Below, piece after piece: positions 1-64,000 of a stretch of DNA of 64,000 nt. The translations under genes and the position numbers were made by a program. Location: NCBI GenBank assembly GCA_960531495.1, contig OY482862.1, positions 186,001 to 250,000 on the forward strand, written 5' to 3'. How positions within the stretch are numbered: position 1 is the first letter of the stretch; the number at the start of each line of letters is the position of its first letter. The notes below the pieces were generated by a model that made no database searches, was not told the DNA's origin, and was given only the letters and a program-made list of their open reading frames with translations. The stretch comes from Zeus faber. Taxonomy: Eukaryota > Chordata > Actinopteri > Zeiformes > Zeidae.

Positions 1-284
1 ATGCTGGCACTCTGTGTATGTAATTAGTCCTCACTACAAATTTATTTACCGCACTAGTAAGGAAAAAAAGGACCGTGACTGATACAGTGAGATTACAAAG
101 ATTAAGAAGATCACAAATCTAAAGTACACAAAGCCGTGTTTAGATTAAATCTGTTGTGAGTAAAACTAAAAACCAAAACAAAGATAAACCTCTTGATTAA
201 ATTAAGGTGTGTTTGTAAAAACATTGATTGAATTTATGCAGTTCAGTCTGGCAGAGAAGATTGACCATCTTGAGGTGCTTGCAG
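1..284 (+). other. GTF2F2 intron (3' part)
   Basis: AT-rich non-coding sequence upstream of a clear splice acceptor (pyrimidine-poor but ending in TGCTTGCAG at 276-284). No other gene is visible. It is read as the 3' part of the intron that precedes the penultimate GTF2F2 exon; earlier exons would lie outside the window. Confidence 0.7.
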
Positions 285-428
285 GTGGAATACGAGAAGA
301 AAAAGAAGTCTGAGGGAAGGATGGTGAGAGCTGGGCGACAGGTTGTTTTGGATCTGCTCTTCTCTGCATTTGAGAAACACCAGTATTACAACATTAAGGA
401 TCTGGTGGACATCACCAAGCAACCTGTG
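285..428 (+). CDS. gtf2f2: GTF2F2 penultimate coding exon (TFIIF beta subunit)
   Basis: This 48-codon exon encodes the start of the C-terminal winged-helix domain of the general transcription factor IIF beta subunit (RAP30), which binds RNA polymerase II with TFIIF alpha, loads it on promoters and contacts DNA near the TATA region. The translation contains a basic linker (YEKKKKSEGRMVRA) followed by LDLLFSAFEKHQYYNIKDL and VDITKQPV, nearly the same as I remember for human GTF2F2. The exon is bounded by AG at 283-284 and by GTGAGC at 429, and it is phase 0 at both ends. Its reading frame joins exactly to the next exon at 1,539. It looks like an intact host exon under constraint, in contrast to the decayed repeats that fill the rest of the window. 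Confidence 0.93.
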
Positions 429-1538
429 GTGAGCTGGACACAGGCACACACACACACAGACACACACACTCTATCTTGGTGGAAGGGAGGTTGGATAAAA
501 ACCTATATTCCTGATATCCCTGCTTGCTTTGTTAAACAAATGTTAACAGCTTGGTACTCATGTTTATTCACACAGTCCTTGAGGCTTACATTTGTCCACA
601 CATGCACAAACGCACGTATCTGTGCACAAGGGATGGATCAATACAGTGCTGTGGATCCAATGCAACTAGCGGAGAACAGCATTGTGTAGGTGCTGATGAG
701 ACCTCAAGGTCCTTCTCTCACTGTAATTGTATCTGATTGCATAACATGTGGGCTGAGTGTGAGTCAAACGCCGGGCATACACTCCACTGCATCAATTCTG
801 TCCTGGAGTACCAACTAAAATAAAGCCTACTAAAGTAGCTAGAACACTCATTATCTGAAGTCTTGGAAACACTTTGTGATCTTATGGCAATAACAAGTAA
901 ATTGTGAGTGAAACAGAGGCAGATTATAATTGATGACCTAATGGAACGCTATAGAATTGAGTCCATCACAGCCAATAGTTTTTAGAATAAGAAGCTCAAT
1001 GTTTACATGCTTGAACATGTGTTTCCCTGGAGTGGTAGGTGTAACTGTTGGGCATGCATATTAAGATCCTTACCTGATAAGAGACTAGGATGAAAACAGT
1101 CTAAAATAATTACTACAAAAACATTTAAAATAAAGACTACAATATGTAAATATGATTTCCATTTTACAGCAGGAATGTTTTTTAAATCCCATTGAAACTT
1201 TGAGATGTTCCTAGGTGATGAGATATGAGGAAGTGATTCAGTTGTTCTGACCAAAGGCGGGAGCTCATTCTGCCATTGGAGCACCTGGAACAAGAAGAAT
1301 TGTGACTGGAATGAGCAACCCCTTAGTCCATGTAGTGACAGTGTAGCTAGCAAAGGTGGAAGAGCAGAGCAATGGAGCCAGAGTTTGGAAACTGACCAGC
1401 TATGCGTGCTGTCTATATTGCCTAGAAATCAGGGGAAAGGAGCATTTGCAAAAACATTTTTTTGCATGATATTGACTTGTGGGAATGAATATATTTCTTT
1501 GTTCCATCTTTTGCTTTATGTTGTGTTTTTACCCCAAG
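429..1538 (+). other. GTF2F2 last intron with short CA repeat
   Basis: A 1,110-bp intron with donor GTGAGC at 429 and acceptor CCCCAAG ending at 1,538. It holds a short imperfect CA/CAGA microsatellite at about 444-470 and no recognisable gene or transposon. Short open frames inside it show no coding signal. Confidence 0.8.
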
Positions 1539-1685
1539 ACATATTTGAAAGAGATCATTAGAGAGATTGGCATGTACAACACTAGGGGAACCCACAAGAG
1601 CACTTGGGAGCTGAAACCAGAGTATCGTCACTACCAGCCTGAGGAGGAGGAGGAGGAGGAGGAAACAATGAAGAGTCTTGACTAG
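1539..1685 (+). CDS. gtf2f2: GTF2F2 last coding exon (TFIIF beta C-terminus)
   Basis: 48 codons plus a TAG stop. The translation YLKEIIREIG, then the block NTRGTHKSTWELKPEYRHYQ, is the end of the RAP30 winged-helix domain and matches the known vertebrate protein closely. It follows directly from the exon ending at 428 (phase 0). After the conserved RHYQ the protein does not end with the short acidic tail I remember from mammals; it has a run of eight glutamates encoded by a GAG repeat (about 1,643-1,666) and then TMKSLD. The GAG run is likely a microsatellite-like expansion within the coding sequence. The gene lies on the + strand and ends about 300 bp before the first transposon remnant. Confidence 0.93.
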   Translation, partial: TYLKEIIREIGMYNTRGTHKSTWELKPEYRHYQPEEEEEEEETMKSLD

Positions 1686-1880
1686 TCCTTTGTCACGAGT
1701 GTCCTCCCAAACCCAAAGTTTATCGATGTATTATAATGCTGCTAAAAAACAAATCCTTCTGTTAAAATTGGGTGACCTCCAGCCACATTTTTTTCTGTGT
1801 GATGATTGTAAAAGACTTGTGTTACAGATACACATGTTTAAGCTGAAATGTGCTCAAATTAAAGGAAATGTGATCTGTAC
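1686..1880 (+). promoter_or_regulatory. GTF2F2 3' UTR with ATTAAA poly(A) signal
   Basis: Sequence following the GTF2F2 stop codon. The first plausible polyadenylation signal is ATTAAA at 1,858-1,863, followed by a TG-rich stretch (GTGATCTGT, then TGTGTGCACATG near 1,900). This would give a short 3' UTR of about 190 bp. The signal is read from sequence only; no transcript end is known. Confidence 0.55.
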
Positions 1881-1978
1881 TTAGTTTGATTCATTCTGTG
1901 TGCACATGCAACACAATGACACATTGATATTTGAACTCTCACTTGAGTAAGTCATTGAAAGGCCACTTCCAACCAAAT

Positions 1979-2509
1979 TTACTCAAGTGCAAGTAGGGGG
2001 GAAGTGAAATGAAGTGGCCCACATTCCAGTGCGGTCCACAATCCCTCCACCTTTGTTTTGAACAAAAAACGGCTACTCACAGGGGGAGTGCAGAGGTGAA
2101 GGGAGTATAATTTGCCACAGCTCTTGTCCAGAGTGCTGTACTTTTTGTCCCGCTGGGACAGCTCAGCCCTGTCCACCTCCTTGGTCAAAAGACCGCCCGG
2201 GCCTCCATTCGGGGCATCTGTCTGCGGGACAAAAAATAGAGAGCAAAGTTGGGATGGCCCACAGAGGGCCAGTTGAATCCTCTGAAATGCCAGGTGGCAC
2301 TGCACTGTCCCCTGAACTGTTTCTAATGCAGCTTCCTGGTTGAGGTTGGTTAGGGGACTGATCGGAGCTGAAATGTCAGAAATAAATCCTCTATAACAGA
2401 CTGCCATTCCCCAAAAAATCCTCATCTGCTTCTTCATCTTGGGTCTGAGGATGCACCTCCTGCCATTCGAGTGGTACCCAGGATACATACAGGTGCAGCT
2501 ACCCAGCAT
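1979..2509 (-). mobile_element. Gypsy-type LTR retrotransposon fragment (RT end / RNase H start)
   Basis: The minus strand reads as the thumb/connection part of a Ty3/Gypsy polymerase: a stretch like 'FWGMAVCYRGFISDISA' (the usual FLGLxxYYRRFI region), then SPLTNL, an FQRI/L segment, and 'VPQTDAPNGGPGGLLT' (the usual LQTDASDxGxGAVL start of RNase H). It is a short, decayed fossil with no LTR recognised next to it. The Gypsy gag-protease remnant at 33,040-35,248 is on the same strand but is too far away to be called the same copy. Confidence 0.75.
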
Positions 2510-2690
2510 GGCTGGTTGGTCCTTAATAGGCTAGTGACAGGACCGTGCTTATCTGAGTGGAATGAATGGAATTACCCGGGGGTGGCCATTCTGAGTGGCT
2601 GGTACTGTAACCCCTTCCATCCAACCACACACTTCATTGGGTTGGGTTGGGTCAACCTCAAAGATTCCAGGACTACCTGCACATGGTGCA
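2510..2690. other. Unassigned spacer
   Basis: About 180 bp between the Gypsy fragment and the RTE LINE. It contains a short GGGTT run (about 2,639-2,652) but nothing recognisable. It could be residual Gypsy sequence too decayed to read. Confidence 0.4.
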
Positions 2691-4419
2691 TGGGCTGCTC
2701 CCAGCTTTACTACCCTTTCCCATAGCTTTATGCTGTAGCTGATGAACGTTATTCCCCTATAGTTACTACAGCTCTGTATGTCTCCCTTGTTCTTGAAGAT
2801 GAGTACCAGTACACTTCTTCGGCATCTTCTCCCTTTCCGGGATGGTGTTAAACAGTCTCGTTAGGAACGCCACTGCCATCTCACCTAAACATGTCCATGC
2901 TTTCCCAGGTATGTCATCTGGGCCAACTGCTTTTCCACTCTTCATCTTCTTTAATGCTGTTCTCACATCATCCTTGCTAATTTGCTGCACTTCCTGTACC
3001 ACTATCCCCAAATCATCCGCCCTTCTCTCCCTCTCAATTTCTTCATTCATCAATTCCTCAAAGTACCCCTTCCACCTTCTCAACATACTCTCCTCATTAG
3101 TCAGCACATTTCCATCCTTATCCTTCATCTCCCTAACCTGCTGTCCATCCTTCCCAGCTTGGTCCCTTTGTCTTGCCAACCAGTACAAAGTCATTTTCTC
3201 CTTCCTTACTGTCCAATCTTTCATACAACTCGTCGTATGCCTTTTCCTTTGCCTTTGCCACTTCTCTCTTTGCCTTGCGGCCCATCAGCTTGTACTGCTG
3301 TCTACTTTCTTCATCTCTCTGACTATCCCATTCCTTCTTTGCCAACCTCTTCTGTTCTATGCTCTCCTTTACTTCCTCATTCCCCTGCCAAGAGTCCTTG
3401 TCTTCCTTCCTCTCCCCGCATGATACACAGAGTGCCTTCTTGGCAGTCTCCCTCACCACTTCTGCAGTTGTTTCCCAGTCATCTGTTAACCGTTCATTCC
3501 CACCTATTGCCTGCCTTACCTCTTCCCTAAATTGCATGCGACACTCCTACTTTTTCAACTTCCACCAATATCCTTGGCTCTTCTTTCACTCTCTTCCTCT
3601 TCTTGGCCTCCAGAACCACCCTCCGATCCTGCCTAGCAACACGCTCCCCTACCACCACTTTGCAGTCACTAATCTCTTTCAGATTGCATCTTCTGCACAA
3701 GATGTAGTCCACCTGTGTGCACCTTCTGCCACTCTTGTATGTCACCCTGTGTTTCTCCTTCTTGAAATACGTATTCACAACAGCCAATTCCATCCTTTTG
3801 GCGAAATCCACCACCATATGTCCTTCCCCATTCCTCTCCTTGACACCAGACCTAACCATCACCTTCTTGTCACCTCTGTCTCTGATCCCTTCACCAACAT
3901 GCCCAATGAGATCTGCTCCAACAACCACGTTCTCTCCCTTGGGGACACTCTCCACCACTACATCCAACTCACTAAAGAATTATTCTTTCTCTTCCATCTC
4001 ACGCCCAACTTGGGGACTATATGCACTGACCACATTCATTATCACCCCATCAATTTCCAGCTTCATGCTCATCACTCTGTCCGACACTCTCATCTCCAAA
4101 ACACCCTTGACATATTCCTCCAAGACTATCCCTACCCCATTCCTCCTGCCATTCACTCCATGGTAGAACAGTTTTTACTCCTGGCCTTTCTCCCCTTCCA
4201 CCTGATCTCTTGTACACATAGTACATCTACCTTCCTGCTCTTTATCATGTCAGCCAGCTCTCTTTCTTTACCCTTCTTAGTGCCAACGTTCAAAGTTCCT
4301 ACTCTCAATTCTACTCTCCTACCCTTCTTCCTCTTCTGTCTCCGGACATGCCTTCCCCCTTTCTTCTTCTTCGGTCGACAGTAGCACAATTTCCACTGGC
4401 ATCCTGTTGGCAAACGGCA
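2690..4419 (-). mobile_element. RTE-type LINE, copy 1 (endonuclease and start of RT)
   Basis: On the minus strand the order from 4,413 downwards is: N-terminal LRVGTLNVGT and DVLCVQEIRWKG (apurinic endonuclease start), ADLIGHVGEG, then QVDYILCRRCNLKEISDC (endonuclease end), a coiled charged linker, and KKMKSGKAVGPDDIPG leading into the RT fingers (NYRGI equivalent near 2,750). These are hallmarks of the RTE clade, in fish often annotated as craniofacial development protein 2-like. The catalytic palm of RT and the 3' end are absent, so this is a fragment. Frameshifts split the coding sequence into at least four open pieces. It is closely related to the copy at 41,990-45,330. At its 5' side it abuts a truncated Tc1 at 4,420. 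Confidence 0.88.
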
Positions 4420-5690
4420 TTTAAACAGTCCTCTTCATGCCGTTCACATTTTGACATCATGAGACCAAGACGACACCTAACAATTGATCAACAGTACCTC
4501 TCCATTGCGAGGCTTCAAACAGGATGTTCTCAGAGGGAAGTGGCCACTGAGCTTAGAGCGTCACAAAGTGTGATCGGCAGGTTGCAACAGAGATACAGAG
4601 AGACTGGAAGAGTCACAGAAAGGCATAGAAGTGAACGTCCTTTGGCCACATCCCACACTGATAACCGCTTCATTGTGAACAGTGCTCTGCAGAACCGGAT
4701 GATGAATGCCACTCAACTCCAGGCACATTTAAGGGAGGTGAGAGGCACCCAAGTGTCAGACGTCATTCGAAACCGTTTACATCAGTGTGGTCTGCGTGCT
4801 AGACGACCTGCAAGGATACCTGACCACACCACCAGGCACAGGCATCATCCTCTTGCATGGGCCAGGGAGCATTTACGCTGGACGAGGGATCGGTGGGCCT
4901 CAGTGCTGTTCTCTGATGAAAGTCGATTCACGTTGAGCAGAAATGATGGCCGCCAACGATGTTGGAGACGTCAAGGAGGGCGCTATGCATCAGCCACTGT
5001 TGTCACCAGAGGTGCCTTTGGTGGTGGTGGTGTTACAGTGTGGGCAGATGTGTCTAGTCAATACAGAACTGCCATACACTTTGTGAATGGTACAGTGACA
5101 AGCCCATACTACCTGAATAACATCATTAATCCAGTCATTGTGCCCCTGCATGAACAACACAGGCCTAATTTCATCTTCATGGAGGACAATGCTCCAGCTC
5201 ATCGAGATCACATGATTAGGGAACGCTGCTGGACACTGGGGTACCTCAAATGGAGTGGCCTGCACTTTCTCCGGAACTGAATCCCATACAAAACCTATGG
5301 GATCAGCTGACTCGCCGTGTAGAGGCTCGCAGAGATTCTGTACCCAAGAACCTCAATGACCTCAGGGCCGCCCTTCAAGAAGAGTGGGGTGCCATGCCTC
5401 AGCAGACAATAAGTCGACTTGTGAACAGCATGGGACATGGTTGTCAAGCTGTTATTGATGCTCAAGGGCACATGACAAGTTATTGAGACATTGACATTTT
5501 TTGTTGTGGTATACCCACCACTGTTGTTGGCTTTTGTTTCAATAAATTGTTTGAGTTGAGGAAATCACCATTGCATGTGTCTACTTAAATGCCCTACTTT
5601 CATGATGTAATATCACTCTTGCGTAACCTTTTTACATTTTCGATACATTTCACCCAAAAGCCAAATATCTCTAACTTTTTGTGAGTAGTG
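4420..5690 (+). mobile_element. Tc1-type DNA transposon, copy 1 (left end missing)
   Basis: The right terminal inverted repeat reads CTAACTTTTTGTGAGTAGTG and ends at 5,690 followed by TA (5,691-5,692), the target dinucleotide used by Tc1/mariner. The full-length relative at 56,850-58,318 shows that the left inverted repeat and about 240 bp are missing here; homology starts abruptly at 4,420, where RTE sequence stops. The last 200 bp include a TTGTTTCAATAAATTG motif also present in the other copy. Confidence 0.9.
4459..5486 (+). pseudogene. Tc1-like transposase (DD34E type), inactivated
   Basis: Encodes a Tc1-family transposase that would cut and paste the element via its terminal repeats. 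The N-terminus (MRPRRHLTIDQQ, about residues 1-110) carries the paired-like helix-turn-helix DNA-binding region. The catalytic part shows LFSDESRF (first Asp) and MEDNAPAHR (second Asp). The third catalytic residue lies in the motif usually written PIENLW; here it reads PIQNLW, so the Glu is replaced by Gln. A frameshift near 5,200-5,250 moves the last about 78 codons into another frame. It therefore cannot make an active enzyme. The start at 4,459 is chosen because the conserved MRPR start of the family falls there, not at the upstream ATG at 4,348. Confidence 0.9.
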
Positions 5691-5692
5691 TA

Positions 5693-5987
5693 TGTGTGTG
5701 TGTACATGTAAAAGGGAACACCGCAAAACAAAAATTGAGGACCTCGAGGATTATATGGATTTTTTTTATAAAGCATACTTGATGGAAGAGGACCAGGACC
5801 GCAATAATCCCGCGAAAAGAAAAAAGACCGACTCAGTGACGGACACTGATGATCTCATACCGGGTGCCGTAGAGGTTAGTGTCTTGGATGAGATTAACAA
5901 GAAGCTGGACATGCTCGGTCCACTTCTCCGAGACATTACCAAGATCAAAGTCAGTCTGATTTCCTGCACCGCACAGTTGGCTCTCTA
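5693..5987 (+). pseudogene. L1-A ORF1, N-terminal part
   Basis: A 98-codon open stretch begins in a short TG repeat and encodes KIEDLEDYMDFFYKAY, a lysine-rich segment and VLDEINKKLDMLGPLLRDI. The latter is the start of the coiled coil by which L1 ORF1 proteins (RNA-binding chaperones of the LINE RNP) trimerise. It breaks off where the inserted LINE begins at about 5,988; the matching C-terminal domain is at 9,181-9,425. The call rests mostly on that collinearity, as the N-terminal region of ORF1 is poorly conserved. Confidence 0.65.
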
Positions 5988-8900
5988 GGTCGTCCTCAGA
6001 CGAGCCTTCCATCGTTGTTTCCAGTCATCCCGGTTCTCCATACATCTGGCCAGCTTGTTGGTGCTTTGGGCTCCCGCATCATTCTCGAGTACATCCACAT
6101 ATGTTAAAGTGGGACGTCCTCGTGACCGGTGCCTATGTGTTGGCTCCCACAGTACCAGTTTGCTGGCTGGCAGCTCCCGGTGTCTTTGGCAGTGTCCTGC
6201 TAGTCTCATTCTCCTTACAGCAATCTTCTCGCTCACCCTTGGTATTCCCTCGTACAGAATTATGTTGGTTACATGTGAACTCTTGCTGATGTTAAGCACT
6301 ACACGCAACATCCTGGTGTAGCACCCGTCCAGGGTCTTCTCTAGGGTTGGCTTCTGGGACCAGCATTCACTGCCATAGAGGAGAACGGACTCTCCTGTTA
6401 CATAGAAGAAGCTGAGTTTGATTTGGCGGGGGAGGTTGGAGTTCCATACACTGGACTTGCCGTTCAGGGCCCTCCATGCATGTGCCTTCCTCACTTTCAG
6501 ATCTTGCTCAGTTGAGTAGACCCATGAACCCAGGTACTTGAAGTCATCGACTTATTTCAGCACAGTTCCTCCTGCTGTAGTCAGAGGTTGATGTTCTGGT
6601 GGAACCAGAGGTGATGACCTCAGTTTTCTTGGCGTTTAGCCTCAGGCCTACTTTGGCGCACTCCAGCTCTACCCTTTTCAGTAGTTCTTGTGCTTGTTCC
6701 ACATTATTGGAGAGCAGACTGATGTCATCCGCATAATCAAGGTCTGTGAGGACCACTGAGGGATGTCGTCTTGACCTCCTTGGTGTGAGTGTGAAGCCAA
6801 GTTCCTGCTCTCGCCTGCTGATTGCCTTCCTGAGTGCGTAATCGAGGACTATGATGAAGAGGAAGGGGGCTAGTGTGTCCCCTTGCATAACGCCAGCCAG
6901 GATGTCAAACTCCTCGCTGTTGCCATCTGGGGTCATCACCTTGGCCCTTGTTCCTGCGTACATGGTCTCTATTGCTTGGAGTAGGTTGGGAGGAATTCCA
7001 TACGCCTTAAGGATTTTCACCATCATGACTGCGTGGATAGAGTCAAAAGCCTTTTTGAAATCAATGAAGCACAGAACTGCAGTCAGGTTGTCCTTCCTCA
7101 CCTCCTCAATTATTCTCCTGAGTGCCAAGATCTGGGCTGTTGTTGTTCTCCCTTCCCGAAAGCCGTCCTGGTTCTCCCTAAAATGAGGGTCGATGGCAGG
7201 TCTTATCCTGTTCAGTATCATGCGATTGTAGATCTTTGCAGGGATACATGTCAGGCTAATGCCTCGGTAGTTGTCCGGTTTCGAGAGATCTCCAGCTTTG
7301 GGCACTGGGATGATGTTTGATAGAGACCACATATCAGGCTGACAATTGTGCAGGTTTGGTTGCAGAAATCTAGAAAGATGTCGTCGAGATCACATTTCTA
7401 CAGGACCTCTGGCGGTAGACCATCTGGACCGGTACTTTTCCCCACTTTCACTGAGGTTTTTGCCCTGGTGACCTCCCCAGCCGTGAAGGGACCATCATCA
7501 ATTCCCAGGTCTTGGAGGACTGTTGGCACATCTTCCTCCACTGCTTCCGCAGTCTCTCCCAGCAGCCTCTGGAAGTGCCTGGCCCAGGTTGTCACCCTCT
7601 CCTCAGGGCTGTGTCCGTCGACCTGTCCCTCCTTGGTTCTCTTCCTCCCGGTCATTTCATTGATTACCCTCCAGGCCTCCCCATATCTCTGTCCACCTTG
7701 CGCTGCCTTCACTCTCTGCACTTTCTCCATCAGCTCCTCCCCTTTGATGGTGTCTTAGGTGTTGAAGAGAAGCTGTTTGGCTTCGTTTAGCTCCCTACAT
7801 CTCTCCACTGTTGGTACCCGCTCATAGTTGAGGCGGGCTTCCTCCACATACCCTCGCGCCGCTACTACCTCAGGGTGTTTCGATCGCCGGGAGGATCTGA
7901 CTCTCTCCATCATGGGCACATAGTTTGGTTGCCTCCTCGTTCGCAGCAATGAAACATATGTATTCGTTGCTGGACTCCGCTCCTTTGTCCAGCTGCTGGA
8001 AATGCTTCCTCACCTCCTCCGTGTACCTGGTTTGAAGGCCAGGGTCGTTTGAGAACGCTTTCCAGTCCCGCCAGATCTTAGGACTTGGTTTAGGGACCCT
8101 GAGGCTCAGTCTCACCCACATGGAGACCACGGGGTGGTCTGAGCCCACAGAACTGAATGTGGAGTATTTTTCGGCATTCATGATGGAGTTCCTCCACCTT
8201 ATCCTCACTAGGATGTAATCCAACTGTCGAAGCGTACCCGTGGCTCGATCTCGGAAGGTCCATCTCTTGCCTGTTCTCTTCCGGAAGATCGTGTTTTCCG
8301 CCAACAGCTCGTGTTCCATGCGGAAGGCAGTGAGGTAGGCGCCGTTGCGGTTGGTAGAGTCGTGGTAAGGAAAAGGTGTGTCCTCTGGTCCAAGCCTTGC
8401 TTTGAAGTCCCCAAGGATTGCCAGGAAGTTGTGTGCTGGGACGTCTCGGACCGCTGTTACTAGGTCCTCAAAGAACTCCACCACCACGTCAGATGGTGCC
8501 ACATTGGTGGGTGAGTACACGACTATGACTGTTGTTACTGGGTTGCCCAAAAACTCTGCGATCAGGATCCTGTCTGTGTGGTGGTAAACACGACGAAGAG
8601 CCTTTCGCACTCAGGAACTCAGCATTAACCCGACGCCGCCTGTTGCGGCCTGGGCCTCGTTTCGCCACGCTGATGCAGAGATGAACGTGCATCTCTCCAC
8701 TCTGCGGTACACGATCGGGTCATCAGTGTGCACTCTTCTGTGTTCTTGGATCCCCAGGATCTCCTCTCCCCATTCCTCAGCACAGTGTGCTAGCTCAATC
8801 AACCTCGCTTCTTCTCTCACTGTGCATGCGTTGAAGGTTCCCATAATGAATGGTCTCCGACAGCGCATGAGTGCATTGGACAGGGTGCTGTGATCGGACA

Positions 8901-9180
8901 GGACCCTCCCTGGGACACTCCCAGGGTTTGAGGTCCTGTCGTCATGGTGCCCTCCAAAAGGAGGACCAGCACCACCGTCCGCCGCGATGTTCCTGCCGAC
9001 TCCCGCCCCTGGAAGTATAGGATTTGGGATGACTTTGTACTCCATGGTTGGCTTTACTATGCTGATAGCGGACTGTGGGGCGCAACTCCTCGCAGTCCCG
9101 GTTTTAGTTCAGAGTGTCCTTCTCCTAGACGGGTTGCCGTCCAAGGCTATGAGCCCCATCTGCCCATGCTATTTAACCCA
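5988..9180 (-). mobile_element. RTE-X-like LINE inserted in L1-A ORF1
   Basis: A nearly complete LINE of about 3.2 kb reads on the minus strand from 9,180 to 5,988. The endonuclease (about 7,900-8,980) shows MGTFNACTVR at its start, AILGDFKARLG, LDYILV and GSDHPVVSM (the SDH active-site motif). The reverse transcriptase (6,544-7,332) shows VPKAGDLSKPDNYRGISLT, FIDFKKAFDS, MQGDTLAPFLF and LDYADDISLL, so the YADD catalytic box is kept. The C-terminal part (5,985-6,494) shows YGSECWS, a GRP motif and a DW motif. Several frameshifts and stops separate the parts. The clade (RTE-X or a near relative) is inferred from motif style and is not certain. It interrupts L1-A between the ORF1 coiled coil and the ORF1 RNA-binding domain. 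Confidence 0.85.
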
Positions 9181-9425
9181 TAGCTTGGCGAGATGCAAAA
9201 AGACAACGCGGATCTGAAAAACCAATGAGGTGGTTAAAAGCAAAGGATGGGAACTGAACGGAACCACGCTGGGTATGAACGATCAATTCCCCCGGGAGAT
9301 CAATGACCGAAGGAAGGTGCTGTATCCTGTCCTGAAGGAGATAAACGAGCATCGATGATTTTTGACAAATTATATATAGACGGTCTGTGGTACCAAGACT
9401 CCTCCACCACACCATGGTTATTCTG
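9181..9425 (+). pseudogene. L1-A ORF1, C-terminal RNA-binding domain
   Basis: The + strand encodes MNDQFPREINDRRKVLYPVL, then a basic stretch, then the equivalents of KLYIDG and STTPW. This is the C-terminal domain of L1 ORF1 (the 'transposase 22' family), including the usual QFPxEI and RRxLYPV motifs. It is broken by in-frame stops and frameshifts. It continues the ORF1 piece at 5,693-5,987 after removal of the inserted LINE. Confidence 0.75.
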
Positions 9426-9935
9426 ATCATAATTTATGTATTCTTGTAATTCCAGTTATTATATGCTGCAAGATGTAGGAATAGGCATGCTATCTATGTC
9501 AGGATTTAAAATATCGCTCACTCTCATCTTCCTAATTCCCCCTCCATACTTCCCTCATAATCTCAACTCCCTAATCCCTCTCTCCTTACTTCTCCTATCA
9601 CTTTCACTCTATAATGTTTTTCACTTTCTGTATGTGTAATCCGGCAATGTTCTGTGTTTATCTTTGTCTACTCGTCATTTGTTTGTGTAGTTATGTATCC
9701 CTACATTACATTACATTGCATTGCATTTAGCAGACCAAAGCGTTTCCAAAGCGACTTACAATTATTCAAACACCGACGGACGCAGCCATCAGGAGCAATT
9801 AGGGTTTAAGTGTCTACTATGGCAATGAAAAGGAATATAAAGGAGAAAACCCAGACAACTGGGAATGGTAGTAAAGCTATTGCCTTGGATGCACTGTGCC
9901 ATCACCCCATAACTAGCTTCATTGACACCCATTAA
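9426..9935 (+). other. L1-A inter-ORF spacer
   Basis: T/C-rich sequence between ORF1 and ORF2 of L1-A. Part of it (about 9,650-9,690, TTATCTTTGTCTACTCGTC) recurs in reverse complement at the outer end of the second L1 copy near 36,605-36,631. The SINE at 9,703-9,815 is inserted here. No gene is seen. Confidence 0.6.
9703..9815 (-). mobile_element. tRNA-derived V-SINE-like element, 3' half
   Basis: On the minus strand this is the tail half of the SINE seen complete at 36,016-36,216: GTAAGTCGCTTTGG, the AGCAAATGCAATG tail and a run of TAATG repeats. The tRNA-like head is missing, as expected for 5' truncation during LINE-driven insertion. The tail resembles the L2-type tail that I remember from fish V-SINEs. 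Confidence 0.8.
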
Positions 9936-11082
9936 GTTTGTTAGTTGGAATGTGAGAGGCTTGGGCTCACCCACTAACCAAGATGAACTCCAGCTTCTGT
10001 CTACTGCAAGAAACCCACCTCACTGCATCTGAGCACCTCAAACTCTTAGCTAAATGGATAATCAGATGTTTTCCGCATCATACAACTCAAAAAGAGGTGT
10101 ATATATATTGATAAATAAAAGTATCCCATATCAAAATAAAACCACAATATCGGACCCAGAAGGGCGTTTCATAATGATTAATGGGATTTTAGGTAACATC
10201 AAATTAACCATAGCTAATATTTATGGCCCCATTGAGGATGACCAAAATTTCTTCCACAATATATTTTCTAAACTTTTAAAATTTTCTGAATCAATTACTG
10301 TCTCATATTGGGAGGAGACTTCAACACAGTACTGAATCCAAATTTAGACCGTTCTCAAACCAGAAATATTTCAAATCCTGGTGTTCGTCGGACACTATAA
10401 AACAATATATGAGTGATCTTGCTCTTGGGGATTATTGGCGATCAAATAACCCACATTCTGAAGAATTCACATATTACTCACCACCCCACCAAAGTTTCTC
10501 TCAAATCGACCTTTTCTTAACAAGTTACTCTCCACTGTCCAAAATCACTAATCCATAAATCCACCCTATTGTAATTTCCGATCACGGGCCGATTAGTTTC
10601 AACCTGATAAATGAGACACACTGGAACCCTCCCGGCAGGTGGCGGTTTAACACCTCACTTTTGACAGATTAAGAATTTAATCATTTATTTTCCAGAGAAT
10701 GGACTTCCTTCATTGAACAGAATGACTCCCCAGAAATATCACCAATCTTACTTTGGGAAACAGCTAAGGCCGTTCTAAGAGGTAGTATTATTTCATTCTC
10801 CACTCACACGAAAAAGAAAGGACAAGAATGCCAAAATAAACTCGAACAGCAACTAAAGGAGTTGCCCACTCTTGCCCACCCCACTCATTTTATGAGCAAA
10901 TCCAAAATGAGCTCAGGACAATTACCTCTCAACTTGAAACAATCATCCATCAAAAGACAAAAATTTTTATGACACGAACACTAGCAAATTATTATGAATT
11001 CAATGACAAATCAGGTAAATTTCTTGCAAATCAATTGAAATGAAAAATCACTTATTACAGCCATCAAAGATTCACAGGGTAC
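9936..11082 (+). pseudogene. L1-A ORF2, endonuclease part
   Basis: The + strand reads KFVSWNVRGLGSP at about 9,938 (start of an apurinic-type endonuclease), then LQETHL, a longer open stretch from 10,054 with INKSIPYQ and LTIANIYGPI, and further on SFSQIDLFL and ISDHGPI (the SDH-type active-site box near 10,580). This enzyme nicks the target to prime reverse transcription. Frameshifts and stops are frequent. The segment ends at 11,082 because provirus ERV1 is inserted there; ORF2 resumes at 25,454. Confidence 0.82.
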
Positions 11083-11547
11083 TGTAGTTTAGTTTCTTGA
11101 TGGGTGTGATGTGCTGAAGAATGAAGGAGTGACCGCTGACACTGACTTGAATAAAATAATAATTTTATTACACAAATCAGCATCAAACCAGACTTGCCAT
11201 GGATGTCCTGGGAGAGACCCGAGCCGGATGGAATCTCTGCCAAGTGACGCTCTGCATTCCCTTTTAAAGCTGTACAGAGATAACATACCATCTCTGGTTC
11301 CAACCCATAGGTGCCTGCTCAGCCTATGTCCTGTCATAAATCTAAACATTTCCTCCTCTGGTCGAGCTGGAGGAATAAACAAAATTCCTCTCCCATAGGA
11401 CCTCTGAATAGACCCATTGTTGTTTTCGTTCTTCGTATGACATCGAGGCAATAAATCTAATACTAACATAGTTAATATTATGACCGCACTATATCTCAGC
11501 TTTGGGAGCTCAGTGACCTATTCACCTCAAACCTTCCAGACACCTCA
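11083..11547 (-). repeat. ERV1 3' LTR
   Basis: 465 bp, begins TGTAGTTTAG and ends GACACCTCA on the + strand. On the transcribed (minus) strand a TTTAAAAG TATA-like box lies near 11,262-11,269 and an AATAAA poly(A) signal lies near 11,162-11,168, in the order expected for U3-R-U5. The only sizeable open frames in it are repeated in the other LTR and show no protein similarity. Confidence 0.93.
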
Positions 11548-11560
11548 TATTCCCCCCTTC
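11548..11560 (-). promoter_or_regulatory. ERV1 polypurine tract
   Basis: On the minus strand CGAAGGGGGGAATA directly precedes the 3' LTR. This is the standard position and composition of the plus-strand primer site of retroviral reverse transcription. Confidence 0.85.
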
Positions 11561-12567
11561 GAGACTACACAAAGTCTCGACAGAGAGAAGAGTAATTGAA
11601 CATACGATGTTAATTGGCTTAATAGAAATCACTTAATAAAAAACACAATTGGTTATAATATACCCCTCTGACCATGCTTAGTCATAGCAATACAGCAAAT
11701 TTGTGGAGTGTGAAAGCGAAAAAACCCATCTGGCAGCTTCCTTTCTTAGAACATCCATCAATCAATCAAAGACAGGAAAATTCTCTCACGGTCCCTCTGC
11801 CCCAGGCAACCACCTAAGGTACTCCAAATCAATTAACAGAAAAAGACGAAGGGTTTAGAATACTGTATAGGATGTTACATATAAATGCATACATTTAGAG
11901 CCTCAGAAATAAATCAAAAAATGTGTCCAAAGTCAGGCTGGTCGACCCATCGGACCTTCCAGTGGACCTTTCCCTGCCTAGCACCAATGTCCCTCAAAAA
12001 CCGCAAAAAAAAGAAAATACCTGAGGTCCCAATGTATTCACTTCATCCTACTACAGACAACTCAAAGAAAACAATAGCAAATCAAAGTAATATGTCTTGC
12101 TAAAAATATCTAGCGTAGAGTACAGGATATTCATCAATAATACAGGTTACATTGTAGTAAACAAACTCCAATTTTATAAAAACATTCAGGACAAATATGT
12201 ATGTATTGAACTGTTGCTTTTTAACACCATCAACTTTTAATGATATTTCACTCGACACTCCTGATCATGATGTCTTCATTCAGGGTCCACCGTTCATTTT
12301 CCTCCTCCATTTTCGAGTGTCCATGTTTGAATGTTCAAGTCCATTAGGCTGTTAGGATCTCTGGACACAGCCATCCTCTGACTGGTCCTGAAAGAAAGAA
12401 TCACCAACCAGTATCTTGCACAAACATCAAATACAGTATAATAATTTGCACTTTTGCATTATACTTTAACATTATTCCAATATATGATTAACTTTTTCCT
12501 TTTCCCCCCTTTGTCCATGTATTTCCCTTGTTAACAATAGTGTTGAGTAAATGATGGAATCACATAT
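11561..12567 (-). other. ERV1 region between env and 3' LTR
   Basis: About 1 kb of AT-rich sequence downstream of env on the element's strand. No conserved open frame or accessory gene is recognised. This is longer than in simple gammaretroviruses, where env usually ends near the polypurine tract. Confidence 0.6.
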
Positions 12568-14220
12568 TCAAAATGGGTATTTCTCTGCTAGTGTTAGCTC
12601 CTCCTTTATCACTATTTCCTCCTCATCTTCCCCGACATCCTTACCACCCAAGAGTGGCATCTGAACACTTTCTCCCGGCATTACAACTCCTACCCGTCTC
12701 AATATCATGGCCTTAGCAAAGGTCAACACCACCGTACAAAAACAAAACATCACACACAGTGATAAAAGAGCAGCCCCCATAACCTGAGCTACTATAGCTC
12801 CTAATGGTCCTAATTTGTCTTGCAGCCAAGCATTAGCTGACCACCCAGCTCCTTTTAATGGCCCAAACGCATCCCGTATACGTTTTAACGCATCTATGAT
12901 GTTAGTCATATTGTCAGAGCCATCAGGAATCAACGTATAACAGTCATCTCCGGTTAGATTTAAAGCCACGCAAAGGCCACCTTGTTTGGCCAAAATGTAA
13001 TCAAGAGCCATGTCGTGTTTCATCAACGTCAATCGATGACTCCTCTGTGCGTTCGACAAATAATCAAAACCTCTTATGGTCTCATTTGCAAACCCTTGTA
13101 GAGTATACGTGATATTATCAATATGATCAGCTAAGAATGTAACCCCGTACCATGGAAACAATCCTATAGCCCATTTTTCTCCTAAAGATATCCTCCAATG
13201 ATAAGACTCCAAATTGTGAAATTGTGCCAACTCTCTTTTCTTCCTACTTTTGGCAGTCTTTGCAGAATCACCCTCATCTGTCTTTTGTCCCTTCTGAAGA
13301 ACAAAAACATCATAAGGAAGTTTCAACTGTGCCATATAGCAACATCCAGTCCATCCATACGGCAGAAATAAGTATGCTTTATCTCCACATACCCACCAAA
13401 TATCTTTGAATGTTCCTATAGTTACATTACCCGGTAAAGTTTGATTCTTTACGCTCAATGTTTTACTGTGACGACTATTTGGCGCATGAAAGGTCACTCT
13501 ATAAATTTCACCAGTTGTTCTTTTTATACTTTTTCCAAATTCCATCATGTAGATTTCACATTCTGATATCCCCATAAACATACCATCTCCTTCATGAGTA
13601 TCATTAGAACAAAAGCAGTCTATACCTTTTGCAGGTGCCACTTCCATCGCTTCAGGTGTTGCTGTTCTAATATCTTCATACTTATCAAGAAGATTTAAAT
13701 ATGGCAATTCTCTCAACCAGGAACACTTACGTTCAGGTCTAAATAGCTTAACCGACAGAGCCAGCCATACATCATTGGCTGCTTGTTGTCTGAATAGCAG
13801 CCACGATAATGCATTACTTTGACATTCAGACGTCAAAGGTTCCGGTACTGTCTCTAGAATTGATGGCCATGTGCCCGGAGCTGGAACTTTCACTACACAC
13901 GGACAATTGGAATTAGTAGTTATTCTAACGGAGTGAGTGATCTGTTGGAACCACAGATTTCTCTTAGCCCATGGGTCTATTATTTGCATCGCCGAGGAAT
14001 CAAACCCATATGCTTTCCACTGGGTTTCTCGCTTCTTTAAAGCATGAAGATGATCAGTCATGTCTTCTGATGTCCACTCTGGTTCAAGAAAATCATTAAC
14101 CACATTTGTCATCGTCATCTGAGCTATTTCTCCTGAATTACTATCAATCTCCTCAGCAATTGGCTCTCTAATTACAGAGCTCTCCTTGCTATTATTTAAC
14201 TTAATTTCCAACTTCGCCAT
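12568..14220 (-). pseudogene. ERV1 env (surface and transmembrane region)
   Basis: This part encodes the fusion glycoprotein region. Visible features in order: a cysteine-containing surface region with WWVCGDKAYLFLPYGW and GCCYMAQL (comparable to the surface/TM contact region), a furin-like site KSRKKR, then the TM subunit with a hydrophobic segment WAIGLFPWYGVTFLA, a heptad-repeat region, LAKQGGLCV followed by a spaced cysteine (a gamma-type disulphide loop region), and a long hydrophobic anchor (GAIVAQVMGAALLSLCVMF). A cytoplasmic tail with acidic residues follows. The type is gamma-like Env as in several fish proviruses. It sits downstream of the Ig-like domains and is treated as a fossil part of ERV1. 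Confidence 0.88.
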
Positions 14221-14241
14221 AGAATTCTGAGTTATATTTAT

Positions 14242-15815
14242 CTACTTCTCAGATGATGGGGATGTAGCGATAGGTGTCAGTGTCTTATCTACAGACATTT
14301 TAGATACCAAAGAAGTCATCAGTGTTTTATAGGTGGTGGATCTCATCCTCACAACCTCTCTTGTATGATTACCGAGAGTTACAGAAGTAGAAGTTGTCAT
14401 CATCGTAGTAGTAACATCATTTTCTGCCAATGTTGGGGCTAGAGTGGTAACTGACAATGATACGTTAATACTACTAGTTATTCCCCGAGCTAAGGAAGTA
14501 GATGTCCTCGGTCCAACAGTCACCCTTGGTGTGACTAGTTGTTTTTGGGTTTCATTAGCAATCATGCTTACTTCTTTAGTAACCAGACCTTTTACTACCA
14601 GCATTATCTTACGAGTTCTGTATCCCGCTTCCCAATAATTTTGTCTTGGGACGTATTTAAACTCTGGATCCAAATATGTGCATGTATATTCTCCTTGATC
14701 TTCCCATAGTACATTATGTACTACAAGTGAACAGTCATTTTTAACTTAACATTCATCAACACAAACTTTCGTTGATTGCGAGGCACACTGCTAACCTCAG
14801 GTACTGCTAGCACTATGTCTTCACCACGCGCATTTTTCCATTTGCGGGAGATATTTCCACCAGTATTCCATGTAGTACGTTTACATGGAAGGTTAGCTGT
14901 ATTTCCTAATTTAGTTCTAATCACAGTATTCACTGAAATTGAAGTTGTTGGAATCATCTGAGGCACAGCAGTAGTTAACTGCAATTCCTCTGTAACATTG
15001 GTGAATTTCAAACCTAACAAGGCAGACGTCTGCTTTGTCTCTTCAGTTGGTGGGGGAGTTGATACTTCAGTTATTAATTTTCCTACTTCTTCAAAAACTG
15101 TGGGCTCTACAATTTTACTTTCATTCAATACCACAAGAGTCACAATTTTATATCTGTAGTCAGGCTTTCTTTGCACTCCATCCTCTCTCACAATCACAAA
15201 TTTAGGATCAAAATAAGAACACTTGTAGTCTCCTTGATCTTCAATCTGGGGTCTACGTAGATAAAGACTACAGTCATCCTCCATCTTCAGCCTTCTTCGA
15301 TCATTTAGCAGCACATACTTCTTTAGCGGTGACGTTCCGGACAAGTCAATTACCTTCCCATGGTTATCTTCCCACTGGACTTGAACTTCCCCTTTTTCAT
15401 AATTTTCTTTGGTACACTGACATGGCAGCTGAACTGACTTTCCCAAAATCACTTCAACTCTAGTCCTCGTATCGTTTTGGTTTAACCCTTTTTCGAGATT
15501 GTCTTGGACTCCTGGGTCCAACTGGGTCGGTACACTTTCCTGGAGAGGTGTCACAGCCCTCTGGAGTCTTTGACAATTCATTTTCTCTGGGATTAGACTC
15601 TGTTGTGTCTGGGACATGTTGTAAATCAATGTCACCGAAGTGTCTTTCTTGCTCAGGGACTGACAATTCATCCCTGGGATCATCAAAAGTGTGCTCATCA
15701 ACATTAAGCACACCCACATCATCGCCAATCCCTTCTTCTGGGTCTTGACCTCTGAGGTCCTCATGAACCTCTGTTGTTTCTGCAGCTTCTGTTGGCTCTC
15801 TTGAGCTTTAAACAT
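14242..15815 (-). pseudogene. ERV1 Env N-terminal extension with two Ig V-like domains
   Basis: Starts at 15,815, overlapping the end of integrase by a few bases, the usual place for a retroviral env start. A hydrophobic signal-like stretch (MMWVCLMLMSTLLMIPG) is followed by an Ig V-set-like domain at about 15,125-15,460: ILGKSVQLPC (B-strand Cys), VQWED (C-strand Trp), SLYLRRPQIEDQGDYKC (E and F strands). The two cysteines are 67 residues apart, normal for V-type folds. A second domain at about 14,585-14,940 shows LGNTANLPC, a Trp and DQGEYTC. Both domains continue with a similar D-P-[KE]-F block, so they look like a tandem duplication. A Ser/Thr-rich stalk (about 14,242-14,560) then leads toward env. 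The domains could mediate receptor binding or immune evasion; that is inference. This part is broken. Confidence 0.8.
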
Positions 15816-18800
15816 TTCTGCTCAGGGATCGTGGCGCCTCTTCGTTTGGCGCTCTAACACAATGCGATAAATGGTACCATGTAGGAGAACCTTCAACCTG
15901 AACCGCAGTTCCTGTACTGCGAACAACTTTGAATGGTCCTTCGCGGCTTTCGTTAAACCATTTCCTCCTAAACACTTTCACGAATACCTTGTCTCCAGGT
16001 TGCACCGCGTTCCTCTTTTGCTCATCAAGTCTCTCTAGCACCTCCTCTTGTTTTTGCCTGTCAGAGACATATGTGTGTATTTTCTTATGCAGTGTAGCCA
16101 TGTAGTTAACATACACTCGCATTTCATCTTCTAAAAGGGCTAAGCTTGGACCCTTTCCACTTGTGCGCAAACATGGTGTTGGCATCCGTCTACCCGTGGC
16201 TAACTCATGGGGTGTCATTGCGCAAATCACGGAGCCCACTTGAACGGCACACCATTAATGCCAACGGAAGCGCCTCTACCCAATTCAGACCTGTGTGCTG
16301 ACAGATTTTAACCATGCGATTTTTCAGCACACCATTCATTTTTTCACAAACTCCTTGGCTTTGTGGATGATAAACAGCTCCTAAACGTTGTTTAATTCCC
16401 AATTTTTGCAGAATTAATTTTACTGTTCTATCCACGAACTCTTTCCCATTATCTGAGGATATCCGATCTGGAAGTCCCCACCTGCTTATGACCTCACGAC
16501 ACAAGAACTTGGCAACCGACTGAGCATCTTTATGCTTGGTTGGACATGCCTCAGGCCACCGTGAAAATCTATCCACGACGACTAGCATGTATCTTTTGCC
16601 TCCTATTGGTCTTTTCATGTCAACAAAATCCACAACCAACTCACGCATAGGACCTGTCGGAGTTGGAATGTGACCGGGTGGACTCAACACACCCCTCCGA
16701 ACGTTATTTTTAAGACAGATTGTGCATCTGCCTATGACATAATCAATTTGCTCAAGCAAGTACGGTGCCCAAAAACTATACTCTTTCGTGATCTTTCTCC
16801 TTACCTCCCCCCTTGCAACATGGGCTAACCTATGTGCTTCCTGAATCATCAGACCTAGTAGGTCAGGGGGTGCTACCATCAGTCCTTCATGATTTCTCCA
16901 CAGACCAGCAGAATCTTGTGTGGCCCCTCGGGCCAACCATAATTGTTTATCGATGGCTGACGCCGCTTCTTGCATCGCGATCACATCTCTGAGCGTGATT
17001 TTATCTTCCAAGTCCACTTCATGAGTGACCAGAAGAACCTTGCCTGCTTTGTTTGCTCCTGTAACTGCTTTAGCAGCCTCATCAGCCGCTTTGTTACCTT
17101 GTGTGACCCTTGACGTGTCCATTTTGTGTGCTGCACACTTAGCTACAGCTATTTCCTTTGGTTTCATCATTGCATGCAACAATTTCATTATTTGGGCATG
17201 ATGCTGTATCGGAGAACCATCGGTTTTCTTAAATCCTCGATTTTTCCATACTGATCCAAATAAATGACACACATTATGTGCATATGCCGAATCTGTATAT
17301 ATTGTCACTCGCTTGCCTTCGGCCAATAGAAAAGCTTCAGTCAGGCCCACAAGCTCGGCAAGCTGTGCAGAAGCAGGTTGTGGTATTACTTCTGCTTTCT
17401 CAACAACAAATTCAGTTCCCTGGGCTTTGACTACTGCATAACCAGCACTCAATGTGTCTCCTATTCGATAGCAGGACCCGTCAGTCCAATACTCCACATC
17501 TGACACATGCAGTGGGAAAGCTTGCAAGTCTGATCTGAGCTTTGCATATCTCTCTACTTCCTGAATACAATCATGTGGCTCTCCATCCCCTGGTGTTGGT
17601 AAATTATCAGCTGGATTTACCGTGACGCACCTTACTAAGGTGACATCTTCCTGCTCTAAGAGCCTATGATAGTCTCTTAGCCTAGACATAGTCAATGTAC
17701 ATTTACCGAAGTTCAAAAGATTTCTGAGACTATGATGGGTAAGAATTGTCACTGGGTAACCCATAGTTACTGATGATGCTTTCTCATACATTAGATAAAC
17801 TCCCACCATTGCTCTGTAGCACAGTGGTAGCCCCGATTCTACTTCTGAATAGGCAGTAGAATAATACGACACAGGTTGAGGACTTGTCCCTGTACCTGTT
17901 GGCTGACAAAGAACTGCACATGCATATTTGCCTCCAGTGGATGTAGCCACATACAGCAAAAAGTTCTTAGCGTAGTCTGGCAGCGCTAGCGCTGGAGCTT
18001 CTTGTAGCCTCTGTTTGATCGTTTCAAATGCCATAAGACCTTCCTGGGTCCAGGTGAGGTTACAATGGAGTTGAGCATTCCCAGTCTCTTTAATCATGGC
18101 TCTCAAAGGCCCTGTTAGGCAGGCATAATCTTCTACCCAGGCTGAAGAATATCCCGAAATGTCATCATCTCTCTGACTGTTCTAGGCTTTGGTGCCGTTC
18201 GAATGGCTTCCAAATGACTCTCAGAGATGCTTCTGTGTCCATGGGTTATTGTTTGACCCAAATAAACAACTTTTTCTTGACAATACTGTAGCTTTTTCTG
18301 AGAGGCCTTGTGTCCTTTGTCTGCCAATTGCTGTAACAGTTTGATTGAATCCTCATGGCATGTTTCCTTATCCGGTGAACAGATGACGATGTCGTCCACA
18401 TACTGAATGACAGTACTTTTCAAGATCTGATCAATCCCAGCCAAGTCATCTTGCAATACTTTATTGAAAATGTGAGGGCTATGTTTGAATCCTTGAGGGA
18501 GCCTCTTGTACTTGAAGGTTTGTCCTTTGTACGTGAATCCAAACAACCCTCGACTTTCTTTGCTCAATGGAACACTGAAAAATGCTCCACACAAATCCAA
18601 CACTGTGAAGTGTGTAGCCTCTGGAGGAATTTGGGCTAACAAGGTATGTGGATCTGGTACATCTGCTGGAAAATCCTGCACCACTTCATTTATCGCTCTT
18701 AAATCATGTACCAACCGGACTCATCTGGTTTCTTTAAAGGCAATATAGGTGTATTGCTCTGAAGATCCAAACATATTTCCACTACACCTGCTTTTAACAG

Positions 18801-19934
18801 TCCTTCAATTTGTGGTTCAATCCCTTTGATTGCGTCCTCCTTTAGTGGATATTGGTTCTTCCAAGGAGGTTTGGTTCCTGGTCTCAGTTCAACTCTCACC
18901 GGTTGGGCTGACTTCACAAGTCCGATGTCAGTACTATGTCGTGACCACAAACATTCTGGAATTTGTTGCAGCATCTCCTCTCTCATGCTGTCTGAGTCCA
19001 ATTTAGCGCTGAACATTGACTCATGTGTCATCTGTATCACTTGTGGTTGTCCTTGTCCTTGAGCTGAAATCATGATTTTCATGAACTTCTGTTCTTCACT
19101 TATCCAGATAGCAAGATTCTCCTTTATTGGTGAAAAAATGGCTTCCTCAGCTTCTGCCATCATTTCTCCTATTTGCTTCTGCTCAAATCCTTCAGCCACC
19201 ATTAAAGTCAGATGTGGCACACTTTTCACAATTTCAAACTCTTTCTCAAGATATTCATTGATGTTTATCTTCATAGCTGCTCCTTGTGGTCCCACAATTA
19301 TGCAGCATGAGGTCAGCTGAACATGCTTCGGTTGACTACTCAACCATTCTTCTGGATCCAATTGGTCAGCTTTCTTGAAATATTTCAACATGCAATGATG
19401 TGGATACTCAGGGGGCTTAGCATCAGGCATATTTGCCACAATGAACTTCTCCCACATCTTGGCTGGCTCTAATAGCTCTAGACTAAGATTTCCAATCCAA
19501 TATACTGAAGAAGTCTCGGTCTCTGGTGCGCTAAATAATTGGTGGTAGACATCAGGTGGCACATCCACCAGACGGCCGTCCGGTGTACACCGTATTGTGC
19601 AATTTAGTTTGCACATAGCATCTCTTCCCAAGAGTGCAATGGGCGTATGTTCTGACACCAAAATAGGTAGTGTGATTTTCCGATTTCTACAGCAGAGCTC
19701 AATTGGTTTTGTGAGAGGAATCAGCTGTTTCACACCCTCAAACCCGATTGTCCGTACCAATTGGTCAGACATGGGGAGATGTATAGCATCTTCAGGCCGA
19801 ACACAGGTGAAAGCTGCTCCGCAATCTGCCATTACTTCCAATGACTTATCATTTATTTTCACCTCTATTTTTGGATCTTGCTCCGGCCCTGATACTACCA
19901 GCTGACACCTCCCTTTCGAGTCTTCTGGGCACCC
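15808..19934 (-). pseudogene. ERV1 pro-pol region
   Basis: Order on the minus strand: protease (about 19,560-19,860; GAAFTCVRPED flap side and LLGRDAM), an extra segment of about 190 residues (about 18,970-19,535), reverse transcriptase (about 18,130-18,970; VLDLCGAFFSVPL, LPQGFKHSPHIF, QYVDDIVI), connection and RNase H (about 17,000-18,100; YWTDGSCYR, IYTDSAYAHNV), then integrase (15,810-16,900; a zinc-binding H-C type region, VDFVDMKRP, SSDNGKEFV, YHPQSQG and a C-terminal SH3-like PGDKVFVKVF). The RNase H and integrase style is gammaretrovirus-like. It lies in the gag frame and starts right after the gag UAG, as in viruses that make Gag-Pol by read-through. The region is broken and regarded as a fossil. 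Confidence 0.9.
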
Positions 19935-22055
19935 CTAGAAACCAGGTTCCGGACCCCTGTAAGGGTTCGCTGGTCCCCTGGGTGGCTGTGGTTGTCCTCT
20001 GAAGCCTCCTCTGAAGCCTCCTCTGAACCTGTAGCAGTCACGTACAAAATGACCTTGTTGTCCACAATTATGACACGCTCCTTGAGACTGTTGGAAATTT
20101 CCTCCTCTTCCTCTTCCTAAATTTCCTTGGCCTCTTCCTCTCCATGTTTGTGGTTGGTCAAAAACTGGCTGTGGAAAGGAGACAGTGGGGACCACAGGTG
20201 GTAGAACCTGAATCTGTTCTTGCTGTGGTTGTGGTGGTACTTGATTTGATTGTGACTGGCTCTGCATAACCACAGCTTGTTTCTTTTCCTTCTTCTTGTT
20301 ATCCACCAACTGTATTTGGTTGAGTTTTCTGAGAGTCTCCTGGTCCTGTTCCTTCTGGTCATGCTCCTTTTTCCGATATAGCTCTACTTGATGTGCTATG
20401 TGGTCCGTATAAACACTTTTGGTCATGCTTCCAAGACCAACCACTTCTGCCAATTTGCTCCTCACTTGTAGAGGCAGCCCCTTCTGTATTTTAGCTCGGA
20501 GAATCGATTTCGCCATTTGATTCAGTTCTGGATCATTTCCTGTGACATTTCTCCACACTTGATGAGTTCTTGACACATAAGCTCTTGGATTTTCCTGTGG
20601 GCCCAATGCCTCGATAAAGATGTTGTCCGGGTGTACGTTTGTTGGAAAAGCATCTTTCAATGCTCTCCACATCCGACCTCTGCTTGCAGCAAACAATTCT
20701 GGGTCATATACAGCAGTTGCCACGTATCTGTTAAGGCCTGCCGTCTGCAGGATCTCTTCCATAGCTGGGACTCCAATGAGGCTAGCCAGAAATCTCTTAA
20801 TATCTCCATATTAAGAGATTTCTAATAGATCCATGGATGCGCTCCATCTTGAAGAGTGGGTAACTTTTCAAGTATGTTAGACATATCTGTATTCTGCCAA
20901 GGCTTGTATTATAAATTTTGTCCTCGAATTATCACTGGACACATTTTGTTGGGTCTCTTTCCTTTTCTTGGACGTAACCCATACCTCAACGTGTCTGGCT
21001 TTTGAGGCTTTTTCTTCTGGAGTTTCTTCTCTGTTAATTGCAATTCGTGTAATTGCCTTTCCAATACTTGTTGAACTTCTGGACAGGGGGAGTCACTTAT
21101 GTCCTCAAGGCATCTGTCTATACTCCTCTCAATCTCTCTTAAAATCATGCGTCTGTCATCTCCTACCACAGTTCTGGCTGCTAACGGTTGAAAACAGGAA
21201 GGACCTTCTTTCTCCGATTCTTCATCGCTTTCACCCTGTTCACTTTCATCCCTGTCGTCCGTTCCTGGTGACATTTTCCTCACTGGTCGATCTCCCTTTT
21301 TCTCTGCTTTAGCCAACATCCGTCTGACTGCTGGGTCGTATCCTCCAATAGCTTCGTCAGAGTCACTCCCAATTTCTTCTCCTATTTTCCAGACTTCTGA
21401 CTCGTTGTTGGCTTCCCAGACGGTTCCTTCTCTTGGTACTGTTGGAGCTTGGATACATCTTTATGGTTGTTGTAGCCTTGCCCATTTCTATTATTTGCTC
21501 ATCTTCATCTTTGCAGAGATAGTTGCCTTCCTGTGTAATCACTGGGAGCTGGGGATAAACATCAGTGAACTTCACCTCCTCATAAGGCGGGGGCTTCTGT
21601 AAAGATGCTGTATGTGAGAAGGGCGTGGTAATCTTCTCCATCAATTTTTCTGTTTCCTTTTCATTTTTCTTTATTTCTTGTCTACTTTGTTCTCTTTTTT
21701 CCTTTGCAGCTTCGAACCATGTCTGTCCCTCCTTTGCAAACAGTTGCAGAATGCCAAGTTCTGTTTTTCTTTTCTCCGTGCGTCTCTTTCCTTTCTTGCC
21801 TTTCTTTTGATTTACTTTATATGTGGACACAAGCACCTGCATTGTTTTAATCACATCCGGGTTAAGAGTTCCTTCAACTGGCCATGGTTGTTCAATGTCC
21901 GGCCAACGCTTGCTCCATTTTCCTGATATTTTTGCAATATCTTTAATAAGGGGATTGTTCTTTTGCACTACATCAATAGGAGTGATTACTTTTGTAATTT
22001 TAGTATCCATTTTTGACATCCTATTGACTCTTATTTTTCTTTTATTGTAAATCAA
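19935..22055 (-). pseudogene. ERV1 gag region
   Basis: Matrix-like N-terminus near 22,000 with WPVEGTLNPDVIKTMQVL, a Lys/Glu-rich segment, a PPPYEEV late-domain motif at about 21,578-21,598 (binds Nedd4-type ubiquitin ligases during budding in known retroviruses), a capsid region (about 20,350-20,760; PRAYVSRTHQVW and a KGLPLQVRSKL helix), a charged linker, and a nucleocapsid zinc knuckle CHNCGQQGHFVRDC at about 20,035-20,085 followed by RGGFRGG repeats. The layout matches gammaretroviral Gag with one CCHC knuckle. The end of gag at 19,935-19,937 is a UAG in frame with the protease. The region is broken. Confidence 0.88.
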
Positions 22056-24963
22056 TTTGAATTATTTTAAAAATGTCTTTATAAAGCACCGTGTAATCAC
22101 ACTCAACCAACAACAGCTGAATTTGCCAACCCCAAAGGAGACCAATCGCTTCCCACTTATGAAAGCCAATTCACTTGTTCACCATCTGATGCATCTGATC
22201 ACACTCATTTATGTTCAATTATCAAAATTACATCAGTGTTCATTCTCAAAACAGCATAGATAAATCATACCCAGATAATGAAACCAATATTCACAGAACT
22301 CAACAGTATTTAAATCAAATCAGCTTTTCCACATGATCAATCAATCAATCAGTCCATAATACCCTATTAATTAGGCAATCCGTTGCCAAGTCTCTCACTA
22401 AATAATTGCAAATGCAATGTATGAAAAAATACTACTACAAACGCATATGTGAAGACAAGCTAAACACATTTATTATAACTAAATTTATAGGTATATAGGT
22501 AAATGCAGTTGAGGTCTGTTGAAAGAGTTTGTGGATAAAACCGTACTGGCCTTTAATTGGTTTGGATGGATTCAGGATTCCAGAACGTTGTCATCCGCAA
22601 GCCTCAGTGTCTGTGAAGATCTGCCAGATGTCTTGTCATCTGCCCTATGGATGATTCAGTTCAGACTCATTCCATCTTCTCTGTCTTTCCCCCAGCTTTC
22701 ACTCAGCATAGTAAAAGAGAGGAAGAAAGAAAAAAGAAAGAGAACAACAGAAGAGTTCAATGCCTTAGGCTCACTCAAAATTCTTATACACACTGTGATA
22801 CAATTCATTGTGACATACATTATCAGCTTTTTATTTTGCGCACACTTGAAATAAAGCAATGGTTACATTTAATCATGCAATGCATTTAAAGTCCAAAGAG
22901 TATATTAGTCAATCTGATATCACTTTTAATTAGTTATTTTTATTCTATTTATCTATTTATTTTTATTTATTATTTATTTATTTAGTTGTATTTTATCCTT
23001 TTTATCCTTTCTTCTAACTACTGAGAGTACAGAGTAGAGAGGGGGGCTCACCAGCCCCTCTTGTCAGGAGGAGTTAACTAAATTCCACTCTTGTGTGAAG
23101 CACCACCCCTTGCTCCACCTCTTATGTTTAGCAAAGGCTTCCAGTATGGACTGGTCGTCAGCGAGTGAACATCCTGTTTTGGCTTCCATAGGGACAGCCC
23201 AGTTCAATGCAGTTACGCACAGTCGTAAATCAAAGCTGTTTTCTCTCAGCAGTCGAAACACAAAACCTCTTTTCTTGCATCAAGAACCAGAGTCTCCCTT
23301 CACCCCAACAAGACCATCTGCTCTTTTAACCAGACAGGATTCACAGAAATCACCGCCACACACACCCCAAGCACAAAAAGAAAAAGAAAAAACCCACACG
23401 CCAATCAAACAAATCACAAATCCTCCTTCCAATTCAGAGCAGGAAATTTTCTTTTCTTTTCTGGATGTGTACATGTATGTGTAGGCAGACTGTGGCTCTA
23501 GTCCTTCAGAAGGCTCATTTTGTTATCAAATATATAAAGTCCTGTAAAGGTTCATATCCTTTATCAAATGCACAAACGTCCTCGGAAAAAAGGCTCATAT
23601 TTATTTATCAAAAGTCCTTAAAGAAAGGCTCATATATGTTTATCACTAAAGGGGCAAGAAATGTTTCTCTTTATGTATTATTCAACTGCTCACCACATAT
23701 GTATACCTATTTAATAACACATATATTATATATATCACTTACACATACACAAAACATTACACAAAGCTCTTCTACCTCTGCAGCCGCGGCACTTTCACAC
23801 TCACACACACAAAAAGAAAAAGATATGTCTGACCAGCAGAACATCTAATCCCCAGAGGCTTTATGTTTTACTTCGACTCATTTATACTTTTCTAATTTCA
23901 TCAAAATTTTCACTTTGGCCAGACTTTTAAAATTTTACTTTGGCCACACTTTTAACAAATTCTTTTTAATCAGATTCTCTCATCATGCATGTTCACTACT
24001 TCTCCAGAGCAGGTTCTGCCCTGTTTTTCCTCACTTTTCTTTACAAACTTTATTTTTTCATCTTTTGAGCCTTTAACTTGTAACTGTTTTTATTTCACTT
24101 TATCCTTTTCATCTTACTTTAGCTCAAACTTTATTTTTCATCTTTAGCCTTTAACTTGTAACTCTTTTTATTTGACTTTATCTTTTTCATCTCACTTTAG
24201 GCTTTCAACTTTTATCTCTTTTTCACTTTTCATCTTACTTTAGGCTTTTAACTTTTATCTCTGTTTCACTTTTCATATTTTTCATCTTACTTTTAGGCTT
24301 TTAACTTTTATCTCTTTTTTCACTTTACTTTCTTCTTTTTCATCTTTATTCATATAATTTTATTTTGAGTCAATTCCCCTGGCCAGGGTTATTTCCTCTT
24401 GTTTTTTCCTACCTAGATTTGATTATATTATATCTTCATTCGGCCAACTTTCACGCAGCATTTAATGTACACATGTCTTACTGTTTAACGAGATACGGGC
24501 CCTGTCTTCGTTTATCTTACATGGTTATTTAAATAACTTTTGGCTACTAGTTCTGCCATTCTACAATTACTTTTTATTTCTACTTTCTCAACATCTTTTA
24601 AGCCTTTAACTTTTACTTTTAACTTCATTTTTCATTTCTCTCGTCTCTATTCTCTATTTCAACTTCTAACTTTTATTTCTCTTGTCTCTATTCTCTATTT
24701 CAACTTAATTCTCTTTTTCTTCACTTATTATTCTCTTATTCCCCTTATTTACGTCTTTTACATCTTAATTAACCCCAATTTAGACGGAAACTCACTTCAC
24801 ACATCAACACATCATCTCCATCTCCGCATAATCTCAGTGCAGTCTCCCTGCCAAAAAAATAACTGCTCCAGACCACATAACAGCTCAATTTTGTGAGAGG
24901 TCACTTACCCTGAGAGCGGCAGTTCGCTGGAGCAGGCAGCACCGGCAGATGAGGCCCAACAGA
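22056..24963 (-). other. ERV1 leader with tandem T-rich repeats
   Basis: 2.9 kb between primer site and gag, much longer than the leaders of simple retroviruses (about 0.5-1 kb). At 24,030-24,345 an imperfect repeat of about 45-60 bp (core AGGCTTTTAACTTTTATCTC on the + strand) occurs five or six times. A minus-strand open frame at 23,064-23,261 and a plus-strand one at 23,095-23,484 have no recognisable similarity. The rest is AT-rich. Confidence 0.7.
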
Positions 24964-24981
24964 TCCTGATTCGTGACGCCA
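24964..24981 (-). promoter_or_regulatory. ERV1 primer binding site candidate
   Basis: On the minus strand, three bases after the 5' LTR, the sequence TGGCGTCACGAATCAGGA begins with the TGG that pairs with a tRNA CCA end. The tRNA could not be assigned with confidence; the first bases suit several tRNAs ending in GACGCCA-like stems. Confidence 0.65.
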
Positions 24982-24984
24982 CTT

Positions 24985-25449
24985 TGTAGTTTAGTTTCTT
25001 GATGGGTGTGATGTGCTGAAGAATGAAGGAGTGACCACCGACACTGACTTGAATAAAATAATAATTTTATTACACAAATCAGCATCAAACCAGACTTGCC
25101 ATGGATGTCCTGGGAGAGACCCGAGCCGGATGGAATCTCTGCCAAGTGACGCTCTGCATTCGCTTTTAAAGCTGTACAGAGATAACATACCATCTCTGGT
25201 TCCAACCCATAGGTGCCTGCTCAGCCTATGTCCTGTCATTAATCTAAACTTTTCCTCCTCTGGTCGAGCTGGAGGAATAAACAAAATTCCTCTCCCATAG
25301 GACCTCTGAATAGACCCATTGTTGTTTTCATTCTTCGTATGACATTGAGGCAATAAATCTAATACTAACATAGTTAATATTATGACCGCACTATATCTCA
25401 GCTTTGGGAGCTCAGTGACCTATTCAGCTCAAACCTTCCAGACACCTCA
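24985..25449 (-). repeat. ERV1 5' LTR
   Basis: 465 bp, same length and ends as the other LTR, differing at about 8 positions. It lies at the upstream end on the element's strand, next to the primer site. The right flank GTAC (25,450-25,453) is the second copy of the target duplication. Confidence 0.93.
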
Positions 25450-25453
25450 GTAC

Positions 25454-26938
25454 AATAACATACTCTCCGGAAGACATCAATAACATATTTAGAGACTTTT
25501 ATAAGAACCTATATCACTCGGATAATGAATTGAATATATCAAACATTCACTCATTCCTTGATGATATCGACCTTCCTCAACTTCCGACGGAGAAGGCTAC
25601 CACCTTAGATCGACCACTTACTCTTGAAGAACTCAGGAAAGCACTGTTCTCTATGTCCAACAATTAATCACCTGGATCAGATGGCTACCAAGTGGAATTT
25701 CATAAACACTTCTGGCCATCTCCCCATTATTCATCAGAATGGTTACAGAGGTCAAGTCAACTTCCACCATGCCTTCGCACATGAATACTGCTCTCATTTC
25801 GGTTTTGCTGAAACCCAAAAAGGACCCAACGCTCGACTCCAGTTACAGACCCATAAACCTTATTAATTGCAACCTTAAGATTATAAATTAAACACTAACC
25901 AACAGAATTGAAAAAGTAATCCCATTTATAATTCACCCAGATCAAACAGGCTTTGTCAAAGGCAGACACTCATCCAGCAATATGCGTTGTTTATTCAGTC
26001 TGATGAGCATATCTAAAAGGAACAACTTTAATTCTATTATTGCCTCTTTGGATGCCGAAAAAGCATTTGATAGAGTTAATTGGACATAACTCTTTTCAAT
26101 CCTCAATAAATTTGGCTTTTCTCATTCAATGGTTCAGAATCCTCTACAACTTTCCATCTGCATCTGTCATCACCTCGGTTCAAGGAAACGTTTGAGTCGG
26201 TGTACAAAGCAAAGTCTCTCAACATCCCCTGGTATGTGCTTGCCGGCACCACTTCACAGCGTCTTATTCTATGACGCGGCACAAGACAAGGATGTCCGCT
26301 CTCCCCTTTACTATTCGCCATCTTTATTGAACCCTTCGCTGCAGCTATCCGTGAATTCAGTAATATTGTGGGCATAAAAACAGGAAACTCTGTTCACAAA
26401 ATCAGTTTGTATGCAGACGATATCCTGTTGTACATTCGGAACCCAATATCATCCCTACCAGAGGTGTTCAATCTTATATCTAAATTCTCAGCTATCTCAG
26501 ACTATTTCATAAATTTGACTAAAACCACAGTCTTACCACTCACTGGGGGCGACTGTAATGCTGCAACCCATAAACTTCACTTAACCATCACAACGGGCAA
26601 TATTAGATACCTTGGTATTGATATCTCCCCCAATCTAACAGATTTGTTTACCCTTAACTTCACTCCATTGCTCAAATCCATTGAAGAAGACCTCTTTCGA
26701 TGGAACAACCTACCCATCTCACTAATTGGTAGGATAGCAGCAGTGAAAATGAATATACTTCAAAAAATAAACAATATATTTCCAATGACCCCAGTGCAAC
26801 CAACAGTACATTGGTTTAATACTCTCGACTCAATAGTCAACAAATTTTCTTGGAAATACAAGAAACCGAGAATTAAACAAGCAACACTACAGAAAAACAG
26901 ACTGTGGAGGCCTAGCAGCCCCAAACTTTAGATACTAC
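25454..26938 (+). pseudogene. L1-A ORF2, reverse transcriptase part
   Basis: Resumes exactly after the ERV1 target duplication with sequence that in the second L1 copy (35,249-36,631) is uninterrupted. It encodes a spacer with LTLEELRKALFSM, SPGSDGY-like residues, then RQGCPLSPLLFAIFIEP near 26,290 and, from 26,368, VGIKTGNSVHKISLYADDIL (YADD catalytic box), NIRYLGIDISP and IGRIAAVKMNILQKINNIF. This is an L1-type RT with its thumb. The first half is broken by stops and frameshifts; the last 187 codons are open. It stops at 26,938 where the L2/Rex1-type LINE is inserted. Confidence 0.9.
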
Positions 26939-29900
26939 GATACGATACAACTTTATTGGTCAGCAGGGCACTGAAATTCATTTCGCGCCCCTCAAAACAT
27001 TTAGGACGTACAGGTAAACAATCACTGGAGTGACAGAAAAGGACACAAGTACAAATGGCACCTGGCATGACAGCACAACGATACACAAGCAACACAGATG
27101 ACAGATTAGAGAAGCACAGGTGTCGACAGGATAAACACAAGTACAGACACATGACATGACACAGCACATAGATACACAAAAAAAACAGCACAAATGACAG
27201 GTAAGACAATTTACAAAGACATAAGAAGACTAATACCCATGAAATCATAAATGGCTCTGGGATCATTTTTGTTTGTTTAGTAGTAGAATGGACTGATGTA
27301 CAAAAAAGTTAAGCCTATTTCGATTGTAGGAATGGACTCTGAAGCGCCTATTTGAAGGCAGGGGCTGATATTCATTGTGCAAAACATGTGTGGAGTCAGA
27401 GGAAATCTTTATGGCCAGCCTAACCAAGCTGTCCATGAGAGGTTCTCATCTATCATGATACCTAAGTATTTATATGCAGAGACTTGATTAATTTCAACAT
27501 TGTGGATCATCACTTTGGGGGGTGGGCAGGTTGGGGGCCTACCAAAAATGATTTCCTCTGTCTTTACTGAGTTAATAATAAGGGCGTTCTTGTCACACCA
27601 TTCCACAAACCAATCAACATTTCTCTGATACAGAGTGGGATTGTCAATACTTTTCACCATAGTCAATAAGGTGGAGTCATGGAGTATTTTAACAGAGACT
27701 GGTTTGGTACCGAAGAGGTGCAGTCTGACGTGTAGAATGTGAACAACACAAGTGAGCTAATGCACTCCTGAGGCTCCCCTACATTTGTTATCCTGGGAGA
27801 TGACAGTGTATTGTTTACCTTGACCAGATGGATCCTATTTGTAAGAAAGGAGGAGTACCAATGTATAAGATGGGGTTGATCTGAAGCTGAATCATTTTTT
27901 CTATCAGTATGTCTAGCTGAATTGTATTGAACGCTGCTGAAAAATCAAGAAAGTACAAATGGCATATGTTTTGGGGGAGTCCAGATGTTTGGAGACTAGA
28001 TGCACCAGTGTAGCCACTGCATCTTCTGTGCTGCACCCTTGCTTATACGCAAATTGAAAGGGATCTTGGTGATTCAGTAGGACTCTGTTAAGACGCTGGA
28101 CCAAGATTTTTTCCAGAGATTTCATAATGACTGATGTGAGGGCTATTGGTCTAATATCGTTGTGTTCCTTCGGGCATTGTTTTTTAGGGAGGGGCTTAAT
28201 GTGTGAAGTTTTCCAAGCTTGAGGGATGTAGTGTGTGTTAACTGACACCTGAAAAATTGGTTGCCATACTGGGGCTAATTCCCATGCAAACGATTTTAAA
28301 ATAAGGGCGCTGCTGTGGTCAGGTCCAAGGGCTTTCCTGGGGTTGTTGCTAAGGAATGTGCTCCTGACTTCTTCCTCTGGTATGGTGACCAGTTCAGCAT
28401 CAGTGGGTGTGATAGGCCTAACCAAATCAGTGCATCTCTCAAAGTGACCATCAGATTCAAAACGGCAAAAGAAAGAATTTAAGTCATTTGCAAGCATAAA
28501 TTCATTACCTGACACAACAGTTTTGTTGGACAAGGACAAACCTGTCATCTTTTTCATGTTATCCCAGAGTCTTTTAGGGTTTTTCTCTCTGAAAGTCTCC
28601 TCCAATTTGTGTCTATGTGCTAACTTGGCTTCTCTAAGCTTGTTTTTCAACTCCCTCTCCAACTGTTTGCAATTTAAAGCATCCTTGTTTTTAAATGCCC
28701 TTTTCTTTGAAATGATTATATTCTTGATGTCTTTGGACACAAACTTTTTATTGTTTGGATAAATCTTAATTCTCTTAGAGGGGATGACAGATTGAACACG
28801 AAAATTAGAGTAGTCATTAGTAACCATTTCATCTAAGGAGCATGGGTTGTGGAACAGTGACCAGTCGGTCAAATCAAAGCAAGCTTTAAGCTTCTCTTTG
28901 GCGTCAAAGGACCAGTCCCCTATTTCCCTCCCTTATTACTGCTTTTAAATTTTGATTTATATGTTGGCATTAAATACACCACATTGTGGTCAGAGTTGGC
29001 GATAGGTGGTCTAATTCTAGATGTAAAGGCATTGTTAACATTCACATAGCATTTATCAAGTATTTTATTTTTTCTTGTCCCATTTTTGACTACTTGGCAG
29101 AAGCCAGGTAGTACACTATCCAGACTGCAGTGATTGAGGTCCCCCAGCACAATTGCAGGAGTGTCTGGATGTTTCTGTTGCGTTTTGTGGACAGAGCCCG
29201 CGATGGTGGCGGCAGCAAGCGCAGCCTTGCCACTTGGTGGCACATACACCGCGCACAACAGTACTGATCCGAATTCTCACGGAAGATAGAAAGGTCTTAA
29301 AGTCAGACAGAGCAGCTCAACGTTTGAATCGCAGACAGTCTCTTTAACGGTGAACTGACAGCACCAGAGGTCATTGATATAAATACAGATTCCTCCGCCC
29401 TTACATTTCCCCGAGTTCTCTCTGTCCAGCCGGGTCAGGGTGAACCCGTTTATCTCGGACAGAGAGTCTGGCATGTTGGATTGAAGCCAACTCTCGGTAA
29501 AACATAGAATCAATGCTTCACAGAATTCGGCACAGTACCATGTGTAGGTTCGGACTTCGTCGATCTCATTGTTCAAGGCGCGAAGATTGGCGAGAATGAT
29601 GGAGGGTAACGGTGGTCTGGTATATCTACGCCACAGCCTGTTACGAACTCCACCTCTCCTTTCTCGTTTCCGCCTAGTAGGCCCTTGTAGCTCCGGAGGA
29701 ATACAATCCAAGATCTTCGGGAGCAGAAGCGAGGGTTTATGGCGCAAGGCAATCAGAACATCCCGACTGTAGTGCAAGCTGTGTCGGGGTATGATCCCAG
29801 TTACTATTCGCTCCTTCATGTCCATGATTCGGCCGTGTTGTACAATGCCCTCCTTGGCCGTGGCAACAAGCCACAGAGAGTATAATCCACAGGTGGCTCG

Positions 29901-30076
29901 TCTTCCCATTCACACCCATCCACAAACGACGATCGACATAATTAGACGGACACGGTAGACTCGGACCCGATTAACACATATTACACACAAAGTTAAAAAC
30001 TTTGACGGGCTCAAAGCCAGTACGCGGTTTGCAGCCTTGCAGCGCACCAGAAGTACGATTGATTGACCACCGTTGC
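26939..30076 (-). mobile_element. L2/Rex1-type LINE inserted in L1-A ORF2
   Basis: About 3.1 kb on the minus strand, flanked by TACTAC (26,933-26,938 and 30,077-30,082), the likely target duplication. Endonuclease: PSIILANLRALNNEIDEVRT, LCFTESWLQSNMPDSL, DRENSGKCKGGGICIYINDL (29,280-29,750), AVYVPPSGKAA, LGDLNHC and NSDHNVVYL (28,920-29,260). RT: NPRKALGPDHSSALILK, RPIALTSVIMKSLEKIL, FQFAYKQGCSTEDAV (27,930-28,870), then decayed palm and thumb with NSVKTEEIIFG and YKYLGIMID (27,409-27,666). Its 3' end near 26,939-26,960 is a short GATAC repeat after an AATAAAG motif, a microsatellite tail typical of the CR1/L2/Rex1 group. Frameshifts and stops inactivate it. Confidence 0.88.
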
Positions 30077-31356
30077 TACTACCTAGCAAACCATCTTCAA
30101 TTTATAATTAAATGGTTACAACCAGAGCAACAATTGACCCACGGATGGCGAGACATTGAACAATCAATGTCAGGAGTTGTCATTATCCGATCTCCCATTC
30201 CTTACTGAATCTATAAGTAAACATAATTGCTTTAAAAACTCACTTATCGCAACAACTGTCAGCCTGGTGGAAATTCCTCAAACTCAGTGGTCACACTCTA
30301 TCTCCAAACAAATTCACGCCAATCTGGCACAACCCAGATTTCTTGGTTAAAAACAGACCAATAATCTTTAGGTCTTGGAAAAGACAAGGAATTTCTCATC
30401 TGGAACACATTTTTGGAAACAATTTGCTTATATCCTTCCCAACTTTAACCCAAAGGTAAAATATCGGTGGCCACGGCTTCCTTCAATTCCTTTAATTACA
30501 GCAGTCTCTAAAAGTTAAAATCAAATTGACGAACAACATCCTACAACCACCTGAAATGATTGAACATCTCACTCATATTGGTCACTTGAAAACTCCCTTT
30601 TCCAGAATACAAACTTTTATTAAAAATAGACGACACCTTATCTTTACCTACAATGAAATGGGAAAGAGACCTTGCTGTTCCCACCGATATCAACCTGTGG
30701 AAGCTTATTTGCAACAACAACTTTTCTATGACCCACGACTTCAAAATGCAACTCATCCAATAAGAGCCCATATCACAGAACACAAAATGTTCAAAATGGG
30801 TTTTGTGGATGAAGACATTTGCTCCCATGGTTCCCTTGATACCAGAGATGACTACTTTCATGCCTTCTGGCTCTGCCCACCTATCTTAGCATTCTGGACC
30901 AATATCACCAAGAAGCTATCAACCCTTCCAGGTGGCAGCATTCCATTCTCCCCGTCCATATGTCTTCTCGGTGGCCTATCCTCAGTCGACCCACCACTAA
31001 AACACCACCAACCCATTTTTTTCGCCTTAACAATGGCCAAGAAAACTATTTTACTCAATTGGAAAAATAGAGATAATCTCACCACATCCCAATGGTTGCA
31101 GTTATTAATAGATTACGTCTCAAAGGAAAAACTATTGGCAATATCCCAAAACAATGTTGATTCATATAATGAAATATGGGCTACTTTTATCACTGACAAA
31201 ACTCCATCATTTAATACTGGAGTCTTCCTAAGTCGGTGCAACGTCGTTGCGCTTTGGGACATGTGGGGGCCCTCCTGGTCTGCCGGGGCTCCGCGTTTGG
31301 GTGCCTGCCTGGCGTCCGTGTGTGGGTTCCGGGCATGGTTGTGGGTTCTCTTTTAA
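30077..31356 (+). pseudogene. L1-A ORF2, C-terminal part
   Basis: Continues ORF2 from 26,938: the residues YLANHLQFIIKWLQPEQQLT follow directly from the GGLAAPNFRYY reading at the left border. The long open stretch from 30,526 contains the cysteine-rich C-terminal region (CSHGSLDTRDDYFHAFWLCP, a C...C...H...C-type arrangement found in L1 ORF2) and MAKKTILLNWKNRDNLTT. The coding region ends in the G-rich sequence at about 31,240-31,356. Confidence 0.88.
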
Positions 31357-32955
31357 TCAGAAAATGTTAATCCCACTCACATTAGCTTAGAACACATACA
31401 CTGGCACACCAATCCTACTCTGAACAACACTCCATTAGACCAGGGCCTGCGAGACAGGAGGGGTGCGAGTGATCCCAGTTCAACCCCGCAATTTTAACTG
31501 CAGTTACCAACAGCAATTATTGAGCACTGGGGTTTTTATTTTTTTTAATTAATTTTTATTTTTATTTTTTTATTTTTTTCCGGGGTGGCTGGTCGCTGGC
31601 GGGTCGGTGTGGGAGCGTGGTTGGCTGGGGGAAGGTCGGGTGGGCGCCCCCCCTCATGGCCTGGCTGGAGTTCTGACGGCTTGTGCCTGGTGGCTTGGGA
31701 TATGCTGCGACCTGGCGGGGCTACAGAGAGTGCCGCTGGGTGCCTTTCGGGGCCCCTGGGGGGACTGCTTGTCATTGTGGGTTGGGGTGTGGGGGGTGGC
31801 TGTTGGCCTTTTGCTTCTGCGGCGGGGCTTCTCTGCGGCAGGCGCCCCGGGTGCTGGGGGTGGCGAAGGGCTTGTACAGCTGGCGGCCTGCCGGCATTGC
31901 CGGGGGCGGGGGGTGTAACATCAAAGTGCCCCGCGCTGAGCACTTGCTGCTACGTGTATGGTCACTTGGCACTCACGACGAGCGGGGCGTCTGGTCGGCT
32001 GTGGTGGGCCGGGCCTCCCCCCTTGTGCGGGGCGTGGGTGGGCGTGGGGGTCCTGCCGGCCCGCCCATGTCTTGTGCCTGCGCCCGGGGGTTGGTTGTAT
32101 GTGTGCACCCCTGGGGTGCAGGGTCTCCTCGTGCTCCCTGGTGACCTGGGTCATGCTCCACGGGGCTGGGCGTGGGAGTTGCTCCATGGCCCTCTGGCTT
32201 CTCTGGGGGCCCAGGGGTCTTCCGTGGCCGCAGGGTGGGAGAGCCGGGGATCTCCTGCAGCCGGGGGTTGTCCGCGGGGCTGTGGAGTATGGGGGGACTT
32301 CGGGGCCCCTTGCACTGCTTGGAGGCGCCGCAACATAATACCGACCTTCTACACCAGTACCAATGGGGATAAGTCATGTACACTCACCGGTGGACATCTT
32401 ACACACACGCACGTATACACGCACACATGCACACCTGCTTGGAGTGCACCCCAGCAACCTGGGGTGCTTTCCTCTCCTTTCCTCCCTCATTTACTGCCAT
32501 AACTTTGACAGGAAGAGGCCACGTGACCAGTTGTAGTTCCAGTTTTCCTGGACCTAATTAAGTTTTTCAATAATGTTCATGTTTTGGTGTAAATGTTGTT
32601 TGTTTCTCTGTTTTTTTGTCTCACCATGGTGATTCTCCCCCTCTTGAAGTAATGATCAGTTGTTTATAGAACCAAACATGATCAATAGTTCTCCAAAGAG
32701 GGGGGTTGGTGGTGTCCCTCCATAACCAAAACTGTGCTCTTGTCATTCTACCGGGCATCCACAGGACCGAGTTATTGCAGCAGTTATTGATGATTTAAGA
32801 ATTAATAAAGAGTTCCCTTGCAGGTTGAGAACTTGAACTCCACTTGCAGACTAACTCTGTCGTAGATGCAATGGCATACAAATACTCTGTGTTGTATGCC
32901 CAGTATGCTGACAGCACAGGTTAAAAAAAGCAAAAACAAAAAAAAAACCAGGGGG
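31357..32955 (+). mobile_element. L1-A 3' UTR, G-rich, with A-rich tail
   Basis: A long 3' UTR rich in G runs on the sense strand (31,570-32,340), a short CA-like microsatellite at about 32,400-32,432, a less biased last part and an A-rich tail (about 32,923-32,950). The same blocks in the same order recur at 37,014-39,110 (-), 47,555-48,775 (-) and in part at 51,172-51,545 (+), so they define a repeat family 3' end. Long open frames here are artefacts of GC bias. Confidence 0.8.
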
Positions 32956-33039
32956 AATGTCGACCCGTCCATCAGTGTCACTGTGTTCTGTGGTAGGTCT
33001 ATCAAACATTCAGTAGCTATGAGGTCTTGACAAAGCAGG

Positions 33040-35248
33040 CATGCCTCGAGAATATCAGCCTCCCATACAGGTAGGTTTTATGTCCCAACCGGATATTGAC
33101 CATCCCCTGGCCCGCCATATCAGCGCAGCCACCTGTCACTGTGATGAGGGGCAGTGTGGTGATTCTGGTCCGTCTTTAAAAGCTCCGGGCGAATGAGACT
33201 AACTGTAGACCCAGTGTCTACAAGCACATGAATAGTTGTCCCCTCTATTTCCATCAGCAGACAGTGTCCATGGGCTATTTGTGGTGGGGTTTTGTCCTCT
33301 ACTCCTTGTACACAATTACTGGTCATCGGCAGGGATGGGGAAGACCTGGTCGCTGGGGCAGGTGTGTTTCCTCCTACTCTGCCCCCAACTCGTTTCCCGA
33401 CACGGCTGATGGGAAATCATACGGGGACCAGGGGGGCGGCTAGTAGGACTGTATGTGGCCTCTCAGACCACATCTCCAACAGCTCTTTGTGTGTGGGTTA
33501 TCCGGGAGCCTGGCGGCAGCCAGAGGCGAGGGTAGAACCTGTGGCCACCCCGATGTGGGTAGCTGAGCTCTCTGCTCCATCCGAAGCCCTGTTCCTTCCC
33601 CTAAAATCTGTTCCACCTCTTGGTCTCGCTCCAGTGCCACCTCCCAGGAAGCTGGGTTGCTGAGGCGGACTTATATTCGAAGGGTGTGGGGAGACAGTAC
33701 GCTGATAAAAGCGTCTTTCACCAGGATAAACCACTGCTCTTCATTGAACCCTGGGAATGCCTTGTGAGCCGGGTAACATAGATCTGCTGCATAGACCCCT
33801 AGCTTCTCTCCGTTCCCTGTCTTTGTTTGTTGAACTGGTGCCAGGCAGCCGTCGTAGAGGTGGGGTCCTTCAACTGTCTTTCTATAGCTCTGGCTATGGC
33901 TTGGGGGTCTGTTATTTCAGTGGCAGAGGTCAAGCAGCACCCTTCGAGCCACTAAATCCAGTGCTGCAGCTACCTGAACTGTACACTCAACAGTGTTCCA
34001 CTGGTTTGCCTTGACAATCAACTGGAACTGAGTTCAATATGTTTCCCACTAAGTATTTCCATCATGGCAGCCACCCCTCACCAAGTCTCTCTTCTAGAGC
34101 GGCACAGCCAGGCCTGCGGACATCCCTGCCAGGGCAGTAGTAAGCACGTTGGTTAGAGCTCTGACTAGTGACTGAGCAGTACCTGCTGGTGGCGAAACTG
34201 GGGTGGAGACCACCTGAGGGTGGGGCGTGGACACTAGAAGCAGTCGGTTCTGACTGGCAGATGAGGGCAACATCCCTCGCTGGCTCCCCCTCATCTTGAC
34301 TCCTTCACGGCTGGGGCTAGTGGGCTCACTGCTTACACTTTGGTGACCAAGGGAGAACACCACTGGGCTACCGAGCACTGCCTGAGACCTGTAAGCGTAG
34401 TTGAAGTAAGCTGATGTGAAGGCCGTGGCAATAATTGGACTGGAAGGTCAGTGGGTAACCAGGTTTGAGCTTTGCATGGCAAGGGGGCTAGAGCACCGCA
34501 GGATACCTTGGTTGGAGTCAGGTTGTACGTCGTAACCATGCAGCAGAGGGGCAAGTATGCTAGTAAAGGGCCCATTTGACCATATTTGCCGGGAGGAACT
34601 AACTTTAGCGGCACCGGCGTTCGAGGTCCCACCAAGCTGGGGGAAACTATTTGTCAGTCTTTCTCTTTTCAGTTACCATTTCACCATATGTAGCTGTGAG
34701 CCACTCTCTAAACATCTTTCTGTCGAGTTTAGCAGCAACTTTGTCTTTCAGCAGATGGTACTTTAACGCTGCTTTTACCTCAGAGCAATAAGACTGTGAC
34801 GCTGTGGCGACTTGGGAGAACACGTGTTCATCTGCATTCTGGCCACGTGCTTTCGGTTGTTTTGTTCGCACCTCGATCTCGGCACACCTTGGTTCCACAG
34901 CTTTCATTGACCCTCGGCTTCCCAACTATGTTGGGGTGAGCATCCACATCTCCTCCATCGCTATCTGGCCAACGGACGCAACTAAGGAGAAGCAGACCGT
35001 ATCCTCATGGGAAGCTGAACAGTGTTTATTCCCTGCCACAAGGCATACAACTAACCCCAGGGGTTGAGGTGTCCAGGGAGAACAAAAATAATCCAGCTTT
35101 GTCTGGCCGTGGCCGTATCCCCTCTCCTCTTCCCTGCTTTCCTTTCCAACCCCTGCCCCTTGACACATTGCCCAATTACCCATTACCAACAATATCCTGG
35201 ACACCTCCCCACCAATCAAATGAAGCCAAGAACACAACAACCCCCCCA
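33040..35248 (-). mobile_element. Gypsy-like LTR element: LTR, gag and protease remnant
   Basis: Reading on the minus strand from the right: a 317-bp LTR, a gag-like region (about 34,640-34,925) and further decayed gag, a zinc knuckle beginning CWRCGLRGH near 33,445-33,480, and an aspartic protease with HVLVDTGSTVSLIRPELL at about 33,190-33,245. The DTGS motif and knuckle are diagnostic of retroelement Gag-Pro; the style fits Ty3/Gypsy. No polymerase follows before 33,040. It abuts the L1-A tail on one side and the second L1 copy on the other. It is a broken fossil with many interruptions. Confidence 0.75.
34932..35248 (-). repeat. LTR of the Gypsy-like element
   Basis: A 317-bp segment that starts TGGGGTGAGC and ends CCCCCCCA on the + strand (TG...CA), with an AATAAA poly(A) signal on the minus strand (near 35,021-35,029). 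It lies directly upstream of gag-like sequence on the minus strand. Only one LTR is seen in the window, so the borders are inferred. Confidence 0.55.
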
Positions 35249-36631
35249 ATATATGTTGATGATGATGATGATGATATTAATGATATTAGATTCATTATCC
35301 GAGTCATATAGCTTATAATAAAAGTCTCTATATATGTAATTGATGTCTTGCGGAGTGTATGATATCCTACTCTGTGGATCTTCGATGGCTGTAAGGGTTT
35401 TTTCTCTATTGCGTTTCAGTTGATTTGCAAGAAATGTACCTGATTTGTCACTGAATTCAAAATAATTTGTTCTTGTTCGTTGCCTGAGGAATGAAGTTGA
35501 GATGTAATTGTCCGGATCTCATTTCGGATTTGCTTAGTGGGTGAGTGGGCTTGTTGGGAGTGCAACTCCTTTAGTCATTGTTCAAGTTTATTTTGGCATT
35601 TTGTCTTTTCTTTTCCTTGTGAGTGGAGAATAAAACAATACTACCTCTTTGAATTGCATAGCCGTTTCCCAGAGTAGTGATGGTGATATTTCTGGGGAGT
35701 CATTCAGTTCAATGAAGGAAGTTAATTTCTGGAAAATATATGGTTAAATTCTTTATCTGTTAAAAGTGAGGCGTTAAACCATCACCTGCCGGGAGGGTTT
35801 CGATTGGTTTCATTTATGAGGTTGAAACTAATCGGCCCGTGATCGGAAAATACAACAGGGTGGATTTCAGGATTAGTGATTTTGGACATTAGAGTTACTT
35901 GTCAAGAAAAGGTTGTTTCTAGAGAAGCTTTGGTGGGCTGGTGAATAATATGTGTATTCTAAAGAATGTGGGTTATTTGATCGCCAACAATCGCCAAGAG
36001 CAAGATCACTTATATATTACATTACATTTAGCAGACGCTTTCATCCAAAGCGACTTACAATTGTTAAAACACCGACGGACGCAGACATCAGGAGCAATTA
36101 CGGGTTAAGTGTCTTGCTCAAGGACACTACAGCATGCTAGCAGGAGGAGCCTGGGATCGAACCAGCAACCTTTAGATTACTAGACGACCAGCTCTACCAC
36201 CTGAGCTACCATCCCCTACAATATTGTTTTATAGTGTCCGACACACGCCAGGATTTGTGTTGAAGTTTCCTCGCAATATAATAACTGAGTCATTGAATTC
36301 TAAGAGTTTTGAAGAGATATTTTGGTGGTCCTCATTAGGGCCATAAATTGGCCCTAATATTGGCTATGGTTCATTTGATGTTACCTCAAATTCTGCTAAT
36401 CATTATGTAACGCCCTTCTGGATCTAATATTGCGGTCTTATTTTGATATGGGATACTTTTATTGATCAAGAAACAAACTATTTTTTTTTTTTTTGTTGTA
36501 TGATGCGGAAAACATCTGATTAACCCATTTTGCTTTGGGTTTGAGGTGCTCAGATGCTCAGATGCTGTGAAGTGCGTTTCTTGCAGTAGACAGAAGCTAG
36601 ATCAAATGACAAATAGACAAAGATAAATAGA
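35249..36631 (-). mobile_element. Second L1 copy (inter-ORF to ORF2), antisense
   Basis: Reverse complement matches L1-A from its inter-ORF spacer (36,631) through the endonuclease to the region that in L1-A carries ERV1. Blocks such as TGCTCTTGGCGATTGTTGGC, the steps AATCGGCCCGTGATCGG and ATTTGTCACTGAATTC recur in order. It reads straight through the ERV1 target (about 35,370-35,390) without an insertion, so it records the empty site. It is truncated at its 5' side where sequence X begins and bordered by the Gypsy LTR at 35,248. Coding capacity is lost through many stops. Confidence 0.87.
36016..36216 (-). mobile_element. tRNA-derived V-SINE-like element, complete
   Basis: On the minus strand: a tRNA-like head GGGATGGTAGCTCAGGTGG (A box), GGTTCGATCCC-like B box, then a conserved body with GTGTCCTTGAGCAAGACAC, and a tail GTAAGTCGCTTTGG... 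ending in TAATG repeats. Polymerase III promoter boxes are thus present. It is inserted in the second L1 copy; an ATATT-like target repeat is visible on both sides. Confidence 0.87.
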
Positions 36632-37013
36632 ACCGATTTAGCATCACTGTTGGAGAACTGACGATCATGGCTCAAATATAGTCCAGTATGCGCCGCTTAC
36701 ACTGACTTGGAGCCATTGCGCTGGTCAGATTAAGATCCGCGAAATGATTTTGTTCCCCCACCTTCTAGCTTTGAGTAAACAATAACAACACAGAGCTGAA
36801 TGTTTTCACAGACAAGTGAAACCGAAGGATCCTCGTCTTGTTCACGGAAGTGACGTCAGCATTACTTCTTCATTGGTAAATGTTGATATATGCCCCCTAC
36901 AAAATGATGTCTGTGTGTGTGTGTGTCTAAAAGTAGTATGATTAAATGGTCGAACTCTATCAAAACAGTTTCACATTGTGACTTCACATCACATGGAATA
37001 TGGAGGAATTATC
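36632..37013 (-). repeat. Sequence X, left (inverted) copy
   Basis: Reverse complement of this 382-bp block matches 39,344-39,721 with roughly four of five bases identical, including TGTGATGTGAAGTCACAATG, a TGACGTCACTTCCG element and GGTTTCACTTGTCTGTGAAA. It lies between two L1 copies: the antisense L1 (35,249-36,631) begins at its outer end and an L1 3' end with its poly(T) (on +) begins at its inner end. No similarity to a known family is recognised. Confidence 0.75.
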
Positions 37014-37519
37014 TTTTTTATTTTATTTTTTTAACCTGTGGTGTCAGCATGCTGGGCATACAACAAAGTATTTGTATGCCATCACATCTAGGACAGAGAG
37101 GACAGAGAGTCTGCAAGTGGAGTTCAAGTTCTCAACCTGCAATGCAACTCTTTATTGATTCTCAATTCATCAAGAACTACTGCAATAACTCTGTCCTGTG
37201 GATGCCCTGGAGAACGACAAGAGCACAGTTTTGGTTATGGAGAACCACCACTAACCCCCCTCTGGAGAACTATTTATCATGTTAGGGTCTATAAACAACT
37301 GATCACTACTCCAAGAGGGAGAGAATCACCAAGGTGAGACAAATAAACATAGAAACAAACAACATTTACACAAAAACATGAACATTAGATGACAACATGT
37401 ATTGAAGAACAGTGAATTAGTTCCAGGAAAACTGGAACTAATTTTTCATAATTATGGTAGTAAATGAGGGAGGAAAGGAGAGGAATGCAGCCAGGAGGGT
37501 GTTGGGGTGCACTCGAAGC

Positions 37520-37579
<60 letters not shown>

Positions 37580-39110
37580 GGTGTCCACCGGTGGGTGGAC
37601 ATGACTTATCGGTATTATGTCGTGACGCCTCCAAGCAGCCGAAGGGGCCCCCGAATTCCCCCGAGCTCTGCAGCTGTGTAGACACTCTAAGGCTGCAGGA
37701 AAGCCCCGAGCATGCCGCCCTGTGGCCACAGAAGACCCCGGGCCCCTAGAGAAGCCAGAGCCCACGGCCGTCCTTGAGGAGCATAACCCAGACCCAGGGT
37801 GCACGAGGAGACCTCGCACTCCAGGGGCGCACACATACAACCAACCCCCAGGTGCAGGCACAAGACGCAGCCGCAGGCACAGAACCGGGGCCGCAGGCAC
37901 CAGGCACCGACTGCAGGCCTCGATCCCGGCCCTGTGCCAACAGACTGACAACCCGCCCGAACCGCCTGCCCAGCAGGCGAGCCGGCGGGACCCCCATGCC
38001 CACCCACGGCCCGCGTAAGTGCGAGGCCCGCAACACCGCAGCCAACCAGACACCCCACCCGGTGTGAGCACCGAGTGCCCATCCACGTAGCAGAGTGTGC
38101 TCAGCATGGGCACCTGTTAGCCACCCCCCTCTGCCGATGCCGGCAGGCCGCCAGATATACGGGCCCTCCACCGACCACAGCACCCGGGGCGCCTGCCGCA
38201 GAGAAGCCGTGTAGCAGGAGCAAAAGGCCAACAGCTGCCCTCCACACCCCAACCCACACCCACAACAGCAAGCAGCTCCCCCAGGGGCCCTGGAAGGCAC
38301 CCGCCGGTGCTCTCCGCAGCCCCGCCAGGTTGCAGTACACCTTAAGTCACCAGGTGCAAGCTGCTAGGACTCCAGCCCAGTCGGCAGGCGGGCCCACCCG
38401 GCCAGCCCCCGGGCAACCATGCCCCCACACTGACCCGCCAGCAACCGGCCACCCTGGAAAATCCCAGTGCTCAATGTGTGCTGTTGGCTATTGAGGTTAA
38501 AATTGCAGGGTTGGGGGTGCGGATCCTTCAGGAAGGTCGAACCAGAATCACTCGCACCCCTCCTGCCCCTGGTGGAATGTTGTTGGGAGTAGGATTCGTT
38601 GTGCGAGTGAATGTGTTCTAAACTAATATGAGTGGGATTAAAATTTCGGGATGGACGAGAAGCACGCTGGGGCAGCAGCATGACAGGCAAGATGGCAGCT
38701 GCCCGCCGCATCCCCAACCGCATATCTTGCACCCCACCCATCCCGCAAGTCCTCGAACTATTGTGTGGTGTATGTTCTGAGTATGAGTTTTGGCAAATGG
38801 GAGAGAGAGGCGAATCACAACCAGATCGATGTAGGGGCACAGCAGGCCGGGGAGCAACCACGGGGACTCCCCCCTCCCACCCCCAACCCAGGACCCAACC
38901 GTGCCCTAGCACGCCCACCTCCCGTACCTGGTGGCAGACAACCTACAGCGATCAGCCACAACCACAGAGCGATACGCCATGCCGGGCCGCTCTGCGCCCC
39001 CGTCAGGCCCCTAGTAAGCCCCCAGCGGCAGAGCATGTGGACCACCGAACAGAGGGTGGCAGGCGGAGGAATGATCTTCACCTGGACAGTCCCTTTAAAT
39101 CGGTCCAAAA
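37014..39110 (-). mobile_element. L1 3'-UTR copy (antisense, 5'-truncated)
   Basis: Reverse complement matches the L1-A 3' UTR: poly(T) at 37,014-37,034 (poly(A) on its own strand), the CAGCATGCTGGGCATACAAC block, a TG microsatellite at 37,522-37,577 in the same relative place, the C-rich complement of the G-rich region, and the AATCCCACTCATATTAG block at about 38,622-38,640. Sequence from 38,645 to 39,110 is of the same composition and is probably a continuation, though it aligns poorly with L1-A. Typical 5'-truncated LINE insertion. Confidence 0.78.
37522..37577. repeat. (TG)28 microsatellite within L1 3' UTR
   Basis: Uninterrupted TG dinucleotide run of 56 bp located at the position of the short CA-like stretch in the L1-A 3' UTR (32,400-32,432). 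Confidence 0.95.
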
Positions 39111-39343
39111 AACCTTGAAGGAAAATGCGATTTTTCCAGATTCGTGTTCCTTTGTGTTTTTTTTTTTTTTATATCAATGTATTTTCAAAACAAAGTTTGA
39201 TTTATAAATAGTGGAACAATGTTTAACCGTGGCGTTAAATATTCCCATTTGATTACATGGGGAAACACAGTCTACTTACCAAGACGCTGAATAGCGCTGA
39301 ACAACGCAGATCGATGGTTTACTTTAAAGCTAGCGTCCAAGTG

Positions 39344-40030
39344 AAGATCATTCATCTATACTCCATGTGATGTGAAGTCACAATGTGAAACAGTTTTGAT
39401 AGAGTTCAACTTTTAAATCGTACTACTTTTACACACAAACGGAGACATCATTGTGGAGGGGGCGTACCAGCGTCTATCATCGAAGAAGAAATCCTGACGT
39501 CACTTACGTCACTTCCGTAAACAAGGAGGATCCGGTTTCACTTGTCTGTGAAAACTATTTTCTCCTTGTTATGGATTACGAGAAGCGGGTGGAGGAAGAT
39601 CGAAATCATATCACGGACCTTAATCTGACCAGTGTTACACTGGCCCATAGTCAGTGTAAGCAGCGCATACTGGACGTCATTTTTCGCGATGATAGTCAAT
39701 TCTCCGACAGCAACGCTGAGAACAACAGCGCTGCTGAATCTGATATTATCCCTGACTAGGAGAACATCTTAAACAGCGGATTTCAACCTGAATGTGACGA
39801 TGAAATGGAATATTTTCAAGAACTACCGGAGGAGAACGACGACACAGCCCGTTGTTGTTACAACAGAAGTAGTTGATGACGTGATGAAGTCCGTTAAGGT
39901 TGGTGATTGGCAGATTTTCAGATTCCCGAGAATCATATTATTGATGGACTCTACATTTTGTTGTGTTGTCCGTACTTTTCACTTCCAAAATAATTCCACT
40001 TTTATAAAACATGTATATTCTTACTGTTAA
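39344..40030 (+). other. Sequence X, right copy: promoter-like region and gene-like open frame
   Basis: The first 380 bp are the counterpart of 36,632-37,013. A tandem TGACGTCA/ACGTCA (CRE-like) and CTTCCG (ETS-like) cluster lies at about 39,495-39,516. An open frame from an ATG at 39,571 encodes MDYEKRVEEDRNHITDLNL, then a KQRILDVIF segment and an acidic Ser/Asp/Asn-rich stretch to 39,756; a second open piece follows from 39,794. The composition resembles acidic N-termini of transposase-derived proteins, but I do not recognise the family. The two copies suggest a repeated element or duplicated gene start. Frames are interrupted; an AATTAAAAGC near 40,030 could be a poly(A) signal. Confidence 0.5.
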
Positions 40031-40845
40031 TTAAAAGCTTGTGGCTATGTGGCTTTGTTTGTCTCCAACCCCATTTGCATTCTTGGAGCTAGCTGAATGA
40101 ACCAAGTGTGGGTGAAACTTTGAAGGTGATTATTTCAGAATCACAGTTTGACATACCCTTGTCATTAACAAATCATAGCTTTAAAAATATTTTCTTGACC
40201 GAGCTCTATCTACCGCATACTTTTTTTTTTTGGAAAATAAACAGCAGAATACACAGGGAGACAGAAGACACAGGGAATGGGATTGAAAACATTACCAGTT
40301 TTATTGTAGTAAGTGGACAAGGTGGAACAAGCCCGGAGCAGATGTAAAACATGTCATGACAAGGGCTCATCTCCTGTGTGTGTGGGGATGGGTGTTTTAC
40401 CTGTCGCACGTTGATTACTCTAACGAGCAACAGCCATGCAGCCACATTGATCCTGGGCCCAACTACCTAGACATGTCTCATGAGCATCAGGTGTGGATGC
40501 TCAAATCCCACCACCCCCACACCACATACCATAGGCGACCCTCCCCCAGGGCGACAAAGCAGACTAATACCTCCTCTTTTCCGGAGCGTGGGACCCCGGG
40601 CTGCTGTGCTGGCTGGTGGAGGTGTAGCAGGGCTTGGCTGTTGCAGAGGCTGCTTGGGGGGGTGGCCTGGCTGCTGGATGGTTACCCACGGTCGTTGCTG
40701 TGGCTGCTTCTCTCCAGGTTCTCCGCCGGACACTCTGGCTTACTTGTTGATTATTCTGACAACCAACAGGCATACAGCCACACTGATCCTGGGCTCAATT
40801 ACCTAGACCCAAGATAAGTGTGACTCCTCAAACCCCACCATCCCC
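40031..40845. repeat. Unassigned region with a 335-bp-period direct repeat
   Basis: Two blocks, 40,408-40,482 and 40,743-40,815, share TTGATTA-TCT, the CAGCCACA-TGATCCTGGGC core and CTACCTAGAC-type ends, in the same orientation. Between them the sequence is GC-richer. No protein similarity is recognised. It directly precedes the left LTR of ERV3. Confidence 0.55.
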
Positions 40846-41159
40846 TTTCGTGGAGAATAATTCTTCTTTTATTTTTTATCAAAAAGGCTGTAGTCAAGAC
40901 GGATTGAATTAAAGGTAGACTTTATTACAGAGTAATGGGGTTGCCCTTTCATGTTTATTCAAACACAATATATAGAATATTTTTCTAATTCCTCCTGCAT
41001 TACTTTCTATAGGTGATTGATGGGTGGACGGGGGGGCTTCTAGGGGCCCCTTTCTTGACTGCCTTCCACATCTGCTTCTAATTATGGCATACCCAATGCA
41101 AAAACATTTTTACTTATCTGTTGATTTTCCTTAAATATAAGCTTAAAATTACACTATAT
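40846..41159 (-). repeat. ERV3 candidate 3' LTR
   Basis: About 314 bp matching 45,994-46,264 over its length with moderate divergence and one longer indel region near 40,955-41,000. Its right border is set by the end of similarity and may lie further right. Confidence 0.5.
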
Positions 41160-41989
41160 AAACCAGTGATCCAACCATTGTACAACCGGCCCTTGTACAG
41201 ATAATAAATTCACTTTGAGACCAAAAACCTTTTCCTCTTCATTGTTTATTAGAAAACAGGGCATTCAGCAAATTAATTTCGCTAACTTGTCTGCCATCTC
41301 TTAAAATATCCGGACATTAACATCTTGACAATTTTCCAAAACTGACTCTCCACCCCATTGGATGATACGCAAAGTATCATGCTAATGTTTCCTCCTTCTC
41401 TTCCTGTTTTAGGGTACTCTTACTTCTCTCTCCCTCTGTTAAATCCACATTCCCTTCTATATTAACCATTCCTTTCATCATGGGATAAGCCCTGGATTGT
41501 ATGGGAGTGGAGGTGTCTCCTGATGATTTACTTTTTTCTTTTTTTCCATTAGCATTTCCCTAGCTTTTCCTATGCTTTATCTCCATCCTTCTCCTGCTTG
41601 TTTGAACATTTTCAGTATTTCTCGCTCCCTTTCTCTCTTCTTTTTTCTTTTATTTTTCTCTTTTTTGTCTGCTATTTTGCAATTTTTTTATCAGAACTTC
41701 CATCTCTTAACATAGTGCTGTGTCGAATGTTCCCTCTTTTGGCCATTTTGTTGCTATTATTTTTGTATGTGTATTTTTTATTTCTGCGTCATTTAATGGG
41801 AATCTTTTCCCCAACGATAAATAGTCGTAGTCATGACTTCCCTACTGCTGCTCTCACTTGTCCCCCTTGTTCAAGATCATCTCCCTCTGTCTGTCTCTCT
41901 CTCTCTTCTTACACACACACACACTCTCTCACACACACACACACACACACTGTGTGAGTGATCCCATGGGGATTATGAGTCTTATGAGC
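41160..41989 (-). other. ERV3 gag-like remnant and CA repeat
   Basis: T-rich on the + strand, A/G-rich on the element strand. The minus strand between about 41,800 and 41,350 reads as a decayed matrix/linker region comparable with ERV1 gag. A CA repeat with CTCT runs lies at 41,908-41,950. The stretch from 41,950 to 41,990 is unassigned. Confidence 0.5.
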
Positions 41990-44900
41990 CACCTGCCTTT
42001 TTGTCAGTGCCTCTAAACCGTACAACATAGCTGGTCTCACTACCGTCCTGTAAACCTTGCCCTTCACTCTAGCGGGAACCCTTATGTCACAGATCGCTCG
42101 GGACACTCTTCTCCACCTACTCCACCCTGCCTGTACTCTCTTCTTCACCTCTCTCCCGCACCTCACTGCTTTGGATGGTCGACGCAAGTACTTGAACTCC
42201 TACGCCTTCTCCACCTCCACTCCTTGCATTCTCAGCTTTTCGCCGCCCTCCCTCCCATTCAGGCACATGTATTCTGTCTTACTCCTGCTGACTTTCATTC
42301 CTCTTCTCTCTAATGCATGCCTCGACTTCTCTAGGCTCTCCTCAACCTGCTCCCTCCTCTCGCTACAAATCACAATTTCATCTGCGAACATCATCGTCCA
42401 CGGAGCCTCCTGCCTGATTTCATCTGTTAACCTGTCCATCACCATTGCCAACAAGAAAGGGCTCAGAGCTGATCCTTGATGCAATCCCACCTCCACTTTG
42501 AATGCCTTCATCACTCCTACTGCACACCTTACTACTGTCTGACTGCCCTCATACATATCCTGTACCACTCTTACGTACTTCTCTGCCACCCCCGACTTCC
42601 TCATGAAATACCACACTTCCTCTCCCGTCACCCTATCATATGCTTTCTCTTAATCCACAAAGAGGCAGTGCAACTCCCTCTGACCTTCACTGTACTTTTC
42701 CATCAGCATTCTTAAACCAAACATTGCATCTGTAGCACTCTTTTCTGGCATGAAACCACCTGCTGCTCGCTGATCCCCACCTCTCCTCTTAATCCCGCCT
42801 CCACTACCCTTTCCCATAGCTTCATGCTGTGGCTGATCAACTTTATTTCCCTATAGTTATTACAGCTCTCTACGTCTCCCTTATTCTTGAAGATGGGTAC
42901 CAGTACCGTTAAGGTAAAACAGCTATAAACTTTGTTCTTGGACGGACTAATCGTTACAGAGGAAATCGGAGACACATACTTTAGGTTAATAAAGCATTTA
43001 ATCTTGTACAAGAGGATCCAAGGTTGTACAAGAGGAGCAGTTTCAGTGTAACAATACAACAGAAAGTCACAGTGGAAATGCTCAATTTCTCACTGGAGAG
43101 CTGAGCTTTTATGCAGTCTTCTTGCAGAGGAGAAGCCGGGGATCCGCTGGGATGGAGGTCAGCAGATGTCAAGACGCCTCTGCATAGATCATGCTGACAT
43201 GACAATTTCATTGATGGGCAGTTTCCGTTGATACTGACCATATATTGATGTTTCCATACTTTACGATCGAGACATGTTGCCTTCCTCCTTTTTACATTAA
43301 GGCACAGAAAGTGATTAGTTTTTCTCCTTTTTACGATATGAACTCTTACTTAGCCTTGAGAAGAAGAACGGAGTACACATATATCGTACAAGAATCTAAG
43401 AGACAAACACAGCAATAAAATGTGAACTCTGCTTAGCCTACCGAAAGAGAGCAGAGTACATATACGTCAAACAAGTTTTTGTGAAAGGCACAGTAATATA
43501 TATAGTATATGGAAATATACAATTCTTATAACAAGTACACTTCTTCTTCACTTCTCCGGCATCCTCTCCCTTTCCAGGATGGTGTTAAACAGTCTCGTTA
43601 GGATCTTCACTGCGATCTCGCCTAAACATTTCCAATGCTTCCCCAGGTATGTCATCTGGGCCAACTGCCTTTCCACTCTTCATCTTCTTTAATGCTGTTC
43701 TCACATCATCCTTGCTAATTTGCTGCACTTCTTGATCCACTATCCCCACGTCATCCACTCTACTCTCCCTATCAATTTCTTCATTCATCAACTCCTCAAA
43801 GTAATCCTTCGACCTTCTCAACACACTCTCCTCACTAGTCAGCAAATTCCAATCATTATCCTTCATCACCCTAACCTGCTGTACATCTTTCCCAGCTTGG
43901 TCCCTTTGTCTTGCCAATCGGTACAAGTCCTTTTCTCCTTCCTTACTGTCCAACCTCTCATACAGCTCGTCGTATGCCTTTTCCTTTGCCTTTGCCACTT
44001 CTCTCTTCGTCTTGTGCCGCATCAGCTTGTACTCCTGTCTACTTTCTTCATCTCTCTGACTATCCCATTTCTTCTTCGCCAACCTCTTCTGCTCTCCTGT
44101 ATTTCCTCATTCCATCACCAAGAGTCCTTGTCGTCCTTCCTCTTCCCGCATAATACACCGAGTACCTTCTTGGCAGTCTCCCTCACCACTTCAGCAGTTG
44201 TTTCCCAGCCATCTGGTAACCGTTTATTCCCACCTATTGCCTGCCTTACCTCTTCCCGAAATTGCATGCAACACTCCTCCTTTTTCAACTTCCACCATTT
44301 TTTCTTTGGCTCTTCTTTCACTCTGTTCCTCTTCTTGGCCTCCAGAGTCATCCTACAGACCACCCTCCGATGCTGCCTCGCAACACACTCCCCTACCACC
44401 ACTTTGCAGTCACTTATCTCTTTCAGATTGCACCTCCTGCATAAGATGTAGTCCACCTGTGTGCACCTTCCTCCACTCTTGTATGTCACCCTGTGTTCCT
44501 CCCTCTTTTGAAATACGTATTCACAACAGCCAATTCCATTATTTTGGCGAAATCCACCACCATCTGTCCTTCAGCATTCCTTTCTTTGACACCATACCTA
44601 CCCATCACCTTCTCGTCACCCATGTCTCTGGTCCCTTCGCCAACATACCCATTGAGATCAACTCCAACGACCACTCTCTCCCCCTTGTGGACGCTCTCCA
44701 CCACTACATCCAACTGACTAAAGAATTATTCTTTCTCTTCCATCTCACACCCAGCTTGAGGAGCATATGCATTGACAACATTCATTATCACCCCATCAAT
44801 TTCCAGCTTCATGCTCATCACTCTATCCGACAGACTCCAAAACACCCTTGACATATTCTTCTTCAAGACCAGTCCTACCCCATTTCTCCTGCCATCCACT

Positions 44901-45330
44901 CCATGGTAGAACAGTTTGTACCCGGCTCCGATACTCCTCGCCTTATTCCCCTTCCACCTGGTCTCTTGTACACATAGTACACCTACCTTCCTGCTCTCCA
45001 TTATGTCAGCCAGCTCTCTCTCTTTACCCTTCATAGTACCAACGTTCAAAGTTCTTCTCTCAACTCTACTCTCCTCTCCTGCTGTCTCCGGAGACACCTT
45101 CCCCCTCTTCAGCTTCTTCGGCCGACAGTAGCACAATTTCCACTGGCACCTTGTTGGCTAACGGCACTAGTGGTGGTCGTTGTTAACCCGGGCCTCAACC
45201 AATCTGGTATGGAAATCAGATTTGTTGTCCTCATGTTTGATTTAGCATGGTTTCTACACCGGATGCCGTTCCTGTTGCAACCCTCTCTATTCATTCGGGC
45301 TTGGGACCGGAACTGATGATACTTCATGCT
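41990..45330 (-). mobile_element. RTE-type LINE, copy 2
   Basis: The minus strand carries a longer relative of the RTE at 2,690-4,419. 5' UTR (about 45,140-45,330), endonuclease (44,115-45,136; LNVGTMKGKERELADI, LCVQETRWKG, YHGVDGRRNGVG, QVDYILCRRCNLKEI), linker, RT start (43,585-44,082; KKMKSGKAVGPDDIPGEALE), then, after an inserted solo LTR, RT palm (42,200-42,906; NNYREIKL, EVGLHQGSALSPFLLAMVMD, MMFADEIVICSE) and a C-terminal piece RVKGKVYRTVVRPAMLYGLE (about 42,020-42,080). The palm reads FADE where FADD is expected, so one catalytic Asp is lost. Multiple frameshifts are present. The 3' end is missing or merges into a CA repeat at 41,912-41,950. Confidence 0.9.
42907..43533 (-). repeat. 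Solo LTR inside RTE copy 2
   Basis: A 627-bp block splits a continuous RTE coding segment and is flanked by AGTAC on both sides (42,902-42,906 and 43,534-43,538). On the minus strand it starts TGTTATAAG and ends TTAACG, nearly the standard TG...CA. It has a GCATAAAAGC TATA-like box (about 43,105-43,115 on the + strand as GCTTTTATGC) and an ATTAAA further on. The upstream (U3) part has a duplicated block of about 60 bp with GCTTAGCCT and GAGTACA cores. No internal coding sequence is present, so it is best read as a solo LTR. Confidence 0.78.
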
Positions 45331-45990
45331 TTATTATAATTATTATTATTCAGTTATTATTATTATGCACGCTTAAAACCCTATCTCTATTCTACACATT
45401 TTTAAAATTCCTATTTTATCTTGGATTTTATAATCAATTTTCTTACTCGTCTCAACACATACTTCACAAGCCAAATACAGTAAATGCCAAATTTACTTAT
45501 GCCCCGCCTGAGCAGTCCTTTAAGTTCTTAAAGCAGTAACTTTTGATTTATTTATTCTTAATCTGAGCAGACCTTTAGGTTTTTTTTATCTTTTATATTG
45601 GTTATCATGGAGACCGGTCCGTTCAGGCCTTGACGTTTTCTTAACGCAGAGCAGTATCTACCGGATTTATTTCATCCAACCCGAGCAGTCCTTCAAATTC
45701 ATAAATCTTGAAGTGGTTACTGTGGGAGACCTATCCATGCATACCTGTTTCCAAACACAGATTTGTATCATAGGTTTTTGACACTTATGCATGCTTTCCT
45801 ATATTCCTGCAACTCAAAAATACCTCTGCTGCCTATACTTTTTGTTAATTAATTTGAAGGTCCTACTTACTGCTTAGCCTTTAGAGATGGTCGGCACAAA
45901 CCAGAAAAAAACTTCTAACTTGCCAGTTTGGACCCTCCTGGGGCTCTGCAGCTCTTGGGACCACTTTTACAACCCTGCTCGCAGCACCAA
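45330..45990 (-). other. ERV3 leader with recurrent GAGCAG motifs
   Basis: AT-rich sequence between the primer-site-like motif (about 45,974-45,990) and the RTE LINE. The motif (C)GAGCAG(T/A)CCTT(T/C)AA occurs at about 45,509, 45,563 and 45,682, with a partial fourth at 45,646, each on the + strand. Confidence 0.5.
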
Positions 45991-45993
45991 TTA

Positions 45994-46264
45994 TGTCGTG
46001 GACAGTAATTCTTAATTTCTTCATGAAAAAGGCACTAGTCGAGGTGGATAGGGTTACAAGTAGACTGTATTACAGAGTAATAAGTAAAAAAATATAACTA
46101 ACTCCTCATGCATTTCTTTTTATAGGTGATTGATGGGGGGCCTTGTAGGGGCCCATTTCCTGACTGCCTTTCACATCTGCTTCTAATTGTGGCATACCCA
46201 GTGCAAAAACATGTTTACTTATCCGTTGATTTTCCTTGAATATAAGCTTAAAATTATACTATAC
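45994..46264 (-). repeat. ERV3 candidate 5' LTR
   Basis: Starts TGTCGTGGACAG on the + strand, next to the putative primer site. Similarity to the left block ends at 46,264, where a decayed LINE begins, so the true upstream end of this LTR is uncertain. Confidence 0.5.
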
Positions 46265-46299
46265 CCCACACCACATCACCAAACCAAAAAACTGCTACA

Positions 46300-47450
46300 G
46301 GCCTGCTGGGAAAGGGAGAGAACAGTAAAATTTTGTTTTGGTTGCAGCAGCAAGAGACCTGGAAGTGTATGGAATAGAGTTCTGCCCAACGTTGATGTAG
46401 CGGGTGGGTTTTTGGACTAAGGGTATTAGATTTAAAATGACTACAGTTTAAGACAGGGAAGTGCGGATTCAGTAAATTCGTTTTACAGAAAGTAAATACA
46501 CAGAGTACGTACAGGTGTTTATGGTTAGATCAAAAGATCCAAAAACAAACAACACTGGTTCTGCAGTTGCAGTTCCTAGCCAGAGTCTCAATAAGCAAAT
46601 GGCAAACAAACTCCTTGAGTGTAAAGACGATAGAGTTGTCTACCATTTGGATGGCTTTAGAGTGGATTGAACAAGCCAAACCTAACAGAGCTCTGATCTG
46701 TAGTAACTCAGCATCTGGTCTGTACAGCTGAAGGCTAGGTTCATCCAGTAAATGCCAAGACCTACTATTTGAAATAATGGAAATACATTCATGAGTAATA
46801 AGGCACTGTGTTTACAATCATTTGTGTTTTTGCACACATGGACATTATGGGTAATGAGAGAGTGGACAAGTTAGCCAAGCAAGCTGGTAAAAAAGAAAAC
46901 AGACACCACAATTAAACTTTCAAAATCAGAGGGAAAGGGTATTGGGTGGAAGAAAATCAATGGGTTGGCAGCAGCACTGTAATCAGGAGATAAAATTAAG
47001 ACAACTGCATGTAACAAAATAGAGTGGATATTGAGAGAAACAGGGAAGGAAACAAAAAAGAGGAGGTCATAATGACCAGACTAACAATAGCACACAGTAA
47101 CCTGAATGGGACTCTCCACATTATCGGGAAGCATCCAACTGGACTACAGCATGTTAACATTGTCAGGTACCAGGAACAGTAGAATGTACTTTTTAACTGC
47201 AGGAAATATACTTCAGAGAGAAAGAATATGATGGAGGGAATGGAAAGATAAGCACTAACAGTAGCATGGTTAAAGGGCACACTGGAGTGTGGTGGAAGTA
47301 GACCAGACAGGAAGTATATGGTCAGCTTTCTTAAGAGAACACTATAGTTAACTCCAGAAGATGGTAGTAATGGAACTCCAAGGATACAAGCTGCCGGTAA
47401 ATACTGAAGAAGAAGAAAGCAGGAAGTGTAAAGCCTTCAATTTTGAGCGT
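46300..47450 (+). mobile_element. Decayed LINE 3' region with RNase H domain (I/Nimb-like)
   Basis: No long open frame remains, but the + strand shows in order a TDGSKDPKTNNTGSAVAVP-like RNase H start (about 46,530-46,590; the reading is from a partly broken frame), an HMDIMGNERVDKLAKQA block (about 46,835-46,890, the RNase H end), TRLTIAHSNLNGTLHIIGKH (about 47,075-47,135), a CRKYTSER-type block and a tail GAAGAAGAAGAAAG at about 47,407-47,420. The RNase H placement after RT, the GTLHIIGKHPTGL block and the GAA tail are as I remember for fish I/Nimb-type LINEs. Stops and frameshifts are numerous. Confidence 0.72.
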
Positions 47451-47554
47451 TCACCAGGGGCGTTTGCCATTTTCAAAATTACAAGATATGTTTAAAATGT
47501 TATTTCTGTGCAAAATGATCCGACAATGTACACTAATATGATTGTATAGAAAAA

Positions 47555-48775
<1,221 letters not shown>

Positions 48776-48879
48776 TGGTCTGGCGCAGTGTAGTTTGCCC
48801 AAAATGTCTATTTTTGTTGTGTAGTACTTTGAAATAACTGGACATTCTGATCAAAGAATCCCTCACCTTTGTGCATGCA

Positions 48880-51170
48880 GTGAAATGCCGGAGGAGAGGG
48901 AGACTTGCTGGTGCACTTGTGCGGCTCCGTCGACGCGAACATAGCACACCGTTACCTGGAATATTTCTGTCTAACGTGTGTTCACTGGGTAACACACTGG
49001 ATGAGTTTCAGCTACTGTAGGGGAAGAACAGAGACTTTTCTTCATCTTCTGTTTTGTGCTTCATGGAGATGTGGCTGAGTGGAATGATACCGGACTTTGT
49101 GCTGCAGCTGGCAGGCTTACAACTCTTCAGAGTGGATCGGGACAAATCCGGCGGCAAAACAAAAGGTGGAGGTTTGTGTTTTTACACTAACTGTAGCTGG
49201 TGTAATAATGTGACAGTGATCCTACAGCACTGTTTTCCTGATCTGGACTTTTTTTTCAATAACTGCAAACCCTCCTTTTCTCCCTTTGAGTTTGTTTCAT
49301 TTATACTGGTCGGTGTTTACATGCCACCATAGACCAACGTGCAGGAGGCACAGCGCAAGCTCACCAACCAGATACGATGTGTAGAACGGACAAACCCAGA
49401 CTCCCTAGTTATTTTCCTTGGTGACTTTAACAAAGGAAACCTCAGCCATGAACTCCCCAAATATAGACAGTTTATTAAATGCCCCACCACAGAGCAGAAT
49501 ACTTTGGACCACTGTTACACCACAGTAAGCAGTACCTATCATGCCACAGATCTGCACTGGGACACTCTGACAAGTCATGGTCCACCTGATTCCTGCATAC
49601 AGGCAGATATTAAAGCTGTTTAAACCTGTAGTGAGGACATCAAAGAAGGGGACCAGTGAAGCTGTGGAGGATCTTCAGGCTTGCTCGGACTGCACAGACC
49701 GGGATGTTTTCAGGGCTGCTACCAACAGTCTGGATGAGTATGCTAGGCTGCAACATCATACATCAGCTTTTTGTGAGGAGAGCTGTGTACCATCACATTC
49801 CAGGGTAAGTTACAACAACGACAAGGCCTGGTTCACAGTTAAACTCAGTCAGCTAAGGTAGGAGAAGGAAGAGGCATTCAGGGGTGGGGACAGAGACATG
49901 TTTATAGTGACTAAGTACAGGTTTAGCAAGGAGATACTAAATGACTGTACTCAAAGAAACCCAAACACCAGTTCAAAGCCAGTAACTCTGCCTCTGTCTG
50001 GAAAGGGCTCAGACAAATCACTATCCTCAAAAAAAACCTCCTCACTCCATGAACAACTCACGCCTGGCCAATGACCTGAACAACTTCTGCTGTTGCTTTG
50101 AATGGCAATGGTACAGCTGACACCCTCCACTGTGACACCTTCCACCAACCCCAGCCTACCAGCTCCACCTCCCCCACCACAGCAGGAGAATGGACCTCTT
50201 CACAGCTACTCACCTCAGAGGCCCCCGCTCCTCCCTCACCACAGTGATGACTCTTTCAGTCCTGGAGAGAATAAAAATCATAAAGGTCAAATTTGTCTTG
50301 GTGTTTGGTGCATACAGGAAACAGAAATGTAAAATAGAACAACAGGAAAATGTATTGGTATAATATATCAGAATATGTAAAATAAGGCGTTTTTTTATTT
50401 TTTTATAAAGAGCTGCACAGTTTGTGCAGGGATGTGCAAATGTTCTGAGTATGAACTTAAATGGTATGTGCAATGTGCACGGATAACAGTCCACTGGAAC
50501 TTACATATAAATTCAAATCACGGCGTACAGGTCTGTGGAGTTTCTATGGGGGGAGGCGATGAGGGTCCGTTTCAGTGGGGCTCCTTGGCCTTGTTGATGA
50601 GGCCAGTTGCAGACAGGGAGAATCTGTGCTTGTGGTGAGATGTTTTTGCCTTGTTGGACCGCATCCTCCTGTTAGAGGGAAGTGTTTCAAACAGTTTGTG
50701 TCTGGGGTGGTGGACTCCTCAGGAACCTATGCCAGGATCCTGTTTGTGGATTTCAGCTGTACTTCAACACAATCATCCTTGCTCTTCTGCAGGACAAGCT
50801 GTCCATGCTGAGCGTGCCTGACTCCACCTGCAGGTGGATCACAGACTTCCTGTCTGACAGGAGGCAGCACGTGAAGCTGGGAAAACACGTCTCTGACTCC
50901 CGGGCCATAAGCACCGGTTCCCCTCAAGGCCGTGTTCTTTCTTCTCTGCTCTTCTCCCTGTATACCAACAGCTGCACCTCCAGCAGAGAACGTACTTCCT
51001 GCGGCAGCTGAGGAAGTTCAACCTGCCAGAGACGATGATGGTGCACTTCCACACCTCCATTATTGTGTCCATCCTCACCTCCTCCATCCCCATCTGGTAC
51101 GCTGCTGCAACCACAAAGAGCAAGGGCAGACTACAGCCTGTCATTCGCCCCACTGAGGAGGTGATTGGCA
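48880..51170 (+). mobile_element. L2/Rex1-type LINE, partial and decayed
   Basis: Endonuclease region at 49,050-49,620: [72 protein letters not shown]. Then FCEESCVPSHSRVSYNND and a linker (49,620-50,250). RT palm at 50,740-51,000: STCRWITDFLSDRRQHVKLG and STGSPQGRVLSSLLFSLYTN, then the post-RT block RQLRKFNLPETMMVHFHTSI to about 51,165. A segment at 50,262-50,690 is not coding and looks like an inserted 3'-UTR piece of a related LINE. The fingers and YADD parts of RT are not found. Frameshifts and stops are common. Confidence 0.82.
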
Positions 51171-51171
51171 G

Positions 51172-51545
51172 TCTGTGCCTGGCACCCACGGCCCGAGTTC
51201 TGTGCCTGTGGCTGTGTCTTGTGCCTGCACTTGTGTGTCGGTTGTATGTGTGCGCCCCTGGGGTGCGGGATCTCCTTGTGCTCCCTGGGACTGGGTTATG
51301 CTCCCCGGGGCTCGGCCTGGGGGTTGCTCTGCGGGCTTCTGGCTTCTCTGGGGGTCTTCTGAGGCTGCAGGGCGGGGGGGCATGGTCTTTCCTGCAGCCG
51401 TGGGGTGTCTATGCAGCTGCGGAGCTCAGGGAGGGCTTCAGGCCCGCTACTTGGAGGCACCACGACAAATACTGACCTTATACACCAGAACCAATTGGGA
51501 TAAGTCCTGTACACTCACCGGTGGACACCTCACACACACACACAC
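51172..51545 (+). mobile_element. L1 3'-UTR fragment (sense)
   Basis: Matches the L1-A 3' UTR from about 32,060 to 32,420: GTATGTGTGCGCCCCTGGGG, GGCTTCTGGCTTCTCTGGGG, GGATAAGTCCTGTACACTCA and a short CA run at 51,530-51,545. It joins the L2/Rex1-type LINE abruptly at about 51,171, so it is a rearranged or internal fragment, without the 3' tail. Confidence 0.8.
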
Positions 51546-51645
51546 CACCAACACCGTTCAAAAGAATCGGATCGTTCATGAATGACCCAACACTACAGTA
51601 GAAGCAGCATGGAGCATCCGTGCACCCCATGCTGCTGATGAGCGC
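51546..51645. other. Spacer with hairpin next to ERV2
   Basis: About 100 bp of unassigned sequence. AGCAGCATGG (51,603-51,612) and CCATGCTGCT (51,627-51,636) could form a 10-bp stem with a 14-base loop. The 4-bp repeat GCGC at 51,642-51,645 matches that after the ERV2 3' LTR. Confidence 0.5.
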
Positions 51646-51879
51646 TGTGCAGGCAAAATCCTCCTTTTCCGCTTCTACAATAACATGTTTACCAAGCACT
51701 ATCTGAACAGCATGCACCCTAGGCAAGGACACACTATTACCAAAACAAGGAACACCTGTGACCTGCTAGCAGAACACACAAAGACACAGTCGAAGGCAAA
51801 TCCTTACAAGGACTTCAAGGTCATCAACAGACGGGGCAGTGCATCACCCCACCCAAACTGTCTCACACATAGCACCACA
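51646..51879 (+). repeat. ERV2 5' LTR (part left of the Tc1)
   Basis: Begins TGTGCAGGCAAAATCCTCC and aligns with 60,447-60,679. A Tc1 fragment is inserted at the TA at 51,880-51,881. Confidence 0.85.
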
Positions 51880-51881
51880 TA

Positions 51882-52405
51882 CAGTGGTGCAAAAAAGTAT
51901 TTAGTCAGCCACCAATTGTGCAAGTTCTCCCACTTAAAAAGATGAGAGAGGCCTGTTATTTTCATCACAGGTATACCTCAACTATGAGAGACAAAACGAG
52001 AAAGAAAATCCAGAAAATCACATTGTCTGATTTTTAAAGAATTTATTTGCAAATTATGGTGGAAAATAAGTATTTGGTCAATAACAAAAGTTCATCTCAA
52101 TACTTTGTTATATACCCTTTGATTGCAATGACAGAGGTCAAATGTTTTTTGTAAGTCTTCACAAGGTTTTCACACACTGTTGCTGGTATTTTGGCCCATT
52201 CCTCCATGCAGATCTCCTCTAGAGCAGTGATGTTTTGGGGCTGTCGCTGGGCAACACAGACTTTCAACTCCCTCCAAAGATTTTCTATGGGGTTGAGATC
52301 TGGAGACTGGCTAGGCCACTCCAGGACCTTGAAATGCTTCTTACGAAGCCACTCCTTCGTTGCCCGGGCGGTGTTTGGGATCATTGTCATGCTGAAAGAC
52401 CCAGC
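51882..52405 (-). mobile_element. Tc1-type transposon fragment (second Tc1 family)
   Basis: Starts with the inverted repeat CAGTGGTGCAAAAAAGTATT after TA, a Tc1 family widespread in fish. The minus strand (52,097-52,405) encodes the transposase C-terminus with [19 protein letters not shown], including the third catalytic residue (Glu), and ends GYITKY. Similarity stops at about 52,405, where the remaining transposase and the other terminal repeat are missing. The family differs from the Tc1 at 4,420 and 56,850. Confidence 0.92.
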
Positions 52406-52834
52406 CGGATCCACGGATCGATTGTGATTTTGAAGAAAATTCTGAAATTGTGTCTATTTATAAAATAGAGGACCTTGGAATAATCTGCGGAGGTTAAAGT
52501 CCTCTACAGACTTACAGTGTAGAGGTTAAAGTCCTCTACAAACTTACGGTGCATGCATGCCAGGCTGGAGGCCCATAAAAGTAGGAGGTTAAAGTCCTTC
52601 AATAATTAAATGAGGTTAAAGTCCTCTAGAAAATAGGAGGTTAGAGTCCTTCTATAATTAAATGTAAAAACCTGAGGTTGGAGTCCTCTAGAAATTTACT
52701 CGTTTTAGTCCTCAAATAGCAGTCCTATTTCCAAAAAACAGTCAGTTTCCGGAATAAATAAATATATATTTAATATATAAATAATAAATATTGCGTGGGT
52801 TTTCTAAAAAAAAAAAAAAAAAAAAAAACACAAC
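52406..52834 (+). other. ERV2 leader with GAGGTTAAAGTCCTC repeats
   Basis: Six spaced copies of a (G)GAGGTTAAAGTCCT(C) motif occur at about 52,489-52,695. In the full motif GAGG and CCTC can pair around a short loop. A run of about 21 A lies at 52,807-52,828, just before the gag start. No primer site is identified. Confidence 0.7.
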
Positions 52835-53884
52835 ATGGGGTCTACGCCAAGTAAGGATAAACCAGATTGGGGTTCTCCGATCAATATGCGAATGAGAACT
52901 AAAAATGGGGACAAATGCATGTCATGTCTGGAAGACTGGGTCGCGTACGGCGGATTTCCTGTGATGGGAAGTTTAAGTATGACCCAGTTAGGGAAAGTGG
53001 GTGAGAGAATTGCGGAGGAAGAAAAGAGATTGAGAAAGAAAAAGAAAGTGTCGAAGAAAGATTTAGACAGAATGGATGTCCATAAACAATGTCTAGGGAT
53101 ATGGACAAAGAGGCAGAAGCACGAGCCAGAAGTCAGGAAATGGGAAAAAATAAGAGTTTGAAATGTGAAAAGTCTGAAAAACCTGTGCTTGCCACTGATA
53201 CACCCCCCCCCCCCTCTCTATCCGAGTCTGACCCAGGATGATCATGAGAGACGAAGGGACGACTGGGTGCCACCATATCCACCACCTAATGTGCAGCCTA
53301 ATGCCTCCCACGGCCCTTCCAGAAAGCTTCGCGTCCGCATCCTCTGTGTCCACAACTGACGACTCCACCCTGCTGACTTCCCCATCAACACCACCTGCCC
53401 TACCGCGCCCCATGGTGGTTCCAACGTCACCAAAGACTATCCTGTCAGCTCACACACAACTCGGGGAGGCGCTGTTTTCCATGCTTTAACCATGCCATCA
53501 GATTTCCAAGCCCCGATGGTGGAGTTCCCCGGACCGGACGGCACTGCGGTCCTAGTCCATTGCCAAATGGATGGGGAGATGCGCGATTCCATCAAAGACT
53601 GGCCGGATGTCACCCGTGGAGGAAAAGCCCTCGCGGACGTCCTCGGCATCTGGTGCCGTGCATGGCGTCCCACCGGTATGGAATTCAAAAGACATCTCCT
53701 TCTCCACTTTAAGCCAGGAAACTACTCCAGCATCACACGCGATGTAGAAGAAAACAACCCAGACCTGCTCCGACCACGCACCGCCGATTGGGATGATGCT
53801 GACCTGTGGGAAAGATGGGTCGAATCAGTAGTTCCGATCCATCGAACGCAACTTCCCGGTCAGATTCGACATCGGAAAGATTAG
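52835..53884 (+). pseudogene. ERV2 gag region
   Basis: Starts MGSTPSKDK, with the N-terminal Gly typical of myristoylated matrix proteins, then a basic matrix-like region to 53,160, a proline-rich segment with PPPPLYPSL and PPYPPPN (53,200-53,300, late-domain-like), and a capsid-like part at 53,490-53,884 (MVEFPGPDGTAVLVHC, FCRAWRP-type block, LLLHFKPGNYSSI). The layout matches fish gamma/epsilon-like Gag. It is broken. Confidence 0.78.
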
Positions 53885-56460
53885 AGACTGCCGCCAAAAA
53901 CCCGATGAACCAGTCGGGTTTTTTATCATTGCACGATGGACGCTTGCACGTCCTTCTCAGTACACGTTCGTCCTGAAGGCGGTGTAGAATCCCAGGGAAT
54001 GCCCTGAACCACGTTGACGCCAACTGCGCTACCCCAACCCCAAACGCTCAGTGGGCCCCGTTCGGATCTGATCCCCGCCCGTTGGCATCTCCATCACCTC
54101 CACACTCAAAGGGCTGAGGGTTGTGGCGACGCCAACAGATCACACCCATGTCCGCCTCGACGCGGTCCTACCAGTGGTGGATGGGTGCCACCGTTGGCAG
54201 CAGACTGTCACGCGCCGCGGCACCATTTGTTAATCCTGATTCCAATCACATGTCCGCCGAAGATCTCCACTGCACCTCGCACATACACCGCAGACCAGAC
54301 AAAACATACAAGGACGAGTTTTATCGTTAACAAACTGACCGCCTCATCACATCTGATATCTTTTTCAATTCAGAGCGTTGTGTAGTTTCCATACACCACG
54401 ACCCCGACCAACAGTCGTTGTTTACCGTCCCCAATTCAGCCCCACGTCTCTATTTCCAAATCTCCACACCAAACGTCACACACCGGCAGTGTCTTTTTTC
54501 TCCTACGGCGAATGCGTTTAAACTACTATGCGTCGCACCGCTCTCCACTCTCCGAACCGCTCAGCTCGTGCCGGACGAGGCCCACACTGGTCGTTACCTA
54601 TTCAAACCGCCAACACCCTCCGACATCTCCCCGTTGCTGACCCAAGTCCCACCCACTCTGGGGGCGGCTGTCCCCCGGTGCACGTCAAACCCAAATCCCC
54701 GTCACAAAAACAAAATCCATTGCGACAGGAAGCTATCGATGGCCTCACCCCCGTCTTTGAGTCCCTCCTTGACGCGGGAATTATCATCCCATGTGACGAC
54801 TCCCCTGTCCAGACACCTCTATTCCCAGTCAAGAAAATCCGACCTCAAGGGCAGCCCACCAAGTGGCGCTTTGTCCAGGACCGTTTATGCGGCCATCGAC
54901 CCCCCCGCTCCAAATGTTCCCAACCCATACACTATCATGAGTCGAATCCCTTTTTTCTCTGTCCCAGTCCACCCAGACTCCCAGTTTTGATTCGCCTTCC
55001 ACTTCGCTGGAAAATGCTACACTTGGACGTGCCTCTGCCAGGGCTTAACCTGCAGCCCCACCCTCTTCTGCCCGCAGCCTCGCCCCCCTCGTCGTTTCCA
55101 AGGGAACGGCCCTCCTGCAGTATGTGAACGACCTTCTCATCGCCGCTCCCACGAAGGCCCAGTGCGAACAGGACACCCTTACACTCCTGCGGCCCCTCTC
55201 ATCTGAGGGTCAAAAGGTTTCTCTAAACAAACTTCAGTTTGTCTCCCAGAAGGTGGTCTTCCTTGGTCACGTCGTCACCCCTCAGGGAACAACTTTGTCA
55301 AGCCCATCCTGCACCACCGGAAAGTGGCGGCCCTTTTGGAGGCCATCCTCCTCCCCCTCTCCATTGCTGTTTGTAAATGCGCCGCACACACCTCCAACAC
55401 AGACCCCATCTCCCTCGGCAACGCCCGCGCCGACGCAGCCGCCAAGGCCGCGGCACGCAGCCCCCTCCCTCATTCCTCCTCCCTCTACTCATCCACCCCT
55501 TCCCTCACACCCCCCTCCCTCACTGACCTCCTCTCCCTCTCTTCCACAGACGAACGCAGGCTTTGGTCCAGCTGTGGGGCCACCCTCCGCGAAGGCATTT
55601 GGATGAAAAAAACCCTGCCTGCCCAGGCGCCTGTTCCCCTGTTTCGTTAAGTTGTCACATGGTTTGGACCATGTGTCAAAAGGAGGGATGTGCACGGCAG
55701 TACAAACACATTGGTTCACGAACGGCTTTTCCATATTTGCAGCAACATATTGCAACATGTGTGTAATTTGCGCCCAACACAACCCTGGCAGGCCAAAGGG
55801 CCTCACACACCCCGCCGCACACCCAACCCCAACGCGCCCATTCCAACATGTAATGATGGACTTCGTCGAACTTACACCGTGCAGAAACAAAAAATACTGT
55901 CTGGTCATGGTTGACATGTTTACCAAATGGGTGGAAGCTTTCCCCGCCAAACATGCCACGGCGTCAACAGTAGCGAAAGCCTTACTGATAGATATAATTC
56001 CCAGATGGGGAATCCCAGAAAAACTGTCATCCAACAATGGCCGCCATTTTGTAAACAACATCCTCACACAGTCGACGCATTTCCAATTTGATTTAAAAAC
56101 ACACTGCAGCAACCACCCGCAATCTGGGGGTGCTGTAGAACGCGAAAACAGGTCGCTCAAAAACAAACTGGCTAAATGCTGCCGCGAACGAAACGAACGT
56201 CGCTCAAAAACAAACTGGCTAAATGCTGCAGCGAAACGAACGTCAACTGGGTAGATGCGCTGCCCATCGTGCTGATGTATATGAGAATGCGATTGCACCC
56301 GGGAAATAACCTTTCCCCTTTCATGGTCCCTTTTGTAGCTCCTCCCAATGTGGGACTGGGACCTCCACCGATGGAGACCAACCTCTGCGAAGACACGCTG
56401 GTAAGATATTGCATTTCCTTAACCAAATCTCTTTCTGAAATCAGACAACAGGTAGGCTCT
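53885..56460 (+). pseudogene. ERV2 pro-pol region
   Basis: Decayed polymerase. RT-like sequence with HVKPKSPSQKQNPLRQEAID and GLTPVFESLLDAGIII at 54,680-54,790, YVNDLLIAAPTKAQCEQD (the YxDD box region, 55,119-55,175) and KVVFLGHVVTPQG (55,250-55,290). An RNase H end-like stretch is at 55,370-55,450. Integrase is best preserved at 55,790-56,300: HVMMDFVELTPCRNKKYCLV, MFTKWVEAFPAKHAT, WGIPEKLSSNNGRHFV, HCSNHPQSGGAVERENRSLK. A short tandem duplication is visible at about 56,155-56,225. It is a fossil with many interruptions. Confidence 0.82.
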
Positions 56461-56849
56461 GCCTTACCCCAAGCGCCGTCCAACCTGGCACCCATTCCGA
56501 CTCCCCGGCCTATATGCCGTGCGCGGCACACTAACCATTTTGTTTATAATCACTGTAATAATAGTTGCACCTTGGATCTGGTATGACATGCACTCTGACG
56601 CTACACTGACCACCGACCCTGACACCAACGTCACCCCCTCGTTCCGCCCAATTCGCGTTAAGCGCGCCATTTATTCAGGAAACGAACAAACTAGATATGT
56701 CACAGGCGTCATAGAACCTGGTGCGCGGAACGTTACTTTCTCTGCGTGTTGAACGACACTACCCTCGCTGGCGTCATTGTTTACCCCTGCGATTACTTTC
56801 CCCATTCATGTTATGACGATGGACTCACCCTTGGCGGGACGACAATATA

Positions 56850-58318
56850 CACTACTCACAAAAAGTTAGGGATATTCGCTTTTGGGTGAAATTTCAGGAT
56901 GAAATAAAATGCACTATAACCTTTACAGGTGAACTTAATTTGACCTTCTCTAAACTTTTGAATGCACATGTCCAACTGTTCAATGTTTTAGTACTTTTTG
57001 CACAACTTGCTGTTCTCTCACAAGGAGCTGAACGGCAAAATTCACAACAGGTGTTTGATCCATGAATCGACCAATACATTTCCTGGTTCAATTAGAATTG
57101 GTATTTAAACAGTCCTCTTCATCATGCTGTTCACATTTTGACATCATGAGACCAAGATGACACCTAACAACTGATCACAGTACCTCGCCATTGCGAGGCT
57201 TCAAACAGGATGTTCTCAGAGGGAAGTGGCCACTGAGCTTAGATCGTCACAGAGTGACTGCAACAGAGATACAGAGAGACTGGAAGAGTCACAGAAAGGC
57301 ATAGACGTGGATGTCCTTTGGTCACATCCCACACTGATGACCGCTCCATTGTGAACAGTGCCCAGCGGAACCGGATGATGAATGCCACTCAACCAAAGCA
57401 CATTTAAGGGAGGTGAGAGTCACCCAAGTGTCACGTCAGACCATTCAAAACCGTTTACATCAGTGTGGTCTGCATGCTAGACGACCTGCAGGGGTACCTG
57501 ACCACACCACCAGGCACAGGCATCATCGTCTTGCATGGGCCAGGTTGCATTTACGCTGGACGAGGGACCAGTGGGCCTCAGTGCTGTTCTCTGATGGAAG
57601 TCAATTCACGTTGAGCAGAAATGTTGGCCGCCAACGATGTTGGAGACGTTAAGGAGAGCGCTATGCATCAGCCACTGTTGTCACCAGACGAGCCTTTGGT
57701 GGTGGTGGTGTTACAGTGTAGGCAGATGTGTCTAGTCAATACAGAACTAACCTACACTTTGTGAATGGTACAGTAACAAGGCCATACTACCTGAATAACA
57801 TCATTTATCCAGTCATTGTGCCCTTGCATGAACAACACAGGCCTAATTTCATCTTCATGGGCGACAATGCTCCACCTCAAATGGAGTGGCCCGCACTTTC
57901 TCTAGACCTGAATCCCACGGAAAACCTATGGGATCAGCTGAGTCGCCGTGTAGAGGCTCGTAACTCTGTACCCCAGAACCTCAATGACCTGAGGGCCACC
58001 CTTCAAGAAGAGTGGGGTGCCATGCCTCAGCAAACGATAAATCGACTTGTGGACAGCATGAGACGTCGTTGTCAAGCTGTACTTGATGCCCAAGGGCACA
58101 TGACAAGTTATTGAGACATTGACATTTTTTGTTGTGTTATACCCACCACTGTTGTTGGCTTTTGTTTCAATAAATTGTTTGAGATGAGGAAATCACCATT
58201 GCATGCTTCTACTTAAATGCTCTACTTTCATGATATAATATCACTGTAGCGTGAACTTTTTACATTTTCCATAAATGTCACCCGAAAGCCAAATATCCCT
58301 AACTTTTTGTGAGTAGTG
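56850..58318 (+). mobile_element. Tc1-type DNA transposon, copy 2 (both ends present)
   Basis: 1,469 bp with inverted ends CACTACTCACAAAAAGTTAG and CTAACTTTTTGTGAGTAGTG, flanked by TA on both sides (56,848-56,849 and 58,319-58,320). It is the full-length reference for the truncated copy at 4,420-5,690. It is inserted in the env region of ERV2, so it is younger than that provirus. Confidence 0.95.
57146..58114 (+). pseudogene. Tc1-like transposase, inactivated (copy 2)
   Basis: The reading begins at ATGAGACCAAGATGACACC, where the family start MRPR is followed at once by a stop. Later open pieces at 57,413-57,652 (HTTRHRHHRLAWARLHLRWT, LFSDGSQF) and 57,728-58,114 (FIFMGDNAP, SLDLNPTENLWDQL) belong to the same enzyme. 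The catalytic Glu in PTENLW is kept, unlike copy 1, but the first catalytic motif reads FSDGSQF and the segment after DNAP is shortened by about 45 bases relative to copy 1. Small deletions in the N-terminal part shift the frame. Inactive. Confidence 0.9.
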
Positions 58319-58730
58319 TATATATGTTATACGTCGGTTTCTAACCCTGGAAATGTTCCCCATCCAGGCAATTGGGGCCCCTGTACAACTTGGGCTCAGG
58401 CTGTGTGGAATACAGATCATATCCCCTGGGGTTATGCTTTACCCCAAGATCAGTCTGACTTGACCAACCGACTAAAGGTCCAAAAACTCTCTAATCTTAT
58501 TGCCACGGTCATGATTAGCCCGTCTAAACCCCAAGTAAACGACTCCGGTTTCTCCGTCATATGCGCCTACGTTTCTTGCACAGATCCATGCGGCTATTTT
58601 TGGTTGGAAGTTCAACCCCCGCCCACCGTGCCGTATTCCTCCTCCCCTGACACCACCGCCTTTAAATCTGTCCATTATGTGAACCTCGGCCTTATGGAGT
58701 ATGTCCCACCCGTGTCCCCAGATCACAAAG

Positions 58731-58941
58731 ATTACATTACATTACATTTCATTTAGCAGGCGCTTTTATCCAAAGCGACTTACAATTGTTCAATCACCGA
58801 CGGACGCAGCCATCAGGAGCAATTAGGGGTTAAGTGTCTTGCTCAAGGACACTACAGCATGCTAGCAGGTGGAGCCTGGGATCCAACCAGCAACCTTTAG
58901 ATCACTAGACCACCAGCTCTACCGCCTGAGCTGCCATCCCC
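58731..58941 (-). mobile_element. tRNA-derived V-SINE-like element, complete
   Basis: On the minus strand: GGGGATGGCAGCTCAGGCGG head (A box), a B-box-like GGTTGGATCCC, the body GTGTCCTTGAGCAAGACAC and the GTAAGTCGCTTTGG tail with TAATG repeats. A short AAAGA-type target repeat may flank it. It is inserted in ERV2 env and closely matches the copy at 36,016-36,216. Confidence 0.87.
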
Positions 58942-59206
58942 AAAGACCCCACAAAGACCTAAGAATGAACCTCTGGTGGCGTCTACTGCGCTCCTGGACT
59001 GAGGCCGCAGAAGTTAATAACTCCTGCTACGCCTGCACCCTTTTTCCCCATACAGTGACGGGAGCCCTCCCCGTCCACCCCGTTCCCCTCACTTCTGATG
59101 AATGGTATTGCACCCTCCTTTCACTCACTGATCCCGTAGAGGGCCCAAATAGGTGGTGGCTCGCTAGACCTTATCTACCTTCCCCGTGTTCCCTGTGCTC
59201 TAATCA

Positions 59207-59270
59207 AGATTCAAGAGGTTTATTCGTCACATACATATACATACTTTCATACATATATGCAGTGAAATGC
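59207..59270 (-). mobile_element. Very short LINE 3' tail insertion
   Basis: 64 bp starting AGATTCAAGAGGTTTATTCG and ending CAGTGAAATGC, flanked by AATCA on both sides (59,202-59,206 and 59,271-59,275). AAGATTCAAGA repeats and TTTATTGTCAC-type sequence are typical of the 3' ends of fish CR1/L2/Rex1 LINEs. The inverted env fragment at 62,064-62,519 lacks exactly this insert, so the pre-insertion site is visible in the window. Confidence 0.85.
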
Positions 59271-60446
59271 AATCAGGCGTTACATGCCCATAACAGCACC
59301 ACATTCCACTCCCAAGCTGGCGTACTCCTTGAGCCGGTTGCTACCGTCCACCCCACCTGCCTTTTGGTCTACGTCACGCTCTCTGCGTTTCACGACGTCT
59401 ACACCCCACTCGTGTATATCTCGGCAACACCACAGGCTGTAACCTATGATAACAACTGCGGCCTTCCGCCCATCCATAACGTCTCATCCTGCCTCTCGTT
59501 CGCCAGCTCCTCGCATGGTGTCAACTCCTCCTATCTCTTCCGTAACGTTTCCGGGAGCGATTCTCTCACCTCTACCATGTTGTTTTGGCCCACCGATTGA
59601 TAAATACTTATCCGGAGTCCTCCCCTGGTAGGGTGCAGTCAATAACGCCCACAACATTGACGCTCTCGATATGCGTTTCGAGAACCTCACCGCACTTGTC
59701 ACTGACGGCTTCTCCGCTCTCACTCCCTTTATGACACCCACACGTAATATGTTACTACAAGACCAAGCTGCCCTCGACATCATCCTAGCTTCCAGTGGCG
59801 GCCTCTGTCATGTTATCGGCGATTCGTGCTGCACCTACATTCCAGATGCAACCAGCAATATCTCCCATACGATTACACAGCTTAACCCCCTTCTCACAGG
59901 CTGACGACGTCCCTCCCCCCTCGGGGTGGGACTGGTGGTCCTGGCTCACAGACGGCGGCTGGCGTCTGTGGCTCCTTCATGCCGGCGCCATCGTTGTGGT
60001 GGGCTTGGGCCTCCTTTTGGTTTTTTCATGTTGTATTGTTCCCTCGCTCGTGTGGCCGTCACTAAACTCGTTTTTTACGCTTTCGTCCGTTACTCTGCCA
60101 TTCCCCAGATGGACGCCCCCTCCCCCGACGATCCCTTTCCCTTATCCCTCGACTTCCACTCAAATGACGACATTTCCACAGCTTGCTAGGGACCTCCGTT
60201 CCTTTTCCCTTTATGATGGGTTCTCTTAACCCTTCGCCGACGGAGGTTTTCTATATATCTGTCGATTTTCTGCTTATTTTTGGAGTTTTAATGCTTTGCT
60301 GTTAGAATTGATAGAATTGCTGTTATTTAGGAATAATAGATAGAATATTTTGCTGTTTTCGCCTATTTTAAGTGTGTTCATATTTTGCTGTTTTTGAGAT
60401 GATTTTCTCTTGTACTGTTGTTTAAATATAAACGAAAGGAGGGATA

Positions 60447-60860
60447 TATGCAGGCAAAATCCTCCTTTTCCACTTCTGCAATAACATGTTTGCCAAGCAC
60501 TATCTGAACAGCATGCGCCCTAGGCAAGGACGCACTATTCCCATAACAAGGAACACCTGTGACCCGCTTGCAGAACACACAAAGACACATAGTCGAAGGC
60601 AAATCCTTACAAGGACTTCAAGGTCATCATCAGACGGGGCCGTGCATCACCCCACCCCAACTGTCTCACATATCGCACCACATATATACACGTGTACTTC
60701 CTGTATCCAGCAGGACGGGTGAGCTAGACTACAGGCTGCGTCCTGCCATTCGCTCTCTCCCTCTCCTCTCTTTGCAAAGACTAACTCTGTTCCTCTAAAA
60801 TAAACATACACACAACAACAAATTTGTTCATGATCCTTTATTACAGAAATTACCACGACA
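60447..60860 (+). repeat. ERV2 3' LTR
   Basis: 414 bp from TATGCAGGCAAAATCC to ACCACGACA, preceded by the polypurine tract and followed by the GCGC repeat. An AATAAA poly(A) signal lies at about 60,800-60,805. Confidence 0.83.
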
Positions 60861-60864
60861 GCGC

Positions 60865-62063
60865 ACCCGTCCTTCAGCCGCGGGGAGCGTGGGGGTTCTC
60901 TGCTATGCTACCCAAAGTGGGATCGTCACACTCACAACATTTCACGGTCCCCCATGCCGTAAAAAGTCAATAACTTCTGATTTTGGATTCTAAATGGGAT
61001 ACGAAATGATGGAATGATACATGGATATTCCTGTCTATTTATGCACCAGCATCCGGAATTTCAACACGCATCGCATTGCACAGTTAAAGCGGCCAAAATA
61101 AGCGAGTCGACCCAAGTGTCCTGTTCACATCAGTCGGAGGTGAAGTAGATAAAACCCCGGATCTATTGCTGGGTCATTTGAACCAGGTTTTTTCTTTCCC
61201 ACTGCTGGCAAATGCTGTTTGTTGCAGATGTTACTGGGTTTCTGGTGCAGTGGGAGAATTAGGCGTATTAAGGGGTCTTTAAGATGTTTTTAGAGCTGGG
61301 TCTGGCAGCTGAGTTGTACAGCAGGGGGCTCAGGGTGCTGTAAACAAACTATCCATGCAAAGTTTTTCAGGTCTCAGAAATTCCAGAATCCAATTGCACC
61401 AGCCCGACTGTGTTCACCAAAGTTGGGCTAGTTTCTTGTTAAATGCAACAGAGGCTGCAAACCCCAGTGAGGTTCCACTTCCGTCTGCAGTTGAAATAAA
61501 CCTGCATTTATTACTGCATTTTAAAAACCTAAAACGGTGTAAAAACACATGCGTTGTAATGTAGATCGTGTTAAAACAGAGGCGAATTATGGCACTTTTG
61601 GCTTTCATAATGGCCTGTGCTCCGATGGTACCAACTCCGGCCACGGTGCGCCAGAGATGGGGCAAGATGGGATTTATTTTTTTATTTAAAATTCTTTATT
61701 TAATTCTGAGCTGGGGTGGGACTAGACCTAGAGGTGGAACCCATTGGCTCTGCAGTGAGCAGCCTCTCGTGGTCCGGACAAGTTTCTTAGTGGTCCGTCA
61801 CAAGGTCGGTCTGTGGTTCGTCCGTGGTCCATGTGGTCTCTATCAGTTGCTCAGTGTTATCTCGCACACCTCCTCGCACATGTTATCTCCCCTTCTCTCT
61901 CCTTTGGCTGTGTGGTACACTTTTTGTGAGCTATTAATGCATTGTTTGTTTGGACAGAGACCAACACCACAAATAATAATATTTAGTGTAGCATTATCAC
62001 TAAAATTTTATATTTAATAATTAATTAATAATAATAATAATAATTAATTTATAATTAATTAAT
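60865..62063. other. Unassigned region right of ERV2
   Basis: 1.2 kb without a recognised gene. It includes a 61,355-61,564 open frame with no similarity that I recognise, a T-rich run at about 61,675-61,690 and an AATAAT-rich end (62,020-62,063). It may be host intergenic sequence or an old repeat. Confidence 0.4.
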
Positions 62064-62519
62064 GGGCGTTATTGACTGCACCCTACCAGGGGAGGACTCC
62101 GGATAAGTATTTATCAATCGGTGGGCCAGAACAACATGGTAGAGGTGAGAGTATCGCTCCCGGAAACGTTACGGAAGAGCTAGGAGATGTTGACACCATG
62201 CGAGGAGCTGGCGAACGAGAGGCAGGATGAGACGTTATGGATGGGCGGAAGGCCGCAGTTGTTATCATAGGTAACAGCCTGTGGTGTTGCCGAGATATAC
62301 ACGAGTGGGGTGTAGACGTCGTGAAACGCAGAGAGCGTGACGTAGACCCAAAAGGCAGGTGGGATGGACGGTAGCAACCGGCTCAAGGAGTACGCCAGCT
62401 CGGGAGTGGAATGTGGTGCCGTTATGGGCATGTAACGGCTGATTAGAGCACAGAGAACACGGGGAAGGTAGATAAGGCCAAGCGAGCCACCACCTATTTG
62501 GGCCCTCTACGGGATCAGT
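62064..62519 (-). mobile_element. ERV2-family env fragment, inverted
   Basis: Reverse complement is nearly identical to ERV2 59,126-59,651 (for example CACTCGTGTATATCTCGGCA and GGTGTCAACATCTCCTAGC-type blocks) but without the 64-bp LINE tail. It is surrounded on both sides by AT-rich ATTAATTAAT sequence and has no LTR next to it. It is a fossil fragment of the same provirus family, on the opposite strand, 1.2 kb from the ERV2 3' LTR. Confidence 0.88.
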
Positions 62520-63016
62520 ATATCAATTAGTATCAATTATTAATTAATTTAATCGAATAAATAATCAATAATTAATAATGGTCTCATAAGGTCACCACCT
62601 TCATTTTACTTAGTTGAAGGAAACCAATGTGAGTCATTTAAGTAAATCAGTCAACAAGCTTAATCAGTTAATCTCATATCTAAAGTGTGTGTTTCGTTTC
62701 TCTTTCAGGGATCGCAGTACTCACGGGAGCTAAATTTCACAAAATAATGTCCTTAATAATAAAAGAAGCATTTATTCAGCTAAAATACTTGGTAAGAAAA
62801 TGTAATGTAAAGAAATGAATAATAAAGAATGAAATAAAAGGAAATCAATAAAACTGGTAGGGAAAGTGTAACCAACAGGCCATTTCGGCAGTCTCTGTAA
62901 ATAGGTAGCTGTGTCTTTAAGAGAAGCGCACGAGTAACACAGTTCATGGTGTTGCCTTTACGACTCATGGAAATGCATTGATTAGGCTACATTGATTGAT
63001 TGATTAGGCATTGATT
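62520..63016. other. AT-rich region without a recognised gene
   Basis: Begins with repeated ATCAATTA/TTAATTAAT runs. A short TGATTGATTGAT run lies at 62,992-63,005. Nothing coding is recognised. Confidence 0.45.
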
Positions 63017-63147
63017 AGGCTACATGTGGTTCAGGTGCAGCGAGAACGCATGAGAAGCTGTTGGAGATTCTTACGACCAGGGCTAACATGCTCCGGTGCT
63101 CGACGCCATCATTTAACCAGCTTATCGCTTTATACTTCTACGAGGTG
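63017..63147 (+). repeat. Direct repeat unit 1
   Basis: About 130 bp, from TTAGGCTACATGTGGTTCAG through GCTCCGGTGCTCGACGCCAT to CTTATCGCTTTA. A second copy is at 63,486-63,612 in the same orientation, period about 469 bp. It ends near a GAGGTGAGC that could act as a splice donor. The nature is unknown. Confidence 0.7.
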
Positions 63148-63485
63148 AGCATTCATGCTTACTGCTACTTGTCGAAGTGTTTAATGTTCTTACAGATCCT
63201 TAAGAATTTATATTGTTTGTAGGATAAATTTGCTAATCGTTTTTAGCGAACTTTTTATCTCAGGGTTTGGCTACGAGGTGATGACTGCCTAATGTTTACA
63301 AAGGTGTATTATCCAAACGGTTATACACAATTTAAACTATATTTTGTTTTGGGGTACATGGGTATTAGGCAGATGAATGTTTGAGGTTCACATAGTAATG
63401 AGTTGGAATGTATGTGCTTTACTATAAAGTATGAAAGTTGTATTAATGTAATTACATTAATACAATGATGGAAATTCATTGTTTA

Positions 63486-63612
63486 GGCTACATGTGGTTC
63501 AGGTGAGGCGAGACGGCATGAGAAGCTGTCAGATTCTTATGACTAGCCCTAACAAGCTCCGGTGCTCGACGCCATCATTGAACCAGCCTATCGCTTTAAT
63601 TATATTTTTACT
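63486..63612 (+). repeat. Direct repeat unit 2
   Basis: Second copy of the 63,017-63,147 block with roughly 85-90 percent identity. The intervening 340 bp (63,148-63,485) hold no recognised feature. Confidence 0.7.
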
Positions 63613-64000
63613 AGGTGCCCAGTGGGTTGAGGACCTGGCTGGTCCAGTGGCTAGGTGGAAACCTTCCTCGATGGGAGTCTGAAGATTGTCGATTTGACTC
63701 AACCCTTGGATGGCTCTGGCTTCTGCCAGGCCAGGGTTGTTTTGGGTGAAAACAGCCCTGGTCGGTTCGCTGTAAGTTTGGGATGGGGGCCCAGGAGCCC
63801 CCTTGGTTCAACATGAGGAGCCCCTTCTAGTTCCATAGGAGGGGTTTAGTGTCGAGGCTCAAGATGATGGGTTGTAGATGTTTATCCATGGTTTTCCATC
63901 GCTTTGCAAAACCCTTTATGGCTAATTCACATAGGTGTTGACTCACCCACGGTGGCAGCAACAGAAAACAACAACAGCAGCAGCTACACCAGCCACAGAA
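63613..64000. other. Unassigned right end of the window
   Basis: Non-repetitive-looking sequence ending in a CAACAGCAG-type run (63,955-63,983). No gene or known repeat is recognised. A partial gene cannot be excluded, as the window ends here. Confidence 0.4.

What the first reader, a model, noticed from the sequence alone, without database searches (positions are those of the whole stretch)
14242..15815. Two immunoglobulin V-like domains at the N-terminus of a retroviral Env region (ERV1)
Between integrase and the Env surface region, ERV1 has a signal-like start, then two domains with the Ig hallmark residues: B-strand Cys (C in QLPC, C in NLPC), C-strand Trp, and F-strand DQGDYKC / DQGEYTC. 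Both carry a similar D-P-[KE]-F block after the last Cys, so they look like tandem duplicates. Large DNA viruses are known to capture host Ig genes, but I know of no well-described retrovirus with V-set domains fused at Env. They may be a captured host receptor gene used for attachment or immune evasion. The domain call is seen directly; the function is inference.
Basis: partly seen in the sequence, partly recalled or inferred. Interest (0 to 1): 0.9.

Follow-up and report, generated by a model that had tools for sequence, protein, structure and literature searches.

The report
Retrovirus envelope fused to immunoglobulin domains
A recently active family of retroviruses in this animal's genome carries one or two antibody-like (V-set) domains fused in one protein to the front of its cell-entry glycoprotein, a layout for which I found no earlier report in the papers I could search.

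Summary
On the minus strand, an LTR-bounded provirus (11083-25449; LTRs 98.28% identical; 4-bp target duplication) has a signal-peptide-like start and two V-set Ig domains upstream of an Env SU/furin/TM region. Pfam V-set hits domain 1 at 5.1e-10. In this copy domain 2 is cut by a frameshift and a TAG separates Ig from SU. The host genome (804 Mb) gives 128 Ig matches (one copy may give several), 14 of them in one uninterrupted 1088-codon frame that also holds all of SU-TM. In one such copy each domain alone passes the V-set cut-off (2.6e-8, 5.8e-8). Of 20 further Env loci, 17 carry Ig sequence; the other 3 have lost the whole 5' part. Ten copies have one, chimeric D1/D2 domain. Four of eight LTR pairs are identical, so the family was active recently. 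Best mechanism: the V-set head binds a host surface protein while SU-TM fuses membranes; this is inferred. The host donor gene could not be searched. Nearest known: ERVs that captured nectin3 (replacing env) or KIT ligand (separate ORF).

The parts
11083..25449 (-). provirus, LTR to LTR
   Evidence: LTR pair; the same 4 bases on both sides, 11079-11082 and 25450-25453; the two flanks joined align across the junction (367 of 472 columns identical) to an uninterrupted copy of the same repeat at about 35.28-35.72 kb
24985..25449 (-). 5' LTR, begins TG ends CA
   Evidence: 98.28% identical over 465 bases to the 3' LTR; 8 mismatches
11083..11547 (-). 3' LTR
   Evidence: as above; purine-rich tract just inside it at about 11549-11560
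24964..24981 (-). primer-binding-site-like sequence starting TGG, 3 bases inside the 5' LTR; tRNA not assigned
   Evidence: read directly
24903..24911 (-). splice-donor-like AGG|GTAAGT (GT at 24908-24907)
   Evidence: read directly; match to the splice consensus is recalled
19935..20810 (-). gag C-terminal part with CCHC zinc knuckle, ending in TAG followed by G, pol going on in the same frame
   Evidence: Pfam zf-CCHC 6.7e-5, Gag_p30 weak 0.039; stop context
15811..19934 (-). pol (protease, RT, RNase H, integrase, MLV-type IN C-terminal domain), broken into several frames in this copy
   Evidence: Pfam RVP, RNase_H, rve, MLVIN_C, RVT_1
15463..15807 (-). acidic C-terminal tail of pol, overlapping the env start in another frame; a TAA precedes it in this copy, relatives are open
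   Evidence: open to the same end in 12 of 13 near copies examined
14724..15821 (-). Env piece 1: ATG 15815, signal-peptide-like stretch, Ig domain 1, linker, first half of Ig domain 2
   Evidence: open frame of 366 codons
15675..15731 (-). signal-peptide-like hydrophobic core (residues 31-49)
   Evidence: Kyte-Doolittle peak 1.95 over 19 residues; the first 120 residues of the SU piece reach only 0.57 over 13; hydropathy only, no signal-peptide predictor was on hand
15204..15464 (-). Ig V-set domain 1 (residues 120-206 of piece 1)
   Evidence: Pfam V-set 5.1e-10
14724..14927 (-). Ig domain 2, first half (B and C strands)
   Evidence: aligns to domain 1, 0 of 2000 shuffles as good; no Pfam hit alone
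14590..14745 (-). Ig domain 2, second half (E, F, G strands), in another frame than piece 1
   Evidence: aligns to domain 1, 0 of 2000 shuffles as good; V-set 0.0082 alone
14245..14589 (-). Thr/Ser-rich stalk (22% T, 14% S, 3 N-glycosylation motifs in 115 residues)
14242..14244 (-). TAG between stalk and SU; relatives are open here
   Evidence: 14 relatives with one 1088-codon frame
13234..14241 (-). Env SU region up to the furin-type site RKKR (residues 333-336)
   Evidence: found together with Ig in 17 of 20 further loci; no Pfam family
12571..13233 (-). Env TM: fusion region, CX9C (residues 424-434), membrane anchor (residues 490-508), tail
   Evidence: PDB phmmer to a GP2 ectodomain (4n21) 2.4e-5 and Syncytin-2 2.3e-4; hydrophobic peak; Cys positions; no Pfam family

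Best explanation
The env gene of this retrovirus family encodes one precursor: signal peptide, V-set domain, linker, V-set domain, Thr/Ser-rich stalk, SU, furin-type site, TM with membrane anchor. The V-set pair sits at the far N-terminus, so on the virion it would be the outermost head on a glycosylated stalk. I propose that it was taken from a host immunoglobulin-superfamily surface protein and works as an attachment head: it binds the partner of that host protein on target cells, and the SU-TM part then does fusion. Shown: the domains, the duplication, the one-frame fusion, the spread through the family, recent activity, and (against older copies) amino-acid constraint on both domains like that on SU. 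Inferred: origin by capture, exposure on virions, receptor binding. Confidence in the Ig-Env fusion as a real viral protein is about 0.95; the figure below is for the attachment mechanism.
For: One 1088-codon frame holding Ig and all of SU-TM: 14 of 128 Ig matches and 14 of 87 Env matches, 11 re-translated by me. V-set hits for both domains. The only signal-peptide-like stretch lies before the Ig domains. 17 of 20 further Env loci carry Ig. Against 15 older copies pN/pS is 0.57 (D1), 0.54 (D2), 0.56 (SU), 0.79 (stalk), 0.33 (TM). LTR pairs with 0,0,0,0,1,1,2,7 differences in the 8 of 10 copies where both LTRs were found. The profile of the domains hits immune and adhesion receptors: JAML 1.1e-7 (two stretches), VSIG4 2.6e-5, CD4 3.8e-5.
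Against: No binding partner or donor gene is known. The best profile hit is otk, a receptor-kinase-like Ig protein, over 35 positions only (1.2e-8), so the hits name no donor. One-domain copies have also multiplied (10 found), so the pair is not essential. Among 11 near copies D1 and the linker show no constraint (pN/pS 1.30 and 3.47, on 14 and 6 variable codons). Structure prediction failed (mean pLDDT 39.3 and 46.3). Pfam finds no known Env family in SU or TM, in the window copy or in a relative. Gamma-type Envs already have a receptor-binding domain in SU, so an extra head may not be needed for attachment.
Confidence: 0.55

Rival explanations
1. The Ig head serves immune evasion rather than attachment: as a mimic of a host surface protein it engages an inhibitory receptor or shields SU from antibody.
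For: Position at the N-terminal end on a stalk rich in Thr/Ser with N-glycosylation motifs; repeated change between one and two domains, as might suit an antigenic shield; profile hits include immune receptors such as VSIG4 and CD4.
Against: Nothing here singles it out. Constraint on D1 and D2 resembles SU and exceeds the stalk, which fits a binding domain better than a mere shield; the thin data among near copies do not show this for D1.
Confidence: 0.27
2. The Ig segment is a separate secreted accessory protein that ends at the TAG, with Env starting downstream from its own ATG.
For: In the window copy a TAG at 14242-14244 ends the Ig frame and an ATG follows shortly. KIT ligand in CrocERV29 lies in a separate ORF between pol and env.
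Against: The frame is open through this point in 14 relatives. The SU piece has no signal-peptide-like stretch. RNA folding after the TAG is unremarkable (z -0.99).
Confidence: 0.03
3. The domains are the ordinary receptor-binding domain of a gamma-type Env, whose core is also a beta sandwich (recalled for MLV), grown V-like by convergence and not captured from a host gene.
For: They sit where a receptor-binding domain sits, N-terminal in SU and before a linker region (layout in PMC9967133, passages).
Against: Pfam V-set at 10^-8 for each domain with the B-strand Cys, C-strand Trp and DQGxYxC marks. The profile search shows host Ig-superfamily chains and no retroviral receptor-binding domain among the best 60 of 343. 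A further SU of about 330 residues follows.
Confidence: 0.1
4. Artefact: a host exon inserted into one provirus after integration, or an assembly error.
For: The window copy alone could be read so.
Against: 128 matches on many contigs, and the same order with a spacing of 1127-1153 bases in 32 of 37 measured loci (the other five are 603, 603, 916, 1083 and 1095).
Confidence: 0.01

Closest known systems
CrocERV31 lineage with captured nectin3 (alligators; PMC4299795)
   Same: An endogenous retrovirus lineage carrying immunoglobulin-superfamily domains (three Ig-like) in the env position and multiplying with them.
   Different: There nectin3 replaces env. Here Env SU-TM is kept, and the Ig domains are fused to it in one frame.
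CrocERV29 lineage with captured KIT ligand (PMC4299795)
   Different: There it is a separate ORF; here it is the N-terminus of Env itself.
Zebrafish ERV-like elements whose interior is replaced by cellular genes (PMC8672886, passages)
   Same: The paper names immune genes among the replacements, one of them igl1c3, an immunoglobulin gene by its name.
   Different: There the interior is said to be completely replaced; here gag, pol and Env remain.
Gamma-type retroviral Env (PMC9967133)
   Same: Furin-type site, TM with a Cys motif between its helices and a membrane anchor, N-terminal signal peptide. Env start overlapping the pol end is recalled for MLV.
   Different: TM has CX9C, not CX6CC; no CXXC in the SU piece; V-set domains at the N-terminus.
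Host V-set receptors (JAML, VSIG4, CD4, CD86)
   Same: V-set profile and hallmark residues.
   Different: Fused to a viral fusion protein; a further Cys pair (LPCxC and DCSL) in each domain; no donor identified.

Membership tests
Immunoglobulin V-set (Pfam PF07686) | profile match above the curated cut-off | tested here: met
   D1 5.1e-10 in the window copy; D1 2.6e-8 and D2 5.8e-8 separately in an uninterrupted relative. In the window copy D2 alone stays below the cut-off.
Immunoglobulin V-set (Pfam PF07686) | B-strand Cys, C-strand Trp, DxGxYxC | tested here: met
   both domains
Immunoglobulin V-set (Pfam PF07686) | V-set fold in a model | tested here: inconclusive
Retroviral provirus, class I type | paired LTRs, target duplication, primer site, gag-pol-env order, gag-pol stop in frame | tested here: met
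   the primer site is a TGG start only, no tRNA assigned
Retroviral provirus, class I type | genus by polymerase phylogeny | not tested
   no retrovirus reference set on hand; best PDB matches are a p80 RT/RNase H and foamy-virus integrase
Gamma-type Env | CX6CC in TM | tested here: not met
   CX9C at residues 424-434 of piece 3
Gamma-type Env | CXXC in SU | tested here: not met
   no two Cys three apart in piece 3 (positions)
Gamma-type Env | class I fusion TM with furin-type site | tested here: met
   RKKR; GP2 and Syncytin-2 matches; but no Pfam Env family is reached
ERV with captured host gene | identified host donor gene | not tested
   the V-set search of the host genome did not complete
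CrocERV31-type capture | env replaced by the captured gene | tested here: not met
   SU-TM present in the same frame

The most novel reading that the evidence does not exclude
A retrovirus lineage, young enough that copies with identical LTRs exist, attaches to cells with a captured host V-set receptor pair built into its own Env, and repeatedly changes the number of Ig heads by in-frame recombination between them.
Probability: 0.45. Interest if true: 0.9.

Novelty: new variant of a known kind. Interest (0 to 1): 0.78.

Why it matters
Viral attachment proteins are often compared with host adhesion molecules, and large DNA viruses are known to take host Ig genes (recalled). A retroviral Env with V-set domains built in, kept under constraint and active until recently, would show that a retrovirus can graft a host-type binding module onto a fusion protein. 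It offers a natural case for how a virus gains an attachment specificity, and a family of dated copies in which to study it.

Tried and rejected
Separate-protein reading (TAG as a natural end or a readthrough stop): rejected, because relatives are open through it and no special fold follows it.

Post-integration artefact: rejected by the number of relatives.

Relatives outside the host genome: none confirmed in viral contigs for the Ig, Env, Pol or domain-alignment queries and none in genome contigs for the Ig query. The large protein database was off.

Structure: two AlphaFold jobs gave unusable models, so no fold search was made.

Search for an Ig-less Env relative: 3 of 20 loci lacked Ig, but all 3 also lack the signal peptide and the integrase end, so they do not show an Ig-less Env. 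Some Env rows without an Ig row, with matches that start late, were not fetched.

Selection among 11 near copies is too thin to use alone: the D1 and linker ratios above 1 rest on 14 and 6 variable codons. The comparison with 15 older copies includes neutral decay after integration and, for the one-domain copies, some misaligned D1 and linker codons.

Counts are lower bounds: 112 of 439 Ig candidates and 78 of 926 Env candidates were scored, and one broken copy can give several matches.

Full report
What was checked. The finding lies on the minus strand inside a provirus. Two 465-base LTRs, 24985-25449 and 11083-11547, are 98.28% identical with 8 mismatches; they begin TG and end CA. The four bases GTAC stand on both outer sides. 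The two flanks, joined in a script, align across the junction with an uninterrupted copy of the same repeat at about 35.28-35.72 kb, 78% identical. Protease, RNase H, integrase, an MLV-type integrase C-terminus and a gag zinc knuckle are found by Pfam and reverse transcriptase. Gag ends in TAG followed by G, with pol in the same frame, a layout I recall from gammaretroviruses.

The Ig domains. The first Env piece (15821-14724) has its ATG at 15815, one strongly hydrophobic stretch (residues 31-49) and then a V-set domain at E 5.1e-10. The second domain is split in this copy between two frames. Its halves align to domain 1 far above shuffles (0 of 2000 each), while domain 1 against SU does not (278 of 500 shuffles as good). 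A Thr/Ser-rich stalk follows, then a TAG, then 557 codons in the same frame as the stalk with SU, RKKR, TM, membrane anchor and tail. The SU piece has no signal-peptide-like stretch of its own: its best 13-residue hydropathy in the first 120 residues is 0.57. Pfam finds no family in this SU-TM piece, nor in SU or TM of a relative. By phmmer, TM matches a GP2 ectodomain (2.4e-5) and Syncytin-2 (2.3e-4) among solved structures.

The family. The window's assembly became searchable: 804 Mb, 153 contigs, no name given. The Ig piece has 128 matches; only 112 of 439 candidates were scored, and a broken copy can give several matches. Fourteen lie in an uninterrupted frame of 1088 codons. The Env piece, searched separately, has 87 matches (78 of 926 candidates scored), of which 14 report the same uninterrupted 1088-codon frame. 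I re-translated eleven from my own fetches (one is a codon short there because my fetch began late). The stop and the frameshift are therefore not features of the family as a whole. In four of four such copies scanned, Pfam reports two V-set stretches (4.6e-15 to 5.6e-16). In one copy the domains cut apart give 2.6e-8 and 5.8e-8. Both domains carry the marks LPCxC, Trp and DCSL...DQGxYxC, that is, the usual B-F cysteines plus a shared further two.

Env without Ig? Twenty Env loci that had no row in the Ig search were fetched with their upstream DNA. Seventeen carry Ig sequence: eight have one domain, nine have two or remnants of two. The other three also lack the signal peptide and the integrase end, so they are truncated and say nothing about an Ig-less Env.

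One or two domains. With two older copies, ten one-domain copies are known. In the two measured by spacing, the region is 537 bases shorter, exactly the 179-codon distance between the domains. In nine of ten the sequence is mainly D1-like up to the LPC motif and D2-like after it; the tenth has a later junction. On a tree of 34 SU sequences the one-domain state needs five changes, and well-supported branches force at least three. Of 60 loci offered to that tree I left out 19 near copies by name and the others missing fell below the length cut; 9 of the 10 one-domain copies are in it. The root is a midpoint, and recombination between copies could spread one event. The simplest reading is repeated in-frame loss by recombination between the repeats.

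Age and selection. For ten near copies I fetched the expected LTR positions; both LTRs were found in eight, with 0, 0, 0, 0, 1, 1, 2 and 7 differences over 452-465 bases. The family was therefore active recently; I put no years on it. Against fifteen older copies, pN/pS is 0.57 in D1, 0.54 in D2, 0.73 in the linker, 0.56 in SU, 0.79 in the stalk, 0.33 in TM, and 0.78 in the part overlapping pol. Among eleven near copies the counts are small and mixed: overlap 0.46, D1 1.30, linker 3.47, D2 0.28, stalk 0.76, SU 0.86, TM 0.34. The first comparison suggests that both Ig domains were constrained about as much as SU. The second agrees for D2 and points the other way for D1.

Where the insertion sits. 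The pol frame continues as a 119-codon acidic tail over the first 120 codons of env in another frame. It is open to the same end in 12 of 13 near copies and in two of the four older ones printed. It ends where the first V-set match begins (residue 120). The Ig domains thus start at the first part of env that is free of pol coding.

Mechanism. Shown: a single glycoprotein frame with a V-set head, stalk, SU and TM. Inferred: the head is outermost on the virion and binds a host surface protein. Attachment is my first choice (0.55); immune evasion is the main rival (0.27). The profile of the domains hits otk over 35 positions (1.2e-8), JAML over most of the domain and in two stretches (1.1e-7), VSIG4 and CD4. 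These are host receptor kinds; they do not name a donor. JAML has two V-set domains in tandem (recalled), which makes it a lead and no more.

What is known. PMC4299795 (passages and one section read) describes nectin3, with three Ig-like domains, replacing env in CrocERV31, and KIT ligand as an extra ORF between pol and env in CrocERV29. PMC8672886 (passages) says that some zebrafish elements have their interior completely replaced by cellular genes, igl1c3 among them. PMC9967133 (passages) gives the layout of gamma-type Envs; by its marks this Env fails CX6CC and CXXC. PMC10072453 (passages) reports a zebrafish ERV Env whose SU interacts with an Ig-like domain of CD4, not one that contains Ig domains. 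Passages of PMC6001957 and PMC6156844 showed no Ig-Env fusion. Ten searches of the open-access library (two returned nothing) listed no title or abstract start that reports Ig domains fused to a retroviral Env. Subscription papers and preprints are not held, so absence from print is not shown.

Limits. The donor gene was never searched, because that query did not complete ten times. No genus was assigned by phylogeny. No structure model was usable.

Noticed in passing
15463-15821 (-), and relatives: The pol frame has an acidic 119-codon tail that overlaps the env start in another frame and ends where the first Ig domain begins; open to the same end in 12 of 13 near copies.
   Followed up: yes
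L013, L014, L061, L062, L063, L067, L069, L074, L075, L076: One-Ig copies with chimeric D1/D2 domains; nine share a junction at the LPC motif, L074 has a later junction.
   Followed up: yes
about 53000-60200 (+): A second, decayed ERV with a CX6CC TM that is about 33% identical to this TM over 101 residues; no Ig in the three pieces scanned with Pfam. Tc1-like sequence lies within it (named from recall).
   Followed up: partly
22100-24900 (-): About 2.8 kb between the splice-donor-like site and the gag frames with no minus-strand frame over 80 codons and with a repeated stretch at 24044-24346.
   Followed up: no
G000 C22 3.37-3.84 Mb: Five Ig matches in a row, spaced about 92-98 kb with one step of about 182 kb, four with identical scores, suggesting tandem segmental duplication carrying the provirus.
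   Followed up: no
36018-36071 and 58743-58796 (-): Two UnaL2 LINE 3' elements above the Rfam gathering score.
   Followed up: no
48083-48223: Short-period tandem repeat array, visible as overlapping self-matches.
   Followed up: no
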